A DNA stretch of 64,000 bases, taken from NCBI RefSeq assembly GCF_041260155.1, contig NC_091928.1, forward strand, positions 30,737,388 to 30,801,387, given 5' to 3'. The notes under the pieces are model-generated. The model was not told the origin of the DNA. It was given only the letters and a program-made list of their open reading frames with translations, and did no database searches. Shown piece by piece: positions 1 through 64,000 of the stretch. The position numbers and the translations under genes are program-made. Source of the stretch: Ptychodera flava (Eukaryota; Hemichordata; Enteropneusta; Ptychoderidae). Position 1 is the first letter of the stretch. Each line of letters begins with the position of its first letter.

Positions 1-511
1 GTAAGCACTCTGCCGTGCCGCAGTGGAGAATGACCGGGTGTGAGAGAAAGGATAATCGATTTGGTGAACCAGAGGGATGCGAGTGTTTCTATTCACCTTT
101 GTATTAATGATATCTAATTTTTGTTAAGGCTTTCATTTTTTTCAAATCATGATGTAAGTTCTCCGACGGCAACATAAACTAAAATACGAAATCATGTCTA
201 TACGCCATACACCATCATTTAAGAACAACAGAATGCTCGTGCTTCAATAGATTACTGTAACTCGAACGCAAATTTATGTGACTGTCAGTTTGCATCCAAA
301 TGCGCTCAGAAAGCCACTCTCTGATTTGTTGAGTATTTGTCTATTGAAAAAAATTGTTGAAAGACCAATCCATCAATACATAAGATTTTTATCATATTTT
401 TCAACCACAAAAGTTCTTTTGACACTATACAGTGGCTAGCGCAGTTGCATGTAAGCTCTGCTATATTTATGAGTTTGATAAACGACTTGTTTTTAATAGA
501 ATTGTCAATAG

Positions 512-1030
512 ACATCAAATCAGGTCCAATAATCGTTATCATTCAAGGTAACTAAGAAATTTAGGAACATATTGAAAATGACAAAGGCAATGGGGTCATC
601 TTGAACCACAAAATAGTGGTGGTACCAGGTGTCCGGAATGGGTAAGCGTACTCTGCCAGCTAGCCGCACCAGTCAAGATTTACCCAAAGCGACAAATCCA
701 TTGTTATTTGGTGAATTCACCAAATTACTTTTGTGAGTCAAAATTTGGTATGCTGTCACTCATCATTTGAGTAACAGACAGGTCATATTTTGATACAACA
801 TCTCCGTATCTACCGTAGAACTTCTTAAATGATTTCACTAATCTACTCTCTGAGAATCCTTGCCTCACTAACTTTTGAGCTAATAGGCTGTGTCTAACCC
901 GAAAGTCTTCATATGAATTGCATGCTCTACTGTATCTAAGGAGTTGTGAAACATACACACCATAAGCTGGAGATGATGGTATATTGCTCGACAAAAATGG
1001 AAAGTTTATGATTTCAAAACTATTATACAA
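512..1030 (-). mobile_element. Retroelement ORF C-terminal fragment
   Basis: The minus strand, 1030 down to 725, encodes YGVYVSQLLRYSRACNSYED and FKKFYGRYGDVVSKYDLS. This pattern recurs at the C-terminus of reverse-transcriptase-like predicted proteins in many invertebrates. It is absent from the paralogous 5' flank of copy 2, which confirms an insertion. The element class is not certain. Confidence 0.6.
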
Positions 1031-2045
1031 TTGAGAAAGTGTTTGTTATACTTCATTTCATTTACTTTTTTCATTATTCCATCGTGTTATTTCAAATCAG
1101 CAGCATTTTTAAAGTGCACTCTTTCAGTCATACATAATTTTCGTGTCCTCAGTGTACCCTCATATTCGTCAAGGCACCCCAATCTCCCGCCACTTCAGGA
1201 GGCGTTTTGTTTGTGATCACAGTCTTACTTGTCTTTCCGGATACATATATCATCACTCTCTTCATGTGAAAATTGTTTACCGAATAGCAAATCATACTGT
1301 GCGCCCTACATCGGACTCTACGTTAGGGATATGGTATCGGCCAGTGAACCTTTTACTGGGGAATTACATAGCGTCAGCCAGTGTCACTCAACACAAGACC
1401 GTCCGTGAATCGAACTTACAGAAACGCTTGCCGCGTTAACTCGATAGTAGTCCGTGCATATACTCAAGGATGGTACGTATACTGTATAAGCAGAATACTG
1501 AACTGTGACAAACACATCTTGCTATAATTAGACTAAGAACATATGTTTTAATTCAAGTGCACCTACACTTGTGAGTGGGCTGAGGGTTCGGAACGAAATG
1601 AGTCTGGCAGGAAGAGATCAATCTTGCCCCTTTCCAAGTATTATTAATCCCGCCCCTTCGTTTTTGACCAACCCTATGGATGATGTGGGAAACGAGATGA
1701 AGAGAAACATGGATAATTTATTTTTTGATGACTTTTGGACTTCAAGTTCCCGTTTTAAAAATGGTAGAGCAGGGAGTTAGAATAATTGGCACACACAGTT
1801 TCTCGTTTATTTGAGTGTTTCATGTTACAGAATTGAGTGAGTGTGTACAATCGATGGAAATCAAGGTGTCAAGTTACAGTGCATACAGTCAGTTGACCCG
1901 GACATGGGTGAACCCTATTAAGGAGCTGTGACTTTCTGTCTCCGCCAAGCGCAGTGTATGCCTCGAAGGGCATACTGAATACAGATATTGATACATCCAG
2001 TATGATATATGGCGGTGGCGTGTATCTTGTACGCACAAGCTGAAC

Positions 2046-2746
2046 CACAGACAAATAGAGAAACAGACTAGAAATGCGGCATGCCTTTTGTTCCATGGTC
2101 GTTTCGGTAGAACTATGGCCTTTTCATATTAAAATGAGCTTCAAAGGTGTTAAACTTTTTGGAGACTTTGTTTGTGGTTGATAATTGTACGAGATTATGC
2201 GAAAAATACGACGAGATGGAATCGTGCTGCCAGTCGCGTAGCAACCATAGCTACTTAATGAGCTCTCAGGGCAGAAACACTGCTTCACGATAATAAAAAC
2301 ATAACACGCCAGCAGTTTCATAAACATGTCCTTCCTTGACGAACGTGTATAAGGCTGTATGACTGACCGTAAACCATTGAGTAAAACCAGACAGGGTTGA
2401 TAAAAAACTGTCAAATTTGGTTCAAACACACTCATTATATATTCATAAAAATATGAGAGGAATTTTTAAAATGGTAAAACTCACTTTCCTGAAGCTCAAA
2501 ACACTCCCGTTTTCGCCATTACGCCCATGCCGCTCAGCACCACACGACAACAACAACACAAACTTTCCCGAACATACTTTCGCTTAACAATTGAGAAAAA
2601 TCCGAAAATTACCGAAGGATGCATGGTCGGCACTCTTCGGAAAAATGAGACGAGAGCTACCTGAGGTGAGGCGAATATTGATAAGTTACGTAACAGCTTC
2701 ACGCCTTGAACAATACCCGTTGCTAGTCTGTTTCTCTTTGTCTGTG
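2046..2746 (-). mobile_element. 701-bp terminal-inverted-repeat element, copy 1
   Basis: Ends are CACAGACAAATAGAGAAAC and its complement GTTTCTCTTTGTCTGTG. It is flanked by GCTGAAC (2039-2045) and GCTGGAC (2747-2753), a diverged 7-bp target duplication. The paralogous flank of copy 2 has a single GCTGAGC (28288-28294), the empty site. The minus strand holds a 103-codon frame (2435-2124, starting MSVFEPNL) that is also open in the related element at 42050-42746. No transposase is recognised. The 7-8 bp duplication would suit a hAT-like source. Confidence 0.8.
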
Positions 2747-2921
2747 GCTGGACGCAGTGCGATGTCAGGGCTGAGGTGCCGCTTCAAAATAACGCGCAAA
2801 CGAAGTCAGAATGTAACCTTTGAACCGGGAAATCGACAATGTTTTCCCTATTCGCCTAATTGCACTAGAATGTTATTGTTGCTGATCATTAGATAGGGAC
2901 AGACTATGTAACGACAAAGTA

Positions 2922-3006
2922 ATGGATAATCGAAGAGGGAAAGTCGGAGCTACCTCGCTGGTTGTGTTAGTGATTCTACTCATTGCCAGGGTACGAGGAA
3001 ACGGAG
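2922..3006 (+). CDS. Exon 1: signal peptide
   Basis: ATG at 2922 opens 28 codons plus one base, then a strong GTAAGT donor at 3007 (phase 1). The peptide has a basic start (RRGK) and a hydrophobic core LVVLVILLIA, typical of a cleaved signal. The start is supported by the paralogous exon at 28467, which has the same layout. Two short upstream ATGs lie in the presumed leader (about 2839 and 2870); each runs into a stop before the main ATG, so they may act as uORFs. Confidence 0.8.
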
Positions 3007-6000
3007 GTAAGTTTCGTGAAGAAAAAAATCACAGTTGTTGAAGCAGTGGTGAGAGGAAAACTGCAAGTAAGACAACACAATATTGAAACTTTGTTGATAT
3101 TTCTACCGTGCATTTGTACTATCGCATTATGATATGAATCAAAGTATTGTATCACTGTATTCTAGCATGGCCAACACTCAAAGCCACAGGACCATTTTAA
3201 GTATCCGGAAGTTAAGTGGTATGAAACTTTCGAAGTTGACGCCCTTTTTTCCTTCCGTAAGATTAAGAGTAAAAAGGACGTCCAATTCGTCAAATCCAAG
3301 ACTTTTAATCACACATCCAAGGATAGTGCACAATATGTTGTCGCACAAAAACCAGATGCCCACAACAAATTTAAAAATTTGTTGAATCGGAAGTAACTAC
3401 TATGATAATTGTCATAGTTTTGTGCTGTTATTTATATCTTGAGAGCAGACAATGATACGATTGCTTGAAGATGAACACGATTAGGATTTATCGGAGAGTG
3501 ATAATCAAGGTTTCTCTCATTATAACCTTCCGCACTTTTGCTGAAGTAAATCCAGAGGGGATATTCCTCATTAACCTTTCATAAACAAGAATAAACACAA
3601 CGCTAGCAGTTGACTATACAACATGGAAGTAGATAGGCTTGTCTCAGAAAAATATTATGTAGCTAATGTTCCTTCTGAAAAAAATATTTGTCTTGTATTA
3701 CGAATGACGTCGCTTAAAAAGGATCTTTGCTCCGAATTGTAGACCGTTTTGAGACAAGTTCAAAACTGGGCGTGATTTTTGAGTACGTGACGAAATATAA
3801 ACCACAGGCTTTCCTAAATGAAACTAAACCTTCTCAGCAAATCAAGAATAAAAATTAGGAGTCACCGTGCAAAGTTTTGAATTAAAGGAACAAACTACCA
3901 AACATTGACGGATATTTGAAATTCAAAATGTCAGCCACCTCTGTTTTACCTCAAAAGGGAAAATGAAATATATGATTTTCATAAAAATGAGAATGTGATA
4001 TTTTTCTTATTCGAAGAGGTTTTAGTATGAGCCCCCCTCCCAAAAATGTGGTAGCTGAAAAAATAATTTTTAAATTTGAGAATTCGAATATCTGGCCCCA
4101 AGGCGCAATCTGAAATAAACTATAGTCACACCTACGCAGTGATTGTTTTTATGGCAGCTTTTCCGCTTTCTGATACCAACACTAGATCTTGTTACAACCT
4201 TTTTCCTGTTTCAACAGAGTGTACTTTTACATCTCTATCGACAGTTTCGACAACTTTAACCTGCCTTGACCCGGATAATTTTAACGTGTGTCGATGACAT
4301 ACAAATGCATGCGGGCACGGGCAATATGCATAGAACTTTCCGGAAATCTACAGAAATTAAAAACACAATTTCGATGCTGTTTGTGTCGGTGATTTCGAGA
4401 CATTACCAGTTCCGCTTTCCCTACACTGCGAAATATTATGGAACTTGGTCCACTGAAAACAAGTTTTGTATTTAAGCTTAAAATCTCACCATTAGCAAAG
4501 TAAATGGATTGATACAAGCGTATTATACAGCATATAGAAAAGGTGTAAGTAAAATAAAGCGTCTTGCTGCGTCTTAACCAAAGCCACATCTGTGCACTCT
4601 TTTTTACACTTTAACATAAGGACATCAAATATATCTATGTTTAAGAAGGCGTAAAATTATGGGCGCATTTAGCATATGCTTCATCTAACTTTTGACTTTT
4701 CATAGCCAACCTCATTAATATGGATAGATATTAAGTAAAGGAAGGGGTTTCCGAAAAGTCAAATCTGTGGATCACTTAAAATGACAAGTGGAGTGAAGCA
4801 ATCGTAAAAAAGATAAAATATTGTAGAAAAATAAAAAGACATACGATGCAGATGAGATAGTAATAATGACAACGCTAGGCACAACCCAGTCTTATTTCCA
4901 CTTCATACAGTGAACCATACAGCAACCAGTGCATCTGGACCGCCTTACTGCATTTTATACAGAATAAATACACTTGCAACGCGTACAGGAGGTCGCTCAG
5001 GCAAATAGCTGGGTTTGGCTGAAAGAAAGAACAGAAATGGGAAATTACCATTGTTAAAATAAATGTTAATTCCTCACTACAACCGCTGGCAAGTTTTTTC
5101 ATCTTGACAACAATGTTACATACTCTTGGACTGTGATCACAGTTTGTGTTATCTTTATGCACATTGCACTTAATGTTGCCAGACAATTTGTTTAATGAAT
5201 GTATATCACCTTTGAAGCTATCGAAATACTGCTGATTTTTTAACTTCCAATCCAATAATTTTTAAGGCCATCGTTCACTCTACCAAAAGAAGGAGTGAGG
5301 GTTAATCAATCAATAAGTCAATCAATCAATTCATTACACAATATGGTAAGTGTTGCATGACATTACGATACATCCTAGGATAAAGGTAGTTATCATGTGA
5401 TAAAGATTTACTGAAAAGAGAAATTAGCTATTGTCGGTCTTGTTCCGTCCGGTGGCCAGTTTGAATGGATCCCTCTCCTTCTTTACGGAGCAATCACATG
5501 TCTCAGAGTTAGGTGGCCAGAGCCACTGCTGGTTGAACCGGTGTTTAAAGATGAATACGAATATGTGTTTTTTAATTGTAACTTTCGACCCTCCCATAAA
5601 GTTACCAGGGAGAGCATCAGAAACGCCATTTACAGTAAAGACGAATTAAGTCCAATTAATGAACGCTATTATGAAAGAGAATATGACTTTACTGGATCAT
5701 GGTCTCCCATATATAGTCTACCATTTAAGGTAGCCATAGACACAAAAACATGTGAATTCCAGTTCAAACTTCTTCATCATATTCTGTACACAAACTACGA
5801 TCTATCTAGAAGAGGCATGGACCAATCACCGCTCTGTTCATTCTGCCAAAACAGCAACGAGACACTAGATCATCTTTTCTACAGCTGTAAATTCACTGAG
5901 ACCTTCTGGAACGAATTTCACACATTTTTGAGGAATCTCTCAGTTTGTTCACTAGACATAACTTAAATGAAGTGCTCTTTGGTGTTGACGGTTACTCTGA

Positions 6001-9000
6001 CATTCACAATCACTTGCTACTATTAGCCAAAAGACACATCTATGCCATGAAAATGAAACAGAGTAAACCACACTTTGCAGCTTTTATGTTGCAAGTGAAA
6101 TTCAACTACCATCTAGAGTACGAAATAGCTCTGGAAAGAGACAAACTAGAGAGACATTGCAGCAAATGGATTTCAATTTTACACAAAATTGTAGATAACT
6201 AAGCACTGTACTTCATTTTAATTTAAGTTCATGTTACTAAAGAAAATGTTATCAATAAAACAATTTAAATACAAAAAAAAGTACAAATACTTAAATTCTG
6301 GAAGGCAAATTTTAAACCTATGGACTAACAGGTGTGTACATTTTTAGTGGATAAATAAAGGACAAGGTACTTGGCAACTACTTACACTTGTTGATTAACC
6401 CAGTAACCACTGATCTTATTGAATAAATACACAACTATTAAATGAATAAATACAAATTATGAAGATAAAATATAAGGTGATCTACAACATCCGGAAGGAC
6501 ATCTCTTAAGGAGGGACTAAAGCATTTTTGACTTATTTTGTTTACTTAATCAATACGGTATACGGAACCTCTGTATCAGATCTTCCAAGATACAAAATGA
6601 TCTGTTTCCCCTGGGAAATGATAAAAGCTCACACCCAATTTAAGTGTGAAAAGTTGTGTGTACTTGCAAAACTAACGATTCAGTAATCCGTACTTGTCAA
6701 TTCTGATAAATCTAATCTTCAAATATTTTGTGTTTCCGTTTGATTCGGTCACACGAAAGTAACTTTCTCGTGACCGAATCAAACGGAAACACAAACTATT
6801 TGAAGATTTATCAGAATTGACAAATATGGATTACTGAATCGTTGAATTTTTTTTGCAAATACACACAACTTTTCACACGTGAAATGACTATGACGATTTG
6901 ACAACAAAAATCTCGACCCCCATTAAATAAATATCCGCTTTTGTCAACAATAATCATTTTATTTGATGGCGCATCATTATTTTACAGCAAAGGTTCAGCT
7001 TGTTGACGGATCATCTCCTTATGACGGCCTCGTTGAACTGTACGTGAACGACACCACGGAATGGTTACCTGTATGTGGAACTCGGGGTGTGTGGCACTTT
7101 TTAGACGCCGATGTCGTTTGTAATCAACTTGGTAAGCATCACGATTAGACATTACTCAAAGGATAACAAGTACTATATTTCAGAATATCCAAGAGCTGTC
7201 GCGAGTTTGTCACTCCAAGGAACTTATGTTAACAGACAGCATAATAAATAGCTCAATACATTAATTAATCAATTAATAATCATAAATTTTGTTTGAATGT
7301 GTCTCTGTAGCGTACATTTTCGAATTATCCTCAGGTTTTCTCATTTCTTAGAATGAAACATTCAGTTGCGCTTTGGTCTACGCCAACGTGTTTAGGTTTG
7401 TGTTGGCCGAAACCCGAACTCAACTAAATCTTTTTATCTACCCATTCGCGTACCTAGAAATGCCAAGGATAGTCAACAGAAATCATTATTACAACAAGTA
7501 CTCCACCTTTTAATTATCGTGCTTTCATTGCGTCCATCTTGGTGCATAGACCGGATGAAACAAAAGCTGGAAACTGTAAAACTCTCGGTAAATTTCTCGT
7601 GCTGCTAAATATCTGCTAATGTTAAATTCCTTCGACAACATTTGTACCCTGCAGGTTACAATGGTGCAATGCGATCAGAAGGGAAGAGTGATCGTTTACG
7701 AAATGATCCTCGTAAAGTCGTAGATCAGGTTGTGTGTCCCGCAAACTCCATCACCATTGACGATTGTACCTTTTATATCGAAGAATCCGGCCACTGCAAT
7801 GACAAAGCCAGGATTACGTGTAACTGTAAGTTTTGTCCAGGAAAGAAGGTTCATGTTATTGAAGATATTTTTACCAATGTTATGTGTCTCTTAAACTTCA
7901 AATATTAATGCATGAATTTGTTTCCCGGGATAATATTTGTATAATTCATACTCAACTTGGTCAAAACCACACTTGTCTAAATATCAATTCTCGACTGAAA
8001 GAGACTAAGAGATCACATTAATCAAATTATTTCTGTTTCCACACTTGCAATCAGATCCAAATACTGTTATTGTCTTGATATTCATCGCTTTATATGCAGC
8101 GGTTACGATGAATTGTCGGTAGCTAATTGATGACTCTAACTCCCGCTTGTTTACGCTCGTTCGATCGGTCTAGAACATGTCAATCACGTTATCCAAACTG
8201 TATGTATTACCTGTTTCAAATCATCCACTGGAAAGTTTAATGATAGAAAATTGTGAAAAGCGAATAAACTACAGTATTGACACCATTTGTGTTCCAGCCG
8301 AGCTGGGCCTTCTTGGTCCAAATAATTTTGGACGCGGTTGAATTTGGGCGATGTGTCACAATTAGACTGTGGTCAGCAGTTTAGACGTTTCGGCCGAATG
8401 TTCAATGGAATGACATACGTAACGATTCTCGATTAAACTATTCCTGAAGCTTTAACAATGATTATTATGTTACGAAAAAAAGACGTATATTTCAATTGCT
8501 TGTATTGAATCTAGTCGATGGTTACATTGGATGTTTCAACAATAACGCAAGCGATCCAGTACTTCCTGATGATGGTGAGGAAAACACTCAAATGACTATT
8601 GAATGGTGTCTGGACTACTGTAGGGAACGTAACTGGACGTATGCAGGATTGTACTGGCGTAAATATTGCCACTGTGGCAGGCAGGGAACGGACTACGCAC
8701 GACAAGGAGTGTTACGAAATTCTCAGTGTGGTAGTACCTGTACAGGAAATAGTCTGCAAGTATGTGGCGGTGGAATGGGAAGAATAAGCATCTATAAAAG
8801 TAAGTAAATCAAGATATCATTGGAAAATTCTGATTTCTCAGCTGCAGAAGTTGAAGCAACCTTGGGTATAGCCGTAATGCAATTAAGCAAGATGATCAGT
8901 TTGACATTGGATAGAGATGTGCAAAAGACGAAGTCTTTCCGTTGCTGCTGCGAGTGTGGTTACGAAGGGTACAGTAGTATTTGAGCATGCATATCCATCT

Positions 9001-12000
9001 TTTTGAATTAAGTAAAATAATCTACATGTCTCTTTGTAGCCCATTTAGGTGCATGTGGAGGTCAAGTCAACATTAATGGATCTCGGACAATCTACTCTCC
9101 TGGATTTCCGGGATATTATCCGAATTCTCAGGATTGTACCTGGATCTTGTCATCCTCGAAGTCAATGAGTTTTACGATGAACTTTGTCCTCTTGCAATTG
9201 AATAGTAATGATGACCACGTAATACTCTATGATGTCAGTGATAGTGAAAGGCATAACATTCGTCAGTTTAGCGGATCTGACGTACCGGAAGTGGTATGTT
9301 CGCACTCCAGTGAGGTGCTCGTGCACTTTTATTCGGGAAACGGCAGTGATTCAAACACAGGGCTCTTTGCCATTACCTTTAAAGGTAAAGCTACGTATAT
9401 TATCAATCGATATCTGATAGTCACACCACTAATTGAGTATCGTCCGAAGGGATCGTTAAGTGCTGAATATGCAAATATCTTTCCAACTACTTTGTTGCAT
9501 TATCTTTCACTCCTTACTGATAGCTTTATTCTTTTACAATTAAGTACATAAGTGACCAAATGCGACACATTGAAATGAAATGAAGATGCTACAGCTTGGT
9601 GTATTACAACTGCAAATGTTTAAGAGTGACTACATAAGGTTAGCCATGCGTTTTTAGGGAAGGGTAGCTTGCCACAAAGTGGTACAATGCAACATTAGTT
9701 AGATCAATAAAAATGGGTGTTGTCCAAGTGTGATTTAACTTATGACATCTTTGCTCCTACATTGTTTTACTACGGTCTATTAAAAGTAAGTGATTTAAAT
9801 GTTCATTGGCAATAGTAACGTTGCTTTGGATGCCTTTCAGCGAAGGCTTCCTACATAGCAGTCTACTGTCAATTGTAACCATTACTTTAACATCTAATTT
9901 TCAGAAGTGTACACTATTTGTCCGCTCCCGAAAGAAATCAACCATGGCCACTTCAATGTAACTGGTGACTGTACTAAAAACTGGACGCTATCAGTCACAT
10001 GTAACGAGGGGCTACATGTGAACACATCCCATTCAAGTGTTGTCTGTTATGAAGATGATGGATGGAATGATACTATACCGAGTTGTACAGGTATGAAGCC
10101 TTGATTTCAGAGTTTAGATTTTATATCAATGAAATCAACTATTTACTAAAACATATCGCTTTTTCTCGTGTCCAAATGGATTAGACACCAAGTATTTTCA
10201 TTTGAATTCATCATATATGTGAGAGTGAAAACATGCTTGCATGCATATATACCTACGTTTTTATGAATAAGTGCATACTTGTGTATGTCTAAGTTTATTA
10301 TAAGAATGTTGATTAAGGTTTTTTATAAGGCCATGAACGTTAGGTACTGTGTCATTCTACCGTCAGCAATACGGACTAGGATTATAGAAGGGATGAAAGG
10401 CAGTACATAGACTACGACATGCTAGGGTTAGATGTCGTTAGGTTTTACAAGTTGAATTATATCTTCATCGTACTTCAAAGGTTTTCTCCATATAATATAG
10501 TATCATACGCATACCGGTGATCGCCTCACCCTACTCTTGAGCTGTCTAAATTAATTCCTTAGCGAGCATGCGTTGGTTATCACCATTGATGATTAGGGTG
10601 AAATGTTCCTAAAATGAACTGGTTCGGGCGAGGGTGTATGATACTATTAATTCCGCCTGCCATATCCTAATACTGAATTAGACAAATAGGGCAGTTTTTT
10701 TCATATCGATGTTACATGTATATGCTTGGTCCTCAGATATTCTGTGAGTCATCATTTAGGGGCTTGATATATAATATATACATATCTGTGTAGTGAGCTT
10801 GTGTAGTTCATAAGAGTACACAGATTTGTGATTTTATAATAAGATACCACTATTATTAATATTCCAAGCCGAAGTACCGGTGAAACTGACGGATGGAGAA
10901 TTGCCGAATGAAGGACTTGTTGAAGTATTCGACTCGAAATATGGCTGGCTTAAGGTGTGCCTGATAGGAAGAGAAGACAAAACGTGGAGTTGGAATGGAG
11001 CCGATGTTGTCTGCACTCAGCTAGGTAAGCATAAAATGTATCTATCATGTATCAATGGCTTATCGCATTTCAGAAGCTAGATAATTTATATGTTATTTTG
11101 ACTGTATCTGATAGGGAATACTAGAATCAACAAAATCTAAGGTTGTGAAGAAATTAGTAAGTCATAATTTGGTTCTACCGATTAGGTCATTTTTGGTCAT
11201 TCACTTTTTATATCATGGACCAGAATTGCTTTCCATATTTAGGTGAACGCGTCCATTACCGGATCTACCATTTGTTTATTTAAAGCAGCACGCACCAAAT
11301 TCAGAAATGTCACCTAAATTATCATTTATGGCCGACAATACATTCGCTAGCTGGGAGATATTCGAACATAGCTGCTAGATTTCTTACTACCTGGTGACGA
11401 TGACGACTGTAAATAAGTTCATAGAATCGCAAAGACAACCAAGCTCAGTTCAATTCAATTCAATCCAATTCAATTCAATTCATTTCAATTCAATTCAATT
11501 CAATTCAATTCAATTCAATTCAATTCAATTCAATTCAATTCAATCCAATCCAATTCCATTCATTTTAATTCAATTCAATTCAATTCAATTCAATTCAATT
11601 CAATAGAATTTCATCCATTCCAAACATCGGTAACTAAAATGTCTGATGACATCATAGAATATAAAACTGTACATAAGTATAGAGTCAGAGAACGCTACCG
11701 AAAAAATCACACAAAACAGTTAACGAATCATTTAAAAGCCGCACCGTGGTGAGAATGAATGACAACTTGTGCCGCTTTGACCTGCAAGCCGGGCATCTAA
11801 AACACCGACCAGAGGGAAGTATGTCGAATTCTGTCGATAAAATATGATACGTACTAGAGAAGAAAACATTTGAGCGGACTTTCCGGAGTACTTGCTGATT
11901 ATAAAATGATGACAGGGTTCTCTGGGGTATTCCAATTAATTTTGAACTAAGTGACTCAATTCTATCAAGTGAAATTTTGTTTCTGACTGTCATGTTTGAA

Positions 12001-15000
12001 ACAAACAGACGAACGAGAATGAAATAACGTTTTCTAAGTAAGTTTTATTAACAAGTGATAAGATTTCTCTATCAACCATGAAGGAACGCAGTTCTTAAAG
12101 AAACAGTCGTTGTCGCCCTTTCTTCAAGATAGCATCGGTGTTTAAATCCTATTTCAATTTGTTATTAAGTATTTGACCAAGGTAGGTTTACTTAGAGACA
12201 ATATCAACTTCTTGATAGTAAAAAATTGTTGTCGGAGGGATACGTTCTTTCCGCCTAAAATCGATTGTAATATCCTTAGTTTTTTTAACATAAATTTTAG
12301 ATAAGAGTGATCACATCTCTCAACAAACTCGCCAAGAGCGGGTCCATGGTGACATTCTTATTTCTGTAGAGCAGAGCACTACCGTCAGCAAATTTTACAA
12401 GATGGCTACCTTCGTGTGAGCTTCTACAATCATCAGTTTAAAGGATGCAAGGATGTGGAGTTGATTTGTATTGAATTGTGTTGAAAGCACTCGAAAAAAC
12501 TGTACAAAGGATTTTTGCATGGGCCCCTGTTTTTTTCTAAACGTTTGTACAGTAGAATGAAAAGCGCAGCATATTCAAAACCTTTACCTGATCAATATGC
12601 AAATTGTAGGACATCTACTTTATGTTCAACCATAGTCAGAATATTGGACCTAATTATTTTCACATTTTTTTTCATTAACATAGAAGTGAGACCGTCGAAA
12701 ATCATTTGGTTTTTTTTGGTTAATTTTCTGTGGGACTGGTACCACTATAGAATTTTTACATATGGCAGGAATAGTAACCTTTTCAAGAGAAACATGAAAG
12801 AGGTGTTGTAAGACTCCAAAATGCTGACCAGCACAGACCTTCAGGGTCGACCACAAGGATTTTTGTTCGCATTCAATGATTTTTAAAATTTAAGTTGGCG
12901 CCACTGATTCAATAGACGCCAATATCGCTCAAAAGCGACATTTTCCACTGCTGTTCCCGTTGAGACGAGATTCCAAAACCAATAATTATCAAAATTTCAA
13001 TGAATTCATGATTTTTTTTCCCCTTCAAGCCAACTAAATCAACTGCGGAGCAACCGAATGATTCTTCGAACGTAATAAGGTATATTACAAAACTTTCGTC
13101 GACGTTAAACGTATCTTTTGGCCATGGAAAATACAGCGGATGTGCCCAAGCGTGAGCTCTACTCAGGCCGGGACATCGGTATACCATACATGTAGATTAA
13201 TACTTAGATATCTGCTATCATATTTTAGGTTATCGCGGTGCCATGCGGCCTACTCTAAGCAAACCACAAGTACATGGCATCTTCGGTATCACTTCTGTTA
13301 ATTGTAAGGGCGACGAGAATTCGATACTGGAGTGTGTTTATTCAACGACCAATTCATGTACGCATTTAATCAAGACCCGATGTAACTGTAAGTCATTTAT
13401 GCAATATTTTGTTTAGCAATATTGGAATTCGCTGAGTTTACTAGAATTCGGACATCTGTACAGTTCCTTTCTTTGCTAATTTTGGTGTAACTTTAATGAC
13501 AAAGGAAATATCAATCAATCAATCAACCAATCAATCAACTTATTCAGCATTAAACAACGAACCTATCGTCGGGTGCAAGCATGTATATGGACGCTTGTCT
13601 GCGTAAGGCACTCAAACGTACATTATAAGTTCTCCCGAAATCCTTACGTTTACAAAATTCGGAACGCAAAGTAAAGATTCACAAGTAACTGCATCTGTCT
13701 TCTGCATAGATATCGGCTATGTTGGCTGCTTTAAGCGTGACGTGGTAGATCATCGCTGGAATTCAAATGGCTCTTTTACCAATTCTACAACATTGACGAT
13801 AGAATGGTGCATTGAATACTGTCGATCACATGGCATGGCCTATGCTGGATTGAAGGAGAGAAACCAATGTTACTGTGGACAGACACGTCCTGATGAAATT
13901 TACACAGAGCGAAATAACAAATGTAATTGGGCATGCAAGGGAGACAGATCACAAATTTGCGGAGGAAGAAATGCTTTATCTGTATATCCTAGTAAGCACC
14001 ATTATATAGATTTCTATATAGTATTAAGACTTAGAACTAAGACGAACTAACGAAGCCTGTTCAGTCATGATGTCCTTTAAATGCATGGTCCTTAATTCAC
14101 TTAAGGTAGTATGCACCTCGAAAGTGAAAGACTTAAACTTTTGCTCTAACTTTCCTCAAGTGATCTTTCAATCATTCTCTTTCAAAATCAAGAATGAAAA
14201 TCACCGTGCAAATTTTGGTAATAGAGAAACAAATAACCCAAGATTTACCGATTTAGAAATTCAAAATGGCCGCCATCTATGTGTTAACTCTATGGAGAAA
14301 AACAAAAATTTTCGAATATCGATAAACTAAGCCGGTGAAAAGTTTTCTTTCACCAAGAGCTTTAAAATGAACTCCCACATGTGGTATATCAGAAGAAAAT
14401 TGTAAAAGTTTTAGAGTCCGAATGTCTGTCCCCGAGGCGCGTTCTCACTTAAATATCTTCCTAATCTATTTCAAACTAAGCACCCCGTGTTTACTATATA
14501 TAACTGCAATGTCACCATCATATCATGACGGCGAGGAAAGACCGATCCAAGAGCTAGAGAGCAAGGTTCAAGTTCTAACAGATACGTTACCGACAAAAGG
14601 AATTCGAATAGACCACGGTACAAACAAAACCATGTGCACAAACGCTGAGTGTTTTGATAGACGTTTGTACAAATTGGTTTTGATATTATAGTATATAACT
14701 TGGTATGTTCAATATTTATACTTCTGGTAAATGATAACAGTGCCCAGATACTTCACTCAAATCAGGTCTACCAGCAAGACGTTAATATTACAATTTTATC
14801 TGTCATAGCAATGGTTTGTCTTTGAACTCTCTTTTGCTTGTAATCACAAATCACACCAACACCTAATTTACCTTACCCATAGCGTCCATGGGAGCCTGTG
14901 GAGGTCACGTGAATGAATCAGGAGTACTCTATTCACCAGGATTTCCTGGAAACTACCCAAATAATAAAAACTGCAAGTGGATTTTATCAGCATCGGAGAA

Positions 15001-18000
15001 AAGCACCATCAAAATCGACTTTCTGTTTCTCAGCTTTGGCGGAGCAAACGATTCGGTAACGATGACAGAAGTAATAGATGGTATACACTACGACATTGGA
15101 CGATCTGAAGAAAAATTAGACCTATCAGAAGTTACATTTTCTTTTTCAAACGAGGTTTATGTCACCTTTAACTCGGAATATCGACAAGATGTCAGCAATG
15201 GCATATTTGCTTTTTCTTTTGAAGGTAAAGTTATTTTTCGTTCGACATTATTACAAATGCAGTTTATGAATATGTTTATGAAGATATAAAGAATGATGTG
15301 GTCAAGATAACTTCTAAAATGCTGGCGACTTTTGCAAAAGAAAACAACCTAATTAGCAGAATTTGTCTACCTTTAATGCTGTAAGTGATAGCCACCACAA
15401 AAAAGAAGTAGCTATTCGACTGAGAAGAAAACGTCACAAGTATAAAGACTTCGCATTTTCTATATATAGCGAAGGATATTCCGAGGAAATCATTGGAATA
15501 TGAACTGCATATCGTGCGTGGAATGCTTCAACAGATACACGTCTTTATCATCTGCTTTTATAAGAAGAATAAGGATGGATAGTTAATATGATATATTTAT
15601 ATCTAAATGTCTTCGATCACAATACATTAAGGTACCAAAGTAAAGAACATGTAATATCCGGAAAGATTCACAGACGTAAAAAAGAAAGGAAGAGAAAAAA
15701 GGCACATAAAAAGTCGCAAAGTTAAAAAGGATTTTCATGCTTTAAATTGTAGAAAGATTGGTTAGAAAATAATCACACGAAGAAATCGCCTGCTGCATAA
15801 GATGTGAACAAAACCGCTTTCACGTAGTTCCTTAAACTGTGCATATTTGAAGAATTAAAATCGCACAATAACCAGCATTCATAATGCTTACGAATTATCC
15901 TGTCAAGTAAAAGTTTGTTCTGTGAGTATGTGTGTAGTTCAAAGTTGTACAGTCCTAAGGCAGGCATATTACGTGCAGACGTGCCGTGTAGAATATTATA
16001 AAGCAAGATGCATGACCGCGCAAATCTACAAATAGGGAGTTGATTTGCAGGATGTTTATTGTGACCAGATTGCTACGTTAGTCGTTTGATAGATATATTG
16101 ATGTGTTCTTTACAGTTGCTCATCCGTTTCATGGTTATAAGGTTTGGTGAACAGTTTAAACGATGGATGATAAATGCGGATTCCACTACTGGTAATCAGT
16201 CTTATTAAGTTCCTTTTTGCATGAATACTACACAATATGTGTCTTACGGTAAGTGCATCAATAATGATATGACGCAAATGTAAAATTATTCTTTCAGAGG
16301 CAGAAGTTGGTTGTCAACTTCCAATTGGCATTGAAAATGGTAATTTCAAAATTATAGGCGATTGTCCTCACAGCTACTCCCTATACATCACGTGCAAGGA
16401 AGGTTTCCAGGCGACCATCCCATACACAGTCAGATGCAGAGAAAATGGGCAGTGGACCAGTCCATTTCCTAAATGTTTGGGTGAGAACAATTTTCCGATG
16501 TATTATTGTTTACAAATGAATTCTGGTCAGGACTTGAATACAATTTTCAACAAAAATGAAGATTTATACTTATATAGGTTGTGTTGATATGCTAAATACT
16601 TGGCATTAAGTTACAGTTTAGGGATTTAATGCAGAAAGTGTAGAGAAACCACAAAAGTTCTGAAAAAATAGCCAAAATATACAGCTTATGGAACTTTAAT
16701 ACATGCTATGAAAAATACACTATGTGACCGCTCAATACACTGTACATTCTATGATAATGACTTTGAGCGTTGTGATCATATTTGGTCTAGAGCAATGTCG
16801 CAGCATGGAGGAACTTCCGCTGACGATCTTCAGAGTGACGAACGACAATTTAATTCCAAAAGCATACGGAAACAGATATAAAATTGACATATCTACCGTC
16901 ATTTTCTGACCCAGCTTCTGAAATGCACGTAGTTACGTATGTCGGCCGTGTTTTGTTCTTTTAGACATTGATTGTGGTGAGCCAGATGAAGTACCTAACT
17001 CTTCCAAGGAGGGCGATCTGTATACATACAAGAACACCGTAAAATATTCTTGTAATGATGGCTACTACATCGACGGACATGACGTCATCACATGCGATGA
17101 AAATGGGAACTGGTCTAAACAGCCATTGTGCACTTTAAAAAGTAGGTCCAGCGACATGAAGAAGACTCGAATGTTCAATATCTTTGATGGCGCGAAACAA
17201 ATTAGAATTTTCTGATGCTATAATCACTAATTATTCCTAATCAATTTTTTGTATGCTGTGAAGATTACTATAGATAAAAATTTGGCAAGTATTTCGCAAT
17301 GTCTTAAAGAACTTCATATGAAAACGTCTATGACAGCTGTAAAAGACCTGGGAGCTGAAAGGTCGGAATGTAACGATGTTGTAATCAAATTTGTATGATT
17401 TTTGTTTGTACCTTGTTCTGTCTAATGTTAGTATACTTTAGTTAACTTCCATATTTAGGGATTCACAGCCATTTTTCATCGCACAGTATCCCTGGGAATT
17501 GTAACACACTATCACGTAAATAATGGTCATTAGAATAACTGGACTATGTTTCAAGTTTTTTCGACAGTTGTTCCAATTGGAGAACAGATGCAGAGCAAGA
17601 CACAAACGGGTGAGTTTTACAATCATATTGCATTAGAGGAAATCGCAAGATACATATTAAACTCATGGCAGTTGTCAAACGAAAGAATCAGCCATTTCGA
17701 TCAGTGGGTGCAAGAACTTATTGTAAACTTGAAATAGAATTCACCATATGATCATAAATTATGCAAACCGGCATCTTTCAATGCAGAATTGAACAAACGG
17801 TCTCGATTCAACTCCACACTGTTTTTTTGTCACACCACTCTAGCTATTTACATTTTAAACTCCAAGTTCTCCTGAAAATAGAATGAACGCGATCGGATAT
17901 TTCATTTCCTCATTAAGGTAATACTTTTTCAGGGATAGTAGACGTATTGATGATTTTTCAATTTCACTCGCTATAGAATTGTAATTATCATACGTTCTGT

Positions 18001-19993
18001 TGCAATTCATTGCTTTCACACATTCTAAATAGTTGTAAATGACATTATAGTATCATTCGTTTAATGACAAGCAGTGGTACTGTATTAGCAACTCTAATAA
18101 TTATAGAATGGTTCCTTCTACAGGTGCTATAGTGGGGTCAGTGATCGGGGTGTTGATCTTCATCGTGTTGATCATAATTATTATCATCCTGTGCAGAAGG
18201 TAAATCGTCAGTTTTGATTTCTCCTATAATTGTCATACTTTTCATTGTTTTCTACATTTGGGCGTGTCCTTGAACTTTCTCTTTCGATGTCAGTGCATAA
18301 CGTATCATTTGCTGAGCAAATTTGCGGTGAAAAAAGCTATGACCTATACTAAAAGGTATCACAGAGGTGCATTAAAGCTGAATTTTCATTCCATCTAGTA
18401 CTTTGTGTCGTAGAATACACTCTAACTTTGTTTGGTATGCTATTCAATTATCTTCAAAGGAAAGACAGTTTTAAGAAAGTGACAAGAAGCGACATATTCG
18501 CTTTCTCGCCAAGAATGAAGAGTAGACGCCAATCTGACTCTATGCGTGCTGAGAAACAAAGCAACGAACACCAGGACTCACTCATTACCATGATAGACAT
18601 GACTGATGAGGGGTATCTTGAGGGAAAGACTCGGGAAGACGGCACCGTTCAACTGACAAGCCCGACTGAGCAAGATCAGCAACAGACAAGTGTCAGGAGT
18701 GAAGATGACCAACACAGTGTGAAAAGGCAAGGCAAGGGAGCGTGGTTCAAAATGAAGAGGAAGAAAACGGCAAAGGACACATCAGAAGACATCTCGAATC
18801 TCGAAAACGGAAGTGACAAAGATGAGAACTCTCGCAAAAGAACTGCACTTATCGAACGTGACAAAACCTTGCTTGGCAAAGATTCTTATGCACCTGGTGG
18901 TGACAATGACGGCGAGAATCCCCGAGATATTGAAAATTTTGGTAATCACAATCACAACCACGGCCATGACACATTCCAACATTTCACCAATAGGGGCAGC
19001 AAGAATGCTCGAAGTGGAAGATTTAAGAAACAAACTTCAAAATCTGAAATTAACCATGATTTGCAGACTGGCAAATCCATGGACATACCAGATACAATGG
19101 CCAGCAAATCTGCCCTTTCAGAGCAAATGTCCATATCAGGCTATAAACATTATGACACAACTACGGAGTCCGGGACACCTGATGAATTGTCCGAAGACGA
19201 CGATCCGCACTCGGAAATCGACGGCCATGGTAATTTTGTTGAGAAATTGGTTGATGATAGTGAAAATAACAAAGGCGTACAGGAAACGCTTGGTGAAAAG
19301 GAAAAATACTCTGAGAAAATGGGTCAGCATGTGCTAAAAGAGCTCGTACACAGCGAGATGTTCAGGAAGCGTTCCCTGAAATCGGCAACAGCTGACCACG
19401 ACAAGCTGAAAAGTGCTGATAGCACCAAGAGGGACCCTAGAAGGGGAGATCAATTCAAAATGGCAGAAAACGTACTGTATGACTTCGGTGATGACCCTGA
19501 ACATGACAAGGATGGAATTTATGAAAGTGTTGGGGATAACGAGGAAGGGTTCCTAGATAACATACTGTACGAACCCAGTGAAAGCGACAGCAAAGACGCG
19601 CGTGCTGCTGATGGCGTTGTGATCCAAGAGGACGCAAAGAAACAGATACAAACGCATTTAAAAAGGGAAACAGAGTCACCCATAGAAAAGATGAATGGAT
19701 ACAAAGAAAGTGGGAAGGCAACATTAAGGAAAGTTTCATTTGACAAAACTGAGGAAGAGTCTCCGATGGATCTTTCAACTGACGGTGCTGACGATTCCGA
19801 GATAGGTGCCACGGACAAGGAAGGATTTGTTGACAACGTTATCTACCAGGACAGCTTAGGAGAAAGCGGTTTTCAACAAAGCAAAGAGCATCCAAGCAAG
19901 GACAGGAAATCAATGAGATGTTTAAAGATGAAGAACTCGGCGAGGATAAAATGGTTGACAACATATTGTACGAATCAGCTGGTAGTTTGGTAA
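2922..19993 (+). CDS. Multi-exon type I transmembrane receptor, [SRCR-WSC-CUB-Sushi]x2-Sushi-TM-long tail (copy 1)
   Basis: Fifteen exons joined by consensus GT..AG introns: 2922-3006, 6988-7131, 7655-7825, 8515-8799, 9040-9384, 9905-10090, 10869-11024, 13229-13387, 13710-13991, 14883-15224, 16298-16480, 16965-17141, 17568-17609, 18124-18199, 18460-19993. The sum is 4167 nt, a multiple of three, giving about 1388 residues to the first stop. Order by residue: signal peptide 1-28, SRCR 29-134, WSC 134-229, CUB 229-344, Sushi 344-406, SRCR 406-511, WSC 511-605, CUB 605-719, Sushi 719-780, Sushi 780-839, stalk, TM 853-878, cytoplasmic tail. All ectodomain introns are phase 1, so whole domains can be duplicated or shuffled. 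Family knowledge: SRCR, CUB and Sushi modules bind ligands or complement-like partners, and WSC-CUB in tandem also occurs in Kremen. A scavenger or immune-type recognition receptor is an inference; ligand unknown. The tail probably continued beyond 19993 (see the tail entries). I do not recognise a named orthologue. Confidence 0.85.
3800..4130 (+). repeat. Dispersed repeat family (GGTAGTATGCACCTTGAA type), copy A
   Basis: Shares AAATCAAGAATAAAAATTAG, CACCGTGCAAAG, AAATTCAAAATG and CTGGCCCC(A/G)AGGCGCAATCT with copies at 14100-14450, 31838-32200 and 32577-32775. No coding capacity or terminal repeats are seen. Class unknown. Confidence 0.6.
5500..6265 (+). mobile_element. 5'-truncated LINE ORF2 3' end (zf-RVT region)
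   Basis: The reading frame from 5541 encodes SPLCSFCQNSNETLDH and FYSCKF, the CxxC..H..C zinc-finger pattern (zf-RVT) that ends many non-LTR reverse transcriptases. After a frameshift near 5950 the second frame continues with NHLLLLAKRHIYAMK to a stop at 6202. A short 3' UTR with AATAAA and an A-rich tract follows (about 6250-6275). The upstream catalytic domain is missing, so it cannot move by itself. Confidence 0.75.
6644..6879. repeat. Long fold-back (inverted duplication) upstream of SRCR exon 2
   Basis: Two arms of about 117 bp meet with almost no spacer near 6760. The left arm runs from GTGTGAAAAGTTGTGTG through GATTCGGTCAC; the right arm is its near-perfect reverse complement. Copy 2 has only a single diverged arm at about 37310-37400. 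The structure sits 109 bp before the exon 2 acceptor. Confidence 0.85.
6988..7131 (+). CDS. Exon 2: SRCR domain 1, first half
   Basis: Acceptor TTTACAG at 6981-6987, donor GTAAGC at 7132, 144 nt, phase 1-1. The peptide starts with [18 protein letters not shown] and ends with DADVVCNQLG, the classic N-terminal half of a scavenger receptor cysteine-rich domain, with cysteines in LPVC and VVC. Splitting of the domain over two exons is the pattern known for group A SRCR domains. Confidence 0.88.
7655..7825 (+). CDS. Exon 3: SRCR domain 1, second half
   Basis: Acceptor CCTGCAG before 7655, donor GTAAGT at 7826, 171 nt, phase 1-1. The junction restores QLG-YNGAMRS, the usual SRCR continuation (family consensus QLGFGGA). 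Four more cysteines (VVCP, DDCT, GHCN, ITCN) make six in the domain, matching group A. Confidence 0.88.
8515..8799 (+). CDS. Exon 4: WSC domain 1
   Basis: Acceptor CTAG at 8511-8514, donor GTAAGT at 8800, 285 nt, phase 1-1. It encodes GYIGCF, MTIEWCLDYC, WTYAGL, CHCG, a C-x3-C pair, and QVCGGG followed by ISIYKS. These are the eight-cysteine hallmarks of the WSC carbohydrate-binding module found in yeast Wsc sensors, Kremen and polycystin-1. The reading frame is open throughout. Confidence 0.9.
9040..9384 (+). CDS. Exon 5: CUB domain 1
   Basis: Acceptor TTTGTAG before 9040, donor GTAAAG at 9385, 345 nt, phase 1-1. It begins LGACGGQVN and contains the CUB signature IYSPGFPGYYPNSQDCTW, then VILYDV, QFSGSDVPEVVCS, SSEVLVHFYSG and a terminal GLFAITFK. 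Three cysteines are visible instead of the usual four: the third cysteine of the C3-C4 pair position is missing. Two acidic pairs (NDDH and a D before the SNTG stretch) fit calcium-binding CUB domains, but this is not proven. Confidence 0.88.
9905..10090 (+). CDS. Exon 6: Sushi/CCP domain 1
   Basis: Acceptor TTTTCAG before 9905, donor GTATGA at 10091, 186 nt, phase 1-1. It encodes ICPLPKEINHGHF, LSVTCNEG, VVCYEDDGW and IPSC, the four cysteines and the tryptophan of a complement control protein (Sushi) repeat. It ends the first SRCR-WSC-CUB-Sushi module. Confidence 0.85.
10869..11024 (+). CDS. Exon 7: SRCR domain 2, first half
   Basis: Acceptor TTCCAAG before 10869, donor GTAAGC at 11025, 156 nt, phase 1-1. 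It encodes VKLTDGELPNEGLVEVF, then YGWLKVC and GADVVCTQL. It starts the second copy of the four-domain module. Confidence 0.86.
11447..11612. repeat. (AATTC)n microsatellite
   Basis: About 160 bp of the pentanucleotide CAATT with scattered CCAATT and CATTT variants. It gives a spurious FNSIQ-repeat reading frame. Confidence 0.95.
11650..12440 (-). mobile_element. Degenerate CR1/L2/Rex-type LINE fragment, antisense
   Basis: Read on the minus strand, 11993-11685 encodes RTLSSFYNQQVLRK and DILPSGRCFRCPACRSKRH, then RLLND. This is the characteristic C-terminus of CR1/L2-like reverse transcriptases (LLPSGRRFRVPRCRTNR pattern). Further upstream on that strand (about 12440-12200), frameshifted pieces recall the FADD-containing palm and the GPLL..FV..CD stretch. 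It is an old, inactive insertion within the SRCR 2 intron of copy 1. Confidence 0.7.
13229..13387 (+). CDS. Exon 8: SRCR domain 2, second half
   Basis: Acceptor ATTTTAG before 13229, donor GTAAGT at 13388, 159 nt, phase 1-1. GYRGAMRP follows the junction, and four cysteines (VNCKG, LECVY, SCTH, TRCN) complete a six-cysteine SRCR. There is no Met-initiated ORF here, so the exon is easily missed. The frame is open across the whole exon. Confidence 0.82.
13710..13991 (+). CDS. Exon 9: WSC domain 2
   Basis: Acceptor GCATAG before 13710, donor GTAAGC at 13992, 282 nt, phase 1-1. It encodes YVGCFKRD, LTIEWCIEYC, AYAGL, QCYCGQ, the CNWAC pair and QICGGR..LSVYPS, again eight cysteines of a WSC domain. 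Confidence 0.9.
14100..14450 (+). repeat. Dispersed repeat family, copy B, in the intron after WSC 2
   Basis: Starts AAGGTAGTATGCACC and contains AATTCAAAATGGCCGCCAT and CCCCGAGGCGCG. It is present at a site not homologous to copy A, which shows a mobile or dispersed family rather than a relic of the gene duplication. Confidence 0.6.
14883..15224 (+). CDS. Exon 10: CUB domain 2
   Basis: Acceptor CCATAG before 14883, donor GTAAAG at 15225, 342 nt, phase 1-1. It encodes MGACGGHVNESGVLYSPGFP, NYPNNKNCKWIL, a long beta-strand-like middle and NGIFAFSFE. Only the first two CUB cysteines remain; the C3-C4 pair is absent, unlike most CUB domains. Confidence 0.86.
15225..16297 (+). other. Intron between CUB 2 and Sushi 2
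   Basis: A 1.07-kb AT-rich intron. I see no element or additional exon in it. The smaller introns 7132-7654, 7826-8514, 9385-9904, 10091-10868, 13388-13709, 13992-14882 (which holds the dispersed repeat), 16481-16964, 17142-17567, 17610-18123 and 18200-18459 likewise show no exon. Confidence 0.6.
16298..16480 (+). CDS. Exon 11: Sushi/CCP domain 2
   Basis: Acceptor CTTTCAG before 16298, donor GTGAGA at 16481, 183 nt, phase 1-1. It encodes VGCQLPIGIENGNF, LYITCKEGF, TVRCRENGQW and FPKCL, a standard four-cysteine CCP repeat. No internal Met-started ORF marks it. Confidence 0.85.
16965..17141 (+). CDS. Exon 12: Sushi/CCP domain 3
   Basis: Acceptor CTTTTAG before 16965, donor GTAGGT at 17142, 177 nt, phase 1-1. 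It encodes DIDCGEPDEVPNS, VKYSCNDGYY, VITCDENGNW and PLC. This extra Sushi lies outside the duplicated four-domain module and is the membrane-proximal domain. Confidence 0.86.
17568..17609 (+). CDS. Exon 13: short juxtamembrane stalk
   Basis: A 42-nt micro-exon, acceptor TTCGACAG and donor GTGAGT, phase 1-1, encoding about VPIGEQMQSKTQTG. It keeps frame between the last Sushi and the TM exon, but could be skipped without shifting frame, so it may be an optional exon. Support is splice sites and phase only. Confidence 0.55.
18124..18199 (+). CDS. Exon 14: transmembrane helix
   Basis: Acceptor CTACAG before 18124, donor GTAAAT at 18200, entering phase 1 and leaving phase 2. It encodes GAIVGSVIGVLIFIVL followed by a run of isoleucines and LCRR: one strong hydrophobic segment with a cytosolic stop-transfer Cys-Arg-Arg. 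This fixes a type I topology. Confidence 0.85.
18460..19993 (+). CDS. Exon 15: disordered cytoplasmic tail with repeated NxxY motifs
   Basis: Acceptor CTTCAAAG before 18460 joins in frame to RKDSFKKVTRSD. The 510-residue reading frame is rich in D, E, K and S, without visible folded domains, with a His/Asn patch (NHNHNHGH). Tyrosine motifs recur: ENVLYDF (NxxY at 19469-19480), DGIYESV (about 19514), LDNILYEP (19559-19570) and VDNVIYQD (19835-19846). NxxY is the core of PTB-domain binding sites and the surrounding acidic residues suit tyrosine kinases. A second recurring element is (E/Y)(K/L)xxKxGQ, e.g. YSEKMGQHVLKEL. The last ~37 codons before the TGA/TAG-type stop look non-native, because the motif series resumes in another frame at 19918. 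Confidence 0.75.
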
Positions 19994-20736
19994 CGTCTGA
20001 AATAGAATCTCCAGACAATGAAGCTGAAAGTCAAGACAAGGTTGGTCGTCATGAAGTGAATATCATGAAAGAAAGTGATGGCAAGGGGCAAAACAAGGAG
20101 GGATATTTGCAGAAACTGGGTAAAATTGTCCTCCCTTCCCAAGCTAAATCACCAGATGGACGTGATCATGCGCAGAAGCAAAATACCCTCAAATTCGATT
20201 TTCAACCGCCTTTATCAACTACACTTGAGAAACACCCTGATGCAGCTGTTGAAAAGGAGAGGATAGGTAAAGGAAAAGACGTCTCGAGGAACGTCAAATT
20301 ACATGATAATGGTAACGTGATTGAAGGCATCGAAATGAAAAAGGAGGGAAGAGATCTTCAATTTGAAGTCGATAAAGAAGACAGGAATGATGCCAATTTA
20401 TACGACATTGTTGGAGGAGATGATGATGACGTTGAATATGAACTTGCAGACCCAAACATTGGAATGACAGACAGTAGCACTAACGAAAATAAATACGTAG
20501 CCAAAATGGAAGCGGGCTACCTGGATAAAGGAAAGGCAAAATCAAAACCCGCGATGCTTGAAGATTCAGGTAAAGCTAAAAGTGATTCAAAAAGTCATAC
20601 ATCTCCATCCGACGTGGAGACGCGACCAACTGAGAATGCGTCAGATAACAAAAGCTTCGAAAATTTGGTAAACAATGGCGAAGGTATGGTTGATAATATC
20701 ATTTATGAGTCCATCGATGATCTCATTGGTAATTAA
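19834..20736 (+). CDS. Cytoplasmic tail, continuation after an apparent 1-nt frameshift
   Basis: From about 19834 the frame one base earlier is open, and the motif series continues there: MVDNILYES (NxxY at 19960-19971), EGYLQKLGKIV, ANLYDIV, AGYLDKGKAK and GMVDNIIYESIDDLIGN before TAA at 20734-20736. NIIYESI also fits the ITIM consensus (I/V/L/S)xYxx(I/V/L). Composition matches the preceding tail. One base appears to have been lost, somewhere around 19850-19915, in the genome or in the assembly. I see no plausible intron or slippery heptamer there. Confidence 0.65.
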   Translation, partial: QRYLPGQLRRKRFSTKQRASKQGQEINEMFKDEELGEDKMVDNILYESAGSLVTSEIESPDNEAESQDKVGRHEVNIMKESDGKGQNKEGYLQKLGKIVLPSQAKSPDGRDHAQKQNTLKFDFQPPLSTTLEKHPDAAVEKERIGKGKDVSRNVKLHDNGNVIEGIEMKKEGRDLQFEVDKEDRNDANLYDIVGGDDDDVEYELADPNIGMTDSSTNENKYVAKMEAGYLDKGKAKSKPAMLEDSGKAKSDSKSHTSPSDVETRPTENASDNKSFENLVNNGEGMVDNIIYESIDDLIGN

Positions 20737-21117
20737 TCTTCTCAAATAAATGCCAGAACCATGGAAACATCTGGAGAGAACAGCAAAGAGGTTACTGACG
20801 GTCCTCTGGGAAAAGGCAAGTTGAGTTACCTGGCAAAACTCGGACAGAAGGTCATGCTAGACGAACTGAAATCACCTAAGAAGCCCGAAAATTCCCCTTC
20901 AAGTGTTGACGGGGACAAGGCTAATATAGTAGAACCCTTCTTCAAATATACAACAGAAGAAAAAACGGAGCCACCAGACACTGGCGATCATTTACAGAAG
21001 GATAGCAATAATGAAAGTGACGACCACATTGATGGACATATTAACACATCAGAAACAGACAAAAGTTTAGTGGACAACGTCCTCTATGAATCATTGGATT
21101 CAATACTTGGAAACTAA
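20737..21117 (+). CDS. Second C-terminal tail unit after an in-frame TAA
   Basis: The same frame is open from directly after the TAA to TAA at 21115-21117. It encodes METSGENSK (Met at 20761), LSYLAKLGQKVMLDELKSP and SLVDNVLYESLDSILGN. The ending is a clear paralogue of VDNIIYESIDDLIGN just upstream, so the tail's final unit was duplicated together with its stop. It could be reached by stop readthrough or alternative splicing, or be a relic. VLYESL fits the ITIM consensus. Confidence 0.55.
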   Translation, partial: SSQINARTMETSGENSKEVTDGPLGKGKLSYLAKLGQKVMLDELKSPKKPENSPSSVDGDKANIVEPFFKYTTEEKTEPPDTGDHLQKDSNNESDDHIDGHINTSETDKSLVDNVLYESLDSILGN

Positions 21118-21273
21118 ACAGACTGCTAGGTATGTTATTCACGTATCATGCGAACACACGAAAATATGCTTCCAGATGGTCCTGCCGCCGTTGTTTTTGA
21201 TACTACATAACACTGCCCGTAGCATGGCACCTAAGCAATCTATTAGCCCAGAAATGACCCAATATATATTACT

Positions 21274-22075
21274 AAATGCCTCGTATATCGTACGTCGCGC
21301 GGTCCATAGCATTCAATGGTAACTTGTTGATGACGTAGCTGGCCGCATAGTCATCATTTGACTAAAAGTGAGACGGTACTATTTACAACTTGACAAGTCT
21401 GGCATTTAAAAATCATAAAATTATGTTTTAAATAGGAAATGCTGTTTTTAGAAAATTATGGGAAAAAAATTCAATAAACCGCATAACAGTGATTTAAATG
21501 CATCAATGCGCCGTTCGATGATGAAATTCATTCTATCTTTTAAGATTTTTTGTCTAACACATGATTGTCATATTATATTATTGTAATCCCAACAATTTCA
21601 AGTGAAACTATGTAAGAGAGGTATGTTATAAAAACATTATAGCCCAAACAAGGGACTATATACCCTCGAGGCAGGAGACCGTTTGCCCTCCTTTCGTCGG
21701 GCAAATGGTTACCTACCCTCGGGCACATAGTCTCATGTTTAGACAATAGTGTTTTACTTCATGCCCCTCTCACATAATTTTTGCTTCAAATGTTTGACTT
21801 TCTTTGCAAATGACAATCATATGGTTTGAAAATCCGTCCAAAATAGGACGATTTTCATCATCGTACGGCGCATTGATATCTTCAAGTCAATGTTATATGG
21901 TCAATCGAGTTTTTAACGTACAAATTTCTAAAAACTTGATTTCCTATGTAAAATATGTAATTTGATCATTTTTAAATCCCAAAGTTGGCAAGTTAAAAAT
22001 GGTTCCGTCCGCTACGTCATCAACAAGTTACCATTAATCGTCTTTGGCGCGCGACGTTTGATATATGAGGCATTT
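21274..22075. mobile_element. Fold-back/MITE-like element in the 3' region of copy 1
   Basis: Inverted arms 21274-21340 and 22010-22075: AAATGCCTCGTATATCG on the left and GATATATGAGGCATTT on the right, both continuing to the GTTGATGACGTAGC / GCTACGTCATCAAC pair. The 0.67-kb interior is non-coding. It contains an inverted pair around GTTTGCCCTCC..GGGCAAATGG at about 21680-21720 and an AATAAA at 21473-21478. It lies 157 bp after the last tail stop. Confidence 0.75.
21473..21478 (+). promoter_or_regulatory. Candidate poly(A) signal inside the fold-back element
   Basis: AATAAA is the first canonical hexamer I see downstream of the last tail stop at 21117. It lies inside the transposable element, so the mobile element may supply the 3' end of the transcript. 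Its use is unproven. Confidence 0.3.
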
Positions 22076-25058
22076 CGAGAGCCTGAAAAAAAGAGCGACT
22101 AGTAAGATTTGCATATTCAACGTTTTCGTTTTCATGTCAATGCATTGTATTCTTACATGATCATGATTTTTTATAAGCTTCCCGCCGATCATTGCGGAGC
22201 AAACTATTTTTACATGGTACACAAGTTCTATTCATGTTCTTCCTTCTCATTTTGTACTTTGTGAGTAAGATTTGTACCCTTGGTGAACACGATTAATGAT
22301 AGGGGCAAAATCGGCACTTCTAGACAAGGAGCTAGAACCTTAACCCTTCACCAGTTCGGAAGGCAGCTATATTAGCCATTCTGTAAGGATATCATTTTAT
22401 TCCACCTCAACTCGGCTTACATTTACACAGGATAAGGATATCGACGGTACAAGGCTTTCTGCAACACATTTGCTATGCTAAAGGTTGTCATTAAAACCAT
22501 CAACATATTACATATTAAGGCGGGGAATCTTTGTATTTGACACATTTGAAGTGTACAGTCAAAATTAAATACATTTATGGTTGATTTGGAAAGATATTTT
22601 ATCAAAAAGAAAAAAAACCAGCAATACACTAACATCATGCATGTATCATGCAGTGATCCAATGTTACTGAAGATATAGATTCATTACTGAAACAAAAATG
22701 ATTAAGAAATGAATGTGTATGTGATATTAATCTTACTTTTAGAGTTTTGCAAACCTTGTGTATCCTGCTATTGGCCATGAATCATACACAGTAAATAATA
22801 TTAATCCCCATATCAAAGATTGACATTTGAGTTCGACACTTTAAACTTGTATTCCTACTGAAATGAAAAACAAGTCGACGCATAAACCTTAGGATTTATT
22901 TCTATTGAGTGAATCCCATCCGTGACGTCATTAAATAATTAAATAACTTAATCCATACCTTTATTCGAGTGCATTCAATCCTAGGCAAAGGTTTATAGTA
23001 CAAACCATAAAATCAAAACTGAAGTTAACACAAACTGAAATCGAACGCAATGCATAAAGTATATTTTTACGCGTGTTGCATATTGATTTACACGTTATAA
23101 AATGCACTTTGATATTCATCAATCTATATTTAAATGTTTTGGTATGCATTTATTGGATGATAATGCATCCTCGCGCCAATTTTTAATTAATAATACATTT
23201 TTTTATTTGCAATTCATTACCACAGCATCTGAAGTGAAAACTAACTGAATTTTTGTAATGCATACCTAAAGTATGTTTTTCGCATGTTGCACATTAATTT
23301 GCATGTTAAAAATATATTGTATTATTTATTTTGGTATTTACATGCTTGGGTATGTATTTATTGAAAGTTAATGCATTTATACATACAAGCCGTACAGCAA
23401 TAAACTTTATATCCTAAGCACGAACACGTCCTCCCGCTAATTTTTAATAACTGATACAATTTTGTTTTATTTGTAATTTATTACCACAGCATGTGAAGTC
23501 AAAACTAAATGTAATCTCTGTAATACGATGCCTAAAGTATTTTTGTACGCATATTGCATATCATTTAACATGTTACAAATACAAGTTAATATTTATTTCT
23601 GTATTTACATGTTTTGATATGCATTTTTTGAATGTCAATGCATTTATGCGCTAAGTTCATATGTTACTGAATCGCACGATTAATGTGATTAGCTGCCAAT
23701 TAGCAAAACTATACATTAAAACTATTTTTCATACCTGCTAGTCCCTGCTATCTGCTAGAATGCTTAAGTCCAGGATTCTTTTTGCTAACAAAATCTCCTC
23801 TATCTCAGCATTAGGTTTCTGTTCTAGTTGAGGGGCCCGTTTTAGCACTGATGAAACTGATACATTTTTATCACGGCCAAAATGAGCTCTCGTTCAATAA
23901 CAATGACCTATTGGCGTGACTGACACACTGATATGATATCATTTTATTTTATGAAATGTTTTAGTTTATAACAACATTAACAGGAAATTTGCACAACATT
24001 AGTATACAAGAATTACTACGTGTTCTCTGCAAAATGGCACAAAAAACACTACTAAATTTTACATATCGCCTCATCCCTCTATTTGATGCACTTTTTGACG
24101 ACCCATCTCTGCTTTATGGTTGCCGTCATCTACGGTTTAAAAGCCTCTTCGGGCTGATTACTGTTGCGGGATTGTTTTCAGTGAAATATATACACATAAG
24201 TTTACAAATGAGGTCATTATTAAATATTACTATCACTTTACTGTTATAAGAACTGTCGTTATAGTATAACGTGATTCTAGTTTTTGTAAAAAGGGTGAGA
24301 ACTGCTTCAATTTGGTTCTTACACGATATGTCGTATTGCATAATCAAAATGTGAACGTAAGTGCAATTGAGAGGATATTTTGAAGTCTTTAGGTCAAACA
24401 CATCATAACCCGGAACTACATTAATTTGCAAGAACATAGCCCCACTAACACCGAGGGTGCACATTATTTAACACATTTACATAGAGGAATTCTTGAGTGC
24501 ATTTGTTGAGCAGCTTAAAAGCATAACAGCGAGATTACTGTGCCATATCGCCTGATTTTAGTTTTGCATATTTTCCTCTGATTGCGTCATGATGAGAGAC
24601 CTACGTCAATTTTTTGCATCCGTCATAGATTTTGTATTTCGCTTTATTTTAGAGAGGATCTTTTGTGCCAAATAAATGGCTAATTTGACACTTAAATAAG
24701 AGTTTCTCAAAATGACAATATTGTCTGGGAATGTATTTCCTTCGAATAAACACAAATTCTGCATGTACTATTATGGCTTCGTTTTGCCAACTTGTATTGT
24801 TTTCGATTTAGTATTACCAGTAACCCGTTCACTTAACTGGTAAGTTTGAGATATCAACGACATACGTAGACAACTTACTTTTAAGGATTATATAAAGAAA
24901 AGAAGCAATTTTAATAGATGGCCAAAACCTTATCAATAACATGTTGATCCGATAAAAAGGAAAACGTGACGCTAAATTGAGAATTGAATTAAAGGCTTCA
25001 AATTTGTTCATTGCAAATTGCATCAATATGTTAGCTGGAATGATGAAAATAACTATTT
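22076..25058. other. Intergenic stretch between the receptor copies
   Basis: Apart from the tandem repeat at 23005-23655, I see only short shadow reading frames, AT-rich sequence and no recognised gene. Confidence 0.5.
23005..23655. repeat. Three-unit degenerate tandem repeat, period about 225-260 bp
   Basis: Units start near 23005, 23229 and 23488. Each has an AAACT(A/G)A start, a CTAAAGTAT or similar stretch, GTTGCA(T/C)AT, a GGTATGCATTTATTG-like piece, and (units 1 and 2) a TTATTACCACAGCATSTGAAG end. Non-coding and very AT-rich. Confidence 0.65.
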
Positions 25059-25636
25059 CGTTCGCCCAGTTAAAGCAATGAAATTCGTTTCTTCGCTTCG
25101 ATAAAGTGTGTATGTGCGATGTATGATAGTGAGCATGCGTGCGTGAGTGCTTCACGAACTCTACAACGTGTTGAGCGGTCTCAGTCAGAAAAATGTAACA
25201 ACTTAGCCGGCTATTGAACCACTCTTTTTTGGGAGTGGAGATTTAGCCGAGTGGTTCTGTCTGTGGCCTCTCAGCTAGGCGACTGATGCCGTATGTTGTG
25301 GGTTCGAATCCGATTGAAAACTATCCGTATTTTCTACCCTGGGTTGGTAACACTGCTGGTGGACAGAATTGTCCCCGAGGTTATCGTTCGCCCAGTTAAA
25401 GCGATGAAATTCGTTTCTTCGCTTCGATAAAGTGTGTATGTGCGATGTATGATAGTGAGCATGCGTGCGTGAGTGCTTCACGAACTCTACAACGTGTTGA
25501 GCGGTCTCAGTCAGAAAAATGTAACAACTTAGCCGGCTATTGAACCACTCTTTTTTGGGAGTGGAGATTTAGCCGAGTGGTTCTGTCTGTGGTCTCTCAG
25601 CTAGGCGACTGATGCCGTATGTTGTGGGTTCGAACA
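25059..25636 (+). repeat. Tandem duplication (period 326 bp) carrying a tRNA-derived SINE head
   Basis: The segment 25059-25310 recurs almost unchanged at 25385-25636. Each copy ends with a tRNA-like head containing an RNA polymerase III A box (TTTAGCCGAGTGG) and B box (GGGTTCGAAYCC). The first copy has the better B box (GGTTCGAATCC); the second reads GGTTCGAACAC. Confidence 0.8.
25237..25312 (+). mobile_element. tRNA(Leu/Ser)-like SINE head
   Basis: GGAGATTTAGCCGAGTGG then a long variable-arm-like region and GGTTCGAATCC resemble a class II tRNA gene. No acceptor stem pairing of 7 bp is evident and the unit is repeated at 25563 and 35820, so it is a SINE head, not a functional tRNA. Confidence 0.6.
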
Positions 25637-27039
25637 CAATTGAGAAAAAAATAAAAATCTGAAAGTGTCTAAAAGGTATATAGCTACCTTAAGGCCTGTC
25701 TAGTTTGTGAGGGGATGTAATGATATTCCATGTGAAGACGAAACAATTATACAAAACTATTTGAATTTCCGCTTACTTAGCTTTTCGAGCCATTATTAAC
25801 CAACTAATGACATGTGACACAACAAAAAACAAAAGAAATTGCGAACAATATACAACGCACTATGATTCATTGTTGACCATGAAATCCCCGGCAAGAAATG
25901 ACAGGGCTTTAGACACTTTCAAACATGGTCGAGAAGTATATCAATGCAAGGTACCAAAAGCTCCATGATAACCAAAAATGACAGAATCTTGCTTTCTACC
26001 CTCAGGGTTTTTGCAAATTTTCCACCTAGCACAGAAGTAATTACATTTTTCATACTTTACTTTTGTTACAGGACGGGAAAAATCTACTCGCTCCTATGCC
26101 TCTTGCGAACGTCTTTTCATGGACAGTAAATACTTGTACAGTATGTGCATCATATGTCGTGATCGTACCCTAATAGTGTTGTTATGAACGTCTGCGCATA
26201 TATGCTGTCGCGAAAAAAATCGCAAATCACACACCTATTCTGTAAACGCCCTCTACCGATTCAGCGCGATTACTTATTGAAATCAACGTCGCGAGGCATT
26301 TTGGGCATACTTCCACCATGGTCTCGCCACAAAGAGTGACCGTATTTCAACGCAGTACGTGTAACAGTACAAATTTATTGCTTCTTGTAAGGGTATCCAT
26401 CTTTACACATGAGAGTGTCACCTTTTATACTCGTCTCTGCTTACAATGAGCTTCGTTAACAGCACCTTGGGGAGGGGATGAGGGAGTTTTAGAATAATTG
26501 CTCTAAGTTTTTTAAAGGACACTCTTACAACCTCAAAATATTTCAAGTATCTACAAACTCAAACTAAAAGTTGGTGGCACGATGCCCCCTTCCAGAAATG
26601 CGTGTTATATCTTTGGTCCAAAGAGGCGTGGCGGGCTGCATCTTTCAATTCTCTCACTTTGCAAATCATAATAGCCTCCTCTTCTGGTAAACAGACGTGA
26701 GGATCAGCTACATCATTATGTCCGTACTTGTCTTCAACCCATAATCTGATTAAAAACCAATGTAGAGATGGGTCGTTGTTTTACGCTATCGTATTGCGGT
26801 ATGTATTTTTCTCCGGTCCTCCCTCACTGCATCTGAACCTGCGCGCTGCGCCATAGGAAATCCCATTAAAACATCGCGCTTTCCCTAGCCAATCAAACTG
26901 CGTTACAGAAAGCGCTGGAGGAGAGGATGACAAATGGACACAAACTACAAAGCGACACAATAAGATCAGTTAATTTGGTAATAGACATGAATGGATTAGG
27001 TCGACTTACCCGAAAATCACAACCTTCAGAGCGAGTTGT

Positions 27040-28466
27040 TTCAGTAGATTACTGTAACTCGAACGCCAATTTATGTGAGTGTCAGTTTGCATCAAAATGC
27101 GCTGAGGAAGCCACACTCTGATTTGTTGAGTATTTTTCTTTAAAAAAAAAAAGCAAAATCAAAAAAACAGTGGAAAGACCAATCCATCTATACATCGGAT
27201 TTAATCATGTTGTTCAACCAAAAACGTTCTTTTGACACTAAAATGGCTAGCGCAGTTTCACGTAAGCTCTTGTTTTTTAATAGACTTGTCAAACTATTAT
27301 GCAATTGAGAAAGTGTTTGTTATACTTTATTTCATTTACTTTTTTCATTATTGACCCATGGTGTTATTTCAAATCAGCAGCATTATTTTCGTGTCGGCAA
27401 TGTGCCCTTATATTTGTCAAGCGCCCCCTCCCCAATCTCCCGCTACTTCCGGAGGTGTTTGTGAACACAGTCTTACTTGTCTTTCCGGATTCTTATATCA
27501 TCACTCCTTTTGTGGGAAAATTGTTTACCGAATAGCAAATCATACTGTGCGTGCTACACCGGACCCTACGTTGGGGTAATGTTATCGCCCAGTGAACCTT
27601 TTACTGGGGAATTTATACATAGCGTCAGCCAGTGTCACTCAATACAAGACCGTCCGTAAATCGAACTTACAGAAACGCTTATCGCGTTAACTCGGTAATA
27701 GTCCGCGCAGATACTCAAGGATGATACTATATAAGCAGACTACTGAACTGTGACAAACACATCTTGCTATCATTAGACTATTAAAGAACATATGTTTTAG
27801 GTCAAGTGCACCTGCACTTGTATGTGGGCTGAGGGTTCGGAACGAAATGAGTCTGGCAGGAAGAGATCAATCTTGCCCCTTCCCAAGTATTATTACGCCC
27901 GCCCCTTCGTTTTTGACCGACCCTGTGCATGTTTTGGGAAAAGAGATGACGAAACATGGATAATTCATTCATTTGATGACTTTATGATTTCAAATTCCCT
28001 TTAAAAGACCAAAAAATAGAGCTGCGAGTTAGAATATTTGGCGCACAGTGTTTCTCGTTTGTTTGTTTCATATTGCAGAATTGAGTGAGTTTTTACAATC
28101 AATGGAAATCAAGAAGGTGTGACGTTGCAGTGTATACAATCAATTGCCCCGAAAATCGGTGAACCCTTTCAATGAGCGGTGACTTTCTGTCTCCGCCAAG
28201 CGCAGTGTATGTCTCGAAGGGGATACTGAATACAGTCATTGATAGGTCCACTATATGATATATGGCGGTGACGTGTAGTACGCACTAGCTGAGCACAGTG
28301 GGACGTCAGAGCTAAGGTCCCTGCTTCAAATAACACGCCAGTGAAGTCAACATGTAACCTTTGAACCGGGAAATCGACAATGTTTTTTCCCTTCTCTATT
28401 CGCCTAATTGCACTAGAATGTTATTGTTGCTGGTTAGATAGGGACAGACTATGTAAAGGTAAAGTA
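27040..28466 (+). repeat. Duplicated 5' flank of receptor copy 2
   Basis: Aligns with 240-2921: shared landmarks are AGATTACTGTAACTCGAACG (27047 / 247), GAGAAAGTGTTTGTTATACTT (27307 / 1034), GAGTCTGGCAGGAAGAGATC and ACCTTTGAACCGGGAAATCG. Copy 1 carries two extra blocks, a retroelement piece around 512-1015 and the 701-bp element at 2046-2746. Confidence 0.85.
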
Positions 28467-28554
28467 ATGGAGTATCGAAGACGGCAAGTCAGAGCTACCT
28501 CGCTGGTTGTGTTAATGGTTCTGCTCGTTGTTGCCAGCGTACGAGGAAACGGAG
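28467..28554 (+). CDS. Copy 2 exon 1: signal peptide
   Basis: ATG at 28467, 29 codons plus one base, donor GTAAGT at 28555. It is paralogous to 2922-3006, with hydrophobic core SLVVLMVLLVVASV. An in-frame upstream ATG at 28380 would add 29 residues (MFFPFSIRLIALECYC...). In copy 1 the same stretch is closed by a stop, so I prefer 28467. Confidence 0.75.
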
Positions 28555-31500
28555 GTAAGTTTCTAACAGAAAAAGTGCAGTAAGTGGAAACTGTGGTTAG
28601 AGGACAACTGCAAATAAGACAACGCAATATTGAAACTTTACTGATATTTCTACTGTACATTTGCACTATGCATTATGATATGAATCAAAGTTTTGTCACT
28701 GTATTCCAGCGTGGCTAACACTTAAAAGCCACGGGGCCATTTTAAGTATCCGGAAGTTAAGTGGTATGAAACTTACGATAGTAGAGATGGCAACAACAAG
28801 ACCAAACTTGGCTCATATTTCTCACGCACGAAGCCAACGCCCTTTTTCCTTCTGTAAGATTAAGAGTAAAAACGAAGTCCAGTTCGTCAAATCCAAGACT
28901 TTTAATCAAACATCAAAGGATTGCACACAAAATGTTGTCGAACAGAAGCTAGATGCCCACAACAAATTTTGTTGATTTAGAAGTAACTGTTATATTAATT
29001 GTCATAGTTTTATGTTGTCTTGTATCTTGAAAGCAGGCAATGATACGATAGTTTGAAAGTGAACACGATTAGAATTTATCGGAGAGTGATAACGAAGGCC
29101 TGATATAATTATAACCTGCCGCACTTTTGCTGAAGAGAATCCAGAGTGGGTATTCCCCATTAACCTTTCACCAACAAGAACAAATACCACGCTAGCAGTT
29201 GACTAATACAACGCGGAAGTAGATAGACTTGGCTCAGAAATATATTATGTAGCTAATGTTCCTCCTGAGAACAATAATTGTGTGGTATTACGAATGACGT
29301 CGCTTAAAAGGATTTCAGCTCCGAATTGTAGACCTTTTTGAGACAAGTTCAAAATCGGGCGTGCTTTTTGAGTACGTGACGAAATATAAACCACACGGTT
29401 TCATACTGAAAGGCACGTCAAATGTGCACTTTAAGTATCTTTATACCCTGTACGTTAATTTACGATGCAGGTGATTAAAACATTTCAACATCTTTACAAA
29501 GACCGTCTCTCAAATCTTTAGTTTTCAAAAAATTATATAACAGGATGTAAAGGTGTATGTTAATAATTATAATGCTAGTGCGCATGTTCTCCATACTACC
29601 CACAATTGTCCTACTATTATAATGTATCCAGAAATTCACACCGTTTACTTAGAAAAAAATATTTCAAGGTTGTTCTTTGCCAGATCTTTCACCTCAAGCG
29701 TTTTTTTCTCAGTAATGTGTCAACGAGACGCCTCATTGTCTACCTGCAAATGAAAAAACTTGTCACGCAGTGGCTTGTTTTTTAGATCAACAGAACAGAG
29801 CTTAAAATAACGTTGGGGAAGCGATCGTCAGCCGTGTCATGTCAAATTTTACAGAACAATTGTATGTAACACCATGCAAACTATGTCAGCGTAGATGTCT
29901 CAAACGATGCTGTGTCTCTTATTCAGGCACGCATGGTCACCATATTGATTAATGATAGTTTGCCACGTGCACTGGCGACCATCCCGTAAATAACCGACAA
30001 TCAAAGATTGAGCCAGGTGCGAAGGCCGTGACCACGTAAAATTGGGGTTAATAAAGCGCCAACGAAAAGCTTTAAGGCATTCAGAAACGAATAAATAGCA
30101 GGATCACAAACACAACTGAGCGTTTATAATCGTAAACAGATGAAGTATACTTATGACTTACAAAGAAATATCTGTTTTTATTTGCCTACAAGTCCGTGTT
30201 ACATGTGTTCTAGCGGGTAGAAGGGGAAGCGAGCATTCAGATCGCAGTAATGTTTCCTAGGAGCTCAATGATAGTGTACAATATGTGTGGTTAATCCAGT
30301 TTTGAAGTGTTGAATCTATTTTACTAAGTTATTACCATCACAGGTATTACTGTACATAGTTCCTCATGATGTTTCATGACTGCATATAAATATTAGATTG
30401 TCATGCCTATGTGTACATTGTAAGTCAGACCGTGGACGTGACGAATGACCAAATACTTTTATCGATTCATGATTGACCGTTTCTACCCAACCTACCCAGC
30501 TCACAAACGAACACCCAAGCAAGCAAACGAACAAACAAAGACAAGATGTTCAGATTTTGTTCATTCCGTCCATTGATTCAAAGCTTATAAAATGATTTCA
30601 AGTTCTTCATAGGGCAAGTCTCCAGATTAACTTGGTTTCAGATATCGGGCGTAAATGAAGTCGTACACGCACAAACATAGATAGACAGAAAAGTCAGCAG
30701 GTATTAACATTGATAAACAGATAAATAATGAATAAATAAACAAATAAATAAATTAATTAATTAATAAATTAATAATTTAAAATAATATTTCGAACCATTA
30801 AAATTGATATAAAATGCCTTAAAGGACAGAGTCGCTATCTTTTCAAATTAGTTCACTTTTGTTTTACCCGAGAAATCATTTAATGTTGTTCTGCTTACTG
30901 ATACATGTTTAATTGCCAAGCGTCAGAGGTTTCTCATAATAAATGCGTATAAACATACGATGTAAACATACTGGTGTCATACTTGCAAGTACGTACCATA
31001 AATTATGTCATTGAAGCATTTATTGTCATATCAACTGGCAGAGAGGAAGTAGAGATCTGGCGGCCGATAATGTAACATGTTTAAGAGGCAGGACAACATT
31101 CTATAGTTGCTCACGTGGGAAAAGGTAATGGAAATGATTTTAAAAATGTCGCGACTTTGTTCCTGTAGTTCATGTTTGCACCTGAAGTGGTCTGTCTTTC
31201 CACCCGATAAAGTGTATCCTTACCTTTGAACAGTGAATTGTTTTCTGGCATCTGAGCTTTGACTTCGGTCAAAAAGTGAATGGTTTGACAAATTTGACAT
31301 CTAGGGCATATTTGGACAGTTAAAATCGCAAAAAAAACCATGTATACTGGAATCCGCCCGGAGGTTAGCGATGGGACGAGTTTCTAAAAATTGATAATTT
31401 GTTAATAATACTGTGATTCTCGTAAATTATGGTAAATTGTGATTGTCGTAAATTCCATATGCCCACAGGAAAGAACACGCTTCGCTTAGTTTTACGACAG

Positions 31501-31837
31501 GCCACAAATTATGCAAAGTCACTAGGTTAAAAATAGACTCAAACCATTCTATGTACAAAGTGTATGATCTCTCTCGTATAAAGAAGTGGAACAACGATGA
31601 TGTCAGCTACCGCATTCCTTACGCCCACCAAGCGAACCTACTTACTGAAGTGCAGTTTAAATCGACGAAAATTAGGTTGCAGTGTGTTTCTTCTCCCATT
31701 TAACAAAGGTTTGACTGCAGGGCGATTTTCAAAAGAGAATTTTTTCGTACTGAATGACTGTTTTATTTCGGACCACCCAACTTTATTATTTTTATTTTTC
31801 ATTGTATTGAAAAGTGGTCACTAACATTGGTTTTTAT

Positions 31838-32775
31838 GGTAGTATGCACCTTGAATGTCAAAGACTTAATTTTTTAGGCTCTCCTAAACCTTCTTACTAA
31901 ATCAAGAATAAAATATTAGGAGTCACCGTGCAAAGTTTTGAACTAATGGAACAAATTATCCAATATTGATCAATATTTCAAATTCAAAATGTCCGCCATC
32001 TCTGTTTTAACTCAATAGGAAAAAGGAAATATTTGATTTTCATACAAATGAGAATGTGATTTTTTTTCTCACTGGAAGAGTTTTAGTATGAGCCCGTCCC
32101 CCCCCCCCCGAAAAAAGTGGTACCTGACAAAATAATTGTAAAATTTGAGAATCCCAATATCTGGCCCCGAGGCGCAATCTGAAATAAACTATAGTCACAC
32201 CTACGCAGTAAATTTGTTTTATGACAGCTTTTCCGCATTCTGATACTTACACTAGATCTTGTTACAGCCTTCTTCCTGTTTCAACAGCGCGACGCTATTG
32301 TAAAACATGTTGTACAATGTTTATTCTGCTTTAAACCGGGCCAAATTGAATGTGTTTATTGTTGAAATATGCAATGTTCGCATGATGATAGGGGAATCTA
32401 TAAAAACTGAAACCATAAATAAGTATGCTATCGTATCCACCTGTGTCTATGAATAATGTATACTTTCTCATATTATGTGTGCGGGTCGACAAAGGCTGCT
32501 ACTTCCACTTTCGAAAGATTGCTAATTGAGATCATAGAAACTGATCTAATTCAAGCAAATTTCGCATTATAAGCTTAAGGTAGTATGCGCCTTGAATTGG
32601 AAAGACTTAATCTTTTGCTCAAGTTTTCCTAGGTGAAACTTTCAACCCTTCTCTTACCAAATCAAAAATAAAAATCGGGGTTCATGGTGCAAAGTTTGGA
32701 ACTAGCGAAACAAAAACTCAACATTTTGCGATATTTGAAATTCAAAATGGCCGCCATCCACGCGTTAAATCCGTC
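31838..32775 (+). repeat. Dispersed repeat family (GGTAGTATGCACCTTGAA type), copies C and D
   Basis: Two further copies at 31838-32200 and 32577-32775, sharing the CACCGTGCAAAG and AAATTCAAAATGGCCGCCATC stretches. The first is homologous to copy A by gene duplication; the second is at a site without a paralogue. Confidence 0.6.
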
Positions 32776-33122
32776 TACTAGCTGATGAGCTGCTAATGAC
32801 TTATTTGGCCAGGGCGATAAGACCCCACGTTGGTGATAGGCAGAACAAATCAATGAAGGGGATTAGGGAGGGCAATTAACAGATATGGACTGTTTTCTTT
32901 GAAATACGTGCAGAGATAGCTAGGGTAAAGTAATAGGCAAACAGACACGGGTAAGGGTTTTATAATGAAAAACGTTTACTTGACTATATGACATTTTATT
33001 GATATCATATTCATAACTTATTTGCTCGCGATACCCTGTGCTCTATGGGGTAAAAAGTAAAGTTCAGATTTTCGAAAACTTGAGACTCTAACCTGTGTCC
33101 CAACAAGTGGCAGATCAGAAAA

Positions 33123-33282
33123 CAATCTGATTAAAATCAGATGTAGAGTACGGCGACGTCTACTTACGCGTACGCGGTATTCTCTTGTTGTCGCCGCCTC
33201 TCACTACACAGGCGACAACAAGAGAATACCGCGTACGCGTCAGTAGACGTCGCCGTACTCTACATCTGATTTTAATCAGATT
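33123..33282. mobile_element. 160-bp near-perfect palindromic MITE with 10-bp target duplication
   Basis: Arms of about 72 bp (from AATCTGATTAAAATCAGATG to GTTGTCGCC) surround a 15-nt loop. Both flanks carry GATCAGAAAA (33113-33122 and 33283-33292). The long arms and 9-10 bp duplication would suit a Mutator-like source. The arms are nearly identical, so the insertion is young. Confidence 0.85.
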
Positions 33283-33296
33283 GATCAGAAAAGAAG

Positions 33297-33560
33297 TTGG
33301 TGTTGTGTCCTTGAGCAACCATTCCTCATTGCTTCTCCCCACCCAGGAGTGATGGGTACCTGGTAGGACAGTGGTTGTAATGCATGCGTTAAGCTCTGCT
33401 ACTCTTATTGGTTGCACATGTGAACTGTTATTTGCTCCCCAGGGAGTTGAGTTGTAAAATATAAGGTCCAGTGACCAGGGGTAATAATAATTGTAAAGCG
33501 CCTTGAGCACATGAACTTGTGGATATATGCGCCATATAAGAACCCATTATTATTATTAAT
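33297..33560 (-). repeat. Dispersed interspersed repeat (TACCCATCACTCCTGGGTGG type)
   Basis: On the minus strand it reads GCGCATATATCCACAAG, CTCAAGGCGCTTTACAAT, CAGGTACCCATCACTCCTG and TGCTCAAGGACACAAC. This series is familiar from interspersed repeats in many marine invertebrate genomes. It lies directly beside the palindromic MITE. Confidence 0.55.
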
Positions 33561-34133
33561 AATAATTGGTAAAATACGCGAGATATAACTGGGGGAAACA
33601 CAAAGCTTTTAGACGATTAAAGCTTAAACACTGAGGTGAATTTTCACCACCAGTTTACTGGGTTATCCTAACGTCAAATATTTTTTGCTAATGTAAAATT
33701 ACTGGCGCCGCCAACAAATACTTCTTCTGACCCTTGACCTTCACATCCCAACGTCATGAATCTTTGGTAAAATAAACAGCCGACAAATTATTAGTTCCAG
33801 AGACCAGCTCTGGAACTCTTAGTTTTTGCTCACTTTCTTTCTTTCTTTCTTTCTTTCTTTCTCTCGTATTACTACCATAGAACATGTTATATACAAATTT
33901 TACCTTCATTACCCAGAATGAATTGCGACACGCTTATGACGTCATCGCTCAGCTCGGACGGGTTTTACGGGCATTTCTTGTTTGTTTATTTTTTTATTTT
34001 TTATTTTGCATTGCACAAATATCAAATTGCGTTCAGCTATTAATAATTCTAGCTTTCTTTCTCTTTGTTCTTTGTTGCTTTTTGCTTTTTATTTTTCTCT
34101 AAATACTCGCCATACGTGACGATATACTATTAC

Positions 34134-34330
34134 GTTTTACGCTTTCCTATGGTTTAGACTCGACCACGCGTGAGACTCGACGCTGGTTTTCGCCCTAGTG
34201 CTCATTGGTTGAATGAGATTAACAATGGCGGCGGATACGAACGCTTCCCTCACATAGAGAGAGAAAAGTAGGCTTTGCCTAAGTTCACAAGCGCGGCTGG
34301 GCACATCGTGTACTTAGGCGAGGTGAGTGT
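34134..34330. other. CpG-richer block, possible promoter/first exon of an unknown transcript
   Basis: The stretch has many CG dinucleotides compared with its surroundings, an ATGGCGGCGGATACG start-like site at about 34226 that meets a stop within eleven codons, and a GAGGTGAGTG donor-like site at about 34319. No protein can be supported; a non-coding transcript or a decayed gene start is possible. Confidence 0.25.
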
Positions 34331-35785
34331 GCTCGAAAACGAAAATCAATGCAAAATTTGGATTCAAAATCGACTGTTTCGGCGGAGAAACTGCCCGCCG
34401 TATTTCTGAGGAGCCACCAGCGGTTTTTTCTATATCAGTCTGTAGGGCTGTGGTGGGAGGCCGTTTAACGACGGTAACACACAGCCCTGCCATGCAGAGC
34501 TAGACATTCATAGTGAACTGTCTGTCACCGCACCGGCATGCGTTGGCTGCAGTAAAAGCAACTCAACTTTCCAAGATCAAACTGTCAGTATCTCGTGAAA
34601 ACAGCGACATAGCAATGAAAATTGTTTTAGTCAGTGGTAAAAACTCTTAACAGATGAAGCGTTAATTGCTTTTAATCAAATTAAAATGCATGTGGCCTCG
34701 GTTTTCAAGTTCAATGGCCTAGGTCCGATGGCTCCTCTCGTCTAAAATACATTTCCGTGCGTTGTCGCCCCCGTATGTATCTGTTGCGTTTTTACCGTAC
34801 ATGTAAGCATTTGTAATCTGTGTACTGTAATTCCCAGGACTGCCTTGCTTTAAGTTGTATTCTGTTGTTGTATCAGCCCTCACTATAGGTACGTGCTTGC
34901 ATATTAAAAATCCCAAGCACTCTTTCATTCTGCGCCAATCTTCGTCACACATCTCTTATCTTCCGCTGCTCTGGTCTCTGGAACTTCGCTTTTGCTTGCG
35001 AATGCTTTCTAGTTTATGTTGGTTCTTTCTTCACACTGATCATTCAAATCTTTACATCGCTGATTTAATAAAGTGAAACTATCGTAAACATGATAGAGAG
35101 AGCGAAGCCTGTGCATTGTACATTTTATTACTTCGAGTTTGCGTAGAATTGGAGCCCTTAGCACATTCAAATAAAATCATAACCATGCAGCAACTCCAGG
35201 TGATTTGATTACTAACGGGAACTTTCTATTGTTCAAGCCAACCTGAATGAAACTTTATCAGCTTTTCGCAGCTTTTTTCAGCTTGAATGAAATGTTAATA
35301 CTCTTTTCGTGTGATTAGCATTTCTGTTCTGACTTCCTAAAATAATTGTTTGTCCCTCTTGTCTATTTCAGCTGTGACCGCCAACCCTGATCACAACACT
35401 TGTCACACTTAGCAAGCTGACGTGAACTCTTAAATTACTGACGTTTTAAAACTATCGTCATAAAAATTTGGTACTATTTATATCATGCATGTCATGCATT
35501 TTGACACTTTAGACGTATTTACAGCCCTCTTTCCCTTTCAACAGAGTTGCGTTTTACATCTCTAACGACAGTTTCGACAACTTTAACCTTCCTCGACCCG
35601 GATAATTTCAATGTGCATGTCGATGCATTACAAATACATGTGAGCACCGGCAATATGCATAGAACTTTCCGGAAACTTACAGAAATTAAAAACACAAAGT
35701 CGATGTTGTTTGTGTCGGTTAATTCGAGAAATTACCAGTACCGCTTTCCCTACGCTATGAAATATTATGGAACTAGGTCTGCTTA

Positions 35786-35922
35786 ACAACAACTTAGCCG
35801 GCTATTGAACCACTCTTTTTGGGAGTGGAGATTTAGTCGAGCGGTTGTCTCTGTGGCCTCTCCGCTAGGCGACTGATGCGGTATGTTGTGGGTTCGAACC
35901 CGATTGAAAACTAGCCGTATAT
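35786..35922 (+). mobile_element. tRNA-derived SINE insertion in copy-2 intron 1
   Basis: Carries ACTTAGCCGGCTATTGAACC, the A box (TTTAGTCGAGCGG) and the B box GGGTTCGAACCC. The paralogous place in copy 1 (about 4455-4462) is uninterrupted, so this is a filled site against an empty one. Flanks suggest a short AACAA-type duplication. Confidence 0.75.
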
Positions 35923-37491
35923 TAAAACAAGTTCTGTATTTAAGCTTAAAATATCAACATTAGCAATTTGAAAGTAACTGGATTGATATAAGCAAATAAA
36001 CACCACTATTATACAGCATATAGAAAAGGTGTAAGTAAAATAAAGCGTCTTTCCGCGTTTTAAACCTGAGCCAAACCGGTGCATCCTTTTTATGCTTTAG
36101 CATTGAGATGTCGAATATATCCATGTTTAAGTAGGCGAAAAATTATGGGCGCCTTTAGCATATGCTTCCTCTAACTTTTGACCTTCCACAGCCAACCTCA
36201 TTAATAATGGGTAGATATTTAGTAAAGGGAGGTTTTTTCGAGAAGTATATTCTGTGTGTCACTTAAATTATACAGATTAGTGGAGTGAAACCATGGAAAA
36301 AGATAAAATATTGAATAAGGATAAAAAGGTTGTATGACGAAGATAAAATAGTAATAATGATAACGCTAGGCACAACCCTATCTATGAGTATTGTTTTCAC
36401 ATCAAACAGTGAACGTGGAAAGGTCACTAGTGAATAAAAAAATAAATTATGAAGATGAACTGTAAATTTAAAGTGATCTACTACATCCCGAAAGATCTTT
36501 CTTAGGGAGTGCGTAAACCAGTTTTAAAGTTCATTTGCTCATGTAATGAATACGGGATACGGAACCTCATCTGTATCAGATATTTCAAAATACCAAAGGA
36601 TGTGTTCATGCTGGGGACAAATCGTACGCACTTATTATAAACGTTTAGATTAAGGTATTGGGCGGTTGTTGTAGATTTGTAATCGACATGTTACTTGGCA
36701 TCTAATTACACTGGAATATGATGTGCGGATTTTTTAAGCTTTTTAAATTACTGTGGCTGTTACAGTGCCATTCATTCCTCATCTCTACATCTTGTGAATC
36801 TTCACGACTTGTGCAATCTGGAGCTTCATTGTCCACCACGCATACCACTATCACGTTCAACTCCTCTTATGCATCATAATCCTCATTACAGTGATTAGTA
36901 CCCCGGCATTAAGTAAATATGAAGGAATAAATTCTTTTAACTTGAAATTTGTGATTTTGTTGGGGAGGGGGAAGAAATGCTACGATGCCATTGAAGGCGA
37001 AATATATTCTGTCAGTTTTTTGCTTTGAAGTTGGAAGTGTAATGGCATTTGTTTTCAGGGTCAATTTGAAAACAACGGCCCTTCTATAAAATAAGCGGTA
37101 TTTCAATAATCGAATGACATTATGAGTTGAAAGAAAGTGTGCTAAGTTAATACAAAGCCACTGTCTTGCTATTTCTGACATTGTGTCTTCACTGTGATAA
37201 CACTTCTATGCTTGTTGTGTTGCGACCGAATAGTAGATTGAGATAATGTTGCGCAAACAAACATAAACACTTGAACAGCAGATCTGTTAATCGTAAGCTG
37301 CTTCAATGTGATCGGTTCAAACGGAAATGCAAAATAATTGAAGATTTATCAGAACTAACTAGTATGGATTTACCGAATCTTTTGAAATGACTTTTACGAC
37401 TTAACAACAAATATCTCCACCCTTATTAACTACACTTCCGCTTTGGCCAATCAACGATCATTTCATTTGATAGTGCATCACTATTTTACAG

Positions 37492-37635
37492 TAAAGGTTC
37501 GGCTTGTCGACGGATCGTCTCCTTATGAAGGCTTCGTTGAGGTGTGTGTGAATGGCACCACGGGATGGTTACCTGTATGTGGAACTCAGGGCGTGGGGGA
37601 CTTTATGGACGCCAATGTCGTTTGTAATCAACTTG
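37492..37635 (+). CDS. Copy 2 exon 2: SRCR domain 1, first half
   Basis: 144 nt, acceptor TTTTACAG, donor GTAAAC, phase 1-1, open. It encodes [18 protein letters not shown] and [10 protein letters not shown]. It has an extra cysteine (EVCV) compared with copy 1. Confidence 0.82.
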
Positions 37636-37679
37636 GTAAACATCACAATGCATACTGTATTTTTGATTAACAACGACTT

Positions 37680-38500
37680 GCTACCAGTTGGTCAGAATTA
37701 ATATTAATTAATATAATTGTCAGAATTAATATTAATTAATAATGTAAGACTAGATGAATGTGAAAGTGTGAACTATTTAGGTGTTACATTTTCATCGTCT
37801 AATCCTAATGAGCACATTACAAATAGAATGGATGCATGTAGGAAAGCTTTTTATGGACTTCAAGGCGCTGGATTCAGTAATGGCCATATTGATAGTAATG
37901 TACTCGCTTATGTATTGAATGCTGCCATAAGACCAGCTTTAATGTATGGTATTAACTGTGAACATATATCTAAATCATCCATTATTGAGGCCGAAAAAAA
38001 TCAGTCAAAATCACTTAAAGCTTCTTTTCCTGAAGGCAATTAATGTTATGAAAATTGATACGTCACTTGAAATCAGTTCTCTTGATTTGATGAAATCCAT
38101 CTTTAGTAATAACTCTCGTGCACGTTGTGTTTACCTAAATCTTTTGAATATGCATATATGTGGTAGATTTGAGGGTCACACTGATTTAGTATCACGTGTT
38201 AATAGAATTTGTGTCAGAAATGGTATCTCACTTTTGCGGTATATTTTTGACAAGTGATACTCTCAGTTGATCCGTAAAAATATGAAGACATGTTTAAGGC
38301 CAGATGGGCTAACTGACAGCATTCACCAGTTGCTGCTGGCAAAAGATCTACACATCTTAATATTTTATTATGGCCATTTTAAACTTAGGTTTTCCTTTGT
38401 CTTGTACAAATTGTTTGCATTTAATACCTTTTTTTTAAAAAATTGTCTTTGTATCAGTTTTTGTATTTCTCTTCTTTTGAAGGCTTTATAATGAAATAAT
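37680..38500 (+). mobile_element. 5'-truncated LINE ORF2 fragment in copy-2 SRCR intron
   Basis: Frames at 37717-38043 and 37946-38257 encode SVNYLGVTFSSSN, CRKAFYGLQGAGFS, NAAIRPALMYG and SSLDLMKSIFSNNSRAR, the post-palm part of CR1/L2-like reverse transcriptases (YLGV..., RP.L.YG). It has a frameshift near 38030. The 5' end has a duplicated AATTAATATTAATTAAT stretch, and an ATAATAATT-rich tail ends near 38510. Confidence 0.7.
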
Positions 38501-38949
38501 ACTAATAATAATTACCAGACCGCATAATTGAAAGATAAATGAATTATTTCTTATCATAAATCATATTTTAATATACCTTATAGGGTGGCGTTATCGTGTA
38601 ATCATCAGGCTTCCCATTCCCTAGACTGAAATATTCAGTTGAGTTTTGCCATGTGGTTTTATTTGGTGTTGGCGGAGACCAAAACACGGCTACATGTATA
38701 TATTTCCAACTACCCATTCCCGAGCCGAGGATAGTCAACAGAAATCGGTTATTGCTACGAGTAATCTAATTTTATTTACTCACTTCCAACGTGTCCATCT
38801 TGGTACATAGATCGGAGAAAACTTGAAATCACTTGTACAAAATGGTAATTAAACAAAAGCAGGAATTAACAACATGCTCAAATTCTCGTGTCTGCCCAAA
38901 CACGTATCTGGTATGTTAAATTCTTTTTAATTACATTTGTACCTTTTAG

Positions 38950-39120
38950 GTTACAACGGTACAATGCGATCAGGACGGGAGGATGATCTTTTACGTAATG
39001 ATCCTCGTAGAGTCGTAGATAAGGTTGCATGTTCTGAAAACTCCATCACCATCGATGATTGTCCCTTTAATATCGAGGAACCCGGCCATTGCAATGACAC
39101 CGCTAGGATTACTTGTAATT
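38950..39120 (+). CDS. Copy 2 exon 3: SRCR domain 1, second half
   Basis: 171 nt, acceptor TTTTAG, donor GTAAGT at 39121, phase 1-1, open. It encodes GYNGTMRSGRED and the cysteines VACSE, DDCPF, GHCND, ITCN. Confidence 0.82.
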
Positions 39121-39349
39121 GTAAGTTTTGCGAAAGCACGTTTACGCAACAATGTTTTGCGTCACTCAACTTCAAACATTAATCCATCAATCTATTATCC
39201 AGACAAGATTTTTATGATTCATGGTCAACTTGGTCAAAACCAAACTTGTTTAAATATTATTTTCTTTTTTCGACTGAAAGAGATTAAGACATTACATTGA
39301 TCAAATTATTGCTGCTTTCCCACTTCCAACACCATGTGAAGTGTTCCGT

Positions 39350-39540
39350 ATCCACAGACCTATAGCAATATCCATTTTGATGGATTCTTACAGTATACAG
39401 CAGAATCCATTAGAGTATCCATCATTATCCAGTACTGAGAATCCAGCACCGGAATACATAATGGATTCCCCCAGTATCCAGCAAAACTAAGGCTGCGGGA
39501 ATACATGCCAAAATCCATTTTGGATACTAATGGATTCTAG
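39350..39540. repeat. Left subterminal GGATTC/ATCCA repeat array of the giant insertion
   Basis: About ten short, imperfect units of (T/A)ATCCA or TGGATTC in both orientations within 190 bp, matched by a similar array at 57000-57225 at the other end. Confidence 0.75.
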
Positions 39541-40139
39541 TGTCACAATGCATTGTGGGTCTAAAAAACACAGACCTGGCTAGATTTTGAGAATCCATAA
39601 AAGTATTTATGATGGATACTAGCCTAGCCAGTGTAACGGAAAGTATGACTACTGCAGACACTTTTTTATGCTGAGTGAAAGCAGCAAAAGTTGAAACACC
39701 TAAAAATATTATCACTTGTAAATTCGTTTTGCAATCAACATTGGCAGTGTCAAAAACGCTTTTTCCTAAAGATCCTATACACATACAAATAAAACAAAAT
39801 TCCAAAACTTAATGTACGTCAAGAACTACAACGTTAACGATAGAGGACTATGGCCTTTCATGATCAATCATTTGAGTCAAGACATGGATTGCGTTTATAC
39901 TTATCAGCTTGAAACCCCCTCCCCCGATCAAATTGACCCCTCTCCTGCTGCAAGTTTACGTTTATCGATACCAGGTTTTGTTCGAGCTCGTTACAATTTG
40001 AGACGGTATATAGTGGACGGAATCGTTCATTACCGTCTGTGTAATAAAACCAAGCAAATATGTCATCGTGACTACGAGCTATACTCTCAAGAACTTGCGT
40101 CAAATTGCCGAAAAAACTAAGAAAATCGCAGAAATGTAG

Positions 40140-40380
40140 AAGTGACCTTTACTAGCTCACTGGATGAAAATCCAAATTTAACATTCTTTATGCAATTGCA
40201 TAAATTTGCATAAAGTTGGTCAGCTCCTTTACGCACCTTTATGCAGTGCATAAAGGTGTGTAAACATGGTGTCAGTGGTGGTGCCTATATGCATCTTTAT
40301 GCACTTGTATAAAAGGGTTTAATGGCTCACTAAAATTATGTACCTTTATGCTATCCAATAAAGTTGCATAATTTTACGTG
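40140..40380. repeat. Cluster of GCATAAA/TTTATGC motifs
   Basis: At least eight copies of the heptamer, or one-off variants, in both orientations in about 240 bp. It may be the subterminal array of another nested transposon or a protein-binding cluster. No coding content. Confidence 0.6.
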
Positions 40381-40479
40381 TGAGGTAAAGATTGTAAAAC
40401 AACACTGAGGATGACAACTTACAGTCTCTACAAATTGAAAAGGACTGTATGTGTTGAAGAATAGCTGGATGTATAGTGA

Positions 40480-40506
40480 CACGGTCCCTCCACAAAAGGG
40501 ACCGTG
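40480..40506. mobile_element. 27-bp palindromic insert, CACGGTCCCT family, copy 1
   Basis: CACGGTCCCT and AGGGACCGTG pair around a seven-base loop. The flanks ATAGTGA and ATAGCGA differ by one base, consistent with a 7-bp target duplication. Related copies are at 42869 and 52386. Confidence 0.55.
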
Positions 40507-40695
40507 ATAGCGAGAAACATATAATCACTTCCCTGGGCTCACATTTCTAACGTTCACTCTCTATTTTTTACATCCATGCCGCACTGTAGTAGCCACATAT
40601 CCCTCCTTCAATTCTTATCATTTTGCAACTGTCTTTTTATCTTTCGACTGAAATAAAGCTTGCGTTTTGTATACCACAGTATATGTTGCTGCAGT

Positions 40696-41222
40696 CATGA
40701 CGAAAATAGTGATAGGTCAGGCAATGGCAAGTCATGCAGGGCTCTGATTCATTGCTCCATAGACTCTCGAGGAAAACGGAGTCTATGATTGCTCCATTGT
40801 CTCAAGGTGTAAATAGCCATATGTCATTAACATATCAGGAAGGTTGCCATTGATATCGCCACAGCAGTTACACATGGGATACTTCCCTTTTCGTCACACA
40901 TCATTCATTCAAATGACAAATGTGTGGAGTCAGTAGACGACAGCCTATCTTGTGATAGTATTTGGTAGCCGGTATCATGACAGTTTGTGTTCGTGTCGGC
41001 TACACAGACGATCTGCCCTCTTGCGCGTTCGACTTTGTGAAAAAAAGATATGACCTGCGACCAAAATTGCTTATTTGACACATAACCAGGAGACCTGCAT
41101 TACATTTTGCACCGGTATGTCATGAAGAAAATAGTGATAGGTCAGGCAATGGCAAGTCATGCAGGGCTCTGATTCATTGCTCCATTGTCTCAAGGTGTAA
41201 ATAGCCATATGTCATTAACAAC
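40696..41222 (+). repeat. Internal direct repeats of the giant insertion
   Basis: ATAGTGATAGGTCAGGCAAT with its continuation occurs at about 40706 and 41129. The segment from CACAGCAGTT to the CCAGGAGACCTGCATT region (about 40858-41103) recurs at about 44600-44885. These repeats provide filled/empty comparisons for the short palindromes. Confidence 0.75.
40759..40786. mobile_element. 28-bp palindromic insert, ATAGACTC family, copy 1
   Basis: ATAGACTC..GAGTCTAT between two copies of ATTGCTCC (40751-40758, 40788-40795). The direct-repeat copy at 41168-41190 has a single ATTGCTCC and no palindrome, which is the empty site. Confidence 0.75.
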
Positions 41223-41503
41223 AATCAGGAGGAACCCCTTGAATGTATAAACAAAGCGGTTTTCCTTGCTTCAGTCACTGTTGCTAGAAAGAAATAGACT
41301 TTGTTCAAGTCTGAAATTTGCATCAAATTCTTGTAAACTTGTTTTCTTTTCCTTAACTTGTTAAAAGTTGATTGAACGCATTGTCATTGAGTTGCACCCG
41401 AATCACATTTGCAGGATCGCTGTCAGCCCTACTGCACTATGGATGAAAAAAGGAATGTTATAAATTTGAAAGATTTTTGTGATGCATAGAAAATTATGAG
41501 TGA

Positions 41504-41506
<3 letters not shown>

Positions 41507-41551
<45 letters not shown>
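41507..41551. repeat. (GT)n microsatellite
   Basis: About 22 GT units in a row. It produces a spurious VCVC reading frame. Confidence 0.95.
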
Positions 41552-41552
<1 letters not shown>

Positions 41553-41930
41553 TCCCTGGACGTACCACAGATACGTCCATGGAGTGTCTTGGCCGTCCTG
41601 ATCATGCCACAGCTGAAAAGGCCAGCGTCAACAAAGATAAAATAATAGGTGTGAAAGGGATTATCAGGCCCTCCTGTACCCTTACATTCATGACTGCACA
41701 GACTCCACTTCTAGTGCGTTCTACAACTTTTAAGAACGTCTACAGTAAAAAAAGTAACTTGAGTAGTTTTGCGTGAAATAAAGATGACCGTGATATAGCC
41801 GTGATTAAAACAGCCTTTGTTTGCTGTCTTACTCGACCTCAGCTGACTACCATGGCAAAAGTCGGAGACTGCTGAGACGGGAAGGCCATTATCAAATTTG
41901 AAAATTGTGAATGTATCGGTCGTTTTATCC

Positions 41931-41968
41931 ATAGACTCTCGAGAAAAACGTTTTCCTCGAGAGTCTAT
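41931..41968. mobile_element. 38-bp palindromic insert, ATAGACTC family, copy 2
   Basis: ATAGACTCTCGAG and CTCGAGAGTCTAT arms with a central AAAAACGTTTTC, flanked on both sides by GTTTTATCC (41922-41930, 41969-41977), a perfect 9-bp duplication. Confidence 0.75.
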
Positions 41969-42049
41969 GTTTTATCCAGATGATTTAGTGTCCTTTTCGA
42001 TATTAAGTGGTCGAACCAAGGCCCCCGGTACGCACTCTGTGGTCACAAT

Positions 42050-42746
42050 CACAGAGTAACATACACAGAGTGGCAACACCTATTGTTTAAGGCGTGAAGC
42101 GGTTACATAAGCAATCCATGTTTGCCTCGCCTCACGAAGCTCTTGGCTCTCTTTTCCGAAGAGTGCCGACCATGCACCCTTCGGTAATTTTCGGATTTTC
42201 ACCAATTGTTAAACGAAAGTATGTTCGACAAAGTTTGTGTTGTTGTTGTCGTGTGGTGCTGATCGGATTGATGTGCTGGCAAAAACGGAATGTTTTGAGC
42301 TTCAGGAAAGTGGGCTTTACCGTTTTAAAAATTCCTCTCATATTTTTATGAATATATAATGAGTGTGTTTGAACCAAATTTGAAAGTCTTTTATCGATAC
42401 TGTCTGGTTTTACTCAATGGTTTACGGTCAGTCATACCGTCTTTTACACGTGCGTCAAGAAAGGACATGTTTATGAAACTGCTGGCGTGTTATGTTTTGA
42501 TTGTCGTGAAGCAGTGTTTCTGGCCTGAGAGCTCACAAAGTAACTATGGTTGCTACGCGACTGGCAGTACGATGCCATCTCGTCGTATGTTTCGCATAAT
42601 CTCGTGTAATTATCAACCACAAACAAAGCCTCCAAAAAGTTTAACACCTTTGAAGCTCATTTTAATATGAAAAGCCAATAGTCTACCGAGACGACCATGG
42701 AACAAAAGGCATGCAAGTGTTGCCACTCTGTCAATGGTACTCTGTG
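42050..42746 (+). mobile_element. 697-bp terminal-inverted-repeat element, copy 2
   Basis: The interior matches the minus strand of 2046-2746 (FRRVPTMHPSVIFGF and KDMFMKLLACYV peptides are shared). The ends differ: CACAGAGTAACA on the left and a CTCTGTG end on the right, with a shared inner CAGAGTGGCAA. The same 103-codon frame (42359-42670) is open. It lies inside the giant insertion. Confidence 0.75.
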
Positions 42747-42868
42747 ATGATATTTACAATGCATATGCAGTACAGTCAGGGTGAAGTGTGCAACACAGAC
42801 AAAGGCAATTATTTGTTTGAGTGTGCAACAAGCATTGTCAGGGCAGGGACTTCCCTAATTACCGTGGT

Positions 42869-42896
42869 CACGGTCCCTCCACAAAACCGTACCGTG
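42869..42896. mobile_element. 28-bp palindromic insert, CACGGTCCCT family, copy 2
   Basis: CACGGTCCCTCCACAAAA then CCGTACCGTG: the left arm is identical to the copy at 40480, the right arm is diverged. No clear target duplication. Confidence 0.45.
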
Positions 42897-43969
42897 GTCA
42901 ATGTCGGAATGTGGAGAGGTTGCCTGATGTCCTCCCACATTACGTGTATGGCATAATGTTATGAACACTCTGGTGCACGAATGCTTCAATCGTCGTTTGT
43001 GTGCAGAGGGTCTGTAGCTTGACGAAAACCCTATGATAACTTGTCATTTGCATCGTGCGGGTTTCGCATAGTTACTATCAAATCGCCTGTGCCCTGGCGA
43101 GTGCATAGCAATTATCCGGCGAATCGACTACCTTTCAAAATCGAACAACGAATGTTTTAAAATAATGAGTAAAATTAAATGCTGAACACAGAATCGACAA
43201 TACTGAAAATACTTTGCTGTAGCTGATGGCATCAGTAATTTGAAATACGCTCAAAGGGAACCTACTATAGTCATAGTTTCCGTATGAGTAAATCGGTACA
43301 GCAGCCATCGGTAAGTATGAATGTGAAAAGATACATCAATGCTGTAAGGTCAAATTATTTTGCTCTTGTAGGTAAGATGTGTCCTTTTTTTTAAATTTTT
43401 CCTTGTGCTCCCTAGTGTACCAAGTATTTTCTGGTCAGATTTTAGAGTTGCAAACGTTGTATCTCATATAACGGTATGACCGCCAGGTTTGTCTATTGGG
43501 TATGTAAGTGTAAGAGTATCAGGGATAGACTTCTCCAAGTCTGTGGGCATATAAGTATCAAAAAATAATAAATTGAAGGACTAAACATCGGCAAACCGTT
43601 GTGTTAATGGTAGGCTATTTCGTGGATAGTGGAGTGAACGCCGCCTGGTCAGCAAGTAACTCAACTGAAGAGAAAGCGCGACTGGGGGCCAGTCTACACC
43701 TGGGACTGTGTTCCGTTAATAAATCCTGGGCTAAAATTTAATTTCCTAATAGTATAAAACAGCATCTAATGTGCCTATCAGATATCATGAAGTTTGACGC
43801 TTGATTGTAAAATATTAGTGCATGTTGCTTTCTAATGCTGAATTCTCATTGAGAAAACAGAAAAGTATCAGGAACTTATTATGCTTTTCATATGCGCTGG
43901 AGGTTTCATTATGATTAGTACACTTTGCAAAACAGACGTTCAATTTACAGACATCAAAATATTTTTATA

Positions 43970-44270
43970 TATTTCTGATATATTAAAGTACAGCGCCCGG
44001 AGCGCCCGCTGAAAATATTAACATCTGGATATCACTGATATATATGTCTGATATATGAAAGTCATGCGGCTGAAGGAATGCTGAAAATAAGTTCGATATT
44101 TTAAAGTAATGCGCTCGAATGGCGCACCGACAACATTTTAAACATACAGATATCTCTGACATATATGTCTGATATATTAAAGTTTCGTGCTAGCTTGAAG
44201 GGGGCTCTGAAAAAAGTATTATTAATATTAAAGTTAAGCGCCTAAAGGGCGCGCCATGAATGCAACTGAA
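43970..44270. repeat. Degenerate tandem repeat with palindromic GCGCC core
   Basis: Three to four units of a TCTGATATATTAAAGT-like start followed by a GCGCCC..GGGCGC-like palindromic core and an AAAATATT-like end. The unit is about 70-120 bp and uneven. The last core, GCGCCTAAAGGGCGC, is a clean palindrome. Confidence 0.65.
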
Positions 44271-44587
44271 TGATGAAATTTGTCGCTTGCACGATGCATT
44301 GTAGGCAAGTATGAGTCCGTGTCAAAATTCTAAAACAGACTGAACCCCCTCCCCAATTGGACATTTCAAAAAACATGGTGACCCCCTATCATCATAGTCA
44401 AAAACGGGGTGACCCCTATAAATCTACTGCCCCCCCCCCCCCGCCGAATAAACTGACCAGTCCCTTTAGTTGACTTTAGCAATTATGACTCTCAAAGGCA
44501 GGCACGTTTTATAACAACGACTAAGATCATAATCTTTCGCAAAATGCGCTCGTTCTTCATGCAGTCTCATAACGATTTGTTAGGGTT

Positions 44588-44900
44588 GTCATCGATATCG
44601 CCACAGCAGTTAAACATGGGATACTTCCCTTTTCGTCACACATCGTTCATTCAAATGACAAATGTGTGGAGTCAGTAGAAGACAGCCTATCTTGTGATAG
44701 CATTTGGTAGCCGGTATCATGACAGTTTGTGTTCGTGTCGGCTGCACAGACGATCTGCCCTCTTGTGAGTTCGACCATGGATGTAACTCTATTTTTTACA
44801 TCCATGGTTCGACTTTCTGAAAAACAAGAGATATGACTTGCGACAAAAATTGCTTATTTGACACATAACCAGGAGATCTGCATTACATTTCACACCGGTA
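44588..44900 (+). repeat. Second copy of the 40850-41115 segment
   Basis: Same order of landmarks (ATACTTCCCTTTTCGTCACA, AATGTGTGGAGTCAGTAGA, GTAGCCGGTATCATGACAG), with one 38-bp difference caused by the short palindrome and its target duplication at 44776-44813. Confidence 0.8.
44776..44806. mobile_element. 31-bp palindromic insert, CATGGATGTAA family
   Basis: CATGGATGTAA and TTACATCCATG arms with a nine-base spacer, flanked by GTTCGAC on both sides (44769-44775, 44807-44813). The paralogous segment at 41037-41043 has one GTTCGAC and no insert. A half copy lies at about 40548-40567 and a degenerate one at about 49884-49922. Confidence 0.8.
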
Positions 44901-46079
44901 TGTTTTTGAATATTGCCAATATACTCTTCGCCAGTGGTTTAATTCAACCAAAGGACCGTGCTTCAACCACATCAAAGATCGACTCGGAGGCGAGTCGAGG
45001 CTGTTCAGTGGCAATGTTAGCTTCACCGCTCGAAAGTTATTCTCGGAAACAGGACGGCAGCATTGGTCAGGGCCGGATTTCGCACATTATATGGAAAGCT
45101 GTGGTTATTTCTTCGAAAATATGTGATTGGGCTGCATACTTCTTCTTTGGGCCTTGGACTTTCGCCGCCGAAACGTCAATTAGCAAACAAATCACAAGAT
45201 AGTTCAGTCACATGAATCCGTAAATTTTGATGCATCGATCTATCGTGATGAATTCTGAACTAACGCGCATTAATTTCAGAGTTAGGGGAATTATTTGTAC
45301 TAGTTTCGAGAACTTATAATATCAGTATACCCATTGATATAAAAAATAGACCGTACTGCTGCATATCAAATCAACTTTTAGACGATGAACTTCGAAGTTT
45401 TACATTGTACACATTTTTATATTAAAACACACTTTTCCGGAAAAGCGGGTGTATGGGAAAAGATACCGCGACTGTAGCGACTATTGCTCAAGAAAATGTC
45501 TTTTCCACTTTCTGCACCCAACGTCAAGTCATAGTGAACTCTGAGCTCAGTCCGCATGTAAATTGCGACCGTGATATACGATGATGGATTTCATAAAAAA
45601 GTGCTAGAATTTCGCTTTTCCCGTCAGTAGGCCTACATGTACAGGTTGGTAGTTATTATATCAGACTGATTTCAAACCGTGTTCATATTTCCCAAAGTTT
45701 TAATTAGGCCTAATAGCTGCTATATTTTGACCATCTTGATAAAGATCTCGCCACCGGAATATTCATAAAGGTAAAAATGCGTAAATCGAAATCCCATTGT
45801 GTACATGCTGAGAGGTAAACTGCACAGCTAGCAGCCTGTTGATGAAAATTGACCCCCTAGCTAGCTCGTAGCCTGCTGCTCTCTTTCTTTCTACCTCCAT
45901 GCTTTAGCTGGCGAAAACGAATATATGGTTCAGTTAGCAATATTTTTATTTAACGAGAGCAAAAAAAATAACATTTTCTTCAAGATTGAGTGAAAAGTGA
46001 TAGTTATCAAATTCTTTGCAAAGTTCGTTTCGTGAATATTTGAGCACTTGGGGAGCCATACTCAGAAGACGCCATTGTT

Positions 46080-46220
46080 ATGGATAGCGTCGCGTCGCCT
46101 ACTCAACAGCTCAACGTTGCGTTGCGTCTATATTTTAGTACTGACACGTCCCGCCGGTGTCTAGGAATGTCCACTAAAGACTCTAATCTTGAAATCCTGG
46201 ACCGTCTCGACGACTATGCG
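46080..46220 (+). CDS. Possible first coding exon of a gene carried in the giant insertion
   Basis: ATG at 46080 opens 47 codons (MDSVASPTQQLNVALRLYF.. ending DRLDDYA), then a GTACGT donor. The region is richer in CG than its surroundings, as promoters often are. If spliced to 50181-50292 the frame closes after 16 codons, so this is either a short protein or the 5' end of a non-coding transcript. I recognise no family. Confidence 0.3.
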
Positions 46221-47149
46221 GTACGTTTGAATCTAGTGCCAGTGTGGTGATCGCCAAAGAGTCCTGCATCAGCTGAACGGTTCTCGTGTAAGCTTACAAT
46301 TTACCAGGTATGTATGTACAGTATAGCTATAGCTATTCACTTATTCTTGACCAGCCAAAGTGTCTGGGATACGTCTACTCCTTCTGGTATAAACGTGTCC
46401 AGCAAAATCTGTATCTGGCAAAGTATCGAACGTTTGTTTGTTTTAAATCATTGATATTCCTGATAATTTCAAACGAATAATGAACATCGAATTTCCGGGT
46501 CACTTTATGCTAATGAGTGTTGATACCTGTCAGGGACTGGACAGAAATTACGGGCGGGGGGATTGATTGGTGTTTTTAGAGGCCTGTGTTGGCACCAGAT
46601 TGTCTCACCAGAAAATTTACCAACCAGATTACAGTTTCAATGGAAAACAAAAGGTAGTCCTCCTACATACTTAAGAAAAGGCAATCCCAGGGATCAGCAA
46701 AAGTGCCTTATAAATGGAAAATAATGACCCTTCAAAAAGTGTTAGCAAGGAAAAGATTGTCCCTCCAAATTTTCATGTGCCCTGTGAGTCACAGTCTGTA
46801 TAAATGATATCTTAATAATTGACATATAAGTTCTCATTTAACTTTGAACTGTTAAAGAATACTTTTAACCTTTACAAAAAATCACTAGGGTGAAAGTCCA
46901 ATATCACATTTGTTGTTCACATCTGTTCTTTCAACCAATATTCTCATTGTGCACATTTTCAATTGCCAAACATTTATATAAGCACAGATTTAGCTTGTGT
47001 TGTATTTCAAAATACCTTTTCATATTTTCTTCAGAGACCAGAATGTACATGTTTAGTGAATCAACATTCCGGTGAAATTCCAAAATCAAATTTCTTGCAC
47101 ACACATTCACTAGTAACCAGCTCAATCTAATCAAGTGCATTAGCAGTGT

Positions 47150-47470
47150 TCAAAATAACACCTGTCCGGCAGTCCGAGAATGGTTGTTTTTCTGCAGGAC
47201 TTGTAAAATAAAAAAGTTACCAGTCTGGCGGACAGGTTGACTTTAGCGTGGGGAGTCTTCTTTAAAACTATGTCTGCTATTTTTTCTCTAGGCTCCCATT
47301 CAAATTTTATGGCAAGACAGTTTTCTTTCCCGTAAATTCATCCTACTCAACAGCGCATAACAAAAATACTTAGGCACAAAAAGCAATCGCAGTATCAGGA
47401 CTGGTAAGTTTTTGGCAGGACAGGCAACTTTTTGAAGTTACCAGTCCTGGTGACTGGTTGATTTTTTCCA
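47150..47470. repeat. Two related blocks around (A)GTCCTG..ACAGG
   Basis: ACCTGTCCGGCAGTCC, GCAGGACTTG..AAGTTACCAGTC and GACAGGTTGACTTT recur in diverged form 170-230 bp later (GGCAGGACAGGCAAC, AAGTTACCAGTCC). Probably a short interspersed or tandem repeat. Confidence 0.45.
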
Positions 47471-48305
47471 CAAATTTCGAACACTGGCATTAATATCAAT
47501 AATTAAGCATCTATAAACACACAGATATAGCTATTGATTTATTGCAAAAAATCATGGTTTCCTCATGGACTACAATGTATATTGAATAATCCGAAAATCT
47601 TTTATTTTTGTACACAGATGTATTTTGCATCCAAATTCCAACTACTAGAATTACATAAATTATCAAACATGGATAAATGTACATATAATGCATGTTGCAT
47701 AGGGGAAAACTGTCAATATTTTGCCTAACAGATTCCAATGTATTAAATTTGATATTTTTTTGGTAAAGCACTGTATTGGCCACATCTTGTTTTCAAATAG
47801 TTTCAATAGTTGCGCAAAAATGGTAACCCTGCCCCAAAGGCATGCATGACAATTCAAATGCTTTTTAAAAAATGGACCCAAAAAAGGCCTTACCCCCTGT
47901 AATTTCTGTTCAGTCTCCATGAAAAGTAATCCAAGGAACACATGATTTATACGCTCTATTGTTTTTTGAACCTCTACTCAAAATGGCTGTGCATGAAGGT
48001 TAATAATAAGATAATGAAGATTTGCTATCCTTTATTTTCTTTTGAAACTGTAATCAGTTGAATGTTGGCCGATTTTTTAATTCAATCCCACAAGTCCACT
48101 TATTCAAGCTCAAATTTATGTATGTACAATGGCTCAAGGACAGAATAGGGCCCATTGATATTTTTTGACCTTTTTTTTCTATAGTCATAGGAGACATTAC
48201 ATTTAATGATTTATGTTGTCAATTTATTTCCTTTGTCACAATAATAGTATTAATTTAGAAGGTTATAAATAATGCAAAGTTACATGTACATGACGACTAG
48301 CATGT

Positions 48306-48383
48306 TTAACCCTTTGCACCTGACCCCCTGGTACTCTATGACGTCATCAGACATTTATGTCTGAGTCGGGTTCAAAGGGTTAA
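48306..48383. mobile_element. 78-bp piggyBac-like MITE
   Basis: TTAA-CCCTTTG at one end and CAAAGGG-TTAA at the other, with a partly paired interior (GACCCC/GGGTTC, CTCTATGACGTCATCAG). A TTAA duplication with CCC/GGG ends is the piggyBac signature. Confidence 0.7.
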
Positions 48384-50180
48384 AGAACCACTAGCTGTAA
48401 GTTTTGAAATTTGTTTACCTCAAAATACATGTATCTCCCCATTTTGTCCTGGTTTTCTCTGAATTCTGCCCTATAGTATTGTTTATGTAACTTATGTGAC
48501 AAATTATTGATATGTTGGACTTGCACAACTCTACAAATTGCTAAGGACTGTGATTTTTACTGTGTGCACCGGTAGGATTTCTCCGAGAGTGCCCCTGCTT
48601 TGCAAACATAGACAATTACTCATACACTGCAGCACAAGAGAGTTACCTGTACGACCACGGATAAGGCTAATTCACGTGCCGCGAGCCAAAGTTCAGTTTG
48701 CATGATTAGCATTTTAACCTAGTAGAAATAGGTGAATTTTCACTCTAATTCACTTTATCGATTAATCTCCACTGTTAAATCACATTTAATGAGGCCTTGT
48801 ATGTGCATAAAGTGGTGACCTGTGATATGTGTGTTCACGAATTCAACCTGTGCTGGCCGGTAAGGGACTGGAAAAAAATTATAGGGAGGGAGGGCGAATT
48901 TTTCAAAATGATGCTGAGAAAAGTGACTCTCCCCAATCGTTATGCTGTCCCTGTACGTGCTATAGTCAACGTCAATAATATTTTATTTGACAGATCTTAA
49001 GTAATTCATAATGTGACGCCTCATCCCACCAAATATGAAGGCTATTGCACTAATACTGGCAAATAAGTTAAATTCAGGTCAGAGGTCATCCTGGTTACTT
49101 GATATTTTTGCTGTACACTTTCCTCCCATGATGGCCGTCCAGCAAAAATCAGACCTATAGCCATATTGGCTGGGTCAAATGTCATCCTGGTCGCTTGATA
49201 TTTTAGCAGAAATCTTAGTTAACATAATCAATCATCTCTTTCCACTAAACTTCAGACCTCCACCTCTGTTAGCTACAGTGTTGGGTATTGAAATTGTTTA
49301 ACATTTCACACTACCGGTATGACTGAGGTGAGCCCAACTTCACTGCGGGAATGTATGAACTACATGCATTAGCATGAACTCTGTGTGACCAAACAATTCA
49401 GAGAATGTTGCGCCCTGAGTGGCCCATCAAATGATGAAGTAAGGCCATTCAACATTTTATCGCATGAATTGCACAATGCTCTGTGCATTACATTGGACTG
49501 CTTTGTGCAGTTTGTGTGAAGATTTCAGTGCAGATATGCACAGTATACAGGGTTTTGCTTGTATGCACTGTGATGGGATTTAATGTTTTGGCAAATATTT
49601 AATCACATTGCAATCTTTATCTTGTCCAAAATTGCATGTACAGTCCCAGTGTTAGTTAATAATAAGTGTATACATGACCAAAATTAGAACATTCTCACAA
49701 ACTTATTTTGGCTTGACGTTAAAATCATAAAAACAATGCTAGAAGATACAGCTAGTGGGGGCTTAAGTTAACATGAGATTAATTTTAATCTTACCTAAAC
49801 ATGATATGTCATTTTATTTCTGTTTCTGCTGAAAATGAAATGTGGTGTTACTTTCAACATGCACATTTTAGATATTGATATGACCATGGATGTAAAAAGA
49901 GTCAATTTTTCATCAATGGTCTGACAGTCTACCAGCTCTGAGATACTGCAGGAATGCATAGTGCAGTGTGAATCCAATGAAGTTGAGCCTTTTCAGGCAA
50001 TGAAAACACTTGATATATTTCTGATTCAAATATGTGTTGATGGACTGTCAGATTAATATGGTGATTCATCGTCATTTTTGTAAGGTGAAATCTGATGATT
50101 CATCATCTGTGTTTTAAGATAATTTAATTTTTCACAGTAGGATTTTTAACTCTTTTTATTTATTTCCTTGCAAGTTGCAG

Positions 50181-50292
50181 GTCCCGTGGAGATATTTATT
50201 AGGCGTTGAACAAATAGGAAAAGTGTAGTGCCCCAAGGAATGACAGAGTCACACGAAAAGGCATGCCAACAACTGAGAAGAATATGAGAGGT
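50181..50292 (+). ncRNA. Possible internal exon of the carried transcript
   Basis: A GTTGCAG acceptor before 50181 and a GTATGT donor after about 50292 bound a 110-nt segment with stops in all three frames. Only splice signals support it, so it would be a UTR or lncRNA exon. Confidence 0.2.
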
Positions 50293-51526
50293 ATGTACTT
50301 CATACACATGTACAAAGTCTGCACTGATAAGTTTTTTGTTTAAAGTTGTGAACTTTGAAGGACATGCTAACCAAAGCACCAGTGTTGGTGAATTATGGTA
50401 CATGAACATGGTTAAGCAGAACCATTACAACACAAAGTAAGACAATTTTACTATAAGTTGACCGTTGATGTTTGGTTATATTTGCAGAGCACCTAGCTAA
50501 CAGCCATAAGCAACAAAATCTGCGTTTATAATCTTCTTTTGAAGATACAGATGTAATTGATAGTGATGTAGCTTAGCCCATTCAAACTTTGAAATCACAA
50601 TGAAATGTGTAAACTCTGCAATTTTATATAGAGAAGCAGAGTGTTGAAACAACTTAAGGGGGCTCGTACATGAGTTCCAAACACAAATGTACATGACATA
50701 CAATAATTGCATAGTCAAACCTAAGAAATGTTCTTTTTAACTCTGTCTCCCAACACTTGCCAAAATATTATTGAAGGAATCCTTGAAGTGTACTTTATGA
50801 ACTTTGTACGAGAAACAAAACATCTAAACAATATCACAAGACAAACTGTCGTTAGAGAGTTTGTTGCAAATTGTGTAATGAAAGATGAAACAAGCTTCTG
50901 TTCTGATAACATGTTCCAGATTTCATGACATGCTCAAAAACCATAATTTTATCTTTTACTAAAATAGTATGAACTATTTTCCTATAAACTTAAACCTAAA
51001 CTACAATCCAGTGGAGACTATGTCATCAGCGATGACTTCTAGATCAAGCACCAACAGATTAACTCTTAAAGGTATTGAATTCGATCCCAGGGCCTAGGAG
51101 TGGCACATCTAAAACAGTGTGTATCTTTGCATCAGAGGCGGAATAAACTATGAGTGTATCTATTTATCCAGGAAATCTTAATCTCGACTGCTATGTTTGT
51201 ACCGTACGCACATAGAGCCAGTCAACGTTAGGGACACAAAAAAAACCACAAGGAACAAACAGGCAGTGGTTTTGAACAAAATCAATGTACCCGGTACTTC
51301 AACATGAAAATATTCATACCTTGACGCACTTTGAACATAGCTCGTAACAAAGGACAATGGAAAGCCCATGGAACTACATGTACAACTATAACAGCCACTC
51401 ATGTAGTTGGTGCACAGTAAAGATTTTTCAGATCAACAACTTTTACGGATGGTGGACTTACCTTTCCTACTGCAAAGCAATTGTTATTTAACTGGATTTA
51501 GCATGAAATTTTTTTATGGACTGTGA

Positions 51527-52760
51527 GGTATGTAAGAGTGCCTTCAACAGCATACTCCGAGTTCCAAAACCGAGTCGGACTTACAAGTCCGAGTACTTGG
51601 ACTTGCATACTCCGAGTAAAACTGCTTACTCGGACTTGTATACTCCGAGTACATGACCTACTCGGACTTGAATACGTCGAGTTACACTTGCTTATAGAAA
51701 AAAACAATGCTGGAAAAAACACAGGAACAGCGTATACCGGTACACTGCAGTGCATTTCCAGTCGCTCAGAGAAAAGAGTTGTTAATGCAATCTGTCTGAC
51801 CTCTGATCCGATCTGTGTATCTTGTACAACACGCTCAAGTCATCGTCGAGTGTAGCTACCGTCATGCAAATTATGAGTTTGTCTTGTCTTTTCGTTTCAT
51901 TACCGGATCAGATTCTTATTTGATACATGACTTGAATTGGGCACAAAAACGTTTCAAGATCACCGCGATGCAGCGCGGCAAGTTATTAGAACACGGACGC
52001 CATAATTGAATGACCTGTCGACCTGTGACATCATGGCCGTGGTTTGCTGGCGTAGCAAGGCCATGATAAACTTGCCCAAGCATTTTAGGCATATTATGTC
52101 TTGATAAAATAATTAAACTAGTAATTTTTCAAAATAAAATGAGCACAGTGCGCTCGTCTATGGTATGAACCGAGTGCGAGTGACCACTTGGTCGTAAATA
52201 ATGACCTGACTTGACCTGTGATGTCATGCATTGATTTAAGTTCACTGGACCGATTGTGATATCGAACTGAGTAACTGACTGGACTTGCCTGAAATTTATT
52301 GGTTTTTAATGCAAATGTTACGTCTAAGTCATCTTTCAAAAACTTGCCGCCAGCCGTGGCAGTAGCTTTCTTCTGAGGGTAAAATCACGGTCCCGGTCCC
52401 TCCTTGTGGAGGGACCGTGGTTAAATATACATTGCGCAACAGATTACAAGACATCGTGAAAATGATTTTTTTTTTCTGAAAAGAGCAGATTTTCAACATA
52501 TCGATCCGCGCTAGCCGTAAACTCTGTGAGTAATAAAATTACTTTTTTTGACAGATCGTTTCTTGTCCGGCATGGCAAAATATGCATTTATAGGAACACG
52601 TATTACTCGGCGTATTCAAGTCCGAGTAGGCCATGTACTCGGAGTATACAAATCCAAGTAAGCAGGTTTAGTCGGAGTATGCAAGTCCGAGTACTCGGAC
52701 TAGCAAGTCCGACTTGGTTTTGGAACTCGGAGTGTATAGTTTGAGATACTCCTACATACC
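51527..52760. mobile_element. 1.23-kb fold-back element with tandem-repeat arms
   Basis: The outer ends GGTATGTAAGAGT and ACTCCTACATACC are inverted. Each roughly 160-bp arm is made of four to five tandem, partly palindromic units around ACTCGGACTTGC and TACTCCGAGTA. The 0.9-kb interior has no recognised gene but contains the palindromic insert at 52386-52419. Confidence 0.8.
52386..52419. mobile_element. 34-bp palindromic insert, CACGGTCCCT family, copy 3
   Basis: The best-paired member: GGTCCCTCC and GGAGGGACC around TTGT. Flanks GTAAAAT and GTTAAAT are a 7-bp near-duplication. Confidence 0.55.
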
Positions 52761-54867
52761 TGGGACTGTTGACGCGGTGTTTACAGTTGTTACATGGTGG
52801 CAAATCCTTGTCGAATCGCCGACTGCTGCATAAACAGTCACTGAAGAATCTGTGCATGCATTTACAAGCACTGGATATTTTTACCATTTTTAATCGAAAA
52901 CCGTTCGTATACGTGTATGATGGTGACAAAAACAACATAAGGAATCTTGCGTACATTGTTACTGATTACTTTGACCAAACAAAATCACCCAAATGCTGAA
53001 CGATGATCATACAGAACTCTTCAGGTTGCAGGATTAAATGACCCCAAGCCCGATCTCAGTCAACAGTGCCGGTCTCGACGTCTACTCTATCAAACTGGAC
53101 AAGAGAATATACTAAATTTACCTTGAAAAAAATTCAAATTGTGTATCATATTGAAAAAAATCTACTGGGGCCACGGAGCGAATTTAAAAAACCAACAAAA
53201 CCCAACAGAAGCAGTGGAATGATCATTATTGTGCAAGGTCGCTGCATTATATGTCAGGGTAAAAAAATTGTAGCTTTGAAATTTCTGGACGGTATAAAAG
53301 GCTTAGTGGTACAAATGTTTATTCATTGTTGACATCGTATCGATCTGATTGACACAACAAATGTTTGATCGTGCATCCCCTCGTGATTGGCAGCTGTTTG
53401 AAAGCTTTCCCCTATTGTTCTTTGTATGCTTCGAACACGTCCACAGCATCGCAGCAGTTTTTGCATCAAAAATCAACTTAAAATGGATATAATGAGAGAA
53501 TTTCACCAACAAGGTGATGCCACAAGTATTCACAAAAGTAATATGTTGGAACAGTGCTTTAATTTACTCTTTGGTTGTTGAAAACTCCAGATTTTCGGGA
53601 GCATTCGTTGATGCTGTTACCATGTGCCACTCATGTTGGATTATGAATGCCCAGGGAGATAGGGGGTATTTATAGGCTCCGAGTCCCCCTGCCTTTAATC
53701 CATACTGGCACCCATACACAGTCAGTTCAGTCTTTGATTTGGGTGATTCCCCAGCATGACATGCCCTCTTTTTATTCAATATATGTAAATGTTACAAGGC
53801 ACTGTAGGTCAAAGCTGCATGGTACAAAAATATTTCTACCTCAATATTCCATCCTAATTTGACAGATTTAATATTCTAACGTATATGTCTTACTGTATTA
53901 GTTCTCGACCAACGTACAAAGACTTGGTCCATTTGCTGAAGCATTAATTGATGATATGTTTTGCAAAATTAATAGTGGAAGCACGACCATACACCATGTG
54001 TCTTGGAGATACATTGATGTTAGTCTCTCCTAACAAAAACAGGAATATTTAGTAAATAATAAAATAGGCAATGAATCAGTGAAAAAAAAATTTTATCTTC
54101 ATATTTGTATATTATGGCATAAACTTGTCAGTTTGATGTGCAACAGTACATAGATGACCAGTTTATTCATCAAGGGAGCATTCAGTTATTACAGCCAGCA
54201 CAATTTGAATGGGTTGGGGTTCACTTTAAATTGTTAAAAAAGTAGTTTAAGTGTTCAAAACATTTTTTGGGAGATAAAATGATTCGCTGCATTATTTCAC
54301 TCTCGGTAGTCATTTAACTGTAAATCTGAACAAAAGTATAATTATCTGCCACATAAACATCTTGCCTTGGCAACTCTGAGGCTTGTCTTATTGTAAATCG
54401 AGCTCACTGAGAGCAATGAACAATTTCTATTACTTACATATTAAAGATATAGCAAGTTTTGTCAGGGAAAATATTTAACAGTGACCTGTTGACCACTAGT
54501 ACCATGAAAATAGAAATGTTTAGTTGAAATTCCAATATCATTACTGTTGTCCACATCTGAACCTTCAAACACCCTATTTGAATCAAGTACATTTGTATCA
54601 ATTGTCAAACACCTCAGAAAGCACAGAATGTGTTTGTTAAGCATTGTAAAAAAATTATTCATAGTTTTCTCATAGACTCCAGTGTATAGTGAATCAACAT
54701 TTCAGTGAGATTCAGAAATCAAATTTCTTGCATACATATCAACTTTTAACCATTCTAGTCTAATGAAGTACTTTCAAATGAATTATCAAAGGTCTATAAA
54801 TACAAAGATTTAAACAAAAACAAACTAAATGGATAATGTACAATTCTGGTGATTTCGTTATTTACAG
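52761..54867. other. Inner part of the giant insertion without recognised genes
   Basis: Only short reading frames on both strands (the largest 116 codons, overlapping the fold-back arm). Mostly AT-rich sequence. Confidence 0.4.
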
Positions 54868-55640
54868 AAATTGAAGGACGCAAACAGGGCTATCCAAGGA
54901 CTAGCATGAAGCTGAAGACATTTGGTAGTTGTGTGTGTTTCTTCTGAGGACAGCGAGCAGGACAGAAGTTGCAAGGGTGGTGCCTTTATTCGGAGACACT
55001 TGCCATGGGATAGAGAGAGAAGTGAAACTGCGTACATTATGGAAAAACACTTGCATCAAAGGAAATGCATATTGAGGCTACCTTGCATTGAGGGCGTGGC
55101 CCCAATCAGACCAGAGCCTGAGGATGAGGATGGTGGGCCACACTGTACTAGAGATTTCCCACAATACATCATGATTTGTACCAATGTAGATTCCCCTGTG
55201 AAGTCTACCATGTCTCCCATGTGTAGACAAATTCCTGGACCACGTGTAGAAATTCTGAGAACGTACTTTTAAAAACACTTTCTTCTCAATTCCCATTGTA
55301 AAGGATTAAGAAAATTGTGCTTGATTGAGAGAAGAGAAAGGATTTTTGTAAATTTTCCACTGATTGTGTCCTCAGCCATACAGAATAAAGTGATGGAAAG
55401 TAGGGAGAATTGTTGCACCTGTTTTATGAAACAAAAGGATATTGATCTTTTTCCAAATAGAAAAGACAAAAGAAATTTACATGCTATTTTTTCAGAGAAT
55501 AACCCGTTCAGTTGGTCATAACTTGCTTCCAAAAACTGTGACATTTGTAGTACATGAAGAATGTGACTTTTATGGTTATTTAATGTTTTCTTTGAAATTT
55601 ATACTGCAATATTTCAACGTACTTTTAATAAATATAATTA
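54868..55640 (+). ncRNA. Possible terminal exon of the carried transcript
   Basis: Acceptor-like TATTTACAG before 54868. A 116-codon frame (54922-55272) contains a cysteine- and proline-rich peptide (CIEGVAPIRPEPEDEDGG). An AATAAATATAATTAAT poly(A)-like site lies near 55627. I do not recognise the protein, and no Met start is convincing. It could be the 3' exon of the transcript starting at 46080. Confidence 0.25.
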
Positions 55641-56999
55641 ATCAATTATCGTGAGACTTCACATTATTGTTTATGCAGAACTGAAAAAGTTACAAGAAAA
55701 CTAACGTCGTTGGTACAAATCGAACAGCATTGTGGGTAATTGATTGTACTGTGGGCCATGAGCCGTTACACAGACAAATGACAATATCAACAGCGCTGAC
55801 AATTCATTACAGGACAATGTTTTATGTATAAGCATATGTTTTTGCATTTTCTTGATTCTGCTAAAAGCTCAATGATGCATTTTTAGTTTTGAACAAAGAC
55901 CACTCAACTTTTGAATTTTATTGACTAGATACAGGCTGTACTCATGTTATTACACCGACGAGTCATAAACAGTGATTATTTGTATAATTGTATTTTTTGG
56001 GAATTTTTTCTATTCTTGGTCAAGAATCTTCTCTGAGACCACAACTCCAATTGATTTGAAAGTTGGTGTGGAGGTTTTTAGGGTACAGCTCAGTAAGACT
56101 GTTTCAAATTGTGTGAAGTTTGCATAATTGTATATTTGGCAAAATTTTTACCATTGTCTTTTGCAAGTCTTTTTTTTTTAAATCGCAGTTACAATTGTAT
56201 AGACGTTCAATGAATGACTTGAAATATTGGTTTCAAAAGTCTGGTTATATTATTGTTTGTGATTTTTTTCAGAAACCGCAGCTTTTGTTTAACACATGTA
56301 TGTGTCAATTATTGTAAATATTTCATTGGATTAGTATTATTCAGTGAATAAAAAGGACATTATTTTTTTAATTGCATAACAGTTGTATGAACTTAAATTG
56401 TTGATGTGTGTAGTGTAACATGTGAGTATGAGTAAAATGAAAGAATACTAGTATATCATGAGAATACCGGTAATACATTTTAATCAATAATGGTAGATAT
56501 TGTGCATACCATCCTATGGCAATATGCCTGCACATAATTCTGTAAACACAAATGGAAGAATGCAGAAAAGATATTAAATATCTGCACTGTACATATATAT
56601 CAACTTGGTCCTGTTTGTTTCCCCATAATAGAACTAACTGCCCCATATCTATTTTCTAAGCATGTCTATGCATCATTACCAGTGTAATTGTTGATAATTG
56701 CACTGAAGTAAGGCCTTTTGAAATGGATCTGTCAAATATAACATAAAGGATACAGAGGCCATGTTTAGAAGCAGAATACAAGGTTATTTTGGTATACAAT
56801 TATGAAAATAAAATGATGAAACAGTACAAAATGTGCAAAAGGTACAGGTTACTGTTTCAAGTAAATATCGATTCATGAGAAATTCAAAAAATTAAAAGGA
56901 ATGACAGCAGAGCAGTGATATTTTATTCGATTTCACGCAAGGTACCATGGGAAAATTTAAGGCAAGAGGGTGGATTCCCATGATCACTAATTTCACGCA

Positions 57000-57225
57000 G
57001 AATCCATTGAAATCCTGCACAGGATTATTTCAGGAGACTGTCTTATGGAATCCATTAAAATGCTGTAATGGATTCTGCTGTGGATTCTAAAAGTGTTCCG
57101 TATATAGAAGAATCCATAATTGGATACCTTAGGATTCCCTGAGTACCCACAATGGATATCTCTGGATTCCCTTGGATTCTGATTGAATCCACGGAGGAAT
57201 CCACAACAATGCTTGATGGATTCTG
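57000..57225. repeat. Right subterminal GGATTC/ATCCA repeat array of the giant insertion
   Basis: A dozen or more units such as GAATCCATT, TGGATTCTG and GGATTCC in both orientations, plus AAGTGTTCCGTAT at about 57088, which is also at the left end (39339). Confidence 0.75.
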
Positions 57226-57460
57226 GCTTTTCACATAGTGCAATCAGACCCACACCCTGCCTTTATGCTGATTTTCTTGATTTCAACCGTTCCATCTCGA
57301 ACGTCAATCCAACGTATTACCGATACCTGCTTCACGTAATCCAATGGAAAATTTAACAATTAAATAACACTATTGTTCTTAATTAAACCGTTCCTTGAGC
57401 CTGAACGATGGTTATAATTTACCGAAAGACGTATATTTCAATTGCTTTTACTGAATCCAG

Positions 57461-57749
57461 TCGATGGTTACATTGGATGTTTCAACAATAACAACGCAAG
57501 CGATCCAGTACTTCCTGATGATAAGGACGGAAAGCAGTCAAATGACGATTCAATTGTGTCTAGACTACTGTAGGGAACGTAACTGGACGTATGCAGGATT
57601 GTACAGGCGCAGATATTGCCACTGTGGCAGGCAGGGAACGGACTACGCACGACAAGGAATGTCACGAAATTCTCAGTGTGGTAGTACCTGTAGAGGAAAT
57701 AGTCAGCAAATATGTGGCGGTGGACAGGGAAGAGTAAGCATCTATAAAA
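57461..57749 (+). pseudogene. Copy 2 exon 4: WSC domain 1, frameshifted
   Basis: Splice sites are kept (acceptor ATCCAG, donor GTAAGT) but the exon is 4 nt longer than in copy 1: one extra AAC codon plus one extra base near 57520-57540. The frame entering from exon 3 reaches a TAG in the LDYC region. The downstream WSC peptide (YCRERNWTYAGL, CHCGRQG, QICGGG) survives in another frame. Confidence 0.8.
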
Positions 57750-57944
57750 GTAAGTAAATCAAGACATCAAGGGAAAATTCTGATGTAGAAGTTGCGACCT
57801 TGGGGATAGCCGTCAATGCAATTAATTAACCAAGATGATCAGTTAAATATTAACGAGTATGGTTATGAGAGGCACAGTAGTGTTTGAGCACATATATACA
57901 TCTTTTTGAAATAAGTGAAAAATAATCTCCATGTCTATTTTTAG

Positions 57945-58288
57945 CCCATTTAGGAGCATGTGGAGGTCAAGTCAACGTTACTGGATCTCGGACAATCTAC
58001 TCTCCTGGATTTCCGGGATATTATCCGAATTTCCAGGATTGTACCTGGACCTTATCGCCATCAATTCAAGTACTTTTACGATGATTTTTGTCCTCTCGAC
58101 ATTGGATAGCACTGATGATTACGTGATACTCTATGATGTCATCGATGGTGAGAGGCATGTGATTCGTCAGTTTAGCGGATCTGACGTACCGGAAGTGGTA
58201 TGTTCACACTCCAGTGAGGTGCTGGTCCACTTTCATTCAGGAAACAGCAGTGGTTCGAACACAGGGCTCTTTGCTATTACCTTTAAAG
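57945..58288 (+). pseudogene. Copy 2 exon 5: CUB domain 1, frameshifted
   Basis: 344 nt instead of 345; one base is missing near 58060-58078, after DCTWTLSPS. The second half (DDYVILYDV, VPEVVCSHSSEVLV, GLFAITFK) is kept in the other frame. Splice sites are intact. Confidence 0.8.
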
Positions 58289-58802
58289 GTACAGTTATGT
58301 TTATTATCAATTGATATCTGAAAATAACAGTTTAGTATTACTCATTGCTTTGTTTTATGGTCATCCGAATGATCGTCAGATAATTTTCACACACTGTTTC
58401 ATGCTGGATCAAGTTTAATTTATTTATCACACAATTAATTCTTCGACTTGAATGAAGTACATCAATGACAAAAAGTGAAACATTAAAATGAAATGGAGAT
58501 GGTAAGCTTCAGGTTTCACGACAGCTACGGTTTAAGAGTAACTTCATAAGGTTACCGTGCGTTCTTACGGAAGGGTAAATTGCCTAAACGTTTGCGCAAT
58601 GCAACATTAGTCAGAAAAGTAAAAGTAGTCAAAGTGTGATTTAACTTGTGACACATTTTCGTTAACATTGTATTGCCAAGGCATAAAACAAATGAAATAT
58701 TCATTGACAATGGTAACATTGCTCTGGGTGCCTTCCACCGAAAGATTTCTATATACTACTCTACTGTCAGTCGTAAAATTTGCTTTAACTTCGAATTTTC
58801 AG

Positions 58803-58986
58803 AAGTGGACACCGCTTGTCAACTCCCGAGGAAATCACCCGGCCACTTCATCTGACTGGTGACTGCCTAAAGAACGGAACGACTATCGTCACATGTAAAC
58901 GATGATCCTGCAAGTGACACCATCCCATTCAAGTGTTGTCTGTTATGAAAGTTATGGATGGAATGATACTATACCGAGTTGTACCG
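58803..58986 (+). pseudogene. Copy 2 exon 6: Sushi domain 1, broken
   Basis: 184 nt instead of 186, with at least two indels: 4 nt are lost in the NHGHF region and the middle shifts near ACATGTAAACGATG, giving early stops. The end (SSVVCYE, DGWNDTIPSC) is recognisable. Confidence 0.78.
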
Positions 58987-59675
58987 GTATGAAGCCTTGA
59001 TTTCAGAGTTTTCGATTGTATATCAACTAAAATATATCGCTTTGTCTTGTGTGGAAATGAGTGTGATAAGAAATGTTTTCATTTGAATGAATTACAATGA
59101 TATGCATAGGAATACCAGGTATAATGCAAGAGTGAAACATTCTTGTATTTATCTAATTAAGTACGTATAAGTGCCTATTGGTGTATACAGGACTAGCATA
59201 AGAATGTTCATTATTAAAAAGTTTTTTAAGGTCACGAACAAGCTGATTACTGTGTCATTCTGCCTTTACCAATAGGACTAGGATTTGTAGATACAGGTAG
59301 TACGTAGACAACAAAGTTCTAGGGTTAGATATAGTTATAGGTTCACAGGTGGAATTACCATCTGCACTGTACATAATATCCCTGAAATGAAGTGCTTTGA
59401 GCGAGAATGTATGAAAATGCAGCCTGCCATATCCTGGTACTGAAATTCGCCAATAGAATAGGTATTTCATATCAATGTTTTATGCTTGGTCCTCATATAC
59501 TTTGCGAGTCGTCATCTTTTGCGACCTTGATATATTTTTGACACACATCTATACAATCGCCCATTTTTTTCTCATAACGTGTATACATAAGCATCTGTGC
59601 GGTGATAATGTGAAGTTAATAAGTGCACAGATTCGTGATTTTATAATATGATACAACTGTTATTAATATTCCAAG

Positions 59676-59830
59676 CTGAATACCGGTAAAACTGACGGAC
59701 GGAGCATTGCCGAATGAAGGATATGTTGAAGTGTTTGACTCTGAGTATGGTTGGCTGAAGGTGTGCCTGGTTGGAAAGGATGACGAGAATTGGGATTATA
59801 GTTCCGCTGATGTTGTCTGCACTCAGCTAG
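59676..59830 (+). pseudogene. Copy 2 exon 7: SRCR domain 2, first half, frameshifted
   Basis: 155 nt instead of 156; one G is lost directly after the start (GAAGTACC in copy 1, GAATACC here), giving TAA within five codons of the incoming frame. The remaining peptide (ALPNEGYVEVFDSEYGWLKV, SADVVCTQL) is preserved in the shifted frame. Confidence 0.8.
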
Positions 59831-60575
59831 GTAAACATTACATTTGCCATTCATGTGTACATGCTATTTTGACAGTATCTGATAGTGCATATTTGAATCG
59901 TCGAATTTTGTGATTGAGAAGAAATTAGTTCTGTCACGTGATCTACGTCACAGATTGGCTCTACCGATTAGTTTCTTTTATCAATTTGTTGATCAGCGCA
60001 TTCAGCCCTTTCCATCAAAGATTTCTTTGGTACTCCTACATTCATAAGAGAGTTTGAATGGAGAAAGCGCCCCCAAATCTAATCAGAAACTTTGAGTATC
60101 ATCCAACGGCCTTGCTGTATTATTTAGATTAACGCGTCCATTAAAGGATGGACTGTTTATTCACAAACAGCACGCGACAAGTTCAGAAATATCTTCTAAA
60201 TTATCATTAATGGTCGACAATACATTCACTAGATGGTAGATGTTCGGACAGGTGCTGGATTTCACTCTGTGGTGACGCTGACAATTATGAAAAAGTTCAT
60301 AAATGCGCAATGTAAAGGCTAATCGTTGATCTCTCTAAGAAGCAATTTTTTCCATCATTGGTCGCTTAGGAGAAGAGGTTCCCAAGCCAGAAATTATAGT
60401 AATAAAAAAATTAATTTCTATCTAAATGAATCGTGGGGCATGACATTCATCGACCGTAAACGGCTTCTTGAGCCACTGAAAGTACTGCAAGTGCCGAGCG
60501 TGAGCTCTACTGTGGCCAAAACAGCCGTATGCTTTCCATAAAGATTACTATTTGACATCTGCTATCACACTTTAG

Positions 60576-60732
60576 GATATAATGGCCATGAAGCCCACCA
60601 TGAGCGAACAAGAAACAGATGACATTTTCGGTATTGCTTCTGTTAATTGTGAAGGCGACGAGAATTCACTACTGGATTGCAGTTATTCAGTGACCAATTC
60701 CTGCACACATTTATTCAAGACCAGATGTAACT
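60576..60732 (+). pseudogene. Copy 2 exon 8: SRCR domain 2, second half, frameshifted
   Basis: 157 nt instead of 159; the loss is in the poorly conserved first third. The end (IASVNCEGDENSLLDC, HLFKTRCN) is recognisable. Acceptor TTTAG and donor GTAAGT are kept. Confidence 0.78.
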
Positions 60733-62642
60733 GTAAGTATTCATGAAGTATTTTGGAAATCGCTGAATAGACCTTTTCCTCATTCAACGGGAAGTTACGT
60801 TAGCATATCATTAGCATGGGTAATTTGACCTCATTCCGGGGCAGAAGTCGCCCTGACAGCGTAAACATCATGGACATCCAATGGCTAGCTGTGACCACAT
60901 GACAGAAATTGGCGTTCTTCAGAAGAAAACTGTAAAAAACTCAAGGAAATCCTTAAATCTGAAGTACTAGTCTCAAGGTTGACGGCAACAAACATGACCT
61001 CACCAGGAGGGTATAGACCATAGGTTAGACACCGCAGTAGGATCGGATTGGCGATTAGCATATCAGCTTCGGAAGAAGAAGAAGATGGTCATGAAACAGA
61101 AAGAAACTTAGAATTTAACATCTAGCTGCCTGTTGTTGCTGGCCAAGCCATGATTTTCCTGAAAACATGTCTGGGAATTCATAGTAAATTCTCAGTCTGA
61201 CTGACTTGTTTTTTAAATTCCGAACCACATGAAGTCAAGCCGTTCGTCCGTAAAGCAGCAGCTCATATGGCCATGTCCCAGCTGTCATTATAAATACTTG
61301 TAGTGGGGCCAATTTATATTGGCGTAAAATTTTCAATGTGTTGAGTTCTGGTAATCATCGACATGATGTTTTAAAATCAAGTCGAAATCTAATTTTGCTA
61401 CAGCTAGAAGGGTCTTTTTAAGTCTTTCACGGTTCCCCCACCTCAGAGAGGATATCGATTGCCATGGACTGCAACTGAGAGCCAGTCATGGTGCCAGCAA
61501 GACGGGAACGGATGGTTGAAATTCGTTCTTGCTTTTTACGAATTGGCAATCAAAATAAACCCATGTTAGACCTAAGACCCTGGTTTACAGTTCAATTAAA
61601 CACCCCAATTTTAGACCAAGTTGCTGAAATACCCAACCCGGGTGGCACATACGTACATACTGGCATGTAAAGGGAGTGCCCCCCGCAGAGTTGATAGTTA
61701 TAACGCCTGTAAAATCGAAAATAATAGTGTTCAGAAAATTGATGAAGCTTAGCCAAAACTTCTGTACGTCACACAGGTAATTTTTATTAAAGACTAACTG
61801 ACGACAGGGAAAGAAAACAGCTGTCAATTGTCATAGGGAACTGTCAATGAGGCATTGTGTCAGCAGCTATAGGGGTAGCTCTGAGCTCAGCTCCGGCTGC
61901 GTATATACTGACGGTTGTTGCGATGCAGTTGGACAGCCGAACTTACTATAACATTTTAATCAAACTGAAACCTAAAATGTGAAAACGTAATATCTGAATT
62001 TTATTAGACCTTAAAGCATTTTTCATGCCAAACTACGCATACCATCAGGGATGCCGTGTGGTCATCAAAATGAAGCAGACACGATCGACCACTGCAACTT
62101 TGTCAGAAATTAGAACTGGCATATTTGCAAGCTGTATGACGCAAACATTATGATTAGTGTGATGGTCTTCACGCTTGTCGGAAAGGGGCTAGTATTCCAT
62201 GAAACGGCAAAAATCATTCAGAAAATACAAAAGTAGACTTTGCAAACAATAACCCTGTCTATGAATTTCAAGAGGCTTGACTTTGACTGCAGCGGAATCA
62301 GGTCAAACTGCCGACCTGCATATAATTACGCATGCGCGAGCAAACTTCCGGTGACATTGAGGAAAGGCCATTTCTCAGCTTTACTGTTCGTTTCTTTGCA
62401 AATTTGAGTGTACTTCTAATAAGAAAGGAAATAATGAATCACATTTATATTTTTTCAAGCATTAAAAAACTATTGATGCATTTGCGCGTGTATAGTACAC
62501 ATGTCTTATGCGTCCAGCACACAAACGTACATTATATGTTCTCCCCGACTCGTTTTGGAACTTGTGTGGTAAACCCTTATGTACAGCAAGTTCGGAACTT
62601 ACAGTAAAGATTCACACGTGATTGTATCTGTCTTCTGCATAG
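60733..62642 (+). other. Copy-2 intron between SRCR 2 and WSC 2
   Basis: A 1.9-kb intron (0.3 kb in copy 1), so about 1.6 kb was inserted here. I see no recognised domain or terminal repeats in 60790-62330. Confidence 0.5.
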
Positions 62643-62925
62643 ATATAGGATATGTTGGCTGCTACGATGATGACGTGGTTGATCACCCCTGGAATTCTCG
62701 TGATTCTGTCACTGTCACTAATTCTACAATGACGATAGAATGGTGCCTTGAATACTGTCGATCACGTGACAGGGCCTATGCTGGATTGAAGAACAAAGAC
62801 GTATGTTATTGTGGACAGATAAGTCCTTATGAAACGGACAGAAGCCAAATTACGATTGTGATCGACATGCAAAGGAAACAAATCACAAATTTGCGGAGGA
62901 AGACTTGCTTTATCAGTATATTCCA
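62643..62925 (+). pseudogene. Copy 2 exon 9: WSC domain 2, frameshifted in its 3' half
   Basis: 283 nt instead of 282. The first half is normal (YVGCYDDD, MTIEWCLEYC, AYAGLKNKD, VCYCGQ). After about 62845 the frame slips, so the CNxxC and ICGG parts are read as LRRKTC. Confidence 0.8.
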
Positions 62926-63329
62926 GTAAGCAACATTATGCTGATTTCTATATGATACTACGACTTCAAACAAGGTATTTTAATTTATGGTTGTCAATAC
63001 AGCACGGCAATGTCTCTATATGCCGGCGATAAAGAACGATCCAAGAGCTAGAGAGCAAGGTTTTAGCACTAGCCAAATACCTTCCTGACACTTGAAATTA
63101 TATATAACCTTAACCGGACATGTACAGTATTTGCACGTAAGATGTGTGTTTTAATATACAGTATGTGCGAAGGCGCTTCACTTCAATCAACTCGATCCTC
63201 ATTATGTCAAAATTACAACCTTACCCGTCGTCACCTTACCAATGGTTTATTTTAAAAGTTTCCTATTCTGAATTGTAAATTATCTTGTAATCGAAAATCA
63301 CACCAAAACCCATTTTACCTTTCATATAG

Positions 63330-63670
63330 CGTCGATGGGAGCCTGTGGAGGTAACGTGAATAAATCAGGAGTCATCTATTCACCTATATTTCCTGGAAAC
63401 TATCAAAATAATCAAACCTGCACGTGGATTTTATCAGCATCGAAAAATAGCACCATCAAAATACAATTTATGTTTCTTAACTTTGGCGGTGCAAACGATT
63501 CGGTAACGATGACAGAAGTAATAGATGGTATCAACTACGACATTGGGCGGTTGAAAAAGCATCTCACCTATCAGAAGCTATATTTTCTTATTCAAACGAA
63601 GTTAATGTCACATTTAACTCGAAATATCAACAAGATGACAGCAATGGCATATTCGCCTTACAGTTTGAAG
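63330..63670 (+). pseudogene. Copy 2 exon 10: CUB domain 2, frameshifted
   Basis: 341 nt instead of 342. MGACGGNVNKSGVIYSP, NQTCTWIL and DSVTMTEVIDG are intact. One base is lost near 63545-63565, so the second half is read out of frame. Donor GTAAAG follows at 63671. Confidence 0.8.
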
Positions 63671-63958
63671 GTAAAGTGCTTTTCCTCACGACATCATTAC
63701 AAATGCCTCTCTCTTTAATGCTCATGAAGATAAAAATATGATATCCACAAGACAACTCTTCTAAAATGCGGGCTGTTTCGCGAAAGAAAACACACAAATT
63801 ATATAAAAATCTGTCTATAATACTTTTGGTGATGGCCGCCACAAAAAATGTAAAGTAGATGGTCGACGGTGAGGAAATCTCAAAAGTACAAAGATTTTGT
63901 ATTTCGCTTACATAGCAAAGGATACTGTAGAGGGTTCATTGATATTGGGATATGAAAT

Positions 63959-64000
63959 CACAGACAAAATAGAGAAACAGACTAGCAACGGGTATTGTTC
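63959..64000 (+). mobile_element. Start of a third terminal-inverted-repeat element, cut by the window end
   Basis: CACAGACAAAATAGAGAAAC followed by AGACTAGCAACGGGTATTG is the reverse complement of the right end of the 2046-2746 element, so another copy begins here and continues beyond the window. Confidence 0.75.

Follow-up and report, generated by a model that had tools for sequence, protein, structure and literature searches.

Among the closest described systems is that of P{wa} in Drosophila melanogaster, in which joints recovered from Rad51-lacking flies consist of a duplication, the tail CATGATGAAATAACAT, filler, an inverted tail and again the duplication (PMC2895639, Table 1). The joints tabulated in that source fall into full-length, one-tail-trimmed and templated-filler classes, and 14 isolates of one of the two commonest joints keep almost no tail. 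The stagger of the P element is described as unusually long, at 17 nt, and as distinguishing P from other characterised cut-and-paste elements (PMC7776569, PMC10983969). Related systems include Galileo, a P-superfamily foldback element of Drosophila whose reported duplications are 7 bp and at times 8 bp (PMC4168063, PMC2775673), and zebrafish Pdre2/THAP9, which represents a P-type transposase outside insects (PMC10983969).

The window, a 64,000-nucleotide stretch of the Ptychodera flava genome, contains short palindromic inserts that resemble these joints. All six palindromes listed in a previous sequence-only reading are present. Drawn to CA/TG ends, five of them measure 27, 30, 40, 31 and 34 bp, and the one at 42869 measures 28 or 23 bp. 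A further diverged insert (B2) with 5/7 flanks is an addition to the six. The candidate footprints and related tails are given below, sorted by family.

A1, 40758..40787, unstranded: 30-bp footprint; 21-nt tail CATAGACTCTCGAGGAAAACG and inverted 9-nt tail; duplication ATTGCTC (7/7); paralogous empty site at 41176-41182.
A2, 41930..41969, unstranded: 40-bp footprint; 20+20 tails, near full length, with one mismatch; duplication TTTTATC (7/7).
B1, 44776..44806, unstranded: 31-bp footprint; 11-nt tail and inverted 20-nt tail CATGGATGTAAAAAATAGAG; duplication GTTCGAC (7/7); paralogous empty site at 41027-41033.
B2, 49885..49918, unstranded: probable older, diverged 34-bp family-B footprint; flanks ATATGAC/GTCTGAC (5/7).
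Solo B tail, 40559..40578, minus strand: 20 nt, matching 20/20; duplication partner at best 4/7, unconvincing.
Solo diverged B tail, 45332..45351, plus strand: matching 17/20; best partner of 48 offsets 5/7, unconvincing.
C1, 40480..40506, unstranded: 27-bp footprint; 18-nt tail CACGGTCCCTCCACAAAA and inverted 10-nt tail with a 1-nt overlap; flanks ATAGTGA/ATAGCGA (6/7).
C2, 42869..42891 (redrawn end), unstranded: 23-bp footprint; 18-nt tail and inverted tail of 5-6 nt; right end TA; exact CCGTGGT duplication within the 11-bp direct repeat TACCGTGGTCA. The palindrome-set end gives 42869-42896, 28 bp.
C3, 52386..52419, unstranded: 34 bp; 9-nt tail, 9-nt filler GGTCCCTCC and inverted 16-nt tail; flanks GTAAAAT/GTTAAAT (6/7); set within foldback F (see below).
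C4, 26317..26344, unstranded: probable old family-C copy; CA..TA ends; first 18 nt matching 14/18; flanks CTTCCAC/TTTCAAC (5/7).

The end sequences CATAGACTCTCGAGGAAAAC, CATGGATGTAAAAAATAGAG, CACGGTCCCTCCACAAAA and CACAGACAAATAGAGAAACAG would mark full-length elements of these kinds. CA stands at the left end of all seven short inserts (A1 to C3) and TG at the right end of six, C2 ending in TA, and the filler of C3 is a copy of tail sequence. As at P{wa}, a tail and an inverted tail lie between duplications and are united by microhomology, a blunt join or templated filler; the ends are CA..TG, one tail is often trimmed, and several of the P{wa} joints are themselves palindromes of 30–44 bp (PMC2895639). 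The two differ in that the P{wa} joints carry an 8-bp duplication and 17-nt tails and come from laboratory Rad51-deficient flies (PMC2895639), whereas the inserts described here have 7-bp duplications and tails of up to 18–21 nt, are natural and belong to several families. Pdre2 likewise shares its outer bases with these inserts through 13-bp CAT..ATG terminal repeats, but has an 8-bp duplication and another end sequence (PMC10983969).

With ends set by the palindromes, five of the six are flanked by a 7-bp duplication with at most one mismatch (7, 7, 7, 6 and 6 of 7). The exact duplications proposed for the inserts at 40759, 41931 and 44776 are borne out, as are the paralogous empty sites of 40758 and 44776. 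The proposed length of 7–9 bp narrows to 7 bp, at which C1, A1, A2, B1 and C3 match at 6, 7, 7, 7 and 6 positions; extra matching bases lengthen the family-A repeats, so that an 8-bp reading is possible for A1 and A2 only, not for B1. The flanks of C2 match at 0/7 with the palindrome end at 42896 and exactly with the end at 42891. This copy is weaker evidence because the latter end was chosen among 48 offsets, for which the null rate of a 7/7 match is 1.0%.

A strict scan of the 64-kb window (arms 9/9, insert of 20–45 bp, 7-bp flanks with at most one mismatch, end motif not required) returned five matches, against none in each of 25 Markov-1 shuffles. With flanks of 5, 6, 8, 9 and 10 bp the same scan returned 3, 2, 0, 2 and 0, the shuffles referring to 7 bp only. 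A scan for CA..TG ends gave seven matches, five of them listed inserts, where shuffles gave 0–2 each (7 in 10); the extra matches at 6630-6648 and 49486-49500 were judged chance or undecided, as was a possible old B copy at 43316-43341. A looser scan gave 169 matches against a shuffle mean of 53.75, a count raised by ATTCA and AT-rich repeats; from a score of 15 upwards it gave five, against none in 12 shuffles. Family-specific scans (flanks at least 6/7, at least 8/12 on both sides) yielded two matches for E, a longer element described below, versus eight in 60 shuffles, and two for B versus three in 60. B2 is probable and not secure, since the loose family-B scan at the 5/7 level produces 45 matches in 60 shuffles. 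The majority of short palindromes in the window are ordinary: of 74 with arms of at least 8 and length up to 45, three have exact 7-bp flanks and five have flanks with at most one mismatch.

The internal junctions all differ: 21+9 and 20+20 in family A, 11+20 in B1, and 18+10, 18+5/6 and 9+filler+16 in family C. The common internal sequence that would mark copies of a MITE family is thus absent from the short inserts. This diversity is not fully independent, because two pairs are linkable by one small deletion each, A1 being derivable from an A2-like palindrome by loss of 10 bp and C2 from a C1-like one by loss of 4 bp. No copy has arms exceeding 21 nt of terminal sequence, and the solo B tails diverge from each other past ~20 nt, both as predicted by a tail length set by a transposase. 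Retained tails reach 18–21 nt here versus 17 nt for P, the cut itself being invisible in sequence.

Longer elements with 7-bp flanks are also present in the window.

E, 2046..2746, unstranded: CA..TG element of 701 bp with no recognised gene; inverted ends CACAGACAAATAGAGAAACAGACTAG; flanks GCTGAAC/GCTGGAC (6/7); paralogous empty site at 28288-28294 (GCTGAGC).
E-footprint, 42794..42821, unstranded: probable, 28 bp; start CACAGACAAAG; inverted tail 10/12; duplication TGTGCAA (7/7).
F, 51525..52762, unstranded: 1238-bp foldback with 165-bp inverted arms (86.7%); ends GAGGTATG and CAGGTATG, CA at one and GA at the other; exact 7-bp flanks GGACTGT.

The 28-bp insert at 42794-42821 is, from its match of 10/12 to each of the two E ends, probably a footprint of E. 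Its expectation from base composition, calculated after discovery, is ~8e-7 per window, and its position could shift by up to 4 bases as it lies inside an 11-bp direct repeat; its duplication, like that of C2, is therefore not a clean 7-bp one. E resembles the Anopheles P-MITEs in being non-autonomous with P-type ends, but has a 7-bp (6/7) rather than an 8-bp duplication and no known master copy (PMC1562414). F has long inverted arms and a 7-bp duplication as does Galileo, to which it is likened by anatomy alone and not by a sequence match (PMC4168063, PMC2775673). No longer element ending in A, B or C sequence turned up among the matches listed for the window, of which the exact-flank ones (the first 15 per flank length) were mostly satellite. 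Alignment gaps of 12–90 bp between paralogs (20 listed, 18 distinct) included a single footprint, the B1 gap at 44780. No match to P transposase or THAP was found in 20 of the 27 window ORFs of at least 110 aa, these being the ones scanned. Among the window ORFs, WSC, CUB and zf-RVT domains together with matches to Kremen speak for animal DNA; searching for protein homologues of the WSC ORF returned nothing. Rfam gave one gathering-level match, at 33165-33241, away from the palindrome sites.

We consider it likely that the palindromes are fossil footprints, sealed by end joining, of excised transposons resembling the P superfamily. An element of the cut-and-paste type, with inverted-repeat ends reading CA..TG, would have inserted with duplication of 7 bp of target, and its own transposase would then have excised it by cuts with a long stagger, so that each flank kept a 3' single-stranded tail comprising the outer ~18–21 nt of the terminal repeat. 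As the junctions suggest, end joining would have united the two tails, identical in sequence and inverted in orientation, mostly with one near full length and its partner trimmed, through an overlap of 0–2 nt or a short filler. The expected product is a duplication, a tail, an inverted tail and a duplication, that is, a palindrome of 23–40 bp between 7-bp repeats. Such scars would come from three families (A, B and C) and probably from a fourth (E). The stagger, the transposase and the repair pathway are what we infer from these joints. Of the origins offered in the sequence-only reading, scars of templated end-joining thus gains support, with the addition that transposase excision most likely made the break and that the arms would be the end tails of a longer element. 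The series is biased towards palindromes, because joints keeping almost no tail would escape the scans used.

The parent transposons probably belong to the P superfamily (P, 1360, Galileo) or work alike, with a putative transposase. Duplications of 7–8 bp, as expected of that superfamily, flank five of the six palindromes as well as C2 when redrawn (7/7), F (7/7), E (6/7) and, less completely, B2 (5/7). CA..TG inverted ends are found in the short inserts (right TG 6/7) and in E, F having CA and GA. Where hAT and Mutator had been suggested for comparison, the P superfamily better matches a 7-bp duplication combined with retained tails. The flanks fit the GTANTAC consensus of Galileo better than random (p 0.014 with seven targets and 0.004 with 11), TGTGCAA of the E-footprint being a poor fit; a hAT-like NTNNNAN pattern is enriched as well (p 0.011 and 0.005), so the target motif is no marker of P alone.

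Scars of a transposon other than P, such as an unusual hAT-like family leaving 7-bp duplications and terminal-repeat tails, are rather unlikely, although the NTNNNAN bias and CAGG at one end of F would fit them and the P class, with its putative transposase, is one that we infer. In published accounts hAT duplications are ~8 bp (PMC3706591), whereas no palindrome here has 8-bp flanks with at most one mismatch, against five at 7 bp; hAT hairpins form on flanking DNA (PMC3878927), a mechanism from which retention of ~20 nt of terminal repeat is not expected. Dada is disfavoured too: it is described as lacking terminal inverted repeats and targeting small-RNA genes (PMC3706591), whereas inverted ends are present here and the sole Rfam match is not at the insert sites. 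Deletion within longer elements in situ, by aborted gap repair that keeps both ends, is highly improbable. Defective copies are reported as common after inefficient gap repair of P-type excision (PMC4168063), but random loss would give very unequal arms reaching into subterminal DNA, and here the arms all stay within 21 nt. Fold-back or templated inverted insertion at ordinary double-strand breaks, or chance palindromes, could account for a C3 filler that copies its own tail sequence, and insertions in yeast are mostly 5–34 bp (PMC11724301); identical arms at separate sites with unrelated flanks and 7-bp duplications alongside, together with the empty shuffles, make this exceedingly improbable.

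It could conceivably be that the palindromes are minimal mobile elements, terminal repeats of 27–40 bp that a transposase moves in trans by cut and paste, as had also been proposed. An insert, a target duplication and a paralogous empty site coincide in A1 and B1, A2 is nearly perfect, and one deletion each connects the two pairs named above. No junction, however, is common to two copies, P-type transposases are reported to use binding sites that lie inward of the termini (PMC7776569), we would not expect a paired-end complex to form on ~30 bp, and the window has longer elements with 7-bp flanks; we find this origin distinctly unlikely. A variant, in which fused tail pairs of up to 40 bp were mobile in trans via a P-type transposase and their junctions differ through later hairpin deletion, is very unlikely; if true, such pairs would be exceptionally small transposing units.

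The mechanism of excision joints is already known, and what the excision footprints add is a natural, multi-family record, which is moderately interesting. When the arm sequences were sought in open-licence literature only CATGGATGTAA matched, in no transposon paper by title. A limited search there for short palindromic insertions returned Oxytricha circular DNA and Galileo inversions; we do not present natural P footprints beyond the insects as new to the literature. If the footprint reading is right, one stretch of genome is a natural archive of excision events from several transposon families, whose scars repeat annotation could easily mislabel as new 'ultra-short MITEs'. The scars would report the cut stagger (~18–21 nt) of transposases that are possibly extinct, and could reveal how the germline heals long non-complementary tails by trimming, microhomology and templated filler.

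All six palindromes described in the sequence-only reading are present, and the empty paralogous sites that it proposed for two insertions are both real. The inserts belong to three end-sequence families (A, B and C). Insert ends were set by the palindrome itself, and the 7-mers outside each end were then compared. Dissection of the junctions resolves every insert into a left tail (an outer piece of the terminal repeat) and an inverted right tail from one end sequence.

Short palindromic inserts, with flank agreement at palindrome-set ends and tail lengths (left + inverted right)
A1, 40758-40787: flanks 7/7; 21+9
A2, 41930-41969: flanks 7/7; 20+20 with one mismatch
B1, 44776-44806: flanks 7/7; 11+20
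B2, 49885-49918 (probable copy): flanks 5/7; diverged, junction blurred
C1, 40480-40506: flanks 6/7; 18+10 with 1-nt overlap
C2, 42869-42891 (redrawn end): flanks 0/7 at the palindrome end; 18+5/6
C3, 52386-52419: flanks 6/7; 9 + 9-nt filler + 16

Among 74 short palindromes, flanks of this quality occur five times at k=7 and never at k=6 or k=8; the four at k=9 and three at k=11 are mostly identical sites read 1-2 bases into the arms. A strict scan without an end motif returned five matches versus none in each of 25 shuffles, and a CA..TG scan returned seven, five of them these palindromes, versus seven in 10 shuffles summed. C2 gains an exact CCGTGGT duplication if its insert ends at 42891, a choice among 48 offsets with a null rate for 7/7 of 1.0%. 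B2 matches family B over its first 12 nt and is probably a seventh, older copy, at a level where a loose scan yields 45 matches in 60 shuffles. Our confidence is unaffected by these two because five secure copies bear the argument. The segment at 43316-43341 (TATGAATGTGAAAAGATACATCAATG, flanks CGGTAAG/CTGTAAG, 6/7) is possibly an old B footprint; at the corresponding setting, 60 shuffles yield three matches in the scan for family B.

No junction is shared between any two inserts of families A, B and C, and the longest arm is 21 nt. The filler of C3 is a copy of tail sequence. A single 10-bp deletion could derive A1 from an A2-like copy, and one of 4 bp could derive C2 from a C1-like copy. Solo B ends occur at 40559-40578 (20/20) and 45332-45351 (17/20), diverging from each other beyond ~20 nt; no convincing duplication partner was found for either. 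Of the two origins suggested in the sequence-only reading, that of minimal transposase substrates, in which the palindromes are themselves mobile, is unlikely. We consider it likely that the palindromes are fossil excision footprints of P-superfamily-like transposons, sealed by end joining.

The comparison is with Drosophila P transposase, whose cut has an unusually long 17-nt stagger (PMC7776569, PMC10983969, PMC2895639), so that each flank keeps 17 nt of terminal repeat as a 3' tail after excision. The joints from Rad51-deficient flies in PMC2895639 Table 1 begin with an 8-bp duplication, followed by CATGATGAAATAACATA (whole or trimmed), an overlap or a filler of up to 15 nt, an inverted tail and the duplication once more. 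Several of these tabulated joints are palindromes of 30-44 bp, like the inserts here; among the others, those with one tail nearly gone resemble C2, and those with templated filler resemble C3. One of the two commonest classes in that table retains almost no tail; such scars in the window would be invisible to these scans. The anatomy is common to both; the duplication is 7 bp here and 8 bp in the fly joints of PMC2895639. Within the P superfamily, duplications of 7 bp are characteristic of Galileo, which sometimes makes 8-bp ones (PMC4168063). Assignment of the parent transposons to this superfamily is favoured less firmly than the footprint reading.

Candidate parents were sought in the window as longer elements with CA..TG ends and 7-bp flanks with at most one mismatch. 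Four matches were returned, E being the best; weak ends mark the remaining three, which are probably due to chance.

Longer elements
E, 2046-2746: 701 bp, inverted ends of ~25 bp, flanked by GCTGAAC/GCTGGAC; empty paralogous site at 28288-28294 (GCTGAGC)
F, 51525-52762: 1238-bp foldback, 165-bp arms bounded by an exact 7-bp flanking repeat, GGACTGT

At 42794-42821 lies a 28-bp insert flanked by TGTGCAA (7/7); its first 10 nt are those of the end of E, and it has an inverted partner (10/12). Its composition-based expectation, calculated after discovery, is ~8e-7 per window; an E-family scan at looser settings gave two matches versus eight in 60 shuffles. The direct repeat spans 11 bp, leaving the insert ends uncertain by up to 4 bases. 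This insert is probably a footprint of the E family, which would tie the scars to a longer element.

F, whose ends start with CA and GA, resembles Galileo in its foldback anatomy, and the C3 footprint sits inside it. Each arm of B1 agrees with the end of F (CAGGTATGTAGG) at 8/12, so a distant relationship between F and family B is possible. A second 701-bp copy, at 42048-42748, is 89% identical to E inside with clearly different ends of ~30 bp; no matching 7-bp flanks were found there, and end swapping between families is possible. Another copy of the E end (CACAGACAAAATAGAGAAACAGACTAG), at 63959-64000, is cut short by the edge of the window.

Other hairpins include a near-perfect one of 161 bp at 33123-33283, whose ends are CAATCTGA and whose flanks share the exact 9-bp repeat ATCAGAAAA; it contains the sole Rfam gathering-level match in the window, mir-196, which we think is spurious. 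Imperfect palindromes lie at 6636-6886 (251 bp, 84%) and 21274-22075 (802 bp, 68%), and no flank duplication was found at either. Coding traces in the window are of animal type: exons encoding WSC and CUB domains, matches to Kremen, and a retroelement ORF with a zf-RVT domain. Large paralogous blocks (240-8050 with 27037-39329, and 8426-15478 with 57376-63924; main pieces ~70-86% identical) include repeated WSC/CUB exons. At 40694-41230 a ~280-bp unit, found alone at 44584-44903, is flanked by a ~125-bp direct repeat; A1 and both empty sites are located within this region.

Against the Galileo target GTANTAC, the seven 7-mers score 2.57, compared with 1.62 for 7-mers taken at random from the window (p 0.014), and all eleven targets, including the probable ones, score 2.55 (p 0.004). 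For the core GTNNNAC the p values are smaller, but that pattern was first spotted in these data. The hAT-like NTNNNAN is likewise enriched (p 0.011 for seven targets, 0.005 for eleven), and the target motif is therefore indecisive on superfamily. The mechanism is already known from experiments in Drosophila; the new instance is a natural, multi-family record of it.
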